A stretch of DNA of 64,000 nucleotides from Roseovarius sp. EL26. GTDB taxonomy: Bacteria > Pseudomonadota > Alphaproteobacteria > Rhodobacterales > Rhodobacteraceae. Every line of letters begins with the position of its first letter. Positions within the stretch are counted from its first letter, which is position 1. Both the position numbers and the translations under genes were made by a program. The notes below the pieces were generated by a model that made no database searches, had not been told where the DNA came from, and saw only the letters and a list, made by a program, of their open reading frames with translations. The DNA lies in assembly GCF_900327775.1 (NCBI RefSeq), contig NZ_OUMZ01000003.1, positions 1-64,000 on the forward strand. The letters are read 5' to 3'. Below, in pieces: positions 1 through 64,000 of the stretch.

Positions 1-303
1 GTTTAGAACGTCGTGAGACAGTTCGGTCCCTATCTGCCGTGGGTGTAGGATACTTGAGAGGAGTTGCCCCTAGTACGAGAGGACCGGGGTGAACGATCCA
101 CTGGTGTACCAGTTGTTCCGCCAGGAGCAGTGCTGGGTAGCTATGATCGGACAGGATAACCGCTGAAGGCATCTAAGCGGGAAGCCCCCCTCAAAACAAG
201 GTATCCCTGAGGGCCGAGGTAGACCACCTCGTCGATAGGCCAGAGATGTAAGCATGGTAACATGTTCAGTTGACTGGTACTAATTGCCCGATAGGCTTGA
301 TTT
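1..303 (+). rRNA. 23S ribosomal RNA, 3' end (partial)
   Basis: The window opens inside 23S rRNA. The sarcin-ricin loop (AGTACGAGAGGACC, about 71-84) and the conserved last helices are readable. The 5' part lies outside the window. The 3' end is placed by the terminal pairing near GGCTTGATTT and may be off by a few bases. With the 5S gene it shows an rRNA operon on the plus strand. Confidence 0.95.
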
Positions 304-392
304 GATCCAGTAATAGCCAGACTATTACAAATCGAAATCAAAAGCATACACAACACAATGTACGTGACTTGGACATCAGAGGATTTTTCTTG

Positions 393-508
<116 letters not shown>

Positions 509-510
509 CT

Positions 511-1069
511 AGTAAAATCCTCTATCTTTGTATCTCTCAATGCGATCAACAAAATCATCCAAAAAAAATACAATCAGAAAATTTTAATGCCTTGGGTATC
601 CGTAACCGCATGCATTGCGCGCACGACATGTGACCAATCAAAGACAACTCAAAAAATCAACAAACCCGTGACTAGACTCCGATAGCGGCCGCTCATCAAG
701 CCTGAGACAAGTTTTCAGATGCTGCAGCTATTGGCAAGCTACGGCTAAAGTTTGAAGGAATTGAGCTGGCATTGCCCGTAGACTACTTTACAAAGCTTTT
801 TCTCATGATTGATGTTGTTGGAGTTGAGTGGGCGGTCATGCCCCGTCAGATCGCGCAATAAATTGCGGTGACCTTTGTAAATGAAATGGCTTTGCTGCCA
901 CGATGTTTGAGTGCGCAACTTTCTGAAAGGTTTTTGAAATCTTTGGAAACCCAGAGCTAAAATCAGATCGAGATTGGCTATGGGCGTACTCTACACAAAT
1001 TTGATGGAAATTCAGGGTAGCTGGTCAACAGCAGCAAAATCGCAGGTATTCTTTAATCGAGGCCCCTTG
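511..1069. other. Gene-poor stretch after the rRNA operon with a short degraded ORF
   Basis: No convincing gene. On the plus strand one frame stays open from 706 to a TAA at 859-861 and continues in the same frame to a second TAA at 958-960. The translation contains plausible protein-like segments (for example LRLKFEGIELALPVDYF), but there is no good start codon or ribosome site and I recognise no family. It may be a remnant of a gene broken by a nonsense mutation, or chance. Confidence 0.3.
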
Positions 1070-1102
1070 AAAAATTCTGGCAGAGCACGAATGCTCTGCC
1101 AG
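1070..1102 (-). terminator. Rho-independent terminator of the tail-collar gene
   Basis: An 11-bp perfect stem, CTGGCAGAGCA (1077-1087) and TGCTCTGCCAG (1092-1102), with a CGAA loop. On the minus strand it is followed by AATTTTTC, the T-tract expected downstream of the minus-strand gene that ends at 1131. Confidence 0.8.
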
Positions 1103-1130
1103 TTCTCGTCATACGGCATTTCTGCCTAAA

Positions 1131-1640
1131 TTAGGATCGAGGAGGATAAACCCCACTCAAAGCAATAATGTAATTTATGCAAAGGCTTGGTGGAAAATCA
1201 CTTTGCGGATGATGGCCGGCATGTGCCTCCATACCAGGAGGGTCGATCACAGCGGCACACGACGCTGCATCCGCACTACGTTGAGCCGCTTCAAACACAC
1301 CTTCGACAACCTTTGAACGGCCAGCCGAAACACTTTTTACTCTCGCCTCATTGCTGTGCTGCTGCATTTCCACATCATCCGATGAAATGGCTTCACCACC
1401 AAATTTCTGACCAAGCCTTCGCCGCGTCAGCCCCGTCCCTTGCCCTGCATGCACTGGTACTCGCCCACGAAGGTCTGGCAGGGCAAAGGTGGTACGACCA
1501 TCTCCGCCGTAAGTTGTTCCAAGAAGGCTAAACAAAGATTCATTGCCAGAGATGGGCAATACCTGCCCATCACAAAAGGCCCATCCCTGAGGAGCATATC
1601 CCCCAGCAAAGAGCATTACCTGTGCAATGAATGGTTCCAT
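1131..1640 (-). CDS. Phage tail-collar domain protein (microcystin-dependent-protein/MdpB type)
   Basis: 169 residues. The N-terminus MEPFIAQVMLFAGGYAPQGW followed by FCDGQVLPI and YGGDGRTTFALPDLRGRVPVH is the classic tail-collar fold also found in MdpB-type proteins of non-phage genomes. The C-terminus CINYIIALSGVYPPR is the matching end strand. The length fits the MdpB family (about 165-190). No other phage genes lie nearby, so this is probably a stand-alone chromosomal member. Family members occur in contractile injection systems and as repeated clusters of unclear role; nothing here decides between these. The start has a purine-rich AGAGG ribosome site and the gene ends at its own terminator. 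Confidence 0.85.
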   Translation of the reverse strand: MEPFIAQVMLFAGGYAPQGWAFCDGQVLPISGNESLFSLLGTTYGGDGRTTFALPDLRGRVPVHAGQGTGLTRRRLGQKFGGEAISSDDVEMQQHSNEARVKSVSAGRSKVVEGVFEAAQRSADAASCAAVIDPPGMEAHAGHHPQSDFPPSLCINYIIALSGVYPPRS

Positions 1641-1844
1641 TAACCTCTCCGAAACAAATATTCATGGGTCACAATGGCACGTTAACCGCACCGTAATGAC
1701 GGTCTAGCAAATGCGGGTGGCGTCGTTCTGTGTCTTGGCACACAGAAAGTTAACTTTTGCAAAAATCTTAGAGAACGAAAATTTTAGCCTTATTTTTGCC
1801 TGACTTAGCGCTAGAAAAATACAATCAGACACAACCAATGCGAT

Positions 1845-1860
1845 TGTGATTATGGTCAAT
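1845..1860. promoter_or_regulatory. Candidate Crp/Fnr-type operator upstream of the cyclase/Crp unit
   Basis: TGTGA-N6-TCAAT at 1845-1860, inside the slightly larger TTG...CAA symmetry at 1844-1859. The left half matches the Crp half-site and the right half is imperfect. It sits about 27 bases before the ATG at 1887, in the leader of the unit whose last gene encodes a Crp-type protein. Autoregulation is an inference from position and sequence only. Confidence 0.3.
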
Positions 1861-1886
1861 CATGGCCACTAAATAAGGAAGACCTC

Positions 1887-4850
1887 ATGACTCCCCAACG
1901 TAAAAAGGTAGCCGTGATCGGCGGCGGTGTCGGTGCAGTTACGGCAGTCTATGCCATTACCCAACTGCCGGATTGGCAGAAATCATATGACATCACAGTG
2001 TACCAATTGGGTTGGCGACTTGGTGGCAAAGGGGCCAGTGGTCGGAATGTGAAACAAGGCCAGCGGATCGAAGAACATGGCTTGCATATCTGGGCTGGCT
2101 TCTATGAAAACGGCTTTCGTCTGATGCGCGACTGCTATGAGACCTTGAACAAAACCGGTTTGCGCAGCCCGGATGCGCCGCTCGGGACATTGGAAAAAGC
2201 ATTTCACGGGCTTGACCACTTTTTGCTTGCTGATGAAGTACCGCAGCCGGATGGCAGCACACAGCTGCATCCTTGGCGGTTTGACTTCAGCCCGAACAGC
2301 GATGTGCCCGGCACCGGAGGCGTTCTGCCCACACCTTTCGCATATTTCCAGATGGTGATTGAGACGATCATCAAGCTTCTCGAAAATTCAGTTGAATCCT
2401 TGCCGGGGCATCATGTGCCTTCAGAGTTTCACAGTCGTTTCAAAGCGAAAAAGCTGCCGCTTTCCGCGCCCTCTCCTTTGCATCATCTACACAATTTTGT
2501 CCGTAGTTTGGATGCAAATGCCTTTGATCACTCCGAGAGTGACACCCATCACCTCGAGGCCCTGACGCAGCAGGCCCAGAACTGGCACCACGCCCATCTA
2601 GAGCAAAATACTAAAACACAAAGCGATGCATCCCGGCGCACCGGATATCTGATCAGCCTGTCTTTAGCATTTTTCCGGGGAACCATTGATAATGGCCTGT
2701 TCCTTAAAGGTTTTGATGAAATTGATGATTGGGAAATCAGCGACTGGTTGTTGCATTACGGCGCGCGACCGGATGCTGTTTATTCTGCCATATTCCGGGG
2801 GTGTTATGACTATGTCTTTGGATACCCCGGTGGTGTTACCGATCATCGAAGCGTGGGTGCGGGCACGGCTATCCGGGGGCTGTTACGTCTGGCGTTCACC
2901 TACAAGGGTTCGCTGTTTTACAAGATGCAGGCAGGGATGGGAGACACGATTTTTGGCCCATATTATCAGGTGCTCAAACAACGTGGCGTAAAGTTCGAGT
3001 TTTTCAATGCCGCTACGAACTTGGCACTGGGGCCAGATCAAAACAGCATCATCGGTATCGATATGGTCGAACAGGCCGAGGTCCTGAGCGATAGCTACGA
3101 CCCCTTGGTTGACGTCAAGGATTTGCCCTGCTGGCCATCTGCACCCTTGTGGGATCAGCTGAAAGACGGGGCCAATCTGGAAAAATCCGGGATTGATTTT
3201 GAGTGCGAAAAAGACGTGCCCACAGGGCGCGCATACCGTCTGGAAAAGGGTCGTGACTTTGATCTTGTCATTCTTGGCGCATCGATGGGATCACTGCCAT
3301 ATCTGACCCCGGAATTGTCTGATGCCTCTAACCGCTGGCGACGGATGATCGCAAAAGTGCCTACCGTTGCAACACACGCCGCGCAATTTTGGGCCACCAA
3401 AACCCCGGCAGAGTTGGGATGGGAAAAGCTGGTGGCAGAACATAACCCTGGCGATCAAAGTGACCTAAAAACCGTCATCACCAGCTTTCAGGAGCCTCTC
3501 GACACCTGGGCGGATATGTCAGATCTTTTGCCGCATGAGGATTGGGGCAAAAACGGACCGGTATCCCTCGCTTATTTTTGCAGCCCTTGTCATGATGCTG
3601 GCGTGGAGGCCGCTCCATTCACCGAGCGAGTACAAAACTGGGCTGACAATGACTTGACCCGGATGTGGCCTGGGGCGCTTAAAGACGGAAAGTTTGATAC
3701 CTCCATTCTCTATGCAAATGGTGCCAAAACAGACGAGGAAAAGTTCAACAAACAGTATTTCCGCCAAAACTTTTACGGTTCCGAGCGATATGTTCTGTCT
3801 GTGCCTGGCAGCGTGCAATATCGCCTGCCCCCGGATGGATCAGGGTTTGAAAATCTGTACCTGGCCGGGGACTGGACGCGCTGCGGTATCAATGCAGGCT
3901 GTGTTGAGGCGGCAACGATATCAGGTCTGGTCTGTGCCCGCGGATTGACCGGAGCCGATATCGAAGTTGTTGGCGAGGGCGATCTTGAAAATGATGCAGG
4001 CCCCTCTGATGCCGCCAAGCTGGCGATTCCTTATGCACAAACTGCACCCTGGCCCTTGACCCCGTTCTTTGGCACCGGGTCCATAGATGGATTCTTCAGT
4101 TTCCACGATGTCGATGCAACGGCTTTGCAAGCTGTTCTACCAAAAGGCATGTCGTTGCATCCCCAAGCCTTAACACCTGAAGGTAGACACCCGATTGCGA
4201 TGCTGGCCAATCAACAAATCGGCGTGAGACTTTCCGCCCTTCCACGCTTACTGGGGTATAAAAACTATTTGGAGGCCATCATCGCAATCAATTTTGTACA
4301 GATTGAAGGTTATGAAGGAGTCTTTAGTTATCTGCCTAACTTGTATCTTACAAACTCATGGGCCAAGAGCGCTGGCGTCTGGATGTATGGCTACAACAAG
4401 CGTATGGGTAGTTTGCAAATGGGGCATGATAGCTACGAAGTGGCAACTCCAGATGGTTCCCCCATCTGGTCAGGCCGCTATCAGCAAAAGAACTTTGCTC
4501 AGCCACTTGTTGAATCACCTGAATGTGGATTGGTCCAATCCATTTCTGAGCAAATAGTCGTTACTCAAGGCAAATTTTCAAAATGGCAATTCTCGTCATT
4601 TGATTTCAATCTCAGCTCTGCCTATGTCGCGGGCGTTTCAGCAGAAATTGACGTGGTCGACTCCGCTCTTGCAGATATCCCTGCAGGAAAAATGTCAGCG
4701 AGTCCACTCAGGGAGAAGCAACTCATGGGAGAGCGGCGAAATAAGTTGCCGGGAGCATTTCGAATCTGGACAAGTTGGACCTTGTCAAATCCCTTGGACA
4801 GCAGGCGTTTGTCTAATATACAGAAGAAAAGGGGTAAAATGCCCCATTGA
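1887..4850 (+). CDS. FAD-dependent amine-oxidase/desaturase-like oxidoreductase fused to an acetoacetate-decarboxylase-like domain
   Basis: 987 residues; start supported by AAGGAAG upstream. Residues 7-35 form a dinucleotide-binding Rossmann motif (VAVIGGGVGAVTAV). The GWRLGGKGASGRN segment and the C-terminal FAD-closing segment LYLAGDWTRCGINAGCVEAA (about 656-675) are typical of flavin amine oxidases and carotenoid desaturases. After about residue 730 the protein changes: LYLTNSWAKSAG and YGYNKRMG (about 819-841) match the acetoacetate decarboxylase fold, with K838 where the Schiff-base lysine of that family lies and R839 where its neighbour lysine would be. The substrate is unknown; a lipid, carotenoid or amine are all possible. 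The next gene (cyclase) begins 17 bases on and the Crp-type gene follows, so the three look co-transcribed. The fold calls are solid; the combined function is not known to me. Confidence 0.75.
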   Translation: MTPQRKKVAVIGGGVGAVTAVYAITQLPDWQKSYDITVYQLGWRLGGKGASGRNVKQGQRIEEHGLHIWAGFYENGFRLMRDCYETLNKTGLRSPDAPLGTLEKAFHGLDHFLLADEVPQPDGSTQLHPWRFDFSPNSDVPGTGGVLPTPFAYFQMVIETIIKLLENSVESLPGHHVPSEFHSRFKAKKLPLSAPSPLHHLHNFVRSLDANAFDHSESDTHHLEALTQQAQNWHHAHLEQNTKTQSDASRRTGYLISLSLAFFRGTIDNGLFLKGFDEIDDWEISDWLLHYGARPDAVYSAIFRGCYDYVFGYPGGVTDHRSVGAGTAIRGLLRLAFTYKGSLFYKMQAGMGDTIFGPYYQVLKQRGVKFEFFNAATNLALGPDQNSIIGIDMVEQAEVLSDSYDPLVDVKDLPCWPSAPLWDQLKDGANLEKSGIDFECEKDVPTGRAYRLEKGRDFDLVILGASMGSLPYLTPELSDASNRWRRMIAKVPTVATHAAQFWATKTPAELGWEKLVAEHNPGDQSDLKTVITSFQEPLDTWADMSDLLPHEDWGKNGPVSLAYFCSPCHDAGVEAAPFTERVQNWADNDLTRMWPGALKDGKFDTSILYANGAKTDEEKFNKQYFRQNFYGSERYVLSVPGSVQYRLPPDGSGFENLYLAGDWTRCGINAGCVEAATISGLVCARGLTGADIEVVGEGDLENDAGPSDAAKLAIPYAQTAPWPLTPFFGTGSIDGFFSFHDVDATALQAVLPKGMSLHPQALTPEGRHPIAMLANQQIGVRLSALPRLLGYKNYLEAIIAINFVQIEGYEGVFSYLPNLYLTNSWAKSAGVWMYGYNKRMGSLQMGHDSYEVATPDGSPIWSGRYQQKNFAQPLVESPECGLVQSISEQIVVTQGKFSKWQFSSFDFNLSSAYVAGVSAEIDVVDSALADIPAGKMSASPLREKQLMGERRNKLPGAFRIWTSWTLSNPLDSRRLSNIQKKRGKMPH

Positions 4851-4867
4851 CGTTTTGGGGAAAATAG

Positions 4868-7837
4868 ATGTCGGAGCAGGCGGTCAAAGGTGAACGCAAA
4901 CAGGTAACTGTTGCTTTCATCGACATCGTGAATTTTAGCGAAACCGCTAGTGTTTCTGACCCCGAAGATCTGCAAAATTGGCTAGAAGAATATTACCGGA
5001 AAGCCCGCGCCATTGTGGAACAAAACCAAGGCGAGGTTACGGAATATCTTGGGGATGGGATAGTCGCCGTATTCGGCCTGTCTCATTCCGACGAGCTCGC
5101 CGCCACAAAAGCTGTGAACGCGACGCTAAAAGTCGTGGGCGAAGTACACACCATTTCTGGCGGCACGATGCAGATGCAACTGCGCGCCGGAGTGGCAACC
5201 GGCGAAGTCGCAGTCCGCACCGAAATCGACAAAGAAGCCTGGCCTCGTCTAACCGGAATGGTCACCACGTTAGCTCAGCGTGTCCAAACCAAAGCCGCGC
5301 CAGGCGCTGTTATGATTGCCGAGCAGACCCGAAACTTGCTGCGCGGCAAATTTTCCCTTTCCCCACATCCGGATCAAAAGCTTAAGGGCATAGCCGAAAG
5401 CCAGACCCTTTATCACACTCAGCTTGGCGCCCCAGCTCCGGGCGTTTCGCATGATGATGTTCTGGTTGGCCGAGTGAATGAACGTGCCGCAATCAGCGCC
5501 AGTCAGCAACCGGTCCTGATTGTCGGTGAAGCGGGCATCGGAAAAACGGCCCTTGCAATGCACTTCGCCCGTCAGGCATTAGCGCCTCTCATTTGTCAAG
5601 CGGATGCGAACCAATCCACCTCAAGCTACCAACCGTTCAAGGATTGGATCAGCCATGTGCTGTCCGACAGCATCGATTTGAACGGTGTAATCACAGCCTT
5701 CCCCGCATTAACAGAAGGGGAACATCTATGCCTTGCGCTAGTTATGGGCATACCAGAGGGGCAAAAACTGTTAACAGAACTTCCCGGTTTGGCCCTAAAA
5801 CGGCAGATCGAAACCAGCCTATGGCGTGCCTTGTCCTTGCATCCAGCGACGGACATGATCATTTTTGAAGATCTGCACTGGTTTGACGCCGCAAGTTTCG
5901 GGGTGCTTCAGCATATCCTGAAAAGTCCGAACAAAAGTGACATCAAAATTCTGATGACCAGTCGCGAAGATACAAAACTTGCAACTTATCTGTCCAAGCC
6001 AGCCCCGGAAACGATACCTGTGCGCCAGCTGGAAAAGAGTGATGCTTTCATGATGCTCGAAAAACTGAGCCAGGGTGAAATCGACATCAAATCCCATGAG
6101 GAACTGGTCGAACGTGCTGGCGGTGTGCCGTTGTTTCTGGATCAGCTATGCAGACGCTATTCAGAAAACTCCACGGAAATCCCCGCTACACTAATGGATC
6201 TTCTTGCTGAACGGATCGATGCAACCGGCAGTATCAAACCCATATTACAGCGCGCATCAGCCATCGGCCAAGTGTTTCGCTATGATCTTTTGTCTGCCGT
6301 GTCCCCCGGCGAAACCAATTTGGACGCGGCCCTGAACAAGGGTATTATGGCTGGCGTGCTTCAGAAGCGGTCTGATCAGGAATGGGCGTTTGCGCACAAC
6401 CTGCTGCAACAGGCGGCCTACCAATCCCTATTGCGCAAATCCCGCGAAGATCTGCATGCTGCCATTGCCGAAGCACTACAGGAACTTCATCCATTGCTGC
6501 TGGCCCGCAACCCTGCCCTGCTGGCTGAGCACCAGAACCGAGCAAAGCAATATGTTGCTGCGATCAGTAGCTATCTGCAAGCCAGCCACATCGCCCTGAT
6601 GCAAGGGGCGTTTTCTGATGCGGAATCCCATGCACGCACGGCACTTGCCTTGAGTGATGTCGTTGCGGACACAGGCGAGGACGTCTCAAATCTCGCCATC
6701 GCAGGTCAGAGCGCTCTCGGATCTGTTTTGATGCAGGTTCAAGGTTTTACAGCAGATCCGGTGCGCGAAGCCTTTGATGCGGTTCACACAATCGCCAGCG
6801 AGCGACGAATTCCCGGATCGGATAGCGCCCCGGCGCTCTTTGGTAGTTTTTCGCATGCGATTATCGCCGGAGATAAAATCCGAGCCGACCGCTTTCAAGA
6901 ACTTCTCCGCACAGTGGCATCCCCTTTACCCTGCGAAGGAGAACACATTGAAGTGCATCTTGCATCGCTATGTGTGACAAACTGCAATAGCTTTTATCAT
7001 GCCGACTTCTCCGACCAGTTCCGACAAACTCTCAGAATCCGCAAGCTTTATCGTATCGAAGACCATTCTGCTATGATTGCTCGATACGGTATGGATATTT
7101 TTGCCGCAGCGCAGATGTTTGAAGCCCCGGCAAGAGTGATGACAGGGCAACTCGACAGTGTTGATGCACTGCTGCGGGAAACCGACACTCATCAAGACGC
7201 CCTCAACATTGCGGTTATGCAACCCTATGCCTTGATCTGGGGGGCGGTGCCATTGTTTTATGCAGGCCGCCGGGAAGACGCATTGAACCGGTTGCGCCAA
7301 GGGATGGACATTGCAACCTCCCAGTCTGCCGCATTCTGGCAAATGACAGGGCGGGCATGGCAATTTGTAATGGACCCCGGATTGGCGCAACACTCACAAG
7401 GGTTGGACGAATTCGCGCAGGTGATCGAGACACACAAGCTGATTGGCGCCAATGCGGGGGAACCCTATTTTTCGTCAACCTATGCACGACGCTTGGTTCA
7501 GGTTGGGCGTGTCGCAGAAGCTTACCGAATTTCTTTTCTTGCCGTCGCCGCCGCCCGCGAAAGCAATATCCAGTTCTGGTATGCGGATATTCTGCGCGCA
7601 CATGCTGAAATATGTCGGGCCTACGGACAAGCTGCCGAAGCAGACGTTTCATTGAAACTTGCGGCCCACACCGCTGACCGGCAAGGCGCCGCCGTTTGGT
7701 CTTTGCAAATCTTGCTTGATCAGGCGGCACTGGGAGAAGATGTCACAACGCAACTGCAATCTGTTTTGAAGAAATTCCCCGACACAACACAGTTGCCTGC
7801 ACTGCAGACTGCCCGTTCGATGTTGCACGCCCTATGA
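4868..7837 (+). CDS. Class III nucleotidyl cyclase domain-AAA ATPase-helical repeat protein
   Basis: 989 residues. Residues about 10-185 are a class III adenylate/guanylate cyclase homology domain with both metal aspartates (D19 in FIDIVNFSE, D63 in YLGDG). An AAA/STAND-like ATPase follows, with Walker A GEAGIGKTA (about 219-227) and Walker B IIFEDLHWFD (about 331-340). The remainder is helical and TPR-like, typical of the soluble cyclase-AAA architecture used for sensing or scaffolding. Oddities: the residue that is normally the adenine-selecting lysine is E59, the second selecting position is R127, and the transition-state Asn position is T134, while the Arg (R138) is kept. The product is therefore uncertain, or activity may be weak. 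The gene overlaps the following Crp-type gene by 4 bases (ATGA), which strongly suggests a coupled cyclic-nucleotide signalling unit. Confidence 0.82.
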   Translation: MSEQAVKGERKQVTVAFIDIVNFSETASVSDPEDLQNWLEEYYRKARAIVEQNQGEVTEYLGDGIVAVFGLSHSDELAATKAVNATLKVVGEVHTISGGTMQMQLRAGVATGEVAVRTEIDKEAWPRLTGMVTTLAQRVQTKAAPGAVMIAEQTRNLLRGKFSLSPHPDQKLKGIAESQTLYHTQLGAPAPGVSHDDVLVGRVNERAAISASQQPVLIVGEAGIGKTALAMHFARQALAPLICQADANQSTSSYQPFKDWISHVLSDSIDLNGVITAFPALTEGEHLCLALVMGIPEGQKLLTELPGLALKRQIETSLWRALSLHPATDMIIFEDLHWFDAASFGVLQHILKSPNKSDIKILMTSREDTKLATYLSKPAPETIPVRQLEKSDAFMMLEKLSQGEIDIKSHEELVERAGGVPLFLDQLCRRYSENSTEIPATLMDLLAERIDATGSIKPILQRASAIGQVFRYDLLSAVSPGETNLDAALNKGIMAGVLQKRSDQEWAFAHNLLQQAAYQSLLRKSREDLHAAIAEALQELHPLLLARNPALLAEHQNRAKQYVAAISSYLQASHIALMQGAFSDAESHARTALALSDVVADTGEDVSNLAIAGQSALGSVLMQVQGFTADPVREAFDAVHTIASERRIPGSDSAPALFGSFSHAIIAGDKIRADRFQELLRTVASPLPCEGEHIEVHLASLCVTNCNSFYHADFSDQFRQTLRIRKLYRIEDHSAMIARYGMDIFAAAQMFEAPARVMTGQLDSVDALLRETDTHQDALNIAVMQPYALIWGAVPLFYAGRREDALNRLRQGMDIATSQSAAFWQMTGRAWQFVMDPGLAQHSQGLDEFAQVIETHKLIGANAGEPYFSSTYARRLVQVGRVAEAYRISFLAVAAARESNIQFWYADILRAHAEICRAYGQAAEADVSLKLAAHTADRQGAAVWSLQILLDQAALGEDVTTQLQSVLKKFPDTTQLPALQTARSMLHAL

Positions 7838-8511
7838 CCGTTGCGAAACTCCTTGGGCTAAACCTGCCCGTGTTTGAAGGCATTACTGCTGCAGATTTAT
7901 CAGCCGTCAATCTGACGTATCGCGAGCAGTCTCTCCATCCATGGGAAATACTTTTCAGCCAGCATGACACCTCGCGGGATGTGTGTTTTCTACTGTCAGG
8001 TGCGCTTCTTGCAGTTTACTGGACACAGGATGGCCGTGAGATCATATTCAACCGCTTTCCTGTTGGCGCATATTTCGGCGAACTGGCCGCGCTTGATAAT
8101 GGCAACAGATCCCTTGCCATCACAGCAACCAGAGACACTCGCATCGCTTCTATTTCGCAAGAATGCTTTGTTGAATTGTTCGATAAAGTTCCTCTGTTTC
8201 GCAATCGCGTGACCTGCAATTTGGTCACAAAAATCCGCGCCCTTACAGAACGCAATCTGGAACTCACAACTTTTAGCGTCGAACAAAGAGTGGCGTCGTA
8301 TTTGATGCGGCTCGCAATAGAGCAAAACCTGTTGAAAGTTGGTGGCATCATTACTGATGCCCCCACCCACGGAGAAATTGCCGCCTCTATCGGTGCAAAC
8401 CGAGAAATGGTCAGCCGCACATTGACTCGGTTGAAAAAGAAAGGCGCGCTCAAAACAGGTCGCAAAAAAATTGAAATTTGCTCTCCTGAAAAACTGTCAG
8501 CAGCAATTTAG
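7834..8511 (+). CDS. Crp/Fnr family transcriptional regulator with intact cyclic-nucleotide pocket
   Basis: 225 residues. The N-terminal cNMP-binding beta-roll includes FGELAALDNGNRSLAITA, which keeps the Glu and the Arg-Ser pair that contact cyclic nucleotide phosphate and ribose in Crp. The C-terminal helix-turn-helix is HGEIAASIGANREMVSRTLT, with a KKKG wing. There is no N-terminal Fnr-type cysteine cluster, so an iron-sulfur sensor is unlikely. The ATG overlaps the stop of the cyclase gene, so the likely ligand is the product of that cyclase. Targets are unknown; a Crp-like site lies upstream of the first gene of the unit. Confidence 0.85.
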   Translation: MTVAKLLGLNLPVFEGITAADLSAVNLTYREQSLHPWEILFSQHDTSRDVCFLLSGALLAVYWTQDGREIIFNRFPVGAYFGELAALDNGNRSLAITATRDTRIASISQECFVELFDKVPLFRNRVTCNLVTKIRALTERNLELTTFSVEQRVASYLMRLAIEQNLLKVGGIITDAPTHGEIAASIGANREMVSRTLTRLKKKGALKTGRKKIEICSPEKLSAAI

Positions 8512-8610
8512 CCTGCAACCGGCGTTGCCGCTGAGATTGTTGAGGTCGCTCTGGCTGAACACAAACACCGCGAACGATCTGTTTAATTTAACTGAAATTT
8601 TAAGAAGATC

Positions 8611-8685
8611 TGGTGCTGCTGGGGAGAATTGAACTCCCGACCTCGTCATTACCAATGACGCGCTCTACCACTGAGCTACAGCAGC
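8611..8685 (-). tRNA. tRNA-Thr(GGT)
   Basis: On the minus strand GCTGCTG pairs with CAGCAGC to form the acceptor stem. The D arm GCTC...GAGC, the anticodon loop TTGGTAA (anticodon GGT, Thr) closed by CGTCA/TGACG, and the T arm with GTTCAAT follow. The 3' CCA is encoded in the DNA (8611-8613). Read by eye, 75 nt. Confidence 0.93.
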
Positions 8686-8770
8686 AGCTGTGGCGCGCTG
8701 ATTAGCTCCTTATTGCATTCCGTGCAAGGGTTATCTGGACCCTTTTTTTACAGTGATGTAGAGATGGGTT

Positions 8771-8926
8771 ATGAAACAGGAAACTCAGCAAAAGAAATCC
8801 GCAAAAACGGGGCAAACCCGCGAAGATAGGCTCAAAGCGGCACTAAAGGCCAATTTGGCACGTCGCAAGACACAAACGCGGGCACGCAACACCGTGCAAA
8901 CGGATCGGGACACAAAAGAGGAATAA
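8771..8926 (+). CDS. Small conserved hypothetical protein upstream of murA
   Basis: 51 residues, highly basic and polar (many Lys, Arg, Gln and Thr; the core is EDRLKAALKANLARRKTQTR), with no membrane segment or signal. ATG at 8771 preceded by GAGATGGG; TAA at 8924-8926, six bases before murA. A short basic ORF in this position before murA is a feature I associate with Rhodobacteraceae genomes. Function unknown; the composition suggests a nucleic-acid- or ribosome-associated peptide, but that is a guess. Its position and tight spacing make a real gene more likely than chance. Confidence 0.65.
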   Translation: MKQETQQKKSAKTGQTREDRLKAALKANLARRKTQTRARNTVQTDRDTKEE

Positions 8927-8932
8927 GGGCAG

Positions 8933-10201
8933 ATGGATTCAATTGTAGTAACGGGCAATGGCCCCCTGAAGGGGCAGATTCCGATTGCCGGTGCCAAAAA
9001 TGCCTGTCTCGCATTGATGCCAGCCACGTTGTTGAGCGAAGAGCCGCTGACCCTGACCAATGCGCCACGGTTAAGCGATATCAAAACGATGACAGAGCTG
9101 TTGCAGTCGCTGGGGGCCGAGGTGTCCAGCCTGCAGGATGGTCAGGTCATTGCCATGTCCAGCCACAACCTTTCCACAACCAGAGCAGACTATGACATTG
9201 TTCGCAAAATGCGGGCCTCAAATTTGGTGCTGGGGCCGCTGCTGGCGCGTGAAGGTCACGCCGAAGTTTCTCTGCCTGGCGGCTGTGCAATTGGCGCGCG
9301 CCCGATGGATTTGCACGTTCACGCACTCGAGGCCATGGGCGCTGAAATTGAGCTGAAAGATGGCTATCTGCATGCCAAAACCAATGGCGGCCTAAAAGGC
9401 GCGGTTCATACATTGGGTTTTGCCTCGGTTGGCGCGACCGAAAACGTTCTGATGGCAGCGACACTGGCCAAGGGCACAACCGTCCTCAAGAACGCCGCGC
9501 GTGAGCCGGAGATTGTTGATCTGGCCGATTGCCTGCGCAAGATGGGCGCACAGATCGAAGGCGACGGCACCAGCGAGATCACCATTCAGGGCGTTGATCG
9601 CCTAAACGGCGCAACCCACCCCGTTGTAACCGACCGGATTGAGCTAGGCACTTACATGCTGGCCCCTGCTATTTGCGGTGGCGAGGTCGAATGCCTTGGC
9701 GGGCGCTTGGATCTGGTTGGGGCGTTTTGTGAAAAGCTGGATGCTGCGGGTATTTCCGTTGAAGAAACCGCCAAAGGCCTGAAAGTCAGCCGTAAGAATG
9801 GTCGCATTAGAGCTGTGGATGTTGTGACCGAGCCCTTCCCCGGCTTTCCAACTGACTTGCAAGCACAGATGATGGCGCTGTTATGCACGGCCGAGGGTAC
9901 TTCGGTGCTGGAAGAGAAGATTTTTGAGAATCGCTTTATGCATGCGCCGGAACTGACCCGCATGGGCGCACAGATCGAAGTGCACGGCGGCACGGCAACT
10001 GTGACCGGTGTTGAGCAGCTGAAAGGCGCGCCTGTGATGGCAACCGATCTGCGTGCATCAGTGTCCCTCATTTTGGCAGGCATGGCCGCCGAAGGGGAAA
10101 CCACCGTCAGCCGCGTCTATCACCTTGATCGTGGTTATGAACAGGTTGTGCGCAAACTAAGCGGTGTGGGCGCAAAAATTGAACGGGTATCAGACAGATG
10201 A
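8933..10201 (+). CDS. murA: UDP-N-acetylglucosamine 1-carboxyvinyltransferase
   Basis: 422 residues, the normal length. Catalyses the first committed step of peptidoglycan synthesis in the cytoplasm, transferring enolpyruvate from PEP to UDP-GlcNAc. The N-terminus [20 protein letters not shown] and the loop [15 protein letters not shown] are diagnostic. The loop cysteine (about C118, equivalent to Cys115 in E. coli) is present, so the enzyme should be of the fosfomycin-sensitive type. The [11 protein letters not shown] and YHLDRGYE segments are also conserved. It overlaps the following DUF2948 gene by 4 bases. Confidence 0.97.
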
Positions 10202-10668
10202 CACAAGATGCGAGTTTTGACGACGGCCGCGAAGCACCGCTGAACCTTGGGGCCTTTGATGTCGATGACCTCAAAGTCATGTCCTCTTTGGTTCAGGATG
10301 CGGTGTTTCCGATCACCGAAATGACATGGCGCCAACCTGAGCGCCGCTTTGCAATTCTGCTCAACCGATTTCGTTGGGAAGACGATGGCCAGCAACGACA
10401 CGGAGCAGAGCGGGTGCAGGCCTTGCTGGTGGTGGACAACGTGTTGAAAATTTCAAGCCAAGGTGTGGACCGGCAGGAAAAAGATATGGTTTTATCCCTG
10501 CTATCGGTTGAATTTACCCCTTCCGATGACGGCGCAGGTCATCTTGACCTTACTCTGGCCGGGGACGGTGCCATTCGATTGGAAGTCGAAGCGCTGGAAG
10601 TGACCCTCAAGGATGTGACGCGCCCGTATCGCGCTCCGTCGGGCAAAGCTCCCAGTCACGACGCTTAA
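10198..10668 (+). CDS. DUF2948 family protein
   Basis: 156 residues, beginning at an ATG that overlaps the murA stop. The sequence ([19 protein letters not shown], then [14 protein letters not shown] and [20 protein letters not shown]) matches the small alphaproteobacterial family usually annotated DUF2948, found between murA and hisD. There is no signal peptide or membrane segment, so a cytoplasmic location is expected. The biochemical function is unknown. The family call rests on recalled sequence and synteny. Confidence 0.8.
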
Positions 10669-10749
10669 ATAGAATCGCTTCCATGCGACGGTCATCGGCC
10701 TTGAGGGGCTTGATCGCGCGCGCTATGTCCGGCAATGAAAGGAATTGCC

Positions 10750-12057
10750 ATGCCTGTTTTTCTGAATGCCGCCAATCCAGAGTTCGAAGCCGAATTCACA
10801 ACCCTACTGGGGGCGAAACGCGAGGATTCGCCAGATGTTGATGATATCGTTGCGGGTATCATTTCAGATGTGCGCGGACGTGGGGATGCGGCAGTTGTCG
10901 AACTGACGGCCAAGTTTGACCGGCTGGAACTGACGCCGGATAAGCTACGTTTCTCTGAGGCTGAAATAGACGCGTTAATCGAACAGGTGCCAGCGCACGA
11001 GCGAGTGGCATTGGAATTGGCCGCAGATCGCATTCGAGCCTATCACGAAAAGCAACTCCCTGAAGATGCGCAATGGACGGATGAAGCTGGCGCAGAACTG
11101 GGCTGGCGCTGGTCGGCGGTATCCGCTGCAGGCCTCTATGTGCCCGGTGGGTTGGCAAGCTATCCTTCCTCGGTTCTGATGAACGCCATCCCCGCTAAAG
11201 TGGCCGGTGTTGAGCGGCTGGCAATTACCGTTCCAACGCCCGATGGAAAGGCAAATCCCTTGGTCCTTTTGGCCGCACGCCTGTCGGGTGTGGATGAAAT
11301 TTACCGAATCGGCGGCGCACAGGCGGTGGCAGCGCTGGCGTATGGGACAGAGACGATCACGCCGGTGGACAAGATCACCGGGCCCGGAAACGCCTTTGTC
11401 GCAGCGGCCAAGCGCCGGGTGTTTGGCAAAGTGGGCATCGATATGATTGCCGGGCCGTCTGAAATCCTTGTGATTGCTGACAATACGGCCGACCCTGAAT
11501 GGGTGGCGCTGGATATGCTAAGTCAGGCGGAACACGATGAAAGCGCGCAGGCAATCCTTGTGACTGATGATGCGGCTCTGGCGGATGCTGTGGTGAAGGC
11601 GATTGAAACGCAGCTCGAAACTTTGGAACGACGCGCCATTGCAGGGGCCAGCTGGCGTGACAATGGAGCCGTGATTCTGGTGCCTGATCTGGAAACAGCT
11701 GCGAACGTATCAGACCGTGTCGCGCCTGAGCATTTGGAGCTCTGCGTGGCAGACCCGGATGCACTGGCCGACAAGATCAGACACGCCGGTGCGATTTTCA
11801 TGGGGTCTTGGACACCAGAGGCCATTGGCGACTATGTCGGTGGGCCGAACCATGTGCTGCCCACCGCACGCTCGGCAAGGTTCTCAAGCGGGCTGAACGT
11901 ACTGGACTTCATGAAGAAAACAACCCTGTCCAAAATGACTCCCGGCGCCCTGCGCGCCATCGGCCCGGCGGCGGAAACACTGGCGATCAGCGAAAGCCTA
12001 GAGGCCCATGGCCTATCTGTCCGCGCCCGTCTGAACCGGTTGAACGAATTGGGGTAA
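10750..12057 (+). CDS. hisD: Histidinol dehydrogenase
   Basis: 435 residues with start at 10750, chosen over the in-frame ATG at 10735 because AAAGGA lies six bases upstream and the protein then begins MPVFLNAANPEF. Catalyses the last two oxidations of histidine synthesis (L-histidinol to L-histidine, NAD and zinc dependent). Conserved blocks: GLYVPGGLASYPSSVLMN, RIGGAQAVAALAYGTETI, KITGPGNAFVAAAKR, GPSEILVIAD, SQAEHDESAQAIL with the zinc Gln/His, and PEHLELCV. The usual downstream Rhodobacteraceae genes are absent here and a LysR gene follows on the other strand. Confidence 0.97.
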   Translation: MPVFLNAANPEFEAEFTTLLGAKREDSPDVDDIVAGIISDVRGRGDAAVVELTAKFDRLELTPDKLRFSEAEIDALIEQVPAHERVALELAADRIRAYHEKQLPEDAQWTDEAGAELGWRWSAVSAAGLYVPGGLASYPSSVLMNAIPAKVAGVERLAITVPTPDGKANPLVLLAARLSGVDEIYRIGGAQAVAALAYGTETITPVDKITGPGNAFVAAAKRRVFGKVGIDMIAGPSEILVIADNTADPEWVALDMLSQAEHDESAQAILVTDDAALADAVVKAIETQLETLERRAIAGASWRDNGAVILVPDLETAANVSDRVAPEHLELCVADPDALADKIRHAGAIFMGSWTPEAIGDYVGGPNHVLPTARSARFSSGLNVLDFMKKTTLSKMTPGALRAIGPAAETLAISESLEAHGLSVRARLNRLNELG

Positions 12058-12133
12058 AGCGTACAGCTTGTACGACCTGTACGCATAAAATGTACGCATG
12101 CCCTCGCTTTCCGAGCAGTTTTCCGTCTCGATT

Positions 12134-13021
12134 TTAGCCTTTCGCCTTTTCAACGCGGCCTTTTCGGTGAGCCGAGATCAGGCAATCCAAAAAGGCATTC
12201 AACCGACGCCCCTTAGAGGTGCTCTTTTTCACGGTGGCCGCCATTTGTGAGGTGAACCGTGCCTCCGGGCACGTCACTTCGAGGAGCAGGTCGTCATTTT
12301 GGAAGAGATCGCCAATGTGGGTAGGCAAAAAGCCCAAGTACCGCCCGGACATGATCAGCAACGTCAACGCCTCTTCGTTTTGGACAAAGGCTGATTTGCG
12401 CAGTTTGAGCTTTTGGTGAACCGCCATGTTCGGAGAATTAAAGCTGAGCCCAGCATAATCATATTGGCGTAGCTCTTTCAGACGGTAGCCATCCTTCATA
12501 CAGTCGAACAGCTCATGCCCCTTCCCGCAATAAAGCCGCATGTCCTCGGTATAAAGGGATTCGTAGGTTAGCATCGGCGATTGACGGTGCAACGGAACGA
12601 TACCAAGGCTGAACCGGCCATTGATCACCCCCTCTTCGATCACATTCGGGGGCTCAATCGACAGGTCCATTGTGACACCCGGCGCGATATCGCGAAACAT
12701 TCGAATCGCCAGCGCAAGGCGCGCCTCAGGATTAGAGGAGGATTGATCGGAAATCGCGATACGCAGCTTACCGGTCAGATCGGAATGAGCCTCGTCCAGC
12801 TGCTCCTGAAATCTGTCGATTGAAGAAAACAGCTCATCTGCTGCGTTCAGCACATTTTCACCATCAGAGGTTAATGAAAATCCTGCCGGACCACGATGGC
12901 ACAGCTTGAGGTTCAGGCGCGTCTCAAGATCTGAGATATGTTTGCTGATGGTAGAGCGACCAATATTCAACTCAAACTCTGCCGCCGTAAAACCACCGCA
13001 GGCCACCACTGTTCGAAACAC
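12134..13021 (-). CDS. LysR family regulator of the adjacent TRAP transporter (N-terminus probably longer)
   Basis: 295 residues from the first conventional start (GTG at 13021). The winged-helix domain reads FTAAEFELNIGRSTISKHIS, followed by the effector domain (LTGKLRIAISDQSSSNPEARL). A start at 13021 would cut off most of the first DNA-binding helix. The same frame upstream encodes LANVDIRLLEVFRTVV, the expected LysR N-terminus, yet it contains no ATG, GTG or TTG before the TAA at 13096-13094. ATT at 13084 or ATC at 13078 behind AGGA is a possible non-standard start. It is divergent from the TRAP genes, so it probably controls them in response to the transported substrate. Confidence 0.85.
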   Translation of the reverse strand: MFRTVVACGGFTAAEFELNIGRSTISKHISDLETRLNLKLCHRGPAGFSLTSDGENVLNAADELFSSIDRFQEQLDEAHSDLTGKLRIAISDQSSSNPEARLALAIRMFRDIAPGVTMDLSIEPPNVIEEGVINGRFSLGIVPLHRQSPMLTYESLYTEDMRLYCGKGHELFDCMKDGYRLKELRQYDYAGLSFNSPNMAVHQKLKLRKSAFVQNEEALTLLIMSGRYLGFLPTHIGDLFQNDDLLLEVTCPEARFTSQMAATVKKSTSKGRRLNAFLDCLISAHRKGRVEKAKG

Positions 13022-13081
13022 TTCCAGAAGGCGGATATCGACATTAGCGAGGCGGGTAATTGTTGATCTCTTAGCGATTTT

Positions 13082-13105
13082 AATGTTTCCTATTTATCAA
13101 ACATT
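13082..13105. promoter_or_regulatory. Palindrome between LysR and TRAP genes, candidate LysR site
   Basis: AATGTTT (13082-13088) and AAACATT (13099-13105) form a perfect 7-bp inverted repeat with a 10-bp spacer. It contains the T-N11-A symmetry typical of LysR sites and lies between the divergent regulator and transporter genes. It covers the region where the extended LysR reading frame would begin. Confidence 0.5.
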
Positions 13106-13240
13106 GCGTCAATTACTTTGTATTAACTGCACGGGCATTGCAACATATATATCTGGGATTGGATTGACTCTGATCTACGACAATGGTCGAGTTTAAGAGT
13201 TGAAACCAAAAACAAAGAACTACATCCGGGAGGAGTCTTA

Positions 13241-14257
13241 ATGACTTTCATCAAAAAACTTTCAACTATCGCAGCTGCTGCGTCCGTTGCCGCACTGACG
13301 GTAGCGAGCCCAGCGTTGGCAAAGAACTTCAAAATTGCCGTAGGCGATAGCGGCGGTTCCAGCCAAGAAGCTACAGGTCTTGGCTTTGTAAAGGCACTTG
13401 AAGAACTGTCAGGCGGCAACCACACAGCGACACTGTTTCTGAACGGTCAGCTGGGTTCCGAGCAGGACACTGTCAATGACGCGGCAATCGGCTCGCTTGA
13501 TATGTCCATTCTGGCGATCAACAACGTGACACCGTTCTCGCCATCCGTTGGCGTGTTCACCCTGCCATATGTGATCCTGAGCCTGGAAGATGCGGAAACG
13601 CTGACCCAAGGTCCAATCGGTCAACAGCTGACAGAAAACACAATCAACGACGCTGGCGTTCGCATCATTGCTTGGACCTATACAGGTTTCCGCGTTCTGA
13701 CGAACTCGAAAAAGCCAGTTAAATCGGTTGCTGACTTGCAAGGTCTGGTCATCCGCGTTCCTAAGAACGAAATCATGATCGACACCTACAAGTCATGGGG
13801 CATCAGCCCAACGCCAATGGCGTGGTCAGAAACCTTCGCGGGCCTGCAAACCAAAGTTGTTGATGGTCAGGACAACCCTTACACCACCATCAACGCGATG
13901 AAGTTCTACGAAGTTCAGAAGTATGTCACAAACATCCGTTACATCTTCTCGATCGAGCCACTGGTTGTATCTGAAGCAGTGTTCCAAGAACTGTCAGCTG
14001 AAGATCAAGCTATTGTTCTGGATGCCGGTAAAGCCGCGACAGCCGCGTCTGCCCAGTTCCTGCGCGACAAAGAAGCCGAGATCAAACAGATCCTGATCGA
14101 CAAAGGCATGCAGATCGATGACCCAGAAAACAATGAGCAAGAGTTCATTGACCTGGCGACCGCAGCTGTATGGCCAAAGTTCTATGAGAGCATTGGTGGT
14201 GTTGAGAAACTGAACGAAGTTCTGGCGGCCATCGGTCGTGACCCAGTTTCCGAATAA
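13241..14257 (+). CDS. TRAP transporter substrate-binding protein (DctP family)
   Basis: 338 residues with a signal peptide (KKLSTIAAAASVAALTVASP then ALA, cleavage near residue 27) and GGGAGGAGT as ribosome site. DctP-family features: FLNGQLGSEQDTVNDAAIGS, AWTYTGFRVLTNSKKPVKS, the substrate-Arg segment LQGLVIRVPKNEI, and the GLQTKVVDGQDNPYTTI block. The conserved Arg that binds the carboxylate (or other acidic group) of ligands is in VIRVP. It acts in the periplasm and delivers ligand to the two membrane subunits encoded next. The substrate cannot be read from sequence; an organic acid or sulfonate is plausible for a TRAP system in such bacteria. Confidence 0.93.
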   Translation: MTFIKKLSTIAAAASVAALTVASPALAKNFKIAVGDSGGSSQEATGLGFVKALEELSGGNHTATLFLNGQLGSEQDTVNDAAIGSLDMSILAINNVTPFSPSVGVFTLPYVILSLEDAETLTQGPIGQQLTENTINDAGVRIIAWTYTGFRVLTNSKKPVKSVADLQGLVIRVPKNEIMIDTYKSWGISPTPMAWSETFAGLQTKVVDGQDNPYTTINAMKFYEVQKYVTNIRYIFSIEPLVVSEAVFQELSAEDQAIVLDAGKAATAASAQFLRDKEAEIKQILIDKGMQIDDPENNEQEFIDLATAAVWPKFYESIGGVEKLNEVLAAIGRDPVSE

Positions 14258-14273
14258 TCACCTAAGAAAAAAC

Positions 14274-14297
14274 GAAAGGCGCCATTTGGCGCCTTTC
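14274..14297 (+). terminator. Intercistronic hairpin after the TRAP binding-protein gene
   Basis: GAAAGGCGCC (14274-14283), ATTT loop, GGCGCCTTTC (14288-14297): a perfect 10-bp stem with no T-run. It lies between the binding-protein gene and the membrane-subunit genes, a place where mRNA-stabilising or partial-termination hairpins raise binding-protein output. Confidence 0.65.
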
Positions 14298-14318
14298 TAA
14301 TATAACAGAGAGGGAAAA

Positions 14319-14918
14319 ATGGAACGCTTTTGGGGCATTTTGAATAACATCGAAAGCTACATTTGCCGCACCTTACTTGCGATATTTGTATGCCTTCTCT
14401 TCCTTCAGGTCATAGTGAGAACTCTTTTCGACTTCTCCTTCTCCTGGGTGGAAGAACTATCAATTTACATGTTCGTCTGGTTCGTATTTTTTGGTGCGAG
14501 CTACGCGGCAAAAATGGGCGCACATAACCGTGTGACGTTCCAGTTCAAATTCCTTCCGCCACGCGCCATCAAGTTTATTGAGGCCTTTGCAGATCTGTTC
14601 TGGATCTTCTTCAATGTATATTTTGTGTACCTGTCGATCGATTTCATCTTCAACAAGATGAACAAGTTCCAGTCATCACAGACAATGGGGTTCCACCTTA
14701 GTTGGGTCTATATCGTTCTGCCGATTGCATTCACGCTGATGACCATTCGCGTTCTTCAGGTCAACTACAAGAAAATCATACTGGATGAAGACCTTCGTGA
14801 TCCAGATGCGATTGATCTGGAAGAAGTGCGCGCCGAAACGGCCGCCGCTGAAAAAATCCATATGGACGAAATTCATGCCGCCGACGACACGACAAATGAT
14901 AAGCAGGGGGACAAGTAA
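14319..14918 (+). CDS. TRAP transporter small permease (DctQ family)
   Basis: 199 residues with four predicted membrane helices (for example TLLAIFVCLLFLQVIVRTLF and LSIYMFVWFVFFGASYAA). The conserved R-T-L-F-D-F-S-F-S-W-x-E-E-L pattern at the cytoplasmic loop after helix 1 is characteristic of DctQ. A charged hydrophilic tail of about 35 residues follows the last helix. It pairs with the large permease and overlaps its start by one base (TAATG), showing translational coupling. It is preceded by GAGAGGGA. Confidence 0.93.
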   Translation: MERFWGILNNIESYICRTLLAIFVCLLFLQVIVRTLFDFSFSWVEELSIYMFVWFVFFGASYAAKMGAHNRVTFQFKFLPPRAIKFIEAFADLFWIFFNVYFVYLSIDFIFNKMNKFQSSQTMGFHLSWVYIVLPIAFTLMTIRVLQVNYKKIILDEDLRDPDAIDLEEVRAETAAAEKIHMDEIHAADDTTNDKQGDK

Positions 14919-16258
14919 TGGAATCGCAAATCATTCTAATTCTATTCGGCGGCTTCCTACTGCTGCTGTTCATAGGTGCACCAATCACTGTCGCCTTGGG
15001 CGTCTCAACAATGATCTCTTTCATCTATCTTGGTGAAAACCCGATCAAGTTCGTACAGATTGCCTTTACCTCTGTGGGGTCTTTCCCATTGATGGCCCTA
15101 CCCGCCTTCATTCTGGCCGGGGCCTTAATGGAAGCTTCGGGGCTCTCTCGAAGGCTTATAAACGTCGCCGAAAGTTTCGCCGGGCCATTCACGGGCGGCA
15201 TGTCTGCTGCCACGGTTTTTGCCTGCCTGTTCTTTGGTGCGATCTCAGGTTCTGGTCCTGCGACGACAGCCGCTGTTGGTATGCTGATGATCCCCGCGAT
15301 GATCGACCGTAAATATGATCGCGACTTTGCATCCGCAATTACCGCATCTTCCGGTGGTCTGGGTATCGTTATTCCGCCCTCCATTCCGCTGATCATCTTT
15401 GGTATCGCTGCTTTGGGCATGCCTGCCCCACCAGCCGCTGTGGCCGAACACGGGCAATTCCAAACTGTTTCGATCCCGAAATTGTTTATCGCCGGTTTCA
15501 TGCCTGCCTTCCTGATTGCTGGCAGCTTGTTGATCATGAATTACATCTTGGCCAAAAAGAAAGGCTTCAAAGGAAGCTCTGAAGGGTGGTCTGCACGCTT
15601 GATCTGGTGTGAGATGTATCGCGGCTTCTGGGCGTTGATGGCCCCTGTAGTGATCTTGGGCGGGATTTATTCCGGCTTCTTTACCCCGACTGAGGCGGCG
15701 ATTGTTGCAATCTTCTACACGCTGATTGTTGGCGCGTTTATCTACCGCGAACTGTCGTGGGAGAAACTGTTTATCTCACTTGAAACCACAACATGGCTGA
15801 CCGGTCGGGTTCTGCTGATCATGTTCACCGCAACTGTGTTTGGCCGTCTTCTGGTCGAAAATCAGATCCCGGCGATCATTGCGGATGGTATGCTGTCGGT
15901 CACCGACAACATTTATATCATCTGGGCGCTGGTCATCTTCTTCCTGCTGTTCGTTGGCATGTTCATGGAGACATTGGCGACGATTCTGATCTTGGTTCCA
16001 GTGATGCTGCCTGTGGCCTATAGCGTGGGCATTGATCCGATCCACTTTGGTGTGGTCATGGTCTGCTGCCTGGGTATTGGGTTCCAGACGCCACCATTGG
16101 GCGAGAACCTGTTCATCGCGTCTGGTATCTCGAACATATCAATTGAGAAGATCTCGGTTGCGGCCCTGCCCTTTGCGGCGATCAATACCATAGCCATCTT
16201 TATCATCGCCTTTGTCCCAGAGATATCTCTGTGGCTGCCTAGGTTCTTTGGGTATTAA
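14918..16258 (+). CDS. TRAP transporter large permease (DctM family)
   Basis: 446 residues, about 12 membrane segments. DctM signatures: FPLMALPAFILAGALMEASG, the glycine/serine-rich FGAISGSGPATTAAVGMLMI, GGLGIVIPPSIPLIIFG, GFFTPTEAA, and METLATILILVPVMLPV. This subunit carries the sodium-coupled transport path. The complete P-Q-M set in one operon suggests a working transporter. Its substrate is set by the binding protein encoded upstream. Confidence 0.95.
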   Translation: MESQIILILFGGFLLLLFIGAPITVALGVSTMISFIYLGENPIKFVQIAFTSVGSFPLMALPAFILAGALMEASGLSRRLINVAESFAGPFTGGMSAATVFACLFFGAISGSGPATTAAVGMLMIPAMIDRKYDRDFASAITASSGGLGIVIPPSIPLIIFGIAALGMPAPPAAVAEHGQFQTVSIPKLFIAGFMPAFLIAGSLLIMNYILAKKKGFKGSSEGWSARLIWCEMYRGFWALMAPVVILGGIYSGFFTPTEAAIVAIFYTLIVGAFIYRELSWEKLFISLETTTWLTGRVLLIMFTATVFGRLLVENQIPAIIADGMLSVTDNIYIIWALVIFFLLFVGMFMETLATILILVPVMLPVAYSVGIDPIHFGVVMVCCLGIGFQTPPLGENLFIASGISNISIEKISVAALPFAAINTIAIFIIAFVPEISLWLPRFFGY

Positions 16259-16282
16259 GGCTGGATCGGAAAGAACTGAAAA

Positions 16283-16765
16283 ATGTTACCACAAATCAAT
16301 GATATCCTTTTCGCGACAGACCTGTCGGAAAATGCAAACAACGCTTTGCGCCATGCACTCAGCATGGCGCAGGCCCACGGCGCCAAAGTTCATGTGCTCC
16401 ATGTCACTGAACCGCTGACACAAGATGCGATTGTTACGATGCAGTTGTTCTTTCAGGATGATGCCTCTCGCAAGAAAGCGATCAAAGATCGCCATGCATC
16501 CGTAAAGGAAATGTTGAAAACCAATCAAAGGGATTTCATGAAATCCCTCAGCAAAGAGGGCAAAGAGGCTTACTCCAGAGTGGAATCTGTTGAGTTGATT
16601 GACGGGCACCCAGCAGAAGCGATTTTGCAACGCGCGAAAGACCTGCAATGCGGTCTGATCGTCATGGGCACACATGAACACGGCACAGGCCATACCTTTA
16701 TCGGTACGGTTGTCAAACGTGTCCTTAGGCGCTCATCGATCCCAACACTTGTCGTCCCAAACTAG
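16283..16765 (+). CDS. Universal stress protein family (UspA-like), TRAP-associated
   Basis: 160 residues, one Usp domain. It starts INDILFATDLSENANNALRHALSMAQAHGAKVHVLHV and ends with GLIVMGTHEHG, then SSIPTLVVP, the expected strands and nucleotide-binding glycine region. It is the last gene of the TRAP operon, 24 bases after the large permease. Usp proteins encoded with TRAP transporters (for example TeaD in the ectoine system) bind ATP and can tune transport activity; the same role is inferred here. A strong terminator follows. Confidence 0.9.
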   Translation: MLPQINDILFATDLSENANNALRHALSMAQAHGAKVHVLHVTEPLTQDAIVTMQLFFQDDASRKKAIKDRHASVKEMLKTNQRDFMKSLSKEGKEAYSRVESVELIDGHPAEAILQRAKDLQCGLIVMGTHEHGTGHTFIGTVVKRVLRRSSIPTLVVPN

Positions 16766-16796
16766 GACGACCTTAACTACCTCCCTGTTGAACTTG

Positions 16797-16824
16797 TGGC
16801 GGCCAGAAATGGCCGTCATTTTTT
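16797..16824 (+). terminator. Rho-independent terminator of the TRAP/usp operon
   Basis: TGGCGGCCA (16797-16805), GAAA loop, TGGCCGTCA (16810-16818) with one G-U pair, followed by six T's (16819-16824). Confidence 0.88.
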
Positions 16825-17657
16825 CATCAGCGTTAAACCCATTATACGGTAAAGGTTTGACCTCAGGATCTGGATCAGACGGTTGAAAACTTTCACACAG
16901 GTTTTACCCGTCCGCCAATAGGAACCTGTCGGACGTGTCCGCAACCGGGCTTGCTTGGCTAGATAAGGCGACGATCTGACCCGCCAACGGTTTGGGCCGG
17001 CGTGGTTAACATCTAATCTACGTTCAGCCATGACGTCCTTTAGATCTCCATACGAAACAGCTTAGCGCAGTTAAGATGTCACTCGTGCAGAATCACAGAT
17101 TTCGGACAGTGACTGCCCTTAAAATTGATCATTGTGAAGTTATACCCAGCACAAGCTTTGCTACAGAGTGTTGTTTGTCGCCTTGACAAATAACCGGATA
17201 ATACATGACGGATACTTAGGTTTGCCTGGAAGGATCGGGTGATAAAATGAATCCATATCCAATGGATATCGTCCTTGGCTAAGGGTGCTCACATCTTAAT
17301 TACTGTTAAAACCCAATAACGAACGTAAGAAGGATGGCCGAGGATCACACTGTGGAACAATATGGCGCTTTTCGTCTACAAATATTTGATAGGCATGATC
17401 ACTTGGCTTAGTCCTGAGATGCATTTGCTCTATGTCAGCAACTTCGGCCCGTGAAATATTTCTTTGGAGCTACGATTCCTGCCCAGGATAAGCTTCAATA
17501 TTAGCATAAGTCAGACTCAGGTCGAAACCTTTCCCAACTTCGCTTACGATTAAAATCCGGGCAGTTAAGGTGATTATCAGGGGTCAGTGCCCTAGCGATC
17601 GCGAAACCTAGCGTGTAGTTAAATTTTCCAGTTGGCTATTCTGTTGGCCTGTTTTGT
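16825..17657. other. About 0.8 kb without a recognisable gene
   Basis: No ORF on either strand has both a ribosome site and a recognisable family, and stops are frequent. The stretch lies between the TRAP/usp terminator and a second plus-strand terminator-like hairpin. It may hold decayed DNA at the edge of the accessory island, or an unannotated RNA ending at that hairpin. I could not match it to tmRNA, RNase P RNA, SRP RNA or a tRNA by eye. Confidence 0.4.
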
Positions 17658-17687
17658 AGACGGCGAAAAAAATTTCGCCGTCTTTTT
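17658..17687 (+). terminator. Strong terminator-like hairpin with no clear upstream gene
   Basis: AGACGGCGAAA (17658-17668), AAAA loop, TTTCGCCGTCT (17673-17683), then TTTT: 11 perfect pairs with a T-tail on the plus strand. On the minus strand no T-run follows the stem, but the stem lies 35 bases past the stop of the fusion gene ending at 17722 and may still work in that direction. Confidence 0.7.
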
Positions 17688-17721
17688 ACGAACGCCTACT
17701 TTTATGTAAATTTGCCTTGAG

Positions 17722-19596
17722 TTAGTTTAGCGTGAAGACCAAAGCTCGGTATCTTGTTTCAGTCCAACGATTAAATTCATCAGGGTAAATATCGATATTG
17801 TCTTCCAGCTTGAAACCATGGCTTTCAAGAAGGCTGATTTCTTTATCAACATGCCGATATTCCGAGAAATAGTATTGTTGCAGTTCGGAAGAAACTCCAT
17901 CGACCAAGACATCCTTAGAAACTCCCATTGCATGCTTAACTATTAACCGCCCACCCGGTTTTACAGTTTGGCTGACAGCTTTATAGACCTTGGAAGCTTC
18001 GTCTATATTGAAGAAATTCATAACGCCAAACAGTGTGACCAAATCGAACTTTTCGGATGGCTCCATCAGCAAAATGTCTTCATTCACAACTGTTAGATTC
18101 GGACTCTCATTGATGAATTTGCTGAACTCAGGATATTTTTCTACGGCAACAATTTCTTTGAAATGGTCGGTCAGATGATTGGTCATCAATCCTGTTCCCG
18201 CACCTAGCTCTAGCCAAGTTGCTTGCGCCTGGTCGGAAAATGATTTCACAAGTTCCACATCATACGCGCCAAAATCCGGAGCCTTATTTCTTGTTTCAAG
18301 CGCCGTCTTGATATTTGAGGCAAGCTTGTCATAGTAAACCGAAGCTTTGGCGTTGCCGTAATTCCAATCGTTGAACAATATTTTAGCCCTGTCATAATCT
18401 TCGTTGGTATCGATGTCAGTACCACGAATTTTCGCGGCCTTCAAAGGAAGAAATCCCTCGAGGATTTGGTAAACATGCCCATCAGATTCTGACAATTTCC
18501 CACTTTTTACCTGTGCAGGGCCCGACCATTCAAATTCGCCTTCATTGTCGGAAAATTTGCAAACCTGCCCTTCATCATCAAGAACAACAAAAACTGGGTC
18601 GCTTGAAACTGGATCAATGTAGCCCAAAAACTCGTCAGACCGCGCCAAGATGTCCCGAACGTCATTCGGATGAGCGATAAAATCACCATCCCAAGCCAAT
18701 ACGACATCATTTGCGAATTGAGCACCCAGATACAGGCTCGTCCCTGTTTTGGTTTGGAAATAGTCGTGGTTAAAGACAAAAGTTACATCTTTGCGAACGG
18801 CAAGGGCCGCTTCGATCACTGACTGCGACTGGTATCCAACTACAACGCGCAAATCTTCTTGATCTTTGAAGTTGTGTAAATGATGCGCAATCAGAGTAAT
18901 GTCATTGATTTTCAAGAGAGACTTTGTCACGCCAAGTCCCAAACGCGACCCAATACCGGCGCACGACAAGATGACTGATTTTCCGCTGGTTTCGCCAGAA
19001 ATCTGCTTCAAGATCCGGACCAATGCCTCTTCCGAGTAAACAGCAAAATCGCATACCTGAACAACCGAATTTGCTGGCTTGTGTGTGATACCACAAGCGA
19101 TGCTTACATCTGCCAGACGCATGGCCTCGGCATCATTGTTACCATCGCCAACATAAACGATGAAATAGCCTTCTTCTTTCAGATCTCTGACAACTTGTTC
19201 TTTTCGCAAGATTGACGTCAAGCGGACCCTGCCATCTCGCAACTCCCCCTTTGAGGAATGAGCGGCACACGGTATGCGAGCAAGCAAGCCTTGGATCCAC
19301 CCATCAAAATTACCTGTTGCAATTAGGCAATCTTTAGAATGATCCGCAATCCACTCGACTAGTTTTTCATTAAGATTAACACCTTCCAACGTGCGGGATA
19401 TCTCATCCACATCAAGACCGGAAAGTATATTCACACGTGTAATAAAGCTTTCAACAAATGGAATATTTCCAGATATTGTGCTTTTTGTAATTTCAGATAT
19501 CTCATCTTCAATATCAAAAGCTTTAGCAATAATTGGTAGAGTTTCTTCACTTGTTACAGTGCCATCTAAATCAAATATGAATTTAATTTTTCTCAT
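17722..19596 (-). CDS. HAD phosphatase-nucleotidyltransferase-SAM methyltransferase fusion protein
   Basis: 624 residues from ATG at 19596, chosen because the HAD motif then starts at residue 8. Upstream in-frame starts at 19611 and 19650 would overlap the previous gene. Domain 1 (1-200) is a SerB-like HAD phosphatase: FDLDGT, a late lysine in RKEQVV, and GDGNNDAEAM. Domain 2 (about 205-400) is a LicC-type NTP-transferase: SCAGIGSRLGLGVTKSLLKI, then VVLAWDGDF. Domain 3 (about 420-624) is a class I methyltransferase with motif I WLELGAGTGLMT. LicC-like enzymes make CDP-activated headgroups or nucleotide sugars. With the two genes before it, a role in making or methylating a phospho-substituent of a surface glycan is likely; the exact substrate is unknown. 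AT-richer than neighbouring housekeeping genes. Confidence 0.8.
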   Translation of the reverse strand: MRKIKFIFDLDGTVTSEETLPIIAKAFDIEDEISEITKSTISGNIPFVESFITRVNILSGLDVDEISRTLEGVNLNEKLVEWIADHSKDCLIATGNFDGWIQGLLARIPCAAHSSKGELRDGRVRLTSILRKEQVVRDLKEEGYFIVYVGDGNNDAEAMRLADVSIACGITHKPANSVVQVCDFAVYSEEALVRILKQISGETSGKSVILSCAGIGSRLGLGVTKSLLKINDITLIAHHLHNFKDQEDLRVVVGYQSQSVIEAALAVRKDVTFVFNHDYFQTKTGTSLYLGAQFANDVVLAWDGDFIAHPNDVRDILARSDEFLGYIDPVSSDPVFVVLDDEGQVCKFSDNEGEFEWSGPAQVKSGKLSESDGHVYQILEGFLPLKAAKIRGTDIDTNEDYDRAKILFNDWNYGNAKASVYYDKLASNIKTALETRNKAPDFGAYDVELVKSFSDQAQATWLELGAGTGLMTNHLTDHFKEIVAVEKYPEFSKFINESPNLTVVNEDILLMEPSEKFDLVTLFGVMNFFNIDEASKVYKAVSQTVKPGGRLIVKHAMGVSKDVLVDGVSSELQQYYFSEYRHVDKEISLLESHGFKLEDNIDIYPDEFNRWTETRYRALVFTLN

Positions 19597-19597
19597 G

Positions 19598-20536
19598 TCA
19601 GAATAGCTCATTATGGAACTGCCCCCAAAAATCCTCTCTGAAAACACCACATTGATGTCGCGTTTTCCCGGTTTCCGTTTTTTTATCTAGCGCTCGTTTT
19701 AACTCTTCAGGAGTGTTAATCACCGTACTATTTGGCAACCATTCTGTATACCCATTCCGTTTGCTATCAAGCAATGGAGGGTAGTTGCCATTATCAACGA
19801 CAATGATATCTTTTTGGTAATATGCCGCCAATGCGGCAACGCCGCTACACATACTAGAGATAACAAATTCAGATTCCAAAATGCACACGGCCGACGATTG
19901 GAATGGATCAACGACATCGACACCTTTTTCTAAGAGAATGTTGCCAATTCGATCATGTATATCGCCATAGACAGGCAATTTAATTGATATCTCACTTGCT
20001 GCAGCGAATTCATATATTTCCTGCGCAAAATTTTCGAGCCCAAGTCTCGCGATTCCGTATTCAATATTCGAGACCAACCAAACCCCTTTTCTGACTGGTC
20101 GGATGGAATCGAATTCATTGAAGTTCTTAAAGTTCACATCACAACAAAACAGATTAAGGCGAGAAGCATTCCGATGTATAGAAGGCCAAGGCGTCACTAC
20201 TGTCGTGAATGGCTGCAACTGTATTGGCTCATCAAGGACAAAGAATTCTGAATGGTCATGCACAAAAAAGAACATATGCTGGATGTCATACGTGCCAAGC
20301 AGGTCGTAAAAATCATGCGTAATGTTCAAGCTACCGTAATTTCTATTCAAGTCACGTATATCTCGAGTGAAGTGATTTGACGTTAGTAGGTTCACCGGCC
20401 CTTCAATTGAGGGCGGGGCTTTATCAATAGTAGGGTCAACACTAACAGTAGGAACTTCATCATGAGAAAGTTCATCAACGAAATTGCCGATGATATTCTC
20501 ACCACCATATCCCCAGATAACATTACTATGCATCAT
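19598..20536 (-). CDS. GT-B-like glycosyl- or glycerophosphotransferase family protein
   Basis: 312 residues from ATG at 20536; nearby in-frame ATGs at 20551, 20545 and 20533 leave the start open, and all overlap or abut the preceding gene. The N-terminus is HSNVIWGYGGENIIGNF. The C-terminal half has SEFVISSMCSGVAALAAYYQ and DIIVVDNG, resembling the nucleotide-binding half of GT-B transferases such as CDP-glycerol glycerophosphotransferases and capsule enzymes. There is no signal peptide or membrane helix. Its stop (TGA, 19600-19598) is one base before the start of the fusion gene, so the two are translationally linked. Specific activity unknown; the fold call is moderate because the motifs are weak. 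Confidence 0.55.
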   Translation of the reverse strand: MMHSNVIWGYGGENIIGNFVDELSHDEVPTVSVDPTIDKAPPSIEGPVNLLTSNHFTRDIRDLNRNYGSLNITHDFYDLLGTYDIQHMFFFVHDHSEFFVLDEPIQLQPFTTVVTPWPSIHRNASRLNLFCCDVNFKNFNEFDSIRPVRKGVWLVSNIEYGIARLGLENFAQEIYEFAAASEISIKLPVYGDIHDRIGNILLEKGVDVVDPFQSSAVCILESEFVISSMCSGVAALAAYYQKDIIVVDNGNYPPLLDSKRNGYTEWLPNSTVINTPEELKRALDKKTETGKTRHQCGVFREDFWGQFHNELF

Positions 20537-21212
20537 GATACCCATTATCACAAAGCACAGTCAGCAGCTTGATTTCTGGTTCAGACCCTGCATCAACCTC
20601 TTTGAGGTCAAGATCAGAAACTGGAGCCCCCTCAACTTTCCAGCTTTCAACTTTACAACCCAAATTCATAAATTGAATTCTCCTGAAACCGGCTTCATGT
20701 AATTGGTGCATTAACTGCTGAGGTTCCCAATAGGAGATTCCATCATCAACTTGTAATTCTGGTGGTTTAAAGAAAAGGACCTTGCACGCAAAGATACATA
20801 CGCCCGACCCGATCAATCTAATGCATTTCAACGCCTCAGAGTTAGACAGCATTAATTCAGCAAAATCAGACGAATCCACTACAACAGCGTCAGCAATTTT
20901 ATGCGATAAAATGTCATTTAACTTTGATACAACCTCATAACGGTGATCAGAATTTTCTGAAATTCTTATTATTTTTTCAATAATTGTTGCATCAAAGTTA
21001 CCAGGAAACGCCAGCCCCTTATATTCACTTGTTAGCGAATAAATTGAACTACATTTTCTATCACGCAATGCTCGCGAAACTGAGACCCAATACAGATCAG
21101 AGAGATTTTCTTCACTAAGGTCCGGCAACTTCAGATTGACAGTTTCTGGTGTGCCAGATTTCTTATTCGTACTCGTTGTGAATGGGTTCAATCGCGAAAC
21201 TGAGATCTTCAT
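20526..21212 (-). CDS. Hypothetical protein with methyltransferase-like C-terminal half
   Basis: 228 residues; AAGGAG lies about 12 bases before the ATG. I do not recognise a family with confidence. The region IADAVVVDSSDFAELMLSNS, a hydrophobic strand around residues 132-148, and the YWEPQQLMHQLHEAGFRRIQF segment resemble the last strands of class I methyltransferases, but the SAM-binding glycine motif is not visible. It is the first gene of a three-gene minus-strand unit (overlap of about 11 bases with the next), so it probably serves the same glycan or headgroup pathway. Low GC by eye compared with flanking genes, in keeping with acquisition by transfer. Confidence 0.5.
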   Translation of the reverse strand: MKISVSRLNPFTTSTNKKSGTPETVNLKLPDLSEENLSDLYWVSVSRALRDRKCSSIYSLTSEYKGLAFPGNFDATIIEKIIRISENSDHRYEVVSKLNDILSHKIADAVVVDSSDFAELMLSNSEALKCIRLIGSGVCIFACKVLFFKPPELQVDDGISYWEPQQLMHQLHEAGFRRIQFMNLGCKVESWKVEGAPVSDLDLKEVDAGSEPEIKLLTVLCDNGYHDA

Positions 21213-21583
21213 AGATAGAATCTACCTGCTCCTTAAGAATGACGATCTTGATAACAAGTGCCATTCATCCTTGCCCATACTCACACCAGTTGTTTATCTG
21301 GTCCGCTCACCACTCAGATTTCAAATGAGTGCTATATGACTTCTAACTTGTCTCAAAAAGATGCGCCAGTCAGATTTCATTCCAATGGCCTAAGTTGAGA
21401 AACCTCCCCTAGAGTGGAATTAAGTACACCCGAGGAAAGCGGAAAAATTAAAAGACAATGCCCTCAAACTAACGGCTCAGCATAACAATTAGAATGAACA
21501 GCTTTCGGCTTCCCAGTCACGTTCTTGGTGCGAGGTCAGCTGTCAGCTTCGAAACCGATATATTTAGGCACTCGCGGATCGTA
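21213..21583. other. Intergenic region upstream of the glycan island
   Basis: No gene seen. It contains the presumed promoter of the minus-strand three-gene unit and ends at the transposase remnant. Confidence 0.4.
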
Positions 21584-21806
21584 TCAGGCTGCTAGCTTTT
21601 TGGCGCAGTCGTTCCAATGCTCGAGAGCGACGTCTCGTTTCTTGCAGTAGGTTGTGGCAGTCGTTTCGTGGCGGCATGGGCGGAAAGGTTAGCGACTCTA
21701 TCGTGGACATAAAGAAATCTCTGCATCTGACGAGCCGACTTGAACCGACCTTGAATCTTTCTCGTTTCCGAGTTGGTCTGTGTGACCCTTCAGGCGTGAC
21801 GTGCAA
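21584..21806 (-). pseudogene. Shattered IS6-family transposase, C-terminal remnant
   Basis: Minus-strand pieces in three frames read in order as an IS6-type C-terminus: SHRPTRKRERFK, then FKSARQMQRFLYVHDRVANL, then RHETTATTYCKKRDVALEHW ending in NDCAKKLAA and a TGA at 21586-21584. The order and motif (SH-Q/R-PTRRRER...RFKSA...QRF...V) fit the end of IS6-family transposases in alphaproteobacteria. At least two frameshifts and loss of the catalytic N-terminal part make it non-functional. It lies between the glycan island and the agmatinase-family gene. Confidence 0.65.
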
Positions 21807-21924
21807 TCGTGCAAATCATCTGGCTGAGCTAGTCGCCTGTGCACTGATGGTCAATAAATTGACGATGCCTTGGAAATTGATGTCAGTACGACGCCGATGG
21901 GTGTCGTCACAGACAAAGGTTCGG

Positions 21925-22869
21925 TTATGTGCGGTATGGGACACCCGGCAGTACACACAGCATTTCGTAAAGCAGATTTGCTGCAATGGTTGCGGTGTTT
22001 CCGGATGGATCATACGGTGGGGATACTTCGACCAGATCGCAACCTACAAGATTTAACCCCTTGCATCCCCGCACAATCTCTAGCGCTTGGCTGGTCATGA
22101 GCCCACCCATTTCTACCGTTCCGGTCCCTGGCGCACAGGCAGGATCCAGACTGTCGATGTCAAAGGTCAGGTAGACTGGTGTGTCACCGATCGCGGCTCG
22201 AATTTCATCCATTAGCGGGGCTAGCGATTTATACCACAGCTCTTCGGCATGATAGACGGTAAAGCCCCAGCTGCGCGCGATGTCAAAATCATCAGCACCG
22301 TAACCTGTGCCACGCAGACCAATCTGATACGTCTTATCTGCCACAATCAACCCATCCTCATAGGCGCGGCGAAACGGTGTTCCATGGGCGATTTGTTCGC
22401 CAAACATATGCTCATTTATATCGGCGTGTGCATCAATGTGAACAAGTGCAACTGGCCCGTGTTTTTTATGTATCGAGCGCAGTACCGGATAGGTCAGTGT
22501 GTGATCGCCGCCCATAGTCATCGGAATGGCATCGGATTTGAGCACATCGTCGTAATAATCAGTGATCCGATTGACGCTATCTTTGAGGTCGAAGGTATTG
22601 ATCGGCACATCGCCAATGTCTGCCACCTGTAGCCCATCAAATGGTGCGGCTTTGGTCCACATATTATAGGGGCGCATCATCGCACTTTCGGCCCTTATCT
22701 GACGTGGTCCAAACCGGGTGCCGGGGCGGTGACTGGTGCCAATATCCATCGGAATGCCAATAAATGCCGCGTCCAACCCTTGCGCACTTTCAGCGGCTGG
22801 CAGGCGCATAAAAGTAGTTGGGCCACCAAAGCGAGGCATTTCATTGCCGCCAAGAGGTTGGTTTTTCAT
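21925..22869 (-). CDS. Agmatinase/guanidinobutyrase family ureohydrolase
   Basis: 314 residues from ATG at 22869, the start that gives the family-typical N-terminus MKNQPLGGNEMPRFGGP; the frame is open further upstream but has no family match. A manganese ureohydrolase that splits a guanidino compound into urea and an amine. Metal ligands are in GGDHT, HIDAHADINEH and DIDSLDPACAPGTGT. Agmatine, guanidinobutyrate and related substrates cannot be separated by eye. It is transcribed away from the ectoine genes. With the following aminotransferase and degradation genes it suggests use of nitrogen-rich compatible solutes or polyamines. Confidence 0.9.
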   Translation of the reverse strand: MKNQPLGGNEMPRFGGPTTFMRLPAAESAQGLDAAFIGIPMDIGTSHRPGTRFGPRQIRAESAMMRPYNMWTKAAPFDGLQVADIGDVPINTFDLKDSVNRITDYYDDVLKSDAIPMTMGGDHTLTYPVLRSIHKKHGPVALVHIDAHADINEHMFGEQIAHGTPFRRAYEDGLIVADKTYQIGLRGTGYGADDFDIARSWGFTVYHAEELWYKSLAPLMDEIRAAIGDTPVYLTFDIDSLDPACAPGTGTVEMGGLMTSQALEIVRGCKGLNLVGCDLVEVSPPYDPSGNTATIAANLLYEMLCVLPGVPYRT

Positions 22870-23482
22870 GTCGCAGGCCTTTCTGTAGAATATCGGGGTG
22901 ATATCCCTGACAGGGCTATCACTTGATATGGCCTGTGTCAGCAGATCATCCATGGAAAAGGCCATTGACATGGCGCATGGGAGGCCCGCCAGTTGGGAGC
23001 CGGTTTTAGTCGAAACGAATCCAACCCTTGTCTTGCGGGCCATCTTCTGGAAGCAGGTCTCGTCCTGTCATATGGATCAGGATTTGACTCAGAAAATTGA
23101 TGAACATCCGTTTTCCGCGCGTAATGAGGCCAGCAGGTTCGTTTGAATGTGTTATCGTCTCTTCCCGAATGGGTAGGTGGATCAATGCTGCCAAGAGGCC
23201 AAGCACCACCGCTGCTCACCACATCGGCGTAGGGTGATTGAAATACACTTCCAAAAGTGTTGTGGTACGCGCGAGTGTCGACCTCATGTGCCTTCTGGGG
23301 CCCACGCAAGTGCCATAGCAATGATGAAACTGCTCATTAATTCAGATCTTCTGATAGTGGCGCAATATTGACTTTGTCGGCGTCAGGCGATGGTTTGGCG
23401 GTGTATGCGGTATCTGGGGGTCACGATGGTTTATCCAGAGTGTGGCAGTCCATTTGAACATGAAGTCAAAGCAGGATGAAAG
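22870..23482. other. Divergent promoter region between agmatinase and eutB
   Basis: Over 600 bases with no supported gene. Open frames on the minus strand here (for example the extension of the agmatinase frame to 23043) have no recognisable domain. Presumably it holds divergent promoters; the eutB ribosome site AGGATGAAAG is at its end. Confidence 0.45.
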
Positions 23483-24472
23483 ATGAGCTCTGAAATCACA
23501 CTTAAAGACAGTTTCGCGGCACGGGCGCGCATTGCAGGGAAGGTTCGTTTGACGCCGATGGAGTTTTCGCCAGTGCTGAGCGAGGCCACAGGCGGCGATA
23601 TACGATTGAAAATGGAGCACATGCAGATGACCGGCAGTTTCAAACTGCGTGGAGCGACAAATGCGGTGTTGGCGTTGAGCGATGCCCAGCGCGCGAATGG
23701 GGTGGTCGGCGTGTCCACTGGCAATCACGGTCGCGGTTTAGCCTATGCGGCGAAACAAGCCGGGGTGCGTTGCATCATTTGTATGTCAGAGCTTGTTCCG
23801 CAGAACAAAATCGACGGGATCAAGGCTCAGGGTGCCGAAGTGCGCATTGTTGGGCGTTCACAGGATGACGCGCAGATTGAGGTCGATCGGCTGGTCGCGC
23901 AGGGCATGGTGATGCTACCGCCTTTTGACCATCACGACATCATTGCCGGGCAAAGTACTGTGGCGCTGGATATGCTGGAACAAGCCCCCGACCTGAATAC
24001 CGTTCTTGTGCCGTTGTCGGGTGGTGGGCTGATTTCCGGCGTTGCAATGGCTTTGAAAAGCGTCAATCCATCAACCCGTGTGATTGGTGTCTCGATGGAG
24101 CGCGGCGCTGCGATGTACGCAAGCCAGCACGCTGGTAAACCTGTTTTTGTTGAAGAGCTGTCGACGCTGGCAGATTCGCTTGGCGGTGGGATTGGGTTGG
24201 ACAATGAACATACCTTTGCCATGACCCGTGATTTTGTTGACGAAATGATCTTAGTTACCGAGGTCGAAATTGCACGGGCAATTCGCCATGCTTATTGGAA
24301 AGAGCGGCAGATTATCGAAGGGTCTGGCAGCGTTGGTATTGCGGCCTTACTGGCAGGCAAGGTCAAAAATCCTGGGCGGTGTGCTGTACTGATTTCGGGG
24401 CAGAATATTGATATGCATTTGCATTCCCGGATTATCTCGGGTGAGGATGTCGATGTAACTGCGGAGGGGTGA
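23483..24472 (+). CDS. eutB: EutB, threonine-dehydratase-like PLP enzyme of (hydroxy)ectoine use
   Basis: 329 residues, fold type II PLP enzyme. The PLP lysine is in GSFKLRGA (near residue 55); the phosphate-binding loop is LSGGGLISGV and the SGSVGIAALL segment is also present. AGGA lies six bases before ATG. EutB is proposed to dehydrate or deaminate hydroxyectoine-derived hydroxy-diaminobutyrate, feeding it into the ectoine route. The name rests on its exact co-location with eutC, doeA and doeX; on sequence alone it could be called a threonine/serine dehydratase. The following gene begins directly after its TGA. Confidence 0.85.
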   Translation: MSSEITLKDSFAARARIAGKVRLTPMEFSPVLSEATGGDIRLKMEHMQMTGSFKLRGATNAVLALSDAQRANGVVGVSTGNHGRGLAYAAKQAGVRCIICMSELVPQNKIDGIKAQGAEVRIVGRSQDDAQIEVDRLVAQGMVMLPPFDHHDIIAGQSTVALDMLEQAPDLNTVLVPLSGGGLISGVAMALKSVNPSTRVIGVSMERGAAMYASQHAGKPVFVEELSTLADSLGGGIGLDNEHTFAMTRDFVDEMILVTEVEIARAIRHAYWKERQIIEGSGSVGIAALLAGKVKNPGRCAVLISGQNIDMHLHSRIISGEDVDVTAEG

Positions 24473-25465
24473 ATGCCTGACATCAAGATACTGACCGAGA
24501 CTGAGCTACGCGAATTGGTCCCTTTGGATAGGAGCGCGATTGACTGTGTCGAAGCTGGCTTCGCCGCGCTTTCCGCTGGCATCGTCGAAATGCCTCCTAT
24601 CATGTCGTTGGATGTGCAGGAAAACAACGGCGAGGTTGATGTAAAAACTGCACATATTCAGGGCGCCGAAAGCTTTACCATCAAAATGTCGCCGGGGTTT
24701 TATGACAATCCCAAAATAGGGCTGCCGACCACGAATGGGATCATGGTTGTTTTTTCAGCCAAGACCGGCCAGGTCGAGGCGCTTCTTTTGGACAATGGCT
24801 ATTTGACCGAAACGCGCACAGCAGCGGCAGGTGCTGTTGCCGCGCGTCATCTGGCACGGCGGGATGCCTCGCGGCTGTGCGTAATTGGTGCAGGCGCACA
24901 GGCACGGCTGCAGGTGGCTGCGATACATCAGGTGCGGCCATTAACCTGCGTAGATGTGTGGGCTCGGGACTCTGAAAAAGCTGAAAAAGCGGCCGAGGAC
25001 ATAGCTGCAATGCTCGGGATCGAGACGTCCTTCTCACATCAGATTGAGGATGCCGTTCGCACAGCGGACATCATTGTTACCACAACACCCGCAAAAGAGC
25101 CCCTTGTCTTCGCGGACTGGCTGACCAGTGGTCAACTCGTCATAGCAATGGGATCAGATCAGGAAGGTAAATTCGAGTTGGACCCCGCACTGATCGCGCG
25201 CGCTGACTATTATATCCCTGACCGCTTGGCCCAAACTCGTGTATTGGGTGAAGCCCGCGCGGCAATTGACGCTGGCGTCATCGCCGCTGATGCAGATTTC
25301 CCGGAACTCGGCGATGTTGTTGCAGGAAAACTGCCAGATTACGATGCCGCCAGCAGCCTGACGGTGTGCGATTTGACCGGGACCGGGGTTCAGGATACCG
25401 CCATTGCCACTCTTGCCCGCCAACGTGCCGAAGCCGCTGGTCAGGGTGCTAGTTTCACAAGCTAA
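24473..25465 (+). CDS. eutC: EutC, ornithine-cyclodeaminase-like protein of ectoine use
   Basis: 330 residues. Ornithine cyclodeaminase/mu-crystallin family: KMSPGFYDNPKIGLPTTNG, the NAD-binding GAGAQARLQVAAI, and ALLLDNGYLTETRTAAAGAV. It starts right after the eutB stop with GGAGGGG as the ribosome site, so the two are translationally coupled. In (hydroxy)ectoine clusters EutC acts with EutB on a diaminobutyrate-type intermediate; its precise reaction is not firmly known. Confidence 0.85.
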   Translation: MPDIKILTETELRELVPLDRSAIDCVEAGFAALSAGIVEMPPIMSLDVQENNGEVDVKTAHIQGAESFTIKMSPGFYDNPKIGLPTTNGIMVVFSAKTGQVEALLLDNGYLTETRTAAAGAVAARHLARRDASRLCVIGAGAQARLQVAAIHQVRPLTCVDVWARDSEKAEKAAEDIAAMLGIETSFSHQIEDAVRTADIIVTTTPAKEPLVFADWLTSGQLVIAMGSDQEGKFELDPALIARADYYIPDRLAQTRVLGEARAAIDAGVIAADADFPELGDVVAGKLPDYDAASSLTVCDLTGTGVQDTAIATLARQRAEAAGQGASFTS

Positions 25466-25480
25466 TTTGGGATCAAGATT

Positions 25481-26668
25481 ATGCCTGAACCAAAACTCTA
25501 CTTCTCGCGCGATGAATTCGCTGCACGTATCGTAAAAACCAGACAAGCAATGCAGGAACATGGGCTGGATCTTTTGGTCATCACTGATCCCAGCAATATG
25601 AATTGGTTGACCGGCTATGACGGCTGGTCATTCTATGTGCATCAATGTGTGGTACTGGGATTGAGCGGGGAACCGATCTGGTATGGCCGTGGACAAGATG
25701 CCAATGGGGCGCTCAGAACCTGCTTTATGGATCCCTCAAACATCATCGGTTATCCCGACCACTATGTGCAATCTACTGAACGCCATCCGATGGATTACCT
25801 GTCGGCGCAGCTTGCTGATCGTAAGCTGAATACAGGCACCATTGGCGTTGAAATGGATAATTACTGGTTCACGGCTGCGGCTTTTGCGTCGCTGCAACAG
25901 CACCTACCAAATGCGAGATTTGCCAACGCCAATGCATTGGTCAATTGGCAACGCGCGATCAAATCCGAGACAGAGCTTGACTATATGCGCACCGCAGGCC
26001 GGATTGTCGGCCGAATGCATGATCGTATCTTTGATAAGGTCGAACCGGGTTTGCGTAAATGTGATCTGGTGGCGGATATCTACGATGCTGCCCTGCGCTA
26101 TGACCCTGAAGTCGGGGCTGGTGGTGATTATCCGGCAATTGTCCCCCTGTTGCCCTCCGGCTCAGATGCGGCGGCACCGCATTTGACATGGGATGACGCG
26201 CCGATGAAATCCGGCGAAGGGACATTCTTTGAGATCGCAGGGGTCTATCATCGTTACCATTGTCCGCTGTCGCGCACTGTCTTTCTGGGCAAGCCCACGC
26301 AAACGTTCCTTGATGCTGAAAATGCTGTTCTCGAAGGGATGGAGGCTGGGCTGGATGCCGCGAAAGAGGGGAATTTTTGTGAGGACATCGCCAACGCCTT
26401 CTTCGGCGTCTTGAAGAAACACGGTATCACCAAAGACAACCGCACCGGCTATCCCATCGGTGTCAGCTACCCACCCGACTGGGGCGAGCGCACCTTCTCG
26501 TTGCGCCCTGGTGACAAGACCGTGCTGCGCGAAAACATGACACTGCATTTCATGACGGGCCTTTGGATGGAGGATTGGGGCTTTGAGATCACCGAAAGCA
26601 TCCGCATCACCCAAGCCGGCCACGAATGCCTGGCAAACGTACCTCGCAAAATGCTGGTAAAGGGCTGA
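25481..26668 (+). CDS. doeA: Ectoine hydrolase DoeA (M24 peptidase family)
   Basis: 395 residues, the family length. Opens the ectoine ring to N-acetyl-diaminobutyrate in the cytoplasm. The sequence follows known DoeA closely from memory: SDPSNM-type start LVITDPSNMNWLTGYDGWSF, GRGQDANGA, YVQSTERHPMDYLS, and a C-terminal creatinase/aminopeptidase-like pita-bread fold with GEGTFFEIAGVYHRYHCPLS and the FMTGLWMEDWGFEITESI end. The gap to eutC is 15 bases. The partner deacetylase gene doeB, which usually follows, is not present here. Confidence 0.92.
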   Translation: MPEPKLYFSRDEFAARIVKTRQAMQEHGLDLLVITDPSNMNWLTGYDGWSFYVHQCVVLGLSGEPIWYGRGQDANGALRTCFMDPSNIIGYPDHYVQSTERHPMDYLSAQLADRKLNTGTIGVEMDNYWFTAAAFASLQQHLPNARFANANALVNWQRAIKSETELDYMRTAGRIVGRMHDRIFDKVEPGLRKCDLVADIYDAALRYDPEVGAGGDYPAIVPLLPSGSDAAAPHLTWDDAPMKSGEGTFFEIAGVYHRYHCPLSRTVFLGKPTQTFLDAENAVLEGMEAGLDAAKEGNFCEDIANAFFGVLKKHGITKDNRTGYPIGVSYPPDWGERTFSLRPGDKTVLRENMTLHFMTGLWMEDWGFEITESIRITQAGHECLANVPRKMLVKG

Positions 26669-26670
26669 CA

Positions 26671-27165
26671 ATGCGGCTTGATGCGCGTGATCTTGATATA
26701 TTGAGGGTGCTCTGTCGCGAAGGTCGCATCACTAAGGCGGCTTTGGCGGATCGTGTGGGCTTGTCACCGACACCGTGCTGGGAACGCCTGAAAAAGCTTG
26801 AGAAAGCGGGCGTGATTGAAAGCTACCGGGCTGAGGTCAATTTGCGAAAACTGGGCCCGCATGTCACGATTTTTACCACTGTTGAACTGGCCGAACATAC
26901 TTCGGCCAGTTTTCGTGCTTTTGAGGCTGCGATGCAGCGATACGAAGAGGTTATGGCCTGCTGGGCGCTGGGGGGTGGGTTTGATTACATTCTGCAGATT
27001 GTCACCCGTGATATTGATGCCTATCAGCGCTTGATTGATGAAATGCTTGATGCTCGTATCGGTCTGGCGCGTTATTATACCTATGTTGTCACCAAGCCGG
27101 TCAAAGGCTCTGGTTTGCCGCCGATTTCCCTGATTGCAACTGGCAAGGACGAAACTACGGCTTAA
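26671..27165 (+). CDS. doeX: Lrp/AsnC family regulator (DoeX-type)
   Basis: 164 residues from ATG at 26671, two bases after the doeA stop; an in-frame ATG at 26626 inside doeA is rejected. The N-terminal helix-turn-helix is LDARDLDILRVLCREGRITK then ADRVGLSPTPCWERLKKLE; the C-terminal RAM-type effector domain contains CWALGGGFDYILQIVTRDID. DoeX-type regulators of ectoine clusters answer to diaminobutyrate derivatives. The placement between doeA and an aminotransferase supports this name. Confidence 0.88.
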   Translation: MRLDARDLDILRVLCREGRITKAALADRVGLSPTPCWERLKKLEKAGVIESYRAEVNLRKLGPHVTIFTTVELAEHTSASFRAFEAAMQRYEEVMACWALGGGFDYILQIVTRDIDAYQRLIDEMLDARIGLARYYTYVVTKPVKGSGLPPISLIATGKDETTA

Positions 27166-27287
27166 AAAATGATAGTAGATGAATCCTCTGCAGAAGGCCC
27201 AATGTTTGGTCTAAATGCGAGTATATAATGACTGACATTCCCTGGGACTAAATATGTTTGCCGTAACTGGGCATGAGGAGTGAGAGA

Positions 27288-28661
27288 ATGCTGAAAAACG
27301 ACCAACTTGATGAATGGGATCGCGAGAATTTTTTTCACCCGTCAACCCATCTGGCGCAGCACGCCCGGGGCGAAAGCCCGAACCGGGTGATCAAAACCGC
27401 CAATGGTGTCCATATCGAAGACCGCGATGGCGTGAAATTGTTGGATGCCTTTGCAGGGTTATATTGCGTGAACGTCGGTTATGGCCGACAAGAGATCGCT
27501 GAAGCCATCAGCGCACAAGCCCGCGAGCTGGCCTATTACCATTCCTATGTTGGGCATGGCACCGAGGCCTCGATCACCCTGTCGAAGATGATTTTGGACC
27601 GGGCGCCAGCAAACATGTCGAAGGTCTATTTTGGCCTTGGCGGTTCTGACGCGAATGAAACCAACGTCAAACTGATCTGGTACTACAACAACATCCTTGG
27701 CCGCCCGCAAAAGAAGAAGATCATTTCGCGTTGGCGGGGATACCACGGGTCGGGCCTTGTGACCGGGTCACTGACCGGGCTGGAGCTGTTCCATAAGAAG
27801 TTCGACCTGCCGATCGATAATGTGATTCATACCGAAGCCCCTTATTATTATCGCCGCGACAATCTTGATCAGACCGAAGAACAGTTCGTGGCGCATTGCG
27901 TGACCGAGCTTGAAGCGCTGATCGCGCGCGAAGGCGCTGACACGATTGCGGCCTTTATCGGTGAACCGGTGCTGGGCACCGGGGGTATTGTGCCACCACC
28001 TGCGGGATATTGGGCAGCGATTCAGGCCGTGTTGAAAAAACACGACATTCTGCTGGTCGCCGATGAGGTGGTCACAGGGTTTGGTCGTCTGGGTACGATG
28101 TTCGGCTCAGATCACTACGGGATCGAGGCTGACATCATTACAATCGCCAAAGGCATGACGTCTGCCTATGCACCGCTGTCAGGCTCTATCATCAGCGATA
28201 AAGTTTGGGCCGTGTTAGAGCAGGGCACAGATGAAAACGGTCCAATTGGCCATGGCTGGACATATTCGGCACACCCCATCGGAGCGGCGGCTGGTGTGGC
28301 AAATCTGAAGCTGATTGATGAGCTTGATTTGGTGACGAATGTCGGTGAAATCGGAGCCTATCTGAACCAAAGCATGACAGAGGCGCTGGGCAATCATGCC
28401 CATGTTGGTGATGTGCGCGGTGAAGGCATGCTCTGTGCTGTGGAGTTTGTGAAAGACAAAAACAACCGGGTGTTCTTTGACGCGGCTGATAAGATTGGCC
28501 CGCAGATCTCTGCCACGCTTCTGGCGCAAGACAAGGTCATTGCGCGTGCCATGCCTCAGGGTGATATTCTTGGCTTTGCGCCGCCCTTCTGTCTGACCCG
28601 TGAAGAAGCGGACACCGTTGTAGCTGCCACTGTACGTGCGGTGAAAACCGTATTGGGTTGA
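27288..28661 (+). CDS. Class III (omega) aminotransferase, ectoine-cluster type
   Basis: 457 residues from ATG at 27288, eight bases after GAGGAG; an ATG at 27273 is less likely. Fold type I PLP enzyme: YYHSYVGHGTEASITLS, YFGLGGSDANETNVKL, WRGYHGSGL, the aspartate in ADEVVTGFGRLGTMFG, and the PLP lysine in IAKGMTSAYAPLSG. In ectoine breakdown an enzyme of this family (DoeD/Atf) transaminates diaminobutyrate to aspartate semialdehyde; other omega-amino acids are possible. The dehydrogenase that would finish the route is not in the window. Confidence 0.88.
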   Translation: MLKNDQLDEWDRENFFHPSTHLAQHARGESPNRVIKTANGVHIEDRDGVKLLDAFAGLYCVNVGYGRQEIAEAISAQARELAYYHSYVGHGTEASITLSKMILDRAPANMSKVYFGLGGSDANETNVKLIWYYNNILGRPQKKKIISRWRGYHGSGLVTGSLTGLELFHKKFDLPIDNVIHTEAPYYYRRDNLDQTEEQFVAHCVTELEALIAREGADTIAAFIGEPVLGTGGIVPPPAGYWAAIQAVLKKHDILLVADEVVTGFGRLGTMFGSDHYGIEADIITIAKGMTSAYAPLSGSIISDKVWAVLEQGTDENGPIGHGWTYSAHPIGAAAGVANLKLIDELDLVTNVGEIGAYLNQSMTEALGNHAHVGDVRGEGMLCAVEFVKDKNNRVFFDAADKIGPQISATLLAQDKVIARAMPQGDILGFAPPFCLTREEADTVVAATVRAVKTVLG

Positions 28662-28668
28662 GGGTTGT

Positions 28669-28692
28669 CTGGCACTGCTTTGGCGGTGCCAG
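28669..28692 (+). terminator. Hairpin after the aminotransferase gene
   Basis: CTGGCACTGC (28669-28678), TTTG loop, GCGGTGCCAG (28683-28692) with one G-U pair. No T-run follows, so this may be mRNA 3'-end protection rather than a factor-independent terminator. Confidence 0.5.
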
Positions 28693-28717
28693 CGATACGC
28701 AACAAGACAGCACAGAA

Positions 28718-28746
28718 CATTCGGGTGTTTGAACGACACCCGAATG
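28718..28746 (-). terminator. Hairpin after tex
   Basis: Perfect 11-bp stem CATTCGGGTGT (28718-28728) and ACACCCGAATG (28736-28746) with a 7-base loop, 23 bases past the stop of tex, which is transcribed toward it. No T-tract. Confidence 0.5.
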
Positions 28747-28769
28747 ATGCCAAATACAGCTCTTGAACG

Positions 28770-31127
28770 TCAGCTTTTCTTTTTCATCGCATCCAAAAGC
28801 GCGGCGCCAAGGGCCCCATTGCCGGCACCTGTGTTGGGTGGTTTTGACTTTCCGGCCTTGGGCGCAGCAGACACTGCTTTGCTTTTATTGGACTTTTGGT
28901 GTTGGTTGCGGAGCGGTTGTTTTTGCCCTTCATCCACGGTTTTGCGCATGGTCAGGCCGATACGTTTGCGTGGGATATCCACTTCAGTTACGCGCACCCT
29001 GACCACATCACCGGCCTTGACCACCTCATGTGGATCTTTGACAAAGCGGTCGGCTAATTGACTGACATGCACCAGTCCATCTTGATGCACGCCAATATCC
29101 ACAAAGGCCCCAAAGGCGGCAACGTTGGTGACTGTGCCTTCTAATGACATGCCGGGTTTGAGATCTTTGATGTCCTCAACGCCATCGGTAAAGCTGGCCG
29201 TCTTGAATTCTGGACGCGGATCGCGGCCGGGCTTTTCTAGCTCGGTGAAAATATCACGCACGGTTGGCAGGCCAAACGCATCGGTGACAAAATCACGAGC
29301 TTCCAACGCCTTGAGGCCAGCGCCCTGTCGCGTGATGTCTCGGATATCACGCCCGCAGCTAGAGACAATGCGGCGCGCGACTTCGTAGGCTTCGGGATGT
29401 ACGGATGAGGCATCAAGTGGTTCTTCCCCATCTCGGATCCGTAAAAATCCGGCGCATTGCTCAAACGCTTTTGGCCCGAGGCCAGACACATCCAACAAGG
29501 CCTGACGTGATTTGAACGCTCCGTTCAGGTCGCGGTGGAACACGATGGCACCGGCCAAAGATGGCCCAAGCCCTGCCACCTGCGCCAAAAGCGGTGCAGA
29601 TGCCATGTTGAGGTCAACGCCCACTGCGTTCACCGCATCTTCGACGACAGCCTCAAGCGCATTGCTTAACCGGCGTTGATCGACGTCGTGCTGGTATTGC
29701 CCCACACCGATGCTTTCGGGGGTGATTTTGACCAACTCTGCCAATGGGTCCTGCAAGCGTCGGGCAATCGAGACCGCACCGCGCAAAGACACATCCAGAT
29801 CTGGGAATTCCTGTGACGCCAGCTCTGACGCCGAGTAGACCGACGCGCCGGCCTCGGACACAATCACTTTGGTCGGGGCCTTGGTTCCGGGTGGCAGCAG
29901 TTTGAGCGTATCTGCCACCAGACGTTCGGTCTCACGGCTGGCGGTGCCATTGCCGATAGCGACCAGTTCGATCCCGTGGCGGGTGACCATGTCGATGATT
30001 TTCGCCTCAGCTCCGCGCACATCCATTCTGGGCTGAAACGGATAGAGCGTGGCGGTTTCCAGAACCTTACCTGTGGCATCCACAACTGCGGCTTTCACCC
30101 CGGTTCTGATGCCCGGATCAAGCCCCAATGTGGCCCGCGCCCCGGCCGGTGCAGCAAGCAGAAGATCCTTGAGGTTGCGTGAAAACACCGAGATGGCCTC
30201 TTCATGTGCACGTTGGCGCAGCTCTGATAAAAGGTCGATATAAAGCGATAGCGATAGCTTCACCCGCCAGGTCCAACGCGCGACGGTGCGCAGCCACAGA
30301 TCGCCGGAGTTCTCTGATACGGTTTCCAACACGCCCGCGATCATGCCAATCGCGCGGGTCTCGCCGGTTTCTGCGTCGGGGGCGATTTCCATCACCACGA
30401 TCTCTTCCTTAGCCGCTCGCAAAATCGCAAGTGCGCGGTGCGATGGGATATCGGCCCACTTTTCACGGTGGTCGAAATAGTCCGAGAACTTTGCGCCAAC
30501 CTGTTCTTTCCCCGGCACAAGCTTGGCTGATATGAACGCCTCTTGCCGCATGAAATCGCGCAGATGTCCAAGAAGTGTAGCGTTCTCTGATAGCTCTTCA
30601 GTGAGAATATCACGCGCGCCGTTCAAGGCATCTTTGGTGGTTGCGACAGCGTCGTTCACATAGCTTTGTGCCAGATCTTCGGGCACCAAAGCACGATCAG
30701 CGATAATCGCGCGAAGCAGAGGCTCCAATCCGTTTTCCCGGGCGATCATCGCCTTGGTTCGGCGTTTCGGCTTAAACGGCAGATAGATATCTTCCAGCGT
30801 GGATTTGCTTTCGGCTTGCGCAATGGAGCGGGCCAGATCATCGGTTAGTTTGTCCTGATCCCTGATTGAGTTCAGAATAGTTGCGCGCCGCGCTTCCATC
30901 TCGCGCAAATACGTCAAACGATCTGCCAGCAGGCGCAGCTGGGTGTCGTCCAAGCCCCCAGTTGCCTCTTTCCGGTACCGCGCAACAAATGGCACGGTTG
31001 CACCTTCGTCCAACAATCCGACTGCGGCTTTGACTTGCGCAACCGAGGCCGCGATATCAGTTGAGATTGTTGAAAAAATCCGGGCAGCTGCGGGGGAAGG
31101 GGTGGAATGATTCAAGGCAAACTCCAT
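28770..31127 (-). CDS. tex: Transcription accessory protein Tex
   Basis: 785 residues, a standard-length Tex protein. N-terminal helical domain with FVARYRKEATGGLDDTQLRLL, a YqgF/RNase H-like domain (TLGLDPGIRTGVKAAVVDATG), helix-hairpin-helix segment (MASAPLLAQVAGLGPSLAGA), and a C-terminal S1 RNA-binding domain (LKPGMSLEGTVTNVAAFGAF, GLVHVSQL). The tail is lysine-rich and low-complexity. It binds RNA and elongating RNA polymerase; it is a conserved housekeeping factor. ATG at 31127 lacks a clear ribosome site, while a TTG four codons in is preceded by GGAG, so the first residues are uncertain. Confidence 0.96.
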   Translation of the reverse strand: MEFALNHSTPSPAAARIFSTISTDIAASVAQVKAAVGLLDEGATVPFVARYRKEATGGLDDTQLRLLADRLTYLREMEARRATILNSIRDQDKLTDDLARSIAQAESKSTLEDIYLPFKPKRRTKAMIARENGLEPLLRAIIADRALVPEDLAQSYVNDAVATTKDALNGARDILTEELSENATLLGHLRDFMRQEAFISAKLVPGKEQVGAKFSDYFDHREKWADIPSHRALAILRAAKEEIVVMEIAPDAETGETRAIGMIAGVLETVSENSGDLWLRTVARWTWRVKLSLSLYIDLLSELRQRAHEEAISVFSRNLKDLLLAAPAGARATLGLDPGIRTGVKAAVVDATGKVLETATLYPFQPRMDVRGAEAKIIDMVTRHGIELVAIGNGTASRETERLVADTLKLLPPGTKAPTKVIVSEAGASVYSASELASQEFPDLDVSLRGAVSIARRLQDPLAELVKITPESIGVGQYQHDVDQRRLSNALEAVVEDAVNAVGVDLNMASAPLLAQVAGLGPSLAGAIVFHRDLNGAFKSRQALLDVSGLGPKAFEQCAGFLRIRDGEEPLDASSVHPEAYEVARRIVSSCGRDIRDITRQGAGLKALEARDFVTDAFGLPTVRDIFTELEKPGRDPRPEFKTASFTDGVEDIKDLKPGMSLEGTVTNVAAFGAFVDIGVHQDGLVHVSQLADRFVKDPHEVVKAGDVVRVRVTEVDIPRKRIGLTMRKTVDEGQKQPLRNQHQKSNKSKAVSAAPKAGKSKPPNTGAGNGALGAALLDAMKKKS

Positions 31128-31826
31128 TCAATACAGACCATTGGTTTATCCAGCTTCATCCAGAGGGCCAAGGGTAGATTGCAACGCGCTAACGTCAGGT
31201 ATCTTTGTCAACGATGTTTGCAGGCTAGTTCGATGCGACGTGGGGCTGGGCACGGCTATTATGGACGGTTGGAATTTTGCTTATTCCGCTTATTAATAAA
31301 AGCCACCAACGCATGGGTGACATGATTGCGGGTACTTTGAACTGCAGGTGCTGGAAGAAATTCTGCACGCACCCCGAGCGGCTACAAACCGTCGACAGCC
31401 ACGCCCATTTCTTGAACAGCGCCAGCTGTTTGGAGGAATTCGCGAAATCAAATTTCACGATGCAGAGCAAGAGACCCACAAGACGGGCGTAGCGTAGCGC
31501 CAAACCTTCCGAATTCCAGGAAAAATTTTAACATCTGTGTCTTTGCGCACTAAAATATATCCTTACACAAAGTAACCTCTGCTTAGTTGTGATGTGCCGT
31601 GAGGCAGTCGCTTTGTGTGCATTTGTTGTAAATCGGTCATCGGATTTCAGAAAGGCCCAGAGGTTCCTTGATGGTGGTTTCACATTGGTTTTGCAGACGC
31701 TACGTTTATTTAAGACTGGGTTGTATCTGCGTAATGTGCCGGTAATAACTTTAGGTCCGCTAGGAAAGCACAGGTCGGTGTTGGGTAACTTTAGTTGAGA
31801 TTTAGGTCTCGGAAGTAGGTGCTTCG
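31128..31826. other. Intergenic region and probable leader of the giant autotransporter
   Basis: About 700 bases with no gene I can support. The AT-rich part near 31525-31590 is a plausible promoter zone, which would leave a long leader before the TTG start at 31827. No clear terminator or riboswitch was recognised. Confidence 0.4.
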
Positions 31827-34800
31827 TTGAAAGCTGCATTTTATATTTTTCTGCCGGTTATGGCGGTGATGGCAACGCCAGTTTTTGCAACACCAACAGC
31901 ATCGTCAAAGGTCGGGGACACAGTTACCAATCCGGTGACCGGAGGCAGTACGAAAGTTTCTGCGCTTATTGCTGATCCGGATGGCACCCCGACAAAAGGT
32001 AATACTGCCTTTGTGCAAACCGAAGATGGCTACACCTTTTTGGTCAAAACGGCGGGGCAGATTGTTTACAATAACGATAGCCCGGCTGACGGGTTCACCA
32101 TTGGTTCGATTTCGGGCAGCCTTGTTAGGTTCACGGGGGCGACGCTGAGTGGCAACTCGTATTTATACTCGGGCGTCACGACTGCAGAATACACCAGTAA
32201 CTTTATCGGCAATGACGAGCCGGGATATTACCAGCCATCTGATACGTCATCGTTAAATGAAAAGGTTTATAACCCGGTCAGCAACAATTTCACGACGGTA
32301 TCGTCACTGGTGGTAGATCCTGCATCAACCCCGACAGCTGGGGATACAGCATTTGTCGAGACGGCGAATGGATATGTGTTTTTGGTCAAATCTGCAGGCG
32401 ACACCATTTATAACGCAGATAACCCACCCGTTGCCTACACGATCTCTTCGATTTCGGGCACAACTGCACAACTGAGTACAGCTGGTGCAACAGGGACAGC
32501 CCCGTTATCCACACAATTGACGCTGTCAAACTACAACAGCAACTTTGTGGGCACAGATACGCCTGGTGAATTGACCCCACCCGTGGATGTTGTTGGGGCA
32601 ACAGGTGTTAGTCAGATTGTCTATGGCCGGGATGGTAGTAACGGACGTGACGGTGCCCTGTTTGTACCGCCTGCATCGGGCGGTGATGGCGACAATGGGC
32701 CGACACAAACCAAAACACTAAGCAGTGATGTGAATGCGTCCAGCAATGCAGGCTGGATTGTCGGGAGCATTGGCGGTGATGGTGGTAACGGCGGCGATTC
32801 ATATGCCAGCTTCTTTAGCGGCAAAAGCGGTGGCGACGCTGGCAATGGCGGGACGGTCAATGCCACGCAATCGTCCAGTAGTACGATTCAGACCTCGGGC
32901 AACGGCACGGGCGGACAGGGTAATGACGGGATCTTTGCCTTTAGCCGGAGTGGCCAGGCGGGTAATGGCGGGAGCGGATACGCGGCCCCAAGCGGCGGTT
33001 CCGGTGGTGATGCGGGCTTTGGCGGCAATGTTACGGTCAATCAATACGGTGAGATTTTCACAACCGGTGACGCCTCTGACGGCATTTACGCCCTGAGCAT
33101 GTCAGACACTGCTGGCGGCGGGGGGTCTCAATGGGGGCTTTTCGGTGGCTCAGGCAGTGGCGGTGGCGGTGGCAACGGTGGCAACGTGACTGTCAACACT
33201 TACGCCGGATCCCAAATCATTACACAAGGCGATTTCGCCAACGGCATTTATGCACAATCCATCGGGGGCTCGGGTGGTTCATCCGGGACCAGCGGCAACC
33301 TGATCGTTTCGGTCAGTGGCAGCTCTGATAACGGCGGTGATGGCGGCAAGGTGACCATCAGCCATGCAGGAGCGATTCAAACCGGCAGCGCGACGGATTC
33401 CTCCAAAGGCATGTATGCACGCGGTATTCTGGCACAATCTGTTGGCGGCGGCGGCGGCTCGGGCGGCGTGGTCGGCGGATTGATCTCAATCGCTGGTGGT
33501 GGCATGGGCTCAGACGGTGGTGACGGTGACGAAGTGAGCGTGACCGTACAAGGCACCGGTTCCATCGTTACTTACGGCTATGGTGCTGATGGTATTATGG
33601 CGCAATCCATTGGTGGCAGCGGTGGTTTTGGTACTGATGCCTATGGTCTGGTCGCGGTTGGTGGTGATGGCGCAAATGGCGGCAACGGCAATGACGTGAG
33701 CGTGACGAACAAAGGCAGTATCGTTACGTCAGGCACAGGTGCACGGGGCATTATTGCGCAAAGTATCGGCGGCGGTGGAGGTGACGGCGGTTCAACCGGC
33801 GGTATGGTGTCGGTTGGCGGTAGCGGCGATGGCGGCGGCGATGGTGCAGACATTACAATCGTCAACGACGGCATCATTACCACCGGCGGTGATGACGCCA
33901 TGGGTATTCTGGCGCAATCGATTGGCGGCGGCGGCGGTAATGGCGGGTCATCTGTTGCCGTTGGCGTGTTTGCGGGTGTTGCCATCGGTGGCGATGGCGG
34001 CGCGGGCGGCAAAGGTGGCACGGCAAGCGTGAGCCTGTCGAATACAGATCCAAGCCAACCTTCGGCGATTCAGACGTCGGGCGACCGGTCAACAGGTGTC
34101 TTTGTTCAATCCGTTGGTGGCGGTGGCGGTAACGGCGGCGGCGCAGTTGCTGTGTCGGCTGGTTTTGGCGCGTCAGCTTCGGTTTCCGTAGGTGGTGAAG
34201 CCGGTGCTGGCGGAGATGGTGGCATTGCGACCTTAGCGGGCTCTGGTTCTGCCTCGGTTCAAACCGGTGGCGACGATGCGGCTGGTGTTATCTTGCAGTC
34301 GATTGGCGGCGGTGGCGGTAACGGCGGTTATGCGGTTTCCGTGGCCGTGTCCGGAGGCCCGGTTTCGGGATCACTGGCTGTTGGTGTCGGGGGCTCTGGC
34401 GGTTCAGGCGGTAAGGGCGGTACTGTTACGGTTGGTACCGTGAATAGCAGCGGTACTCTAACAGCCTCAGGATTTGACGGCCAAGTGATCACTACAGGTG
34501 AACGCTCGACCGGCATGTTGTTCCAATCTGTTGGCGGCGGCGGCGGTAACGGCGGCCTTGCGGTTGCGGCCACAGGCGGGGCCTCGGCGCTGATGTCCGG
34601 CAATGTTTCAATCGGTGTTGGCGGATCGGGCGGAAGCGGCGGCAATGGTGGCATTGTGCGCGTTTATAACAAGGCAAATGTCACAACCACGCAAAACAGC
34701 TCAACCGCAATGATTGCGCAATCCATCGGTGGCGGTGGTGGTAATGGCGGCGGCAGCGTGGCCGCCGGGATCAGCGCCAGCGGCGGCGCTGCAATCGGTG

Positions 34801-37800
34801 TGAATGTCGGAGCTGGTGGCACCGCTGGTAGTGCAGGCACCGGTGGTGCAGTGACCCTGATTGCTGGTGGCGACACGATCTTGACGCAGGGCGATTTCTC
34901 AAGCGGTATTCTGGCGCAATCGGTTGGCGGCGGCGGTGGTAACGGCGGCTATGCGGTTGGGGCAAGTGCTGACTTTGGCGGCGGGGCTGCGGCGTCGATC
35001 AGCGTGGGTGTTGGTGGCGGCGCTGGCGGCGGTGGTAATGGTGGTGATGTCGCCGCACAGATCGATGCAGATGTAACAACGCGCGGCAATGATGCGAGCG
35101 CGGTGATTGTGCAATCTATTGGCGGCGGTGGCGGCAACGGTGGCTTTAGCGTGGCTGCAGGATTGGCGGCTGGTGGCGGAGGCGCGGGCACCGTTGGTGT
35201 TGGTCTGGGTGGTTCAGGTGGCAGCGGCGGCATTGGTGGCACTGTTTCGGGCGTGCGGATCAATGGTGATGTGCGCACCGAAGGTCAACGTTCTACCGCG
35301 GTGCTGGTTCAGTCCGTTGGCGGTGGTGGCGGCAATGGCGGCTTTAACGTTACGGCGGGTGTTGCCGCAGGCGGCGGGGGCGCAGGCAGCATCGGTGTCG
35401 GCCTTGGCGGCAGCGGATCAACTGGCGGTGACGGTGGCGTGGTTGAGGCGCAGGTTGCTGGCGATGTGGTAACGCTCGAAGATTCCTCGAGCGGCGTTGT
35501 TTTCCAATCCATCGGCGGTGGTGGTGGCAACGGTGGCTTTAACGTCACCGCAGGCATTGCTGGCGCGGGCGGTGGCGGCGGTGCCGTGACAGTTGGGCTT
35601 GGCGGCGATGCAGCCGGGGGCGGAGTTGGAAAATCTGTTACCGGTCGTGTAACTGGTACGGTCGCAACAGGTGGATCAGATTCAACAGCCATTCTGGCGC
35701 AATCTGTTGGCGGCGGCGGCGGCAACGGCGGGTTCAATGTGAGCGCCTCGTTGGCGGGAGCAGGTGTTGGCAGTGGTGCGGTGTCGGTTGGCCTTGGCGG
35801 CGATGGCGGAACCGGTGCTATCGGTGGCACGGTGAACCTGACCAGCACAAACTCAGTTCAAACCACTGGCGACAGATCGTCTGGCGTAGTGGCGCAATCC
35901 ATCGGTGGTGGTGGCGGTAACGGCGGCTTTAATGTCAGCGGTTCTGGTGCGGGTGCTGGTGTCGGCTCTGGTGCAGTGAGCGTTGGCCTTGGCGGCACTG
36001 GCGACGGTGGTGGTAATGGTGGCAATGCCACGCTGACCTCGAACGGTACAATCTTAACCACGGGCGAGTCTTCAACCGCATTCCTTGTGCAATCTATCGG
36101 CGGCGGGGGTGGTAACGGTGGCTTTAACATCAGCGCAGCGGTGCAGGGTTCGGGCACTGCAGGAGCGGGCATTTCGGTCGGTCTTGGCGGTGATGGTGGT
36201 GGTGCCGGCAACGGCCTGACTGTGACTGGCACTTCGACCAAGGCGGTTGAGACGCGCGGCAATAATTCATCAGGCGTTGTGGCGCAGTCCATCGGCGGGG
36301 GCGGCGGCAACGGTGGTTTCAATGTTTCGGCAGCATTGTCCGGCGCAGGTACAGCCAGCGGCGCAATTGGTGTTGGTTTGGGCGGCACGGGTGATGGCGG
36401 TGGTACTGGGGGGACAGTCAATCTGACCTCGAATGGAACCATCTTGACACAAGGTGATAACTCGACTGCTTTTCTGGCGCAATCTGTTGGCGGGGGCGGT
36501 GGCAATGGCGGCTTTAATGTTTCAGGCACCATTTCAGGCGCGGGCACCGGCAGTGCCGGAATCAGTGTTGGCTTGGGTGGTGATGGCGGCACCGGCAGTG
36601 ACGGGGGTGTTGTGACCGGTACCTCGACCGCAGCGGTCGAGACGCGCGGCGATAACTCTTCCGGGGTGGTAGCGCAGTCCATTGGTGGCGGTGGTGGTAA
36701 TGGCGGCTTTAATATCGCGCCGGCGATTTCTGCAGCGGGCACAGGTAGTGGCGCGCTTAGCGTTGGCTTGGGTGGTTCGGGTGCTGGCGGCGGTGACGGC
36801 AAAGACGTCACTCTGACGTCGAATGGCACAATTTTGACCAACGGTTTCGCTTCCAACGGCTTTGTCGCGCAGTCGATTGGCGGCGGTGGCGGCAACGGTG
36901 GGTTTAACGTTGCACCAAGCATATCGGGAGCAGGTACCGGTGCAGGCAGCTTGTCGGTTGGATTAGGCGGTTCAGGTGATGGTGGCGGTAACGGTGGCAA
37001 GATCACCGCGAAAACCACGGCGAATGTGACCACACAAGGTGGTGCCTCAGTTGGTATTTTGGCGCAATCAGTTGGCGGCGGTGGCGGCAGCGGTGGATTC
37101 AATGTCTCACCTGCCCTGGCTGGTGCAGGAACCGGGGCTGGTGCAATCAGCGTGGGGCTTGGCGGTTCAGGCGGCGGTGGCGGCAACGGCGGCGTTGTCG
37201 GACTGACTGTCGAAAATGATGTGCGCACGGAAGGCGCACAATCCAGCGCGATTGTGGCGCAATCAGTTGGCGGCGGCGGTGGCAATGGCGGCTTTAATGT
37301 CTCGGCCTCGGTTGGCGGCGCAGGCACGGGCGCAGGCGGTGCGGCGGTCGGTCTTGGCGGCAGCGGTGATGGCGGTGGGAATGCCGATGCGGTTACAGCC
37401 AATGTCACCGGTAATATCGTCACGCTGGGTGAAACATCCTCTGGCCTGTTGGTTCAGTCGGTTGGCGGCGGTGGCGGCAACGGCGGCATGAATATTTCCG
37501 TGGCGATTGCTGCGGCGGGCAAGGGCGCTGGAGGGGCCTCCGTTGGTCTGGGTGGCGCTGGTGGGACTGGCGGGACAGGAAGCACAGCAACCGGAACGCT
37601 TACCGGTAATGTTGGAACGCAAGGTGCCAATTCTGGTGGCGTGATTGTGCAGAGCCTTGGCGGCGGCGGCGGTAATGGCGGGATGAATATCTCGGCCACG
37701 GTAACCGTGTCGGGCAAAGCTTCGGGTGGTGCATCTGTCGGCATCGGTGGATCCGGTGGTAATGGTGGTAGCGCGGATGTGGCCAGTGGTACGGTTGTCG

Positions 37801-40800
37801 GTGATGTTGTGACTATGGGCGCCAATTCCGGTGGTGTTCTGGTGCAATCAGCAGGTGGCGGCGGCGGTAACGGTGGCATGAATATCTCTGCGGCCGTGAA
37901 CCTGTCGGGTTCAGGCGGCGGCGCGGTGGGTGTTGGCATTGGTGGATCGGGCGGCGATGGTGGCAATGCGAAAGACGCCACTGGCCATGTGACGGGCAAT
38001 GTCATGACGGCCGGCAAAGATTCGACCGCTGTTATGGTGCAATCCGTTGGCGGTGGTGGCGGCAATGGCGGCCTTAACATTTCAGGCGCGATCAGTATTG
38101 CGCGCGAAGGGTCTGGTGCCGCAGGCATCGGTGTCGGCGGTTTTGGCGGAGATGGCGGCACCAGTGGTGTGGTCAACAGCACATATATCGGTACGGCCAC
38201 AACGCTTGAGGATCGCTCGGCCGGGGTTATCGCGCAGAGCCTCGGCGGCGGCGGCGGCAACGGGGCCACGAATATTTCAGGGGCGATTTCGCTGAGCAAC
38301 AAGTTCTCAGGCGCGCTTGGCATTGGTGTCGGCGGCTTTGGTGGCGACGGCGGCGCGGCTGAGAGCGTGACACAAGTGGTCACGGGCAACGTCAGCACCA
38401 TGGGTGTGGATTCAACCGGTATCCTGACGCAAAGTCTTGGCGGCGGTGGCGGCAACGGCGGCACCAACATCTCAGCGGCCTTGTCCATCTCACGCACCAC
38501 AAGCGGTGCGATTGGTATCGGTGTTGGCGGCTTTGGTGGCGGTGGCGCAGACGCAGGTGATCTGGTGCAATCCACGGTCACGGGCGGCGTAACTACCAGT
38601 GGCGACCGCAGTACGGGTGTTCTGACCCAGAGTATCGGCGGCGGCGGCGGCAACGGCGGCACCAATGTGTCGGCAACGGTGGCGCTGTCACAGGAAAAAG
38701 GTGGCGCGGTCAGCTTGGGCGTCGGCGGCTTTGGCGGTGGCGCGGGTAACGGCAAAACCGTGACCAGCACCCTGCGCGCGGGCGCATTGAGCGATGGTTC
38801 GAACAGTTCGATCATCACACGAGGCAAAGACAGCATCGGCGTTATGGCACAATCGGTTGGTGGCGGTGGCGGCACCGGTGGACTGAATGTGTCTGGCGCG
38901 GTCAGCATCACTGGTAAATCAGGCGCTGCTGTGGGTCTTGGCCTTGGTGGCTTTGGCGGTGGCGGCGGTGATGCCGGGATGGTGACGTTGGATGTCCAAA
39001 GCGATATCTACACCATGGGCGATGGCGGACATGGCTTGTTCGCCCAGAGCCTTGGTGGCGGTGGCGGCACTGGGGGTGTGAATGTCTCGGGCACTCTGTC
39101 ACTAACCAAACCATCTGGCTCGGATACGATCTTCTCGGTTGCGGCGGGTGTTGGCGGATTTGGCGGAGATGGCGGTAGCGCCAGCGCAGTTGATCTTGAT
39201 TACACCGGTGCCATTCAGGCGGTGCCGATGGCATTGCAATCCGATGGCACATTTGCCGTGGATCAGAGCAAAGGTGCCAGTGGCATTATCGCACAGTCTA
39301 TCGGCGGCGGCGGCGGCACAGGTGGTACCAATGTTTCAGGCGCATTGGCGATCAGTGGCAAGCCCGGCGCCGGTCAAGCCGACGACAGCAAATCCTACGC
39401 AGTGGCGATTGGCGTTGGTGGCTTTGGCGGCGGCGGGGGCAGCGCGGGCAACGTTAACGTAGATGTCGGCGCTGGCAGCACTATCCGCGCCCATGGCACT
39501 GGCCAGTCAGGGATTCTGGCACAGTCAGTTGGTGGCGGCGGCGGCAACGGGGGCATGAACGTCTCGGGCGGTATCGTTTCGGACAGCTCTTTGATCGTCG
39601 GCATTGGTGGTTTTGCCGGTGACGGCGGCACTGCGGGTGATGTGGTGGTCACAACGCAGGCTGATATCACGGTCACAACCAACCCTGATGATATTTCGAT
39701 CCCCAGCGACGATAGTTTCGAGAGCAAACTACGTGATTTCCTCGGCGATACGATTGTTAATGAAACCGAAGAATTGGCCTCGACTTACGGATTAGAGCGG
39801 CTGTTTATCGACATGGGTGTTTTCAACGAAGAAAAACAAGACACTGATGGTTCCGCTGGCCTGATGGCACAGTCTATCGGTGGCGGTGGCGGTAACGGTG
39901 GTTTGAATGTGTCTGGCGGCATTGCGCTCAGCAAAGACGGTAAGATCCCTTCGGTCACATTCGGGGTTGGTGGTTTTGGTGGTGACGGCAACATCTCGGG
40001 CGATGTGACGGTCGATCATACCGGCACTGTGATGGTGGCTGGCAATTGGAAACATGGTGTTCTGGCGCAATCGATCGCAGGTGGTGGCGGCAATGGCGCG
40101 TTGAATGTGACTGGGCAGCTGAACTATGGCGATTCCAACAGCTCTGGCGGCCAAACCGACTTGAGCATTGTAGGCGGCCTTGGCGGTCACGGTGGCACCG
40201 GTGCCCATGCAGGTGATGTAAACGTCACCCAAACCGGTAATATCGCAACAAATGGCTATCATGCCCGCGGTATTTTTGCCCAAAGCATTGGCGGCGGTGG
40301 CGGGACCGGCGGGATCAACGCGACATTCGTCGGCACCAAGGACAGCTCACCCATTGCGATGGGCATCGGTGGCTTTGGCGGCGGTGGCGGAGATGCGGGC
40401 GATGTGACAGTGGCACGCGGCACTTCCGGTGTAGCAGCGGGCACCATTCAGACCGACGGTGTCGGATCGCACGGCATCGAGGCGTCGAGTATCGGCGGCG
40501 GCGGCGGTGATGCCGGGATTAATGCGGTGGTGGGGATCAGCAAAACCACGGGCAGCAAAAGCAACGGTGGCACCGGCGATTCAACGGATCGCAAAACACC
40601 GACCAATTCAGGTGTCGATGATTCCGTGATTGCCAATTACAACAACGTGTTGGACGAGCTTGAAGGTAAAACCAACCCAGCGGATTCCTCGGGCAAGAAA
40701 ACCGGCATGTCTGCGGTCATCGCCATTGGTGGCGATGCGGGTACCGCCGGGGACGGCGGTGAAGTTGATATTGATCACTTTGGTGATGTCATAACTCTGC

Positions 40801-43800
40801 AAGACAGCAGTCACGGTGTCTTTGGTCAGTCCATCGGCGGTGGTGGCGGTAACGCGGCCTTGAACCTTGGCATGACATATGAGCTGGCATCTGATGCGAC
40901 CAACAAGGGCTTTGGTTTGGCCATCGGTGGCGGCACGGGCGATGGCGGCACTGGCGGCAAGGTTGATGTGCGTAACACCGGTAACATCAACACAAGTGGC
41001 AAAGATTCTTACGGTTTGTTTGCCCAGTCGGTTGGTGGCGGCGGTGGCAACGCGGCTTATAATTCCACTTCAACCTCCGTGGATGGTGGCAATGTGAATA
41101 TTCAGATCGGTCGCACCGGGGGAACCGGGGGGGCCGCTGGGGATGTTTATGCCAGTTCAAACGGGACCATTCGCACATCGGGTAATCGCTCTTACGGCTT
41201 CTTTGCTCAGTCCATTGGGAATGGTGGCGGTAATTCGACATCAACTTCTGTCAGCGTTGGCACACCAAAAACTGGCGACAGCAAAGGCAACAAAGCCAGC
41301 CTGTCAGTTGGGCTTGATGGCGGTACTGGTGGCGAAGCGGGTGATGTGACAGCGAATGTATCAGGTTTGGTCGTAACCGAAGGCGTAGATGCGCACGGTG
41401 TGTTCGCCCAAGCTGTTGGCGGCGGTGGTGGTAACGGCGGTAAAGCCAGTAGCTCTGCCGGTGGGGGGATGTCTGTTGGTATCTCGATCGGCGGTACCGG
41501 CGGTACCGGTGGCCTTGGCGGCAAAGTTGATGTGACCAACACCGCTCAGATCGCGACCTTTGGCGAACGCTCGATTGGTCTAGTGGCGCAATCTGTAGGC
41601 GGCGCGGGCGGAACTGGCGGCATCGTGCAAGCGGGTCAATCGAACCTTGATACGATCAAAGCTTTGGTCAAACCATCTACAGTCGGGACGACAATGTCGA
41701 TAAACATCGGCGGCACCGGTGGCGATGGGATGACTTCAGACACTGTGACGGTAGATAGCGACGGACCAATCCGTACCGCAGGTATGATGTCGCACGGTAT
41801 TTTTGCGCAATCCATCGGCGGCGGTGGTGGCATGGGTGGTGTGGTTGAAAATCGGATCATCAGCCTACGCAAGGAGATTGGTAGCACCGCGACCCTGTCT
41901 GTTGGTGGCAATGGTGGAACTGGTGCGACATCAGCAGCGGTCACTGTAACCAATCGTGATCTTATCCAAACCACAGGTGAAAAATCTGCTGGTATCTATG
42001 CGCAATCTGTCGGCGGCGGTGGCGGTGATGCACAACAGGTGCGCAACATCATTCTAGGCCGTTCTTCAGATGGATCGACTACCAACGCAATCCTGATTGG
42101 CGGCACAGGCGGCACAGGCGGTGCGGGCAGCACAGTAGACGTGATCAACACATCCGATGCGACCATCCAGACCACAGGCAAAGACAGCTATGGCATCTTT
42201 GCACAGTCCATCGGCGGCGGTGGCGGCAATGGCGGTTCGACCATCTCGGTTGATGGCCGCTATGGCGGATCTGAGGCCTCAACCCGTCGTGCCATTCAGT
42301 TTGGTCTTGGCGGGTCTGGTGGTACGGGCGGTATCGGCGGCAATGCGACGGTGACCAACGACGGCGCGATTGTTACCAGAGCCGCAGGGGCGCATGCCAT
42401 TCTAGCGCAGTCCATTGGCGGCGGTGGTGGCAACGGCGGTATGTCACTCACTGGCACGCTTCGTCTTAAAACCGGCGATAGCAGCTCACCGACCGCACAA
42501 CTGAACATTGGCGGCGGCGGTGGCGATGGCAATACTGCGGGCAATGTTGCTGTTACCAATACTGGTGACATTCAGGTGGATGGGGCATCAGCCTACGGGA
42601 TCATGGCGCAATCGGTTGGCGGTGGCGGTGGTAACGGTGGTTTGGCCGTGTCGATGGACGTAAATGACCTCAAAAATACAGTGACTGGAAAATCCTATAC
42701 CAAGATCGCTATCGGCGGCGCGGGCGGAGACGGAGCCAACGGTGGCAACGTTGAGGTGAACCACAGCGGGATGATTGTGGTCAACAGTGACAACGGCTTT
42801 GGCATCTATGCGCAATCGGTCGGTGGCGGCGGTGGCAATGCTGGCTACTCGGTTTCTTCTCCATTGGTGTCGGCAGCGGATTTCGTTATCTCGCAGGTTT
42901 TGGGCGCACGTGAAGGGTCGACCGGTACGTCAGGCACAGTAACGGTCAATACCACTGGCGATATCTTTGTAAATGGTGCCGGCAGCGAGGCGGTCTTTGC
43001 CCAGTCAGTTAATGGCGGTGGAGGTAATGTCGACACCTTCGTTGATTTCAAGGCACCGGATTTAACAGCAGCTGCGGCTGCAAGTAGTGCTTCTGTGGTT
43101 AGCTCAGCAGCAACGTCCACCAGTGCCTCGGTCGGCACAGGTACGGTCGTTTCCAGCGACATCGCTTTGGGTGGCACAGATGTGTCCGGTATGGCGGGTA
43201 ATGATATCGATCAAAGCCATAGCGGCAACATCGTGACGGCGCTGGACCAATCAACAGGCATGATGCTGCAAAGCATTGGTGGCGGTGGCGGAATGGCGAC
43301 CACAACAGTTGGCGTGGCTGAGGGCGAAGGTATTGATTTGAGTGCCCGGCTTGGTGCGATAAATACCAGCAATGCGGGTGGCGGTAATGTCACCGGCGGA
43401 CGGACAGGGGATGTCAGCACGGCTGGCGCGTTCTCTTCTGCAGGATCAGCCCAATCTATTGGTGGCGGTGGGGGCAAGCTTGTCTTGCAAAACACCAGCG
43501 ATGGCACAGCAGATAGCACACAAAGCGCCAGCGTGATTTTGGGCGCTGACCCCAGCTTTACCAATAATGGTGGTGATGTCGGCCTGACTTTGAATGGAGA
43601 TGTGAGCACAACCGGCGACAACGCTTTTGGTCAGATTGTCCAGAGTATCGGTGCTGGTGGCGGCGAGGCGATTTTGTCTGGTCTGGGCGCAGCAGCTGTC
43701 ATGTTGGGTGCGCAAGACGATTCGACTGGCGATGGCGGTGGTATCACTATGACCAATGCCGGGGGAATGATAACAACGGGCGCGGGTTCACACGGGTTTG

Positions 43801-46049
43801 TATTGCAAAGCATTGGTGGCGGTGGCGGTCTCGTGTCAACAGATTTGGCAGCCGAGAACATTGCCTTGACCTTGTCGACTGCGAATGGCGGTGACGGCGG
43901 CGTGATTGATTTCACCCAGACCGGTAATGTCATGACTTTGGGCGACAACGCAATTGGCGTTCTGGCGCAGTCCTTGGGCGGTGGCGGCGGTGCGGTTGAT
44001 GCGATGTTCCGCGGCAGTGCAGGTGGAGCTGGATCTGGTAACACCATTGATATGGGCCTGAACGGTAATCTTCTGTCTGTTGGTGAAGGCGGCGTTGCTG
44101 TTGTGGCGCAATCTGAGGGCCGGGATGGTGCAGATGCCATCACACTTGGCTTTGATGGCGTGGTGATGGGCGGTACCGGTGATAAGGACGACGTGGCTTC
44201 GATTATTGTGGAGGGTGGCACTGAGAACAAGCTGACCCTTTCCGGTGACAGTTTGCTAATGGCCCGCAACAGCCAGTTAGTATTGGGTGGAGCCGGAAAT
44301 GAAAACATCAATCTGTCTGGTGCGGCCTTTGGTAACCTCAATCTGGGTGGCGGCTCCAATGGTCTGAATGTCGAGCAAGGCGGGACATTCTATGCGCAGG
44401 ACACAATCGATCTGGGCGCAGCTGGCAGAATGCAGGTTGATGGAGATCTGATACTTGGGGCGGTGTCCAGCATGACAGCGCCGTTGTCAGCAGATGTGAA
44501 GGTCAGCGACTTTGTGTTCACGGGCAATGTCAGTCAGACAACAGCGTTGAATGGCAGTATTGCATTTGGTGCGACGGCAAATTCGACCTTTGATGTTTAT
44601 TTCCGCACCACAGGGGCTGCAGGTGGCGATAGCGACCTGATCAATGCCACTGGAAATGCAACAATGGGCGGCACGCTATTGCCACAGCTCAATACGTTGG
44701 AACGGGCCTTGCCATTGGCTTTGATCAATGCGGACGGGGTCGTTGCAGATGATGGAACGATCATTGAGGACACTATTGTTCTCGATTATTCGATTCAGGT
44801 TACTAATTCGGTGACGAGCGGCGCAAGTCCCCTCGTGGCTGGACGTTCTTTCGCCCTTGGTGCCCTTGCTGCAACATCCGGTGGAGGTGGGGCAATTAAT
44901 CTGGTCGTGACACCAGACTATTCGACACCAAACATGAACCGCAATCAGGCAGCAGTAGGCGATTACATCAATCAGGTTCTGAACGGGCAGGGCTCTGCCG
45001 CGCAGGGGCAATTGTTTGCGTTGATTGGGAACATGACATCTGAGGCAGCGGTGATTGCAGCTATCGATAGCCTCACCATTGGTGATTACGCCTCCAACGT
45101 GATTGATAGCTATTATGGGGCGATGCGCTTTGCCGATGCGATGCACAATTGCCAAGATCTGACCGCGCATGCGGTTGGTGCTGATCCACGACAATGTGCC
45201 TGGATGTCGATCGCAGGATCTAGTTTTGATCGGTCACAGACAGTGATCGACAATGATCTAAGCATCAACGGTAGCAATCTGTCGACTGGATTCCGCTACG
45301 CGATTGGCGAAGATCTCTATGCTGGATTTGCCTTGGGTTATGATCAGGTTAGCCTGACCAATGGACCGCTCTACAATGCCTCAGGCGAGCGGTTCAACTT
45401 TGGTGTTTCCGTCACCAAATATTCCGGGCCATGGGAAATCGCCGGAAGCTGGTCTGGTGGGCGCACGCGGTATGATACGCAACGCGCAGGGGGCTTTAGC
45501 GGCACCTTGCCGGGCGGTGGCGTTGTTGACACCACAGCGGTGAGCAATATCAGTCACAAAATGCGCCATCAGAACATCCGGCTCAGCTTGGCCTATGACC
45601 ATCAATTTGAGGGTAGCCAGACGTATCTGAAGCCCGCGCTGGCCTTTGATACAACAATGCTGAAAACCAGTGCTAATGGGCAGGCCTTGTCGTCCGGTGT
45701 GACCTTGCAGAACCATAGACAGATGATTTTTTCACTCACTCCTTCGCTAGAGGTTGGTACGCAAAGGCGGATGTCTGCGACCTATGACCTGCGTACCAGT
45801 CTACGCGCAGGCGCGATGTTCTCGTCGTCAGATACCGTGTCTGTAGCTGGGGGCTTCGCAGGGGCCAGCGCGGCGGATGGTGGGTTTGTTAATGTCAGCA
45901 CGATTGACGATCAGCTTGGCTTGATCTCATTTGATTTGGGCCTGTATGAACCGGATGAAAGCAGTTTTGTCGAGGTGGGCGTGGACGGTATGTTTGGTGA
46001 ATTGAGCGATGGCCTGCAGTTTCGGCTTGGGTTCGGCCTGCAATTCTAG
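31827..46049 (+). CDS. Giant glycine-rich repeat autotransporter (type Va-like surface protein)
   Basis: 4740 residues, starting at TTG (31827): the frame closes at a TAG 24 bases upstream, and the TTG gives a clean signal peptide (AAFYIFLPVMAVMATPVFA, cleavage near residue 21). Residues 28-245 contain two tandem copies of a unit of about 110 residues. From about 470 to 4100 come some 55 copies of a module of about 70-100 residues built around AQSIGGGGGNGG, expected to form a long beta-helical passenger. The C-terminal 285 residues (from about 4455, CAWMSIAGSSFDRS) form an outer-membrane autotransporter barrel and end in LGFGLQF with the terminal Phe. Probably an exported adhesin or biofilm protein. 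The IalB-family gene follows 20 bases later. No protease or passenger cleavage motif was recognised. Confidence 0.93.
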   Translation: MKAAFYIFLPVMAVMATPVFATPTASSKVGDTVTNPVTGGSTKVSALIADPDGTPTKGNTAFVQTEDGYTFLVKTAGQIVYNNDSPADGFTIGSISGSLVRFTGATLSGNSYLYSGVTTAEYTSNFIGNDEPGYYQPSDTSSLNEKVYNPVSNNFTTVSSLVVDPASTPTAGDTAFVETANGYVFLVKSAGDTIYNADNPPVAYTISSISGTTAQLSTAGATGTAPLSTQLTLSNYNSNFVGTDTPGELTPPVDVVGATGVSQIVYGRDGSNGRDGALFVPPASGGDGDNGPTQTKTLSSDVNASSNAGWIVGSIGGDGGNGGDSYASFFSGKSGGDAGNGGTVNATQSSSSTIQTSGNGTGGQGNDGIFAFSRSGQAGNGGSGYAAPSGGSGGDAGFGGNVTVNQYGEIFTTGDASDGIYALSMSDTAGGGGSQWGLFGGSGSGGGGGNGGNVTVNTYAGSQIITQGDFANGIYAQSIGGSGGSSGTSGNLIVSVSGSSDNGGDGGKVTISHAGAIQTGSATDSSKGMYARGILAQSVGGGGGSGGVVGGLISIAGGGMGSDGGDGDEVSVTVQGTGSIVTYGYGADGIMAQSIGGSGGFGTDAYGLVAVGGDGANGGNGNDVSVTNKGSIVTSGTGARGIIAQSIGGGGGDGGSTGGMVSVGGSGDGGGDGADITIVNDGIITTGGDDAMGILAQSIGGGGGNGGSSVAVGVFAGVAIGGDGGAGGKGGTASVSLSNTDPSQPSAIQTSGDRSTGVFVQSVGGGGGNGGGAVAVSAGFGASASVSVGGEAGAGGDGGIATLAGSGSASVQTGGDDAAGVILQSIGGGGGNGGYAVSVAVSGGPVSGSLAVGVGGSGGSGGKGGTVTVGTVNSSGTLTASGFDGQVITTGERSTGMLFQSVGGGGGNGGLAVAATGGASALMSGNVSIGVGGSGGSGGNGGIVRVYNKANVTTTQNSSTAMIAQSIGGGGGNGGGSVAAGISASGGAAIGVNVGAGGTAGSAGTGGAVTLIAGGDTILTQGDFSSGILAQSVGGGGGNGGYAVGASADFGGGAAASISVGVGGGAGGGGNGGDVAAQIDADVTTRGNDASAVIVQSIGGGGGNGGFSVAAGLAAGGGGAGTVGVGLGGSGGSGGIGGTVSGVRINGDVRTEGQRSTAVLVQSVGGGGGNGGFNVTAGVAAGGGGAGSIGVGLGGSGSTGGDGGVVEAQVAGDVVTLEDSSSGVVFQSIGGGGGNGGFNVTAGIAGAGGGGGAVTVGLGGDAAGGGVGKSVTGRVTGTVATGGSDSTAILAQSVGGGGGNGGFNVSASLAGAGVGSGAVSVGLGGDGGTGAIGGTVNLTSTNSVQTTGDRSSGVVAQSIGGGGGNGGFNVSGSGAGAGVGSGAVSVGLGGTGDGGGNGGNATLTSNGTILTTGESSTAFLVQSIGGGGGNGGFNISAAVQGSGTAGAGISVGLGGDGGGAGNGLTVTGTSTKAVETRGNNSSGVVAQSIGGGGGNGGFNVSAALSGAGTASGAIGVGLGGTGDGGGTGGTVNLTSNGTILTQGDNSTAFLAQSVGGGGGNGGFNVSGTISGAGTGSAGISVGLGGDGGTGSDGGVVTGTSTAAVETRGDNSSGVVAQSIGGGGGNGGFNIAPAISAAGTGSGALSVGLGGSGAGGGDGKDVTLTSNGTILTNGFASNGFVAQSIGGGGGNGGFNVAPSISGAGTGAGSLSVGLGGSGDGGGNGGKITAKTTANVTTQGGASVGILAQSVGGGGGSGGFNVSPALAGAGTGAGAISVGLGGSGGGGGNGGVVGLTVENDVRTEGAQSSAIVAQSVGGGGGNGGFNVSASVGGAGTGAGGAAVGLGGSGDGGGNADAVTANVTGNIVTLGETSSGLLVQSVGGGGGNGGMNISVAIAAAGKGAGGASVGLGGAGGTGGTGSTATGTLTGNVGTQGANSGGVIVQSLGGGGGNGGMNISATVTVSGKASGGASVGIGGSGGNGGSADVASGTVVGDVVTMGANSGGVLVQSAGGGGGNGGMNISAAVNLSGSGGGAVGVGIGGSGGDGGNAKDATGHVTGNVMTAGKDSTAVMVQSVGGGGGNGGLNISGAISIAREGSGAAGIGVGGFGGDGGTSGVVNSTYIGTATTLEDRSAGVIAQSLGGGGGNGATNISGAISLSNKFSGALGIGVGGFGGDGGAAESVTQVVTGNVSTMGVDSTGILTQSLGGGGGNGGTNISAALSISRTTSGAIGIGVGGFGGGGADAGDLVQSTVTGGVTTSGDRSTGVLTQSIGGGGGNGGTNVSATVALSQEKGGAVSLGVGGFGGGAGNGKTVTSTLRAGALSDGSNSSIITRGKDSIGVMAQSVGGGGGTGGLNVSGAVSITGKSGAAVGLGLGGFGGGGGDAGMVTLDVQSDIYTMGDGGHGLFAQSLGGGGGTGGVNVSGTLSLTKPSGSDTIFSVAAGVGGFGGDGGSASAVDLDYTGAIQAVPMALQSDGTFAVDQSKGASGIIAQSIGGGGGTGGTNVSGALAISGKPGAGQADDSKSYAVAIGVGGFGGGGGSAGNVNVDVGAGSTIRAHGTGQSGILAQSVGGGGGNGGMNVSGGIVSDSSLIVGIGGFAGDGGTAGDVVVTTQADITVTTNPDDISIPSDDSFESKLRDFLGDTIVNETEELASTYGLERLFIDMGVFNEEKQDTDGSAGLMAQSIGGGGGNGGLNVSGGIALSKDGKIPSVTFGVGGFGGDGNISGDVTVDHTGTVMVAGNWKHGVLAQSIAGGGGNGALNVTGQLNYGDSNSSGGQTDLSIVGGLGGHGGTGAHAGDVNVTQTGNIATNGYHARGIFAQSIGGGGGTGGINATFVGTKDSSPIAMGIGGFGGGGGDAGDVTVARGTSGVAAGTIQTDGVGSHGIEASSIGGGGGDAGINAVVGISKTTGSKSNGGTGDSTDRKTPTNSGVDDSVIANYNNVLDELEGKTNPADSSGKKTGMSAVIAIGGDAGTAGDGGEVDIDHFGDVITLQDSSHGVFGQSIGGGGGNAALNLGMTYELASDATNKGFGLAIGGGTGDGGTGGKVDVRNTGNINTSGKDSYGLFAQSVGGGGGNAAYNSTSTSVDGGNVNIQIGRTGGTGGAAGDVYASSNGTIRTSGNRSYGFFAQSIGNGGGNSTSTSVSVGTPKTGDSKGNKASLSVGLDGGTGGEAGDVTANVSGLVVTEGVDAHGVFAQAVGGGGGNGGKASSSAGGGMSVGISIGGTGGTGGLGGKVDVTNTAQIATFGERSIGLVAQSVGGAGGTGGIVQAGQSNLDTIKALVKPSTVGTTMSINIGGTGGDGMTSDTVTVDSDGPIRTAGMMSHGIFAQSIGGGGGMGGVVENRIISLRKEIGSTATLSVGGNGGTGATSAAVTVTNRDLIQTTGEKSAGIYAQSVGGGGGDAQQVRNIILGRSSDGSTTNAILIGGTGGTGGAGSTVDVINTSDATIQTTGKDSYGIFAQSIGGGGGNGGSTISVDGRYGGSEASTRRAIQFGLGGSGGTGGIGGNATVTNDGAIVTRAAGAHAILAQSIGGGGGNGGMSLTGTLRLKTGDSSSPTAQLNIGGGGGDGNTAGNVAVTNTGDIQVDGASAYGIMAQSVGGGGGNGGLAVSMDVNDLKNTVTGKSYTKIAIGGAGGDGANGGNVEVNHSGMIVVNSDNGFGIYAQSVGGGGGNAGYSVSSPLVSAADFVISQVLGAREGSTGTSGTVTVNTTGDIFVNGAGSEAVFAQSVNGGGGNVDTFVDFKAPDLTAAAAASSASVVSSAATSTSASVGTGTVVSSDIALGGTDVSGMAGNDIDQSHSGNIVTALDQSTGMMLQSIGGGGGMATTTVGVAEGEGIDLSARLGAINTSNAGGGNVTGGRTGDVSTAGAFSSAGSAQSIGGGGGKLVLQNTSDGTADSTQSASVILGADPSFTNNGGDVGLTLNGDVSTTGDNAFGQIVQSIGAGGGEAILSGLGAAAVMLGAQDDSTGDGGGITMTNAGGMITTGAGSHGFVLQSIGGGGGLVSTDLAAENIALTLSTANGGDGGVIDFTQTGNVMTLGDNAIGVLAQSLGGGGGAVDAMFRGSAGGAGSGNTIDMGLNGNLLSVGEGGVAVVAQSEGRDGADAITLGFDGVVMGGTGDKDDVASIIVEGGTENKLTLSGDSLLMARNSQLVLGGAGNENINLSGAAFGNLNLGGGSNGLNVEQGGTFYAQDTIDLGAAGRMQVDGDLILGAVSSMTAPLSADVKVSDFVFTGNVSQTTALNGSIAFGATANSTFDVYFRTTGAAGGDSDLINATGNATMGGTLLPQLNTLERALPLALINADGVVADDGTIIEDTIVLDYSIQVTNSVTSGASPLVAGRSFALGALAATSGGGGAINLVVTPDYSTPNMNRNQAAVGDYINQVLNGQGSAAQGQLFALIGNMTSEAAVIAAIDSLTIGDYASNVIDSYYGAMRFADAMHNCQDLTAHAVGADPRQCAWMSIAGSSFDRSQTVIDNDLSINGSNLSTGFRYAIGEDLYAGFALGYDQVSLTNGPLYNASGERFNFGVSVTKYSGPWEIAGSWSGGRTRYDTQRAGGFSGTLPGGGVVDTTAVSNISHKMRHQNIRLSLAYDHQFEGSQTYLKPALAFDTTMLKTSANGQALSSGVTLQNHRQMIFSLTPSLEVGTQRRMSATYDLRTSLRAGAMFSSSDTVSVAGGFAGASAADGGFVNVSTIDDQLGLISFDLGLYEPDESSFVEVGVDGMFGELSDGLQFRLGFGLQF
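31908..32568 (+). repeat. Tandem duplication at the N-terminus of the autotransporter
   Basis: Two copies, about 31908-32235 and 32259-32568, share an order of motifs: NPV-T/S, TPTxG-TAFV, GYxFLVK-AG, IYN, then TISSISG/TIGSISG, and close with FIGNDEPG/FVGTDTPG. They are similar in protein but clearly diverged in DNA, so the duplication is not recent. Confidence 0.85.
33240..44130 (+). repeat. About 55 glycine-rich passenger modules
   Basis: By eye count, about 55 occurrences of the core (A/V)QS(I/V/L)GGGGG, spaced roughly 70-100 residues apart. Between cores lie GVGLGGSGG-type strands and TTG/TxGxxS turns. Cores near the middle (about 35100-38900) are the most regular; after about 39600 they vary, with non-repetitive inserts. 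Codons for the core differ between copies, mainly at third positions. Confidence 0.9.
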
Positions 46050-46069
46050 AAAATAAAAAGGACAAGAAA

Positions 46070-46549
46070 ATGAAATATTGGGGCTTTATTGCTGGCGCGG
46101 TATTGAGCATGGCGCAGCCTGTCACGGCACAAGAAGAAACCCGGGCGCCGTGGTTGGTGAACTGCAACAATCAGGCGGATACCTCCGTGCTGTTGTGTGA
46201 AATGTCGCAAAGCATCGTTCTGGCAGAAAGCAATCAGCGACTGGCGACTGCTGCCTTTGTCAAAGCCAAGGGCACAGATGAGATTGAGGGTCGTTTTACC
46301 CTGCCTTTCGGGCTTTATTTGCCTGGCGGGCTGACCGCATCAGTGGACAAGCAGGAAATAGCGAAATTTGATTTCCTCACCTGTGAGGCACAGGGATGCT
46401 ACGCGATTACCGCAGTTTCGGCTGATTGGTTCGCTGCAATGAAATCAGGAGCAGAAATGACGTTGTCAGGTAATAATCAAAACAACGAGCCAATTTCGTT
46501 CGGGTTTGATTTGACGGGGTTCAGTCAGGTCTCCGATTTGTTGCCATAA
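46070..46549 (+). CDS. Invasion-associated locus B (IalB) family periplasmic protein
   Basis: 159 residues with a signal peptide (residues 1-20, ending PVTAQ). Family features: PWLVNCNNQADTSVLLCEMS with paired cysteines, FTLPFGLYLPGGLTASVDKQ, a second cysteine pair in FLTCEAQGCYAI, and the strand LSGNNQNNEPISFGFDLTGF. IalB-family proteins are small secreted beta-proteins first linked to Bartonella cell invasion and common in alphaproteobacteria without a settled function. It is 20 bases after the autotransporter stop with AAAAGGAC before the ATG, so the two are very likely one transcript. A helper role for autotransporter passage or folding is an inference. Confidence 0.9.
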   Translation: MKYWGFIAGAVLSMAQPVTAQEETRAPWLVNCNNQADTSVLLCEMSQSIVLAESNQRLATAAFVKAKGTDEIEGRFTLPFGLYLPGGLTASVDKQEIAKFDFLTCEAQGCYAITAVSADWFAAMKSGAEMTLSGNNQNNEPISFGFDLTGFSQVSDLLP

Positions 46550-46631
46550 CGTCGGACAGGATACTGTTGATTAAGTTCTGTAGGTTTGACCGGTGTCGCG
46601 CTGAGGTTTTCCATCTGGCGCGGCATCGATG

Positions 46632-47423
46632 TCAGTCAACAACGACAAGGTCGATATCATTCGATTTCAGCATATCAGTTATGGTTTCGGGCGGCTGAGC
46701 ATCAGTGTAAAAGACGTTGAACTGGATTTTTCCCTTTAGGGAAACAGGCGCGCGTTTGTTGAATTTGTCGCTATCCGCGACGGCAATACGCACTTGAGCG
46801 TTTCGTGCGGCGATCTGGGACAGGTTGGCCTCTTGCAGATCATGCAGCATGAAGCCTGCTTCGGCGTTGATGGCCCCGACGGATAAGATCGCAAATTGAA
46901 CGCTGAGCCGTTGTACAAGGTCGATCGCTTCGGCTCCAAATGCACCACCATCATGAGGACGCAGTTCGCCACCGGCAAGAAACACGCGGTTGTTATTTCT
47001 TGAAGCCAGCGTGTGCGCAACAAAGGCCGAATTGGTCACAACAGACAGATCTGAATGATCCCTGAGCGCGGTCGCGACATAAGCTGTGGTTGACCCAATA
47101 TCCATGAATACTGAATCGCCATTATTGATGTTTTGGGCCACGGCTTGGGCCAGACGTTCCTTAGCTTCTGCATGAGTGTCCATGCGACTGCGTAATGGAG
47201 CCTCGTCGAATTCCTCAATCAGATGAACGCCACCGTGCACCTTACGCACGATATGGGCCTCTTCCAGTGTGCGGATGTTACGGCGGATGGTTTCGTAAGA
47301 CACATCAAGTTGGCTGGCGAGAAAACCAATACGGCACGAGCCACCTGCGCGATGCAGCTCTTGTAAGATTTCTTCTTCACGCTGATTGGTGGTTTTTCGG
47401 GGGCTTTGAAGTCGCGCATTCAT
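46632..47423 (-). CDS. DeoR/GlpR family transcriptional repressor
   Basis: 263 residues. The N-terminal DeoR helix-turn-helix runs REEEILQELHRAGGSCRIGF then LASQLDVSYETIRRNIRTLE, with HGGVHL after it. The sugar-phosphate-isomerase-like effector domain (DSVFMDIGSTTAYVATALRD, VVTNSAFVAHTLASRNNNRV) binds a phosphorylated ligand in characterised members. It is divergent from the amine-uptake operon. Since the operon encodes a choline-kinase-like enzyme, a phosphorylated amine is a reasonable guess for its inducer. Confidence 0.9.
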   Translation of the reverse strand: MNARLQSPRKTTNQREEEILQELHRAGGSCRIGFLASQLDVSYETIRRNIRTLEEAHIVRKVHGGVHLIEEFDEAPLRSRMDTHAEAKERLAQAVAQNINNGDSVFMDIGSTTAYVATALRDHSDLSVVTNSAFVAHTLASRNNNRVFLAGGELRPHDGGAFGAEAIDLVQRLSVQFAILSVGAINAEAGFMLHDLQEANLSQIAARNAQVRIAVADSDKFNKRAPVSLKGKIQFNVFYTDAQPPETITDMLKSNDIDLVVVD

Positions 47424-47455
47424 ATCCTTTGGATAGAATAAAAAGCCACATAAAG

Positions 47456-47477
47456 CAATATTGTGTCACGAATATTG
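47456..47477. promoter_or_regulatory. Candidate DeoR-type operator in the divergent amine-operon promoter
   Basis: Perfect inverted repeat CAATATT (47456-47462), 8-bp spacer, AATATTG (47471-47477). A related GAATATC lies near 47489. It is in the 195-bp AT-rich intergenic region shared by the repressor and the ABC transporter operon. Confidence 0.5.
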
Positions 47478-47618
47478 TAGTTTTTTGCGAATATCATTTG
47501 TGTATCTTTAAAAATATGTGGCAAATTGTGGTTTTTGTTGACTAAAGCCAAATTTTACCGCACATTTTGAGAAAAAAGATAACAACCGGACAAAACACCA
47601 CATCTTAGGGAGAGATTT

Positions 47619-48563
47619 ATGACAAATGTAATCAACAAATTAGGCGCGATTGCCTTGATGCTGTCGACGTCGGTCAGCAGCGTTACTGCCGCCGAATCGT
47701 CTGATCCAATCAAGCTGACATTGCACGATTGGTCTGGTCAGCTGATCAATACCAAGATCATGGGCAGCATCCTGCAAGAGGCCGGGTACAATGTGGAATA
47801 TGTGCAAGCCGATTACATTGCACAGTTTGCCGGGCTGAAGACCGGCGATTTGCATCTGGCAATGGAGATCTGGGAAACTACTGGTCGTGAGGCATTAGAT
47901 GATGCCACGGCATCGGGTAAGGTCGTTAACATTGGCGAAACGGGCCTGATGGCGATCGAAGAGTGGTGGTATCCGCTATACATGAAAGAGCGTTGCCCTG
48001 GCTTGCCAAATTGGGAAGCGTTGAGAGATTGCGCCGAAGTATTTGCTACTGCTGAAACCGATCCATACGGCCGCTATGTTGGCGGGCCGGTCACGTGGGG
48101 TGGGTTTGACGAAGAGCGGGTTGAAGCGCTTGAGATGGATTTCGAAGTTGTTCATGCAGGTACCGATGCGGCGTTGTTTGCCGAATTGGAATCCGCATAT
48201 CAACGGCAGGATCCGATTGTTTTATGGGTCTATGTGCCGCATTGGGCACCCGCCAAATACGAGGGTGAGTTTGTGGAATTTCCGACCTTTAGCCCGGAAT
48301 GCTATTCGGACCCATCGGTTGGGTTGAACCCGAACATGGCGTATGATTGCGGAAAGCCACGCGGCCCGATCTGGAAGGCAGCCTGGAGTGGCCTGCAGGA
48401 AAAATGGCCTGGCGCGTACGACGTCATTGAAGCTTACAATATCAACAACGAAGAAATGAGCGCGATGGTCGGCAAGGCCGATCTTGATGGTGTTGATATT
48501 GATGATGTGGTTTCGGACTGGATGACCGCCAACAAAGATCGATGGTCCGTCTGGGTGAATTGA
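47619..48563 (+). CDS. Betaine/TMAO-type ABC transporter substrate-binding protein
   Basis: 314 residues; signal peptide (residues 1-25, SVSSVTAAE) and GGGAGAG before ATG. OpuAC/ProX-type domain: LTLHDWSGQLINTKIMGSIL, GDLHLAMEIWETTGRE, and several Trp/Tyr residues (EWWYPLY, VTWGGF, WVYVPHWAP) that can build the aromatic cage for a quaternary or tertiary amine. Closest by memory to the glycine-betaine group that includes TmoX (trimethylamine N-oxide). The actual ligand is unresolved. It heads an operon with ATPase, fused permease, a choline-kinase-like gene and a dimethylglycine-dehydrogenase-like gene. Confidence 0.85.
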   Translation: MTNVINKLGAIALMLSTSVSSVTAAESSDPIKLTLHDWSGQLINTKIMGSILQEAGYNVEYVQADYIAQFAGLKTGDLHLAMEIWETTGREALDDATASGKVVNIGETGLMAIEEWWYPLYMKERCPGLPNWEALRDCAEVFATAETDPYGRYVGGPVTWGGFDEERVEALEMDFEVVHAGTDAALFAELESAYQRQDPIVLWVYVPHWAPAKYEGEFVEFPTFSPECYSDPSVGLNPNMAYDCGKPRGPIWKAAWSGLQEKWPGAYDVIEAYNINNEEMSAMVGKADLDGVDIDDVVSDWMTANKDRWSVWVN

Positions 48564-48577
48564 TCCACACTGTTCGA

Positions 48578-48613
48578 CCGGGGCAGGGCCGTGTGGTTCG
48601 CCCCGGACTTTTT
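48578..48613 (+). terminator. Intercistronic attenuator-type hairpin
   Basis: CCGGGGC (48578-48584) pairs with GCCCCGG (48600-48606) around a 15-base loop and is followed by ACTTTTT. Placed between the binding-protein and ATPase genes, it probably reduces read-through so that binding protein is made in excess. Confidence 0.65.
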
Positions 48614-48654
48614 CCCACATCAAAATTGTCCAACCGGACCACCCGGAGCTATTT

Positions 48655-49677
48655 ATGACCCCGAGCCCCAAGCTTTCGTGCCGAAATGTGTGGAAACTCT
48701 ATGGCCCCAACACGCAGACATTGTTGCAAGCCCATCCAGAGCCCAGCGATGAGGACCTAAAGGGCGCGGGCGTGATCGGTGCGGTGCGCCATGCCGATCT
48801 CGAGATCGCAGAAGGCGAGATATTCGTCATCATGGGGCTATCGGGTTCGGGCAAGTCGACCTTGGTGCGGTGTTTGTCACGCCTGATCGAGCCAACCAGT
48901 GGCGAAATATTGTTTGACGGTATTGATTTGTTGCGCGCAAGCGAGCAAGAGCTGATTGAAATCCGCCGTCACAAAATGGGTATGGTGTTTCAACACTTCG
49001 CTCTTTTACCACATTTGACCGTGTTGCAGAATGTGATGTTCCCGCTGACCATTCAGGGCGTTGGAAAAGTGCAAGCTGACGTAAAGGCCCGCGAGGTGGT
49101 GGAACTGGTCGGGCTGAGTGGGCGAGAGGATTACTTTCCGCGTGAATTGTCAGGCGGCCAGCAACAGCGGGTGGGCATTGCCCGCTCTTTGGTCAGCGAG
49201 CCGGATATCTGGTTTCTGGATGAGCCATTCTCAGCGCTTGATCCACTCATCCGCCGCGAGATGCAGGATGAATTTCTACGTCTGCAGGCGCGATTACACA
49301 AAACAATTGTCTTCATTACCCATGATTTCGATGAGGCGGTGCGTCTAGCCGACCGCATCGCGATTATGAAAGACGGCAAGATCATTCAGATTGCCACTCC
49401 GGAAGAGCTGCTGATGAACCCGGCCTCGGACTACGTGGCCGAGTTTACTCGACATATTCCACGTTCCAAGGTCTTGACAGTTGGCGGGTTGATGACACCG
49501 GGGTCAAGTGGTGTGGGGGAACCGATTGCCCAATCTGCAAAAGTCTCGGATGTGGCTGAACGGATCATCGCCGCCGATGGTCCAATTTCCGTTGCAAACG
49601 AATGCGGCCAGGTTGTTGGCAGTATCGACCGTGTGGCAGTGGCGCAGGTTCTTTTTGCCCGTCAGGGGGACGCCTGA
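48655..49677 (+). CDS. Betaine-type ABC transporter ATP-binding protein (ProV/OpuAA family)
   Basis: 340 residues. Walker A GLSGSGKST (near residue 62), signature LSGGQQQRVGIARSL, Walker B IWFLDEPFSALDP and switch THDFDEAV. The N-terminal approach segment LYGPNTQTLLQAHPEPSDED and the C-terminal half CBS-like regulatory part are ProV features. It overlaps the permease start by one base. It powers amine import at the inner membrane. Confidence 0.93.
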   Translation: MTPSPKLSCRNVWKLYGPNTQTLLQAHPEPSDEDLKGAGVIGAVRHADLEIAEGEIFVIMGLSGSGKSTLVRCLSRLIEPTSGEILFDGIDLLRASEQELIEIRRHKMGMVFQHFALLPHLTVLQNVMFPLTIQGVGKVQADVKAREVVELVGLSGREDYFPRELSGGQQQRVGIARSLVSEPDIWFLDEPFSALDPLIRREMQDEFLRLQARLHKTIVFITHDFDEAVRLADRIAIMKDGKIIQIATPEELLMNPASDYVAEFTRHIPRSKVLTVGGLMTPGSSGVGEPIAQSAKVSDVAERIIAADGPISVANECGQVVGSIDRVAVAQVLFARQGDA

Positions 49678-51668
49678 TGTTTCGTATGAACCGATCAGCG
49701 CTAATCACTTGGGGTCTGGTTGCTTTCACCATTATTCTGGGCGTCTATGGTCGGGATTTGGCCAAGGATTTGGATGCGCGATGGTTGGTTAAATTTCCAT
49801 CAGCTTGGGTGGTGCCATTCAAGACATATATCTCGGACGGAATGCGATGGTTGATCGAAGATGCTGCCATTGGCTCACTGGCATTTACTGACGTCACCCG
49901 AGCCATCGCTTGGTTGATTGAGCAGCCCTATCAGTTTGTGCTGTCGCTTCTGGCCAGCGGGTTTGTAAGTGGTCAAGGCGCCAGCGCGCAAATGTTGCTG
50001 CCAGCAGTTAGCTGGATCGTAGTGATCGCGGCCATTGTTGCCATGGGGCACTATTGCCGCGATTGGGGGTTAGCGATGCTGGTAGGGGCATGTTTCGCTT
50101 ATCTGGCAATCTTCGGCCAATGGGAAAGCGCTATGGTCACGCTGGCTTCGGTGCTTATCGCTGTGCCAATCGGCGCTGGGGGTGGCTTGTTGCTCGGGAT
50201 CTGGGCCTATCGCCGTCCGCTTGGGGAAAAAGTAATTTCACCCGTTTTGGACTTGATGCAAACGATACCGATCTTTGCCTATCTTGTGCCTATCTTGTTC
50301 ATGTTCGGATTTGGCCCGATCTCGGCGCTGGTGGCGACGATCATCTATGCCACACCTCCGATGGTTCGGATTACGATCATGGCGCTCAAGTCGGTTGACC
50401 CGGAGATAGTAGATTTTGGTCGCATGGCCGGATCAACCAACCGCCAGCTAATGTGGCGAGTTCTGGTGCCATCCGCCAGCCGAAGCCTGATGGTTGGTGT
50501 CAATCAGGTGATCATGTTGACCCTGAATATGGTGATTATCGCTTCGATGATTGGAGCAGGGGGCCTTGGATTTGATGTGCTGGCCGCCCTGCGCCGCCTG
50601 GATATCGGCGCAGGATTCGAGGCAGGTATAGCCATTGTGGTACTGGCTATCGCTGTGGACCGGTTGAGTCAGGCCTTTGCAGTGCACATCGGACAGGTTG
50701 AAAAACCAGCAGAAGGGACCTGGGTTTCGCGTCACAAGCGTACGGTTTTGGTATTGGTCTTGCTGGTGGTTACTTGGTGGTTGGGGCGGTTTTCGCCGCT
50801 TTTGCTGGAATATCCAGACAGCCAGACCATCACCACCGGGGCATTTTGGGATAACCTAGTTAAGTACCTGAATGTGAACTATTTTGATACGTTTGAAGCA
50901 ATCAAGATCTTCTTTCTACATTACTTCATGGTTCCCATCAAACGGACGCTTTTGGGTATCCCCTGGCCATGGGCTATTGCGATGCTGACCCTGCTGGGGT
51001 GGCGCGTTGGTGGGCTGCGCCTCGCGTTATTGTGTGGTGGTTTGTCCGGCCTAATTGCCATCACTGGCCTGTGGACGAAGGCCATGATCACAGTCTACCT
51101 GTGCGGTGCATCTGTTATTTTGGCAACGTTGATCGGGGTGCCCTTGGGGATCCTTGCTGCGTTAAATAGGCGTGCGGGCGTTGTGATCAATCTGCTGATC
51201 GATACGCTGCAAACCCTGCCCAGCTTTGTCTATCTTATCCCGGTGGTCATGTTGTTTCGGGTGGGGGATTTCACGGCATTGATCGCCATTGTGCTTTATG
51301 CGCTGGCTCCTGCTGTGCGCTACGCGGCACACGGTATCGGATCTGTCAGCACTGAGCTGATTGAAGCGGGTCAGGTTGTGGGATGTACCCGCTCGCAGTT
51401 GTTGCGTCACATACGGCTGCCGATGGCGCTGCCGGAAATTCTGTTGGGGATCAATCAAACCATCATGCTGGCGCTGTCGATGTTGGTGATCACGGCCCTC
51501 GTTGGGACCCGCGACCTAGGGCAAGAGGTTTATATTGCCCTGACCAAGGCCGATACCGGGCGTGGGTTAGTTGCTGGGCTTGCAATTGCCTTTATCGCCA
51601 TCATCGCTGACCGTTTGGTCAATGCAGGTGCCCGTCAGGCCCGTATTCGTTTTGGATTGGAGAGCTGA
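49677..51668 (+). CDS. Double-length betaine-type ABC transporter permease (ProW-like, two fused domains)
   Basis: 663 residues from ATG at 49677, overlapping the ATPase stop. An upstream in-frame start at 49602 is rejected because it lies inside the ATPase gene. Two ProW-like halves: the first (to about 340) has PIFAYLVPILFMFGFGPISA and the EAA-type loop MAGSTNRQLMWRVLVPSA; the second (about 370-663) has LQTLPSFVYLIPVVMLFRVG and VVGCTRSQLLRHIRLPMALP. Normal ProW is a single domain and works as a dimer, so this chain supplies both halves of the channel. At least 12 membrane segments. Confidence 0.92.
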   Translation: MFRMNRSALITWGLVAFTIILGVYGRDLAKDLDARWLVKFPSAWVVPFKTYISDGMRWLIEDAAIGSLAFTDVTRAIAWLIEQPYQFVLSLLASGFVSGQGASAQMLLPAVSWIVVIAAIVAMGHYCRDWGLAMLVGACFAYLAIFGQWESAMVTLASVLIAVPIGAGGGLLLGIWAYRRPLGEKVISPVLDLMQTIPIFAYLVPILFMFGFGPISALVATIIYATPPMVRITIMALKSVDPEIVDFGRMAGSTNRQLMWRVLVPSASRSLMVGVNQVIMLTLNMVIIASMIGAGGLGFDVLAALRRLDIGAGFEAGIAIVVLAIAVDRLSQAFAVHIGQVEKPAEGTWVSRHKRTVLVLVLLVVTWWLGRFSPLLLEYPDSQTITTGAFWDNLVKYLNVNYFDTFEAIKIFFLHYFMVPIKRTLLGIPWPWAIAMLTLLGWRVGGLRLALLCGGLSGLIAITGLWTKAMITVYLCGASVILATLIGVPLGILAALNRRAGVVINLLIDTLQTLPSFVYLIPVVMLFRVGDFTALIAIVLYALAPAVRYAAHGIGSVSTELIEAGQVVGCTRSQLLRHIRLPMALPEILLGINQTIMLALSMLVITALVGTRDLGQEVYIALTKADTGRGLVAGLAIAFIAIIADRLVNAGARQARIRFGLES

Positions 51669-51670
51669 TC

Positions 51671-52552
51671 ATGGACCAAGTTGATCTTATGAGCCGCATT
51701 CGCGCATTGCCAATTTGGCATGGTGACATCACCGCCACGCCCCTGACTGGTGGTATTACCAACGTCAATTATCTGATTGAGGATTGTAATGGTAAATACG
51801 TTGTACGTGCAGGTGATGATATTCCACTACATCAGGTGATGCGCTTTAATGAGCTGGCGGCCAGCCGGGCAGCACATACAGCAGGTCTTTCCCCTGCCGT
51901 AGTGCATGCCACAGATGGGCTAACGGTGTTGGAATTTATCGAAAGCCGCACCCTGACCGAATCTGACGTGCGTGCCACAGACATGTTGCCGCGTGTGTTG
52001 GAATTGGTCCAATCGTGCCACCGTGAAGTACCCAAGCATCTGCGTGGCCCGGCGCTGGTGTTTTGGGTTTTTCATGTGGTGCGCAATTATGGTGCCACGC
52101 TGCGCGAGCGGGACAGCACACATACGGGGCTTGTGCCGGATTTGGTTAATATGGGGAATACGTTGGAACAGGCTGCTGGTCCTTATGACATCGTGTTTGG
52201 CCACAATGATCTGTTGTGTGGCAATTTTCTGGATGATGGCAAGCGCCTGTGGCTGATCGATTATGATTATGCCGGATTTAACAGCCCGCTGTTTGATCTT
52301 GGCGGACTGGCTTCCAATAACGGATTGAGTGCTGATCAAGAAAGCTGGATGCTGGAAAACTATTTTGAAACACCGGTGACGGATGATCTGCGCCATCGGT
52401 ATGGCGCGATGAAATGTGCCTCGCTCTTGCGTGAAACCATGTGGAGCATGGTGTCAGAAATCACATCAGAGATCGACTTTGATTATGCCGCTTACACGGC
52501 TGAGAACCTCGCGCGGTTTCGCGCGGCCTATGAAGATTTTAAAAACTCCTGA
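51671..52552 (+). CDS. Choline/ethanolamine kinase-like phosphotransferase
   Basis: 293 residues. Aminoglycoside phosphotransferase/choline kinase fold: the N-lobe has LTGGITNVNYLIED with a VVRAGDD strand; the catalytic loop is FGHNDLLCGNFL (the Brenner-type HxDxxxxN) and the metal aspartate is in LIDYDYAGFNSPLFDLG. No membrane segment. It starts three bases after the permease stop. By family it would phosphorylate a small alcohol or amine such as choline or ethanolamine; the neighbouring amine transporter supports that. LicA-type enzymes are relatives. Confidence 0.85.
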   Translation: MDQVDLMSRIRALPIWHGDITATPLTGGITNVNYLIEDCNGKYVVRAGDDIPLHQVMRFNELAASRAAHTAGLSPAVVHATDGLTVLEFIESRTLTESDVRATDMLPRVLELVQSCHREVPKHLRGPALVFWVFHVVRNYGATLRERDSTHTGLVPDLVNMGNTLEQAAGPYDIVFGHNDLLCGNFLDDGKRLWLIDYDYAGFNSPLFDLGGLASNNGLSADQESWMLENYFETPVTDDLRHRYGAMKCASLLRETMWSMVSEITSEIDFDYAAYTAENLARFRAAYEDFKNS

Positions 52553-52560
52553 GGACTGAC

Positions 52561-55008
52561 ATGACTGAACTTCCCTCAACCGCAAAGGCCGTCATCATTG
52601 GCGGCGGCATCATTGGCTGTTCTACTGCGTATCATCTGGCCAAGCTGGGCTGGACCGATACTGTTTTGCTTGAGCGTAAGAAGCTGACATCAGGCACGAC
52701 ATTTCACGCTGCCGGGCTGGTGGGGCAACTGAGGTCAAACGCGAATATTACCCAGCTGCTGGGTTACTCCGTTGATCTGTACAACAAGATCGAAGCGGAA
52801 ACTGGCCTTGGCACCGGATGGAAAATGAATGGGGGGCTACGCCTTGCCTGTAATGAGGAGCGCTGGACTGAGGTGAAACGCCAAGCCACAACGGCGCATT
52901 CCTTTGGTCTGGAAATGGAATTACTGACCCCGAAAGAGGCGCAGGATCTGTGGCCGCTGATGGATATATCAGATGTCATCGGAGCTGCCTTTATGCCCAC
53001 AGACGGGCAGGCCAACCCCTCGGACATCACGCAGGCTTTGGCCAAGGGCGCCCGCATGGCTGGGGCTAAGATCTTTGAAGACACAAAAGTCACTGACATT
53101 GAAATTGAAAATGGCCGAATCAAAGCTGTGATCACCGATCAGGGTCGGATTGAATGCGAAAAGGTGATCTGTTGCGCGGGGCAATGGACCCGCACGTTTG
53201 CCGGGCGTTTTGGTGTAAACGTGCCGCTGGTCTCGATGGAGCACCAATATATGGTGACCGAGGCAATCAAAGGTATGCCTGCAAACCTGCCCACGCTGCG
53301 CGATCCTGATCGCCTGACCTATTACAAAGAAGAGGTCGGCGGTCTGGTCATGGGTGGCTACGAGCCCAACCCAATCCCTTGGGCCAATGATGGTATACCA
53401 CAAGGGTTCCACTACACGTTACTGGACAGCAACTTTGACCACTTTGAACAACTCATGGAGCTATCATTAGGCCGGGTGCCTGCGTTGGAACATGCTGGGA
53501 TCAAAACCCTGACCAATGGACCCGAAAGTTTTACCCCTGATGGTAATTTCATCATTGGAGAGGCCCCAGAGTTGGCCAATTTCTTTGTCGGGGCAGGTTT
53601 CAATGCCTTTGGGATTGCCGCAGGTGGCGGTGCGGGCATGGCGTTGGCTGAATGGGCCCACAAAGGTGAGCCGCCGTTTGATCTGTGGTCGGCCGATATC
53701 CGGCGCTTTGGTCGCCCGCATTTTGATACCGACTGGGTTCGCACACGTACTGTCGAAGCCTACGGCAAACACTACACCATGGCGTGGCCCTATGAGGAGC
53801 ACGACTCTGGCCGCCCCTGCCGTAAATCGCCGCTTTATGATGTGTTGCGCGAACAAGGTGCTTGCTTTGGCGAAAAGCTCGGCTGGGAACGGCCGAACTG
53901 GTACGCAGATGTATCAAGGGGTGAGGTGCCAGAGGACGAATACAGTTTTGGCCGTCAAAACTGGTTTGATGCAGTTGGGCGCGAACATAAAGCCGCACGT
54001 GAAGCAGCGGTACTGTTCGACCAGACGTCATTTGCGAAGTTTTCGCTTAAGGGGCCAGATGCGCTCAAGGCGATGAACTGGATCTGCGCCAACAATGTTG
54101 ACCGCCCTGTCGGCACGTTGACCTATACGCAGATGCTTAATGACAAGGGTGGAATAGAATGTGACTTGACTGTGGGGCGCGTCAAACATGATGAGTTTTA
54201 CATCGTCACCGGCACAGGTTTTGCCACCCATGATTTCGACTGGATCCGACGCAACATTCCTGCAGATTTGAATTGCCAGCTGTTTGATATCACATCGTCT
54301 AACGCGGTACTGTCACTGATGGGGCCAGAGGCGCGCAATATCCTTGAAAAGATCACCCGAGATGATGTGTCAAACGCTGGTTTTAAATTCGGCACTTTGC
54401 GTACCATCGGCATCGCAGGATGCCCGGTTCAAGCCCTGCGCGTAACCTATGTCGGTGAATTGGGGTGGGAGCTCCACCTGCCGGTGGAATATGCGCAAAC
54501 CGTCTATGCCGCGTTAATGGACGCGGGCCGCAGTCATGGGTTACTCAATGCCGGATACCGGGCCATCGAAACCTTGCGGTTGGAAAAAGGATACCGTGCA
54601 TGGGGTGGCGATATTGGCCCTGACCATACACCCATTGAATCCGGGCTAGGCTGGGCTGTTAAGCTGAAAAAGAACATCGATTTCAAAGGTCGTGCGGCGG
54701 CAGAGGCGCAACAGGCTAACGGTGTGAAAAAGATGTTGGCCGGATTTACCGTTGATCCCAGTGTTGTTTTGCTGGGTCGCGAGACGATTTACCGCAATGG
54801 TGAACGGGCGGGGTGGCTGACATCGGGCGGTTATGGCCATACGGTTGGGCAATCCATTGGGTATGGTTATGTTCGGCATTCTGACGGCGTGGATGCGGAT
54901 TATGTTCTCGGCGGTGACTATGAGCTGGAGGTTGCGACCAAACGTATCAAAGCCAAAGTGCACATGCAGCCGCTTTATGACCCTGAAATGCGACACGTTA
55001 AAAGGTGA
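52561..55008 (+). CDS. GcvT-fused FAD oxidoreductase (dimethylglycine/sarcosine dehydrogenase family)
   Basis: 815 residues. N-terminal FAD domain with VIIGGGIIGCSTAYHLAKLG and TTFHAAGLVGQ, where the His corresponds to the covalent-flavin site in dimethylglycine and sarcosine dehydrogenases. The C-terminal half (from about 430) is a GcvT-like folate-binding aminomethyltransferase domain (GRQNWFDAVGREHKAAREAA, YVGELGWELHLPVEYA). It probably oxidatively demethylates an N-methyl amine, passing the one-carbon unit to tetrahydrofolate. It is the last gene of the amine operon; which N-methyl amine is not decided by sequence. Confidence 0.9.
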   Translation: MTELPSTAKAVIIGGGIIGCSTAYHLAKLGWTDTVLLERKKLTSGTTFHAAGLVGQLRSNANITQLLGYSVDLYNKIEAETGLGTGWKMNGGLRLACNEERWTEVKRQATTAHSFGLEMELLTPKEAQDLWPLMDISDVIGAAFMPTDGQANPSDITQALAKGARMAGAKIFEDTKVTDIEIENGRIKAVITDQGRIECEKVICCAGQWTRTFAGRFGVNVPLVSMEHQYMVTEAIKGMPANLPTLRDPDRLTYYKEEVGGLVMGGYEPNPIPWANDGIPQGFHYTLLDSNFDHFEQLMELSLGRVPALEHAGIKTLTNGPESFTPDGNFIIGEAPELANFFVGAGFNAFGIAAGGGAGMALAEWAHKGEPPFDLWSADIRRFGRPHFDTDWVRTRTVEAYGKHYTMAWPYEEHDSGRPCRKSPLYDVLREQGACFGEKLGWERPNWYADVSRGEVPEDEYSFGRQNWFDAVGREHKAAREAAVLFDQTSFAKFSLKGPDALKAMNWICANNVDRPVGTLTYTQMLNDKGGIECDLTVGRVKHDEFYIVTGTGFATHDFDWIRRNIPADLNCQLFDITSSNAVLSLMGPEARNILEKITRDDVSNAGFKFGTLRTIGIAGCPVQALRVTYVGELGWELHLPVEYAQTVYAALMDAGRSHGLLNAGYRAIETLRLEKGYRAWGGDIGPDHTPIESGLGWAVKLKKNIDFKGRAAAEAQQANGVKKMLAGFTVDPSVVLLGRETIYRNGERAGWLTSGGYGHTVGQSIGYGYVRHSDGVDADYVLGGDYELEVATKRIKAKVHMQPLYDPEMRHVKR

Positions 55009-55053
55009 CCACCGGAGGAACGGCAGGGATATCCTACTCTGTCTCAGCAGTTG

Positions 55054-56109
55054 TCAGGCATATTTGGTCAACTCAGCGAGATACGGTTCAATATCCCCAA
55101 TATGATCGTGAACCCATTCAGCCTGATAATACGTTTCCAGATATCGCTCGCCGCTGTCACACAGCAATGTCACGATGGACCCTTTGCGACCGGCTGCTAT
55201 CATTTCGTTCGCAATTTGCAGCGCGCCCCAAAGGTTTGTTCCGGTTGAAGGACCTACTTTGCGGCCAATCAACTCTTCCAGCCAGAGTATTGTGGCCACG
55301 CTGGCTGCATCGGGGACTCTGATCATGCGATCAATAACATCGGGCTGGAACGAATGTTCTACTTTTGGGCGGCCGATGCCTTCGATGCGGCTAGAGTAGC
55401 TGGATGTCAGGCCACGATCATGAGTGTGAAAGCTGTCATAAAAGACCGAGCGCTCAGGATCGACGACTGTCAGTTCCGTTTCATAGCCCTTGTAGCGAAT
55501 GTAACGACCTAGCGTGGCAGAGCTCCCTCCGGTTCCGGCGCTCATGACCAGCATCGCGGGAATCGGGTATGCCTCATGTTCCATTTGACGAAAGATGCTT
55601 TCGGCTATGTTGTTGTTGCCTCGCCAGTCTGTGGCGCGTTCGGCGAATGTGAACTGGTCCATAAAATACCCACCGATGGACTGAGCTAGATTCACTGCGG
55701 CGTCATGCATTTCAGGGGCGGATGCTACAAAATGTGTTTGACCTCCGTAAAATTCAATCTGCCGGATTTTGCTTGGCGCTGTGCTTTTGGGGATCACCGC
55801 AATGAACGGTACGCCGATCATGCGCGCGAAATAGGCCTCTGAGACGGCGGTACTGCCAGACGAGGCCTCGATTATTGTGGTGTCCTGTTTGATTTTTCCA
55901 TTGCACAAAGCATAAAGAAACAGCGAGCGCGCCAACCTGTGCTTCAGGCTACCGGTTGGGTGCGTGCTTTCATCTTTCAAATAGATATCGATCCCTTCAA
56001 GACGCGGGAGCGAAATTTTAAACAGATGCGTGTCTGCTGACCTATGAGCATCCGCATTTATTTTTGCAATTGCATTTGAAACCCAACTCTTCACCTGAAC
56101 CTCCGTCAC
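55054..56109 (-). CDS. PLP-dependent cysteine synthase/desulfhydrase family protein
   Basis: 351 residues, fold type II PLP enzyme. The PLP lysine is in HPTGSLKHRLARSL; the asparagine-loop equivalent is EASSGSTAVSEAYFA; the phosphate loop is SAGTGGSSATLGRYI; then GPSTGTNLWGALQIA and LCDSGERY. Longer than typical CysK (about 310-320) and more like the CysK2/Cds1 group that includes a cysteine desulfhydrase. Single gene, convergent with the amine operon. Could be a cysteine, cystathionine or S-sulfocysteine enzyme. Confidence 0.85.
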   Translation of the reverse strand: MTEVQVKSWVSNAIAKINADAHRSADTHLFKISLPRLEGIDIYLKDESTHPTGSLKHRLARSLFLYALCNGKIKQDTTIIEASSGSTAVSEAYFARMIGVPFIAVIPKSTAPSKIRQIEFYGGQTHFVASAPEMHDAAVNLAQSIGGYFMDQFTFAERATDWRGNNNIAESIFRQMEHEAYPIPAMLVMSAGTGGSSATLGRYIRYKGYETELTVVDPERSVFYDSFHTHDRGLTSSYSSRIEGIGRPKVEHSFQPDVIDRMIRVPDAASVATILWLEELIGRKVGPSTGTNLWGALQIANEMIAAGRKGSIVTLLCDSGERYLETYYQAEWVHDHIGDIEPYLAELTKYA

Positions 56110-56183
56110 TTTTAAGTGCCATCATATCGCAATGCGGTGGCACGCAAAGTGGTAATCATGTTGAAGTTAACTGTGTGGCCTTT

Positions 56184-56891
56184 TCAAATATTATTATTTT
56201 GGCCAATCAGTCGCAGACTGGTGTTTTCTGTAAAATCCCCCGACGCCAGTTTCTCGAACGCACTGCGCCATCCCTCGGCCAGGTCAGATAGGTTCGCGAG
56301 TGTATGAGCGTCTTGAGACGAAACCTGACGGGTCAACCGGGCTGCGGTCACCCGCTGAACTGTCCAATCCGGTTGGCGGCGCTCAATCAAATTTATGTGG
56401 TCGCCTTTGCGGATTTGGCCATGCTCTAGCACCCTGTAGTACCACCCGGTGCGCCCTGTCTTTTGGAACAGATACGCCATGCGTTTGTTTGCGGTATATT
56501 CCGAGACTTTCCAACATGGTTGCCGCCCTTGGCTGATTTGCACCACCGCAGTGCCCAGTCGAAGGATGTCGCCAATGCATAGATTGAGTTCAGTCAGCCC
56601 ATGGGTTGTCAGGTTTTCGCCAAATGCTGCGGGAAGGGTTCCATTCGGCATCTCTCCTTCGGCAATCCAGACGGAATAGTGATCGGCAGGGTAGTGATGA
56701 ATCGCCTTGTCCCGACCCCCGTGATGTTTGAGATCGGCCTGCGCATCATCTGTAAACCCGTTGGAGTCAATATTAAGGAGCCCAGACGCTGCTGTTTTGT
56801 GAATTGCGGACGGATCGCGGCCTTTCCATCGGTGCGTCACCTTACCAATGAACAGCCCTTCGACAGTGGCAGAGATCTTTGGGATGTTCAT
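56184..56891 (-). CDS. MOSC domain protein (YiiM family)
   Basis: 235 residues. MOSC domain with GFTDDAQADLKHHGGRDKAI, FGENLTTHGL and the cysteine in ISQGRQPCWK that can bind molybdenum-cofactor sulfur. The C-terminal YiiM-type extension contains WYYRVLEHGQIRKGD. The family transfers sulfur to molybdenum cofactor or helps reduce N-hydroxylated bases. It overlaps the MarR gene by four bases (ATGA), so both come from one transcript, and the MarR protein probably controls it. Confidence 0.9.
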   Translation of the reverse strand: MNIPKISATVEGLFIGKVTHRWKGRDPSAIHKTAASGLLNIDSNGFTDDAQADLKHHGGRDKAIHHYPADHYSVWIAEGEMPNGTLPAAFGENLTTHGLTELNLCIGDILRLGTAVVQISQGRQPCWKVSEYTANKRMAYLFQKTGRTGWYYRVLEHGQIRKGDHINLIERRQPDWTVQRVTAARLTRQVSSQDAHTLANLSDLAEGWRSAFEKLASGDFTENTSLRLIGQNNNI

Positions 56892-57430
56892 CTGCGTTCC
56901 TGTTCATGGCAAATTTGCGTGGTTTCTTCGGCCTTCAAGGCGATGGACAGTAGGTTGCAATATCCACCAGTTGGTCTTGGTTCGTGATGAACACAGGTAT
57001 GGCATTGCCCAAAGCTTCGACCATCATTTTGCGCAATAATAGTTTCTAACGCACTTGTAAGGCCTTGTTGAAGACCGTCCAGTTGCTCTGAGTTAAGGGC
57101 TGCCAAGCCGTCTTCTAATGGGCTGTCGTGTGTAATTGCATCGATGCCGCGTTTTGTAAGGTCGAAGCTGACAACACGTTTGTCCTGAGCTGAGCGCTTT
57201 TCTGTTACATAACCTTTTTGCACAAGTGATTTGAATGTTTGCGATACTGTTCCCCGGGTAGAACCCAGATATTCAGCAACGTGCGATGGACTACGCGAAA
57301 AACGGTTGGCACGGGATAGGTAGCCCAGCACAGCCCGTTGCGTGGGATTCAGATCACCAACCCAGGCGCTTGATGCGTCAAGACGGGCCAAGCGATTGAT
57401 GAGTTCACGGAGGTGGAGGTGTTGTTTCAT
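56888..57430 (-). CDS. MarR family regulator with cysteine-rich C-terminal tail
   Basis: 180 residues. Winged helix: LNPTQRAVLGYLSRANRFSR, SPSHVAEYLGSTRGTVSQTF, and the wing VQKGYVTEKRSAQDKRVV. The last 45 residues carry four cysteines, CHTC, then YCN, then ICHE, with neighbouring histidines, forming a possible metal or iron-sulfur site or redox switch. It is co-transcribed with the MOSC gene and divergent from an exported protein and a redoxin. The intergenic DNA is strongly palindromic, which suggests it regulates both directions. Confidence 0.88.
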   Translation of the reverse strand: MKQHLHLRELINRLARLDASSAWVGDLNPTQRAVLGYLSRANRFSRSPSHVAEYLGSTRGTVSQTFKSLVQKGYVTEKRSAQDKRVVSFDLTKRGIDAITHDSPLEDGLAALNSEQLDGLQQGLTSALETIIAQNDGRSFGQCHTCVHHEPRPTGGYCNLLSIALKAEETTQICHEQERR

Positions 57431-57437
57431 GAGACAT

Positions 57438-57488
57438 TAGTAGCGATCCGATATTATTATTGCAATAGTTTCGAATCGCTACTATTAA
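57438..57488 (+). promoter_or_regulatory. Palindromic promoter between marR and the exported-protein/redoxin operon
   Basis: TAGTAGCGAT (57438-57447) and ATCGCTACTA (57475-57484) are a perfect 10-bp inverted repeat. Near its centre TATTGCAATA (57458-57467) is a perfect 10-bp palindrome. A plausible plus-strand promoter, TTGCAA (57460-57465), 17 bases, TATTAA (57483-57488), lies across these repeats, so MarR binding would block it. Confidence 0.6.
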
Positions 57489-57514
57489 TGAGCGTACCAA
57501 AGAAGGGCTATACA

Positions 57515-58273
57515 ATGACCAAACCACTCATGATCTTCATCGCCACTATGATCGGTGGCTCCGCGATTGCAGAGGGCGATCACAACCAAAACGCGGCCAT
57601 CCATCAAGATGGCGCAATTCTGTCTGAAGCTGATGCGGCCAAGACAGCATCTTTTGACATCTTAGGTGCTCATGCGCATCGAAAAGGTAATGTTGTTACC
57701 TTCCACATGACCACAAACGGCGTGGCGGGGGCGGATGTACCAGTTGCAACGGGCGCCATTGGAGGGGCGAACGTTTTGTCCTATGTCTGGCCAACATCTC
57801 TGGATCCTTCAGCCGTCGGATTTGAAGGTGGAACAGGTATTCTGGCTTTGGCGGCGACAAGCCACCCAGATTTTGACGACACGCCGCTTTACGATGAAAA
57901 TAGCGACGGTGACCCAACAAATGACGGCATCATCTGGCACAGTCATTGGGTCGTACTGACCCCGACAGAAACTTGTGGCCCCGGCGCGTTGGCCGTCCGG
58001 GATATTCCGCAAGGCGAGACCCCACAGTTGCCCGCGACATGGCCGGGATTTCCAATCTTTCTTGATAGCCCTGGGTTTACTCCGTTGTTTGACGGCCCGG
58101 AAATCGCCGTTAACGTCGGATTTCGAAGCGATGTCGACCTTGGGGATGTTGCTTATGATGGCGTGACCTCGGCCTTGCGAGTGAATGCAAGCATTCATGC
58201 CCCGCTTCTTTGTGTGGTTGACGTTTTTGACATTGCTTCTGGCGATCTCAGCCTGCCCGGAAAATTGAACTAA
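57515..58273 (+). CDS. Exported protein of unknown function
   Basis: 252 residues from ATG at 57515, which has AGAAGGG eight bases upstream and a signal peptide (TKPLMIFIATMIGGSAIAEG). The mature part begins with a His/Asn-rich GDHNQNAAIHQDGA, then FDILGAHAHRKGNVVTFHMT and NSDGDPTNDGIIWHSHWVVL, so it is rich in His, Asp and aromatic residues and could bind metal. Two cysteines (ETCGPG, LLCVVD) might form a disulfide in the periplasm. I do not recognise a family. It is the first gene of an operon with a redoxin, controlled from the marR palindromic promoter. Confidence 0.8.
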   Translation: MTKPLMIFIATMIGGSAIAEGDHNQNAAIHQDGAILSEADAAKTASFDILGAHAHRKGNVVTFHMTTNGVAGADVPVATGAIGGANVLSYVWPTSLDPSAVGFEGGTGILALAATSHPDFDDTPLYDENSDGDPTNDGIIWHSHWVVLTPTETCGPGALAVRDIPQGETPQLPATWPGFPIFLDSPGFTPLFDGPEIAVNVGFRSDVDLGDVAYDGVTSALRVNASIHAPLLCVVDVFDIASGDLSLPGKLN

Positions 58274-58294
58274 AATCTATGATGGAGAAATGAC

Positions 58295-58822
58295 ATGAAA
58301 GCACCAGAGCTTCAGGCCTCTGAATGGTTCAATACAGACAAAGATCTAAAGATATCTGATTTTGAGGGGAAGGTTCTTGTGATTGAAGCTTTCCAGATGT
58401 TGTGCCCGGGGTGTGTTTCTCACGGCGTGCCATTGGCGCAGAAGATAGAGCGAACCTTTCCCCACGATCAGGTTGCGGTGATTGGATTACATACTGTTTT
58501 CGAACATCACGAGGCGATGACCCCGGTGTCGTTGGCCGCCTTCTTGCATGAATACCGCATTACATTTCCTGTTGGCGTGGATATGGCGTCTGATACGGCA
58601 ATGCCATTGACGATGCAGGCTTATCATATGCGTGGCACGCCATCATTGGTTCTCATAGATAAGGAGGGACAATTACGCGCGCAGCATCTTGGTGATGTGT
58701 CCGAACTTCAGTTGGGTGCTGAGATCGCTAACCTTGTTGGGGAAAGGGTTGCTGTAAGGGTCGATGATGATCCAACCCAAGTCAATCTAGGCCAATGTAA
58801 TGCGGATGGGTGTACTGTATAA
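58295..58822 (+). CDS. Redoxin (TlpA/AhpC-TSA-like thioredoxin-fold) protein
   Basis: 175 residues with no signal peptide, so probably cytoplasmic. Thioredoxin-like fold: LKISDFEGKVLVIEAFQMLC, active-site CPGCVSHG (CxxC), GVDMASDTAMPLTMQAYHMR and the cis-Pro in GTPSLVLIDKEG. The C-terminus adds a second cysteine pair, GQCNADGC. It follows the exported protein by 21 bases with ATGGAGAA before the ATG. Most likely a peroxide or disulfide reductase working with the same MarR-controlled response. Confidence 0.85.
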   Translation: MKAPELQASEWFNTDKDLKISDFEGKVLVIEAFQMLCPGCVSHGVPLAQKIERTFPHDQVAVIGLHTVFEHHEAMTPVSLAAFLHEYRITFPVGVDMASDTAMPLTMQAYHMRGTPSLVLIDKEGQLRAQHLGDVSELQLGAEIANLVGERVAVRVDDDPTQVNLGQCNADGCTV

Positions 58823-58854
58823 TCTGGGGTTTTGTGTTACGGTTGAGGGGTTTT

Positions 58855-59478
58855 CTTGAGTGCGCGGATCGGGTTGATTTTATGCAATCCGCACAACCCG
58901 GTGGGGGGGTATGGCTGCAAGAAGAGTTGGTCAAACTTATCGAAATCGCAGATCGTAACGGTGTGACGATCATCAGTGACGAAATTCATGCCGACATTAT
59001 CTATAAAGGTCACAGTTTTATCGGCCTGTCGTCGGTTGATGGTGACAAGCATGTTTCAGTTATTAGCTCGCCGGCTAAAACCTTCGGGCTTGAAAGCATC
59101 TCGAACGGATACATCTACACCAAAAACAACGATATTTTCCAACGCATGAAGCATATCGAGGATTCGATGTATCAGGGGCACAGCAATGCCTTCACCACAT
59201 TTGCGACAATTGCTGCATATGAGAATGGCGACGCCTGAGTTGATGAGCTTCTGAGCCACCTTCAAGGCACCATCGACTGGATCGAAGGGTTCCTGAAAGG
59301 CGAACTGCCAGAAGTCAGGATGTCACCGGTTGAGGTAACGTATCAGGTATGGCTGGATTGTTCGGAAACCGGATTGTCTGACGATAGCCTGAAGACAGCA
59401 CTTGGAAAATCTGGTTTTGGGGCGACGCCCGGCAGAGAGGGCTCTTGATGCCGTCCGCAAACACATGTCAGCCTGTTT
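58855..59478 (+). pseudogene. Decayed MalY/PatB family aminotransferase
   Basis: The middle and end of a MalY/PatB-type PLP enzyme with several lesions. LILCNPHNPVG is read in one frame up to a run of seven G's (58903-58909); after the run the other frame continues VWLQEELVKLIEIADRNGV and VTIISDEIHADIIYKGHSF, so the G-run carries a frameshift. An internal TGA (59236-59238) interrupts the frame before VDELLSHLQGTIDWIEGFL. After GFGATPGRE a deletion jumps to RALDAVRKHM in another frame. About the first 160 residues, with the start, are missing. The lysine that binds PLP lies near SSPAKTFGLES. Confidence 0.85.
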
Positions 59479-59516
59479 GTTTAGAGGGTATTCTATCAAC
59501 TGTTCCGCAGATCAGT

Positions 59517-60752
59517 TTACTTTCCGGCGCGAGCTTCGCGAACCCAGGCAATGATCGCTTGACGGGATTCAACATCCATTTGGATGGCATTTGGGGGGGG
59601 CATCGCGTGGCTTACGCCAGCCTGTAGATAAATTTGGCTGGCGTGTTTTGCGACATCGCCGGGTGTTTCCAAATAAATTCCTTTGGGTGCCCAACGCATA
59701 TTTGCCCAAGCTGGTTCGCGAGCATGACACATCGAACAATTCCCCACGACCGTATCATAAGCCTTGTCAAATCCATCGGCCGAGGCGAACTTCTGTTCGT
59801 ATGCTGTCAAAGGGCGGGCTTCTGCCACCTCCCAGGTTTCTGTCGAGCGAACCGACGACAACCACGCGATGACAATCATCAGTAGAACAGTCACTGCCCA
59901 CGTCCAATGAGGACCGGTGCCCGTGGCATGCATAGTATTGAAGTAATGCCGTATCGTGACGCCTGTCAGGAAGATCAGGCTGGCAATGATCCACGCATAT
60001 TCGGTGCCAAAGGCCAGTGGATAGTGGTTGGACAGCATCAAAAACACGACCGGCAAGGTCAGATAATTGTTATGGGTTGATCGCAGCTTTGCGATCTTGC
60101 CATATTTTGCATCTGGTGTGCGACCCGCCTTGAGGTCGGCAACCACAATGCGTTGGTTTGGCATGATCTGAAAGAACACATTGGCGGTCATGATCGTGGC
60201 GGTGAATGCCCCCAGATGTAGCAATGCGGCCCGGCCTGTGAAAATCTGATTATAGCCCCATGACATCACAACCAAGATGACAAACAACAAAAGCATCAGC
60301 AGCGTGGGTCGCTCGCCAAGTGTGGATTTGCACATATAGTCATAAGCAAGCCATCCAATTGTCAGGGAGCCAGCTGAAATCAAGATCCCCTGCCACAGTG
60401 ATAGTTTTGCCTTGCTTGGATCCAGTAAGTAGAGTTCCCCACCAACCCAATAAACGATCATCAATAGAGCAGCACCCGATACCCAAGTGATATAGCTTTG
60501 CCATTTATGCCAAATCAGGTGCTCAGGCATATTTTCCGGTGCGACCAGATATTTCTGGATATGGTAAAATCCCCCACCATGCACCTGCCACTCTTCGCCA
60601 TATGCGCCAACAGGCATGTTGGGGGCTTTGCGCAGGCCCAGATCCAAAGCGATGAAATAGAACGAAGCGCCGATCCACGCCATCGCGGTAATCACATGCA
60701 GCCACCGAACTGAAAAGGCGATCCAATCCCACATAACGGCTAGATCATACAT
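59517..60752 (-). CDS. puuD: Urate hydroxylase PuuD (membrane urate oxidase with cytochrome c domain)
   Basis: 411 residues from ATG at 60752, which has AAGGAG upstream. An N-terminal membrane part with about eight helices (WLHVITAMAWIGASFYFIAL, GALLMIVYWVGGELYLL, the RSTHNNYLTLPVVFLMLSNH segment) is followed by a C-terminal cytochrome c domain with CSMCHA and the Met ligand region VSHAMPP. PuuD oxidises urate to 5-hydroxyisourate and passes electrons to the respiratory chain. It is divergent from a LysR gene; uraH, puuE and allA follow, completing the urate-to-glyoxylate route. Confidence 0.95.
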   Translation of the reverse strand: MYDLAVMWDWIAFSVRWLHVITAMAWIGASFYFIALDLGLRKAPNMPVGAYGEEWQVHGGGFYHIQKYLVAPENMPEHLIWHKWQSYITWVSGAALLMIVYWVGGELYLLDPSKAKLSLWQGILISAGSLTIGWLAYDYMCKSTLGERPTLLMLLLFVILVVMSWGYNQIFTGRAALLHLGAFTATIMTANVFFQIMPNQRIVVADLKAGRTPDAKYGKIAKLRSTHNNYLTLPVVFLMLSNHYPLAFGTEYAWIIASLIFLTGVTIRHYFNTMHATGTGPHWTWAVTVLLMIVIAWLSSVRSTETWEVAEARPLTAYEQKFASADGFDKAYDTVVGNCSMCHAREPAWANMRWAPKGIYLETPGDVAKHASQIYLQAGVSHAMPPPNAIQMDVESRQAIIAWVREARAGK

Positions 60753-60852
60753 GTGTTTTCTCCTTGGATTCGTGTTTAGTGTCACTCTAGTCGATCCGAT
60801 ATTCTTCTGCTACTGTTGCAAAACGCCAAGCAGCATCAAAAAAACAGAAACA

Positions 60853-61773
60853 ATGTCTTATCTCGAAAACATCCGCACATTTGTCCGTATTTATGAACTA
60901 GGTAGCATGTCTGCGGCTGGCAGGGATCTGCGTATTTCCCCGGCTGTTACCTCATCACGTATTTCCCAACTGGAAGAGTATCTGAGTGTGCGTCTATTCC
61001 AACGCACAACCCGCAGCTTGGCCCCGACAGAACAGGGCAAAGCGTTTTATGATGGGGCGTGCAAAATACTGGAAAGTGTCGAAAGTGCCGAGGCGCAAGT
61101 GGTCAATATCACTGAGAATCCTAAAGGATCTTTATATGTTGCTGCCCCGTTGGGGGTTGGCCGTCGGCTGATCGCGCCACATGTGCCTGAGTTTCTAAAG
61201 GAGTTCCCTGAGGTCAAAGTGCGGCTGCGGTTGACGGATCGCAAAGTCGAATTGACCACCGAAGGTCTGGACCTGTCGTTTTTTCTTGGGCATCCTGAAG
61301 ATAGCACCTTGCGTATCCGAAAAATTGCCGATGTCACGCGCGTTTTATGTGCAGCGCCGTCATATATCGCATCGCATGGTATGCCGACATCGGGCGAGGA
61401 TCTCGCATCAGGACGGCACGAATGCCTGAGCCTCAGGTTTCCCGGTGCGACAGAATTCCAATGGCGGTTGATGACGGGTGATGGCCCAAAGAAATTTCGC
61501 GTGTCGGGGCGCTACGAATCCGATGACGGGGATGTCCTGACAGATTGGGCTGTGGCTGGACATGGTATCGTGATGAAGCCAATTTTCGAAGTTGCCGACC
61601 ACCTGCAGGCTGGCCGCCTTGTTCCGGTGATCGGGGATATGCCGCCAGAACCAATCCAGATGGCTTGTCTCTATACACACCGCAAACGGCAGGATCCGAA
61701 AACCCGGCTGTTTATGGAGTTCATGATCGAACGGATAGGCAAGGTGGTTAGCGAAAGCTCTTATCGGGCTTAA
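60853..61773 (+). CDS. LysR family regulator of the urate genes
   Basis: 306 residues from ATG at 60853; the in-frame start at 60751 has no domain before it. [23 protein letters not shown] then [20 protein letters not shown]. The effector domain begins [20 protein letters not shown]. It sits between puuD (divergent) and uraH (convergent), so it most likely controls urate breakdown. Its TAA shares two bases with the TAA of uraH on the other strand. Confidence 0.88.
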
Positions 61774-62123
61774 CTGCCACGATAGGTCGAATACCCAAAT
61801 GGCGAAAGCAACAGAGGCACGTGATAGTGCGATGCTTCTGACATGCCGAATCGGAGTGGGATCACATCCAGAAACCTTGGGTTTTCTTCGGGTATACCGC
61901 AAGCATCCAGATAGGCACCGGCATGAAAGACGAGCTCATACGTGCCCACCGTAAAAGCGTCTGCCGGCAAAATCTGCTCATCCGTACGCCCATCATCATT
62001 GGTGATGAGCGTTTTGAGGTGCGTACGCGCTTCCCCTTCAATCTTATAGAGGTCAATTTTGAGACCCTGCGCCGGGCAGCCGCGCGCAGTATCAAGCACA
62101 TGGGTTGTCAAATATCCGGTCAT
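61770..62123 (-). CDS. uraH: 5-hydroxyisourate hydrolase
   Basis: 117 residues, the usual length. Transthyretin-like fold: [39 protein letters not shown], and the C-terminal signature [19 protein letters not shown]. It hydrolyses 5-hydroxyisourate to OHCU, the step after PuuD. Cytoplasmic; no signal peptide. Confidence 0.96.
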
Positions 62124-62272
62124 GTTTGTCTCTTTCCTTGTTTGGGGCTTTATAGAATGAAAATATTCAGATCAGCAAAGCTCTCAGAGCTGAAGGCTCC
62201 TTCGCATTTTTTTTGAAAAAGATTTTGATTGATTTGGATTATGATAGCATGAAGTAAAAAAGGAAAGATCCC

Positions 62273-63685
62273 GTGAACCGCTACCCCCGTGACTTGACTG
62301 GCTATGGTGCCAATCCACCATCGGCCAACTGGCCCAATGGCGCAAAAATCGCTGTTCAGATCGTTCTGAATTACGAAGAAGGTGGTGAAAACAATATCCT
62401 GCACGGGGATGCCGCATCAGAGGCGTTCTTGTCAGAAATCACTGGCGCACAACCCTGGCCGGGACAGCGCCATTGGAACATGGAATCAATCTATGAATAC
62501 GGCGCGCGTGCCGGATTTTGGCGGGTACACCGCTTGCTAAGCGATATGCCCATCACGGTTTACGGGGTGGCAACGGCCTTGGCGCGTGCCCCCGAACAGG
62601 TTGCTGCGATGAAAGCCTCGAACTGGGAAATCGCCAGCCATGGGCTGAAGTGGATTGAGCATAAAGACATGTCCGAAGACGAGGAGCGGGCGCAGATTGC
62701 GGACGCTATCCGTTTGCATGTTGAGGCTACGGGTGACGTCCCGCGGGGTTGGTATACGGGTCGCTGCTCCAACAATACCGTGCGTCTGGTAGCTGAAACC
62801 GGACAGTTTGACTACGTCGCCGATAGCTATGCCGATGACCTGCCCTATTGGGAGCAGTATGAAGAACGTGACCAGTTGATCGTGCCCTATACGATGGATT
62901 GCAATGATATGCGGTTTGGGATTCAGGCTGGATTCACCAACGGTGATCAGTTTGAAAGCTATCTCAAAGACAGCTTTGACACGTTGTATGAAGAGGGCTG
63001 CGCTGGCGCACCGAAAATGTTGTCGATCGGATTGCATTGCCGCCTAATTGGCCGCCCAGGGCGGATTGCGGCTCTGCGCCGCGTCATTGAACATTTCAAA
63101 TCACATGAAGGGGTCTGGTTCGCAACGCGACTACAGATTGCCCAACATTGGACGCAGGAGAATCCACCCGTGACACAACAACGCCCATCTGCGATGGATC
63201 TTGAAACCTTTGTTTCAGAATTTGGCGGCATTTTTGAACATAGCCCTTGGATCGCCGAAGGCGCACATGCGCAGGAACTTGGCCCAACACATGACACAGC
63301 GCAGGGCGTGCATCAGATGCTGGCCCGAATTTTCCGCGCGGCACCTGAAGACAAACGGCTCGGCGTGTTAACAGCTCACCCAGATTTGGCTGGCAAACTT
63401 GCTGCTGCAAAACGCCTGACCGCTGAATCTACGGCTGAGCAAGCCTCTGTCGGGCTGGACGAGCTGACTGATGAAGAGCGGGAAAACTTCACAAAGCTGA
63501 ATAACGACTACACCACCAAATTCGGTTTTCCCTTCATCATTGCCGTGCGCGATAACACCAAGGCCTCGATCATGGCCGCCTTTGAACGTCGTATCAGTAA
63601 TGACCGCGCAACTGAATTTGGCGAGGCCTGTCGTCAGGTTGAACGTATCGCCGAGCTGCGCCTGCAAGAGAAGTTTTCAGCATGA
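62273..63685 (+). CDS. puuE: Allantoinase PuuE fused to OHCU decarboxylase (PuuE-UraD)
   Basis: 470 residues from GTG at 62273 with AGGAAAG eight bases upstream. Residues 1-305: PuuE-type polysaccharide-deacetylase-fold allantoinase (RYPRDLTGYGANPPSANWP, NYEEGGENNILHGD, WYTGRCSNNTVRLV, LSIGLHCRLIGRPGR). Residues about 306-470: OHCU decarboxylase, UraD (FGGIFEHSPWIAEGAHA, the HPDLAGK loop, FGFPFIIAVRDNTKASI). The chain thus does both the decarboxylation of OHCU to allantoin and ring opening of allantoin to allantoate. Overlaps allA by 4 bases. Confidence 0.95.
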   Translation: MNRYPRDLTGYGANPPSANWPNGAKIAVQIVLNYEEGGENNILHGDAASEAFLSEITGAQPWPGQRHWNMESIYEYGARAGFWRVHRLLSDMPITVYGVATALARAPEQVAAMKASNWEIASHGLKWIEHKDMSEDEERAQIADAIRLHVEATGDVPRGWYTGRCSNNTVRLVAETGQFDYVADSYADDLPYWEQYEERDQLIVPYTMDCNDMRFGIQAGFTNGDQFESYLKDSFDTLYEEGCAGAPKMLSIGLHCRLIGRPGRIAALRRVIEHFKSHEGVWFATRLQIAQHWTQENPPVTQQRPSAMDLETFVSEFGGIFEHSPWIAEGAHAQELGPTHDTAQGVHQMLARIFRAAPEDKRLGVLTAHPDLAGKLAAAKRLTAESTAEQASVGLDELTDEERENFTKLNNDYTTKFGFPFIIAVRDNTKASIMAAFERRISNDRATEFGEACRQVERIAELRLQEKFSA

Positions 63686-64000
63686 CCGTGACGATCAAGA
63701 CCCAACCCCTCACCGCAGAAGCCCTTGCCCCATACGGCGATGTTATGGAAGCCAGCGGAACCCCCGACAAACTGATCAATCAAGGCAAATGCGGTCGGTT
63801 TCACGACAAGGCCAACTTGGACTTTTCCGATGGTAAAGCTGGGATCAGTATCTTCAAAGGTGAGAAAGAAGTCCTGCCTTTGCCGCTCAAAATGGTGGAA
63901 CGCCACCCCGAGGGCAGTCAGGCCTTTGTGCCGATGTCTGAAAATCCGTTTCTGGTTGTTGTTGCGCGCGATCAAGATGGCACGCCCGTTGACCCCATCG
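63682..64000 (+). CDS. allA: Ureidoglycolate lyase, partial (cut by window end)
   Basis: The first 106 residues; the gene runs on past 64000. ATG overlaps the puuE stop. KTQPLTAEALAPYGDVMEA at the start, then the INQGKCGRFHDKANLDF, FKGEKEVLPLPLKMVERHPE and GSQAFVPMSENPFLVVVARD segments are AllA signatures. It converts ureidoglycolate to glyoxylate and urea, the step after allantoate degradation. Confidence 0.93.
   Translation, partial: MTVTIKTQPLTAEALAPYGDVMEASGTPDKLINQGKCGRFHDKANLDFSDGKAGISIFKGEKEVLPLPLKMVERHPEGSQAFVPMSENPFLVVVARDQDGTPVDPI

Follow-up and report, generated by a model that had tools for sequence, protein, structure and literature searches.

A Glu/Arg-type class III cyclase linked to a Crp-family regulator and a predicted Crp site in Roseovarius sp. 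EL26

Here we describe a cyclase locus at the start of a 64,000-nucleotide stretch of Roseovarius sp. EL26 DNA (hereafter the window, meaning the whole stretch analysed). A collar gene on one strand and a three-gene unit on the other diverge from a region that holds a perfect dyad. The genes, the dyad and the two domains of the central protein are as follows:

1131–1640, minus strand: phage-tail-collar-domain protein, divergent from the unit (Pfam Collar, 99.3 bits)
1727–1746, no strand: dyad TCTGTG-N8-CACAGA, predicted Crp site between the collar and FAD genes (12 of 12 positions)
1887–4850, plus strand: FAD-dependent oxidoreductase fused to an acetoacetate-decarboxylase (ADC)-like domain, 987 residues (Pfam; folds)
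4868–7837, plus strand: cyclase-AAA (STAND-like) protein, 989 residues (ORF list, ATG start; Pfam)
4895–5404, plus strand: class III cyclase domain, residues 10–179 (Pfam Guanylate_cyc; AlphaFold2 model; Foldseek and VIA-align)
5501–5932, plus strand: AAA_16 ATPase domain, residues 212–355 (Pfam; P-loop region visible across orthologs)
7834–8511, plus strand: Crp-family regulator, 225 residues (Pfam cNMP_binding and HTH_Crp_2)

The cyclase gene starts 17 bases after the end of the FAD/ADC gene, and its stop codon shares the tetranucleotide ATGA (7834–7837) with the ATG of crp, which bears out a first-pass annotation, made from the sequence, that a Crp-type protein is encoded in the same unit. 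The ADC match of the FAD/ADC protein (27.9 bits) lies below the Pfam cut-off of 29.8, and its model, which is only fair (pLDDT 71.6), displays ADC-like and FAD-oxidase folds. Its residue K838 is invariant in 17 rows and, judging by the motif, may be the ADC Schiff-base Lys.

Within the cyclase-AAA protein, the Guanylate_cyc match scores 72.3 bits against a Pfam cut-off of 21.9, and the AAA_16 match 42.7 bits against 32.6. The NCBIfam model of the TOMM kinase/cyclase (TIGR03903) aligns over residues 4–943, at 223.9 bits compared with a cut-off of 705.75; on this score we rejected membership of that family. The Pfam matches include no kinase domain. The AlphaFold2 model of the cyclase domain (mean pLDDT 88.9) has as its best Foldseek match the guanylyl cyclase RhGC with GTP (E 9.8e-16). 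As modelled, the domain carries the class III fold. In VIA-align, an adenylyl and a guanylyl cyclase tie for the top place, so the fold gives no substrate assignment. Together with the Pfam score and the fold, two metal-binding Asp residues and a transition-state Arg place the domain among the class III nucleotidyl cyclases. The residues in question are listed below, with codons located by script and counts taken over 35 sequences:

4922–4924 (GAC), plus strand: D19, metal Asp 1 (35/35)
5042–5044 (GAA), plus strand: E59, first base-selecting position (35/35)
5054–5056 (GAT), plus strand: D63, metal Asp 2 (35/35)
5246–5248 (CGT), plus strand: R127, second base-selecting position (34/35)
5267–5269 (ACG), plus strand: T134, at the catalytic Asn position (34/35)
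5279–5281 (CGT), plus strand: R138, transition-state Arg (35/35)

The first-pass annotation had assigned these six roles from an alignment made by eye. The codons and the register against solved cyclases agree with it for all six: a Lys and an Asp or Thr at the selecting positions were sought in these alignments and were not found. By phmmer, E59 aligns with the Glu of Cya2 (2w01) and with that of the RhGC cyclase (6sir), the residue that the first-pass annotation had named as the one guanylate cyclases have here. The 6sir alignment is ungapped over residues 106 to 138 and sets R127 on Cys, T134 on Asn and R138 on Arg; the RhGC residues are reported as Glu497, Cys566 and Arg577 (PMC7384201). 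An alignment shift that would restore the Lys/Asp pair was rejected, there being no gap between G130 and R138. The site has the first-position Glu of guanylyl cyclases in every sequence, but at the second position, where those enzymes have Cys, Ser or a small residue, it has Arg in 34 of 35 and Ala in one, and the catalytic Asn of class III cyclases is replaced by Thr in 34 and Ile in one. In charge, the Glu59/Arg127 pair is the reverse of the Lys/Asp pair that reads adenine.

A scan of species genomes returned 42 loci, 31 of them Rhodobacterales orthologs (42–77% identity). The N-terminal domain is readable in 29 of these; the other two (L019 and L030) lack it and enter no residue count. D19, D63, E59 and R138 are kept in all 29, and R127 and T134 in 28 each; the counts of 35 listed above add the window and five further genomes, all from one Rhodobacterales clade. 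The C-terminal Lys173 is kept in 33 of the 34 rows that have a residue there. Across the 35 sequences (median pairwise identity 55%), 44 of 174 columns of the domain are invariant, so that invariance by itself is common. Comparison of the window with Roseovarius albus, a single pair with saturated dS, gives the lowest dN in the cyclase domain (0.111, versus 0.179 and 0.158 in the other two parts of the protein). Degenerate drift was rejected on the conservation of these residues across the clade and on this low dN. Judged by its pattern of substitution, the cyclase site is maintained, and its residue set is a fixed trait of one Rhodobacterales clade.

Of 13 readable rows for other class III cyclases of the host genome and its relatives, 11 have Lys in the first position and 12 have Asn in the catalytic one. 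The host genome itself encodes a Lys-type cyclase with a response-regulator-like N terminus (L058; C7, about 335251–336498), adjoined by a membrane-type protein with a cNMP-binding domain (L061), which makes a second cyclase–receptor pair. It also encodes a class III domain (L057; C7:1517041–1517514) that has His in the first selecting place and, by alignment, Thr where the Asn would be.

More distant cyclases adjacent to FAD genes read, at the two selecting positions and the Asn position, Gln/Gln/Asn (four), Gln/Met/Asn (one), Ala/Asn/Asn (one) and Lys with Leu or Met and Asn (three). On a Qingshengfaniella plasmid, the order FAD gene, cyclase, crp is found again with a cyclase that is 28% identical and reads Glu/Arg/Val. 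The FAD-linked cyclases group in a single 44-row branch (SH-aLRT 99), outside which falls L130, although it lies 2 kb from a FAD gene. On the tree of 59 rows, a quick tree without bootstrap and with several long branches, one change to Glu suffices (rows L019, L030, L023, L035–L038 and L042 were omitted).

The partners are conserved along with the cyclase. Of the 31 orthologous loci, 30 have crp after the cyclase, 27 have the FAD/ADC gene before it and 26 have a collar gene in the vicinity; two loci start inside the cyclase (L019 and L030) and one inside the FAD gene (L008), so that their misses are uninformative. No FAD gene was found in the 1.9 kb upstream of L016, and L025 lacks the crp, FAD/ADC and collar genes altogether. 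Of 390 Rhodobacterales genomes, 18 have the cyclase (E ≤ 1e-90) and 25 the FAD gene (E ≤ 1e-30), with 13 having both (Fisher p 6e-14, a guide only, the genomes being related). Twelve genomes have the FAD gene alone; in ten of them a divergent cyclase lies nearby, in nine cases one of the FAD-linked branch, and in all five cyclase-only genomes crp adjoins the cyclase. Some of these genomes belong to the same species as the orthologous loci (L001–L031), and the two sets are not independent. We read the FAD/ADC–cyclase–crp setting, together with the dyad described below, as a dedicated cyclase–Crp circuit.

FAD/ADC homologues are often found near cyclase-AAA or kinase-AAA genes (the kinase recognized by eye) in Azospirillum, Rufibacter (Bacteroidota), Bradyrhizobium and Chelatococcus as well; none of either kind lies within 9 kb of the homologue in Catenovulum, nor in L129 or L131. 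Downstream of Lys-type FAD-linked cyclases, two loci (L126 and L127) encode large proteins that end in a cNMP-binding domain; by eye, one looks permease-like and the other ABC-transporter-like.

The regulator has a cNMP domain with Glu83 and Arg92 of the phosphate cassette and a Crp helix–turn–helix, and is thus a Crp-type cNMP receptor by composition. Glu83, Arg92 and Ser93 of the cassette are present in all 32 aligned Crp sequences, as are Arg190, Glu191 and Arg195 of the recognition helix, an Arg/Glu/Arg set that contacts DNA in Escherichia coli CRP. Leu137-Thr138 on the C-helix is equally constant (32/32). In Clr, the second Thr, at the place of Thr138, is reported to bond guanine N2 (PMC10127613). 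We dropped the C-helix as a pointer to the ligand: Leu-Thr also accompanies a Gln-type cyclase (L124).

The motif TCTGTG-N8-CACAGA emerged from a scan upstream of the FAD gene, and the copy at 1727–1746 is the only perfect one in the host genome. At least 10 of its 12 positions are matched within 200 bp upstream of the collar gene in 26 of 27 loci, the window included (L010 reaches nine), and the dyad starts 80–180 bp before the collar ATG. It stays with the collar gene where that gene lies 5.7–6.7 kb from the FAD gene (L002, L006, L021 and L024) or on the other strand. Of 472 control promoters, 14 have the dyad: by position, nine of these are the collar site approached from the divergent gene, and the other five, in Yoonia-type loci, are a second site ahead of the following gene. 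With a weight matrix built from 25 of the 27 collar sites (the window and L010 left out), the unlinked collar genes of two genomes outside the matrix set (G324 and G372) keep the dyad at scores of 20.7 and 20.5, and none of 3,000 random 300-bp stretches reaches 16. Elsewhere in the window there is one further candidate:

31534–31553, no strand: tentative second site, 274 bp before the 4,740-residue ORF at 31827 (weak score)

This is the second-best score in the window (17.9), but the best of 20 shuffles reaches 17.8, so the site is weak. The ORF itself (31827–46049) is giant, with glycine-rich repeats and, by eye, an autotransporter-like end. Four other dyad-like places, of 122 with at most two mismatches in the host genome, were inspected and form no coherent regulon. 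In the five cyclase-only genomes, no dyad was found within 500 bp upstream of the cyclase, and the dyad does not precede the copies read of a second collar-protein type that occurs in tandem (L172–L174, L176 and L178–L180).

Perfect copies of the dyad occur in 13 of 18 cyclase genomes, compared with 59 of 372 others, but only eight of the 13 have theirs at the collar gene (G385 judged by the place of the FAD gene), so this figure lends little support. We also examined 30 collar loci, from 58 genomes with a match; seven of the 30 were unreadable by the motif (two of them module loci): the site is present in 11 of 11 readable module loci, compared with three of 12 others. These three genomes have collar and site but, at our threshold, no cyclase of this kind. 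One (G134, locus L194) has a 56% identical crp close by and, in the 19 kb read, neither a FAD gene nor a cyclase gene; in G130 the crp is 36% identical and a nearby cyclase carries Lys/Asp/Asn; in G384 no crp was seen in 19 kb. The site therefore goes with crp and collar no less closely than with the cyclase, and the Crp–collar link may be older than the cyclase link. From the position and spacing of the dyad, and from the conserved Arg/Glu/Arg of the recognition helix, we infer that the Crp of the module binds it.

In guanylyl cyclases, Glu is reported to make the main bond to guanine N1/N2, the second residue being less conserved (PMC7384201), and a Lys or Arg at the second place has been proposed to bond guanine O6 (PMC4886424). 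Ma1120 has Ala at the Asn position, yet is described as active; introducing Asn abolished its guanylyl cyclase activity and greatly lowered the adenylyl activity, and K101E with changes at D157 raised guanylyl activity (PMC4215837). Because Ma1120 is active in this form, the lost Asn does not prove inactivity. GTP is favoured because Glu reads guanine, because a Glu–Lys/Arg pair underlies the guanylyl cyclase prediction for DUF2652 proteins and because Ma1120 works without Asn; it is our best guess because Glu/Arg reverses the charges of the adenine-reading pair. We would put GTP as the substrate at about even odds. The first-pass annotation had left open cGMP or another cyclic nucleotide, weak activity, or an ATP-sensing scaffold; the residues best support cGMP, and the conservation and low dN appear to disfavour the last two.

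We propose that the domain would function as a class III nucleotidyl cyclase whose Glu59/Arg127 pair is charge-swapped, most likely converting GTP to cGMP. The AAA/STAND-like part would probably be a ligand sensor that switches the cyclase on, and the product would be bound by the Crp of the same, presumably co-transcribed, unit. Crp would then bind the dyad at 1727–1746 and from there regulate the collar gene to one side and its own FAD–cyclase–crp unit to the other. The complete circuit, a charge-swapped, ligand-switched cGMP cyclase read by its own Crp at this dyad, has in our judgement an even chance of being right.

Less probably, the enzyme is active but makes cAMP or takes both ATP and GTP. 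A Leu-Thr Crp could also read cAMP, but Glu cannot donate a bond to adenine N1, the constancy of E59 (35/35) and R127 (34/35) suggests a selected specificity, and the host has its separate Lys-type cyclase (L058). We consider this reading unlikely. Slightly further down we place a catalytically dead nucleotide-binding domain that would act as a scaffold regulating the ATPase, while Crp would respond to a different cyclase. The loss of Asn favours it, as do distant cyclase-AAA proteins beside two tandem FAD-gene homologues in Bradyrhizobium and Chelatococcus (L036–L038), which lack the first metal Asp in the alignment, and G134, which has a crp but, over the stretch read, no such cyclase, fits it too. 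Against it stand the retention of both metal Asps, Arg138 and Lys173 in the slowest-evolving part of the protein, and the reported dispensability of Asn in Ma1120 (PMC4215837). A pyrimidine cyclase making cUMP is very improbable: the N–H/C=O edge of uracil is guanine-like and could be read by Glu/Arg, BcPycC is reported to read UTP by Tyr50, Asp94 and Arg97 (PMC11224242), with Asp94 at the E59 position by our own count, and the matches of PADLOC PycC models reach 35.6 bits, but the general class III model gives a higher score (Pfam, 72.3 bits), the second metal Asp sits between Gly62 and Gly64, places in which PycC enzymes, again by our count, carry larger residues, and no TIR or membrane cNMP effector is linked, the direct neighbours being Crp, FAD/ADC and collar proteins; on these partners and residues we rejected a Pycsar PycC.

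A broader formulation is possible, though we hold it to be doubtful: a dedicated, non-defence circuit in which the charge-swapped Glu/Arg enzyme produces a messenger other than cAMP (cGMP or, most boldly, cUMP), its own Crp switches the collar and FAD/ADC genes, and base choice has changed inside a partner-locked family that carries Lys, Gln, Ala and Glu.

Proven cases of bacterial cGMP signalling, those named in two earlier papers (PMC3770947, PMC4681086), are few. The proposed cGMP circuit would place enzyme, receptor and likely DNA target within 8 kb, in mostly environmental bacteria, where it can be tested at the bench. A partner-linked family that naturally carries Lys, Gln, Ala or Glu in the same place offers a ready test of how substrate choice shifts in class III cyclases; if R127 reads guanine O6, Glu/Arg would mirror the Lys/Asp code for adenine. 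The newest part is the partner-linked module with its predicted target, rather than the Glu alone. Among the papers listed by our literature searches, we found no description of the module in titles and abstracts, a scope that takes in few subscription journals.

In its class III fold, metal Asps, first-position Glu and transition-state Arg, the window cyclase resembles Cya2 of Synechocystis (2w01) and RhGC (6sir), with 20–25% identity. At the second position, however, Cya2 is reported to have Gly (PMC4886424) and RhGC has Cys, and both keep the Asn, whereas the window protein has Arg and Thr. The pair itself is closest to the conserved Glu and Lys/Arg of the DUF2652 cyclase-like proteins of Bacteroidetes, predicted to be guanylyl cyclases; these are a separate uncharacterised family known by prediction, and we liken them by their description only (PMC4886424). 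The cyclase-AAA part of the TOMM kinase/cyclase fusion (TIGR03903) is alignable with the window protein. In gene arrangement, GcyB-GcyC/CgrA of Rhodospirillum centenum is similar, with cyclase genes beside an autoregulated, cGMP-using Crp homologue; there, by the published description on which we rely, the linked genes encode putative guanylyl cyclase subunits, once called non-catalytic, and serve encystment (PMC4681086). Xanthomonas XC_0250/XC_0249 likewise pairs a class III domain with a linked cNMP receptor; as described, the domain is joined to TPRs and makes cGMP when purified, and the receptor, compared by description only, has GGDEF instead of a DNA-binding domain (PMC3770947). For the regulator, the likeness is to Clr of Sinorhizobium meliloti (7pza), which shares the Crp family, the cNMP cassette and the site spacing (GTNNC-N4-GNNAC); Clr has Thr-Thr on the helix and is reported to answer both cAMP and cGMP (PMC10127613), whereas the window Crp has Leu-Thr.
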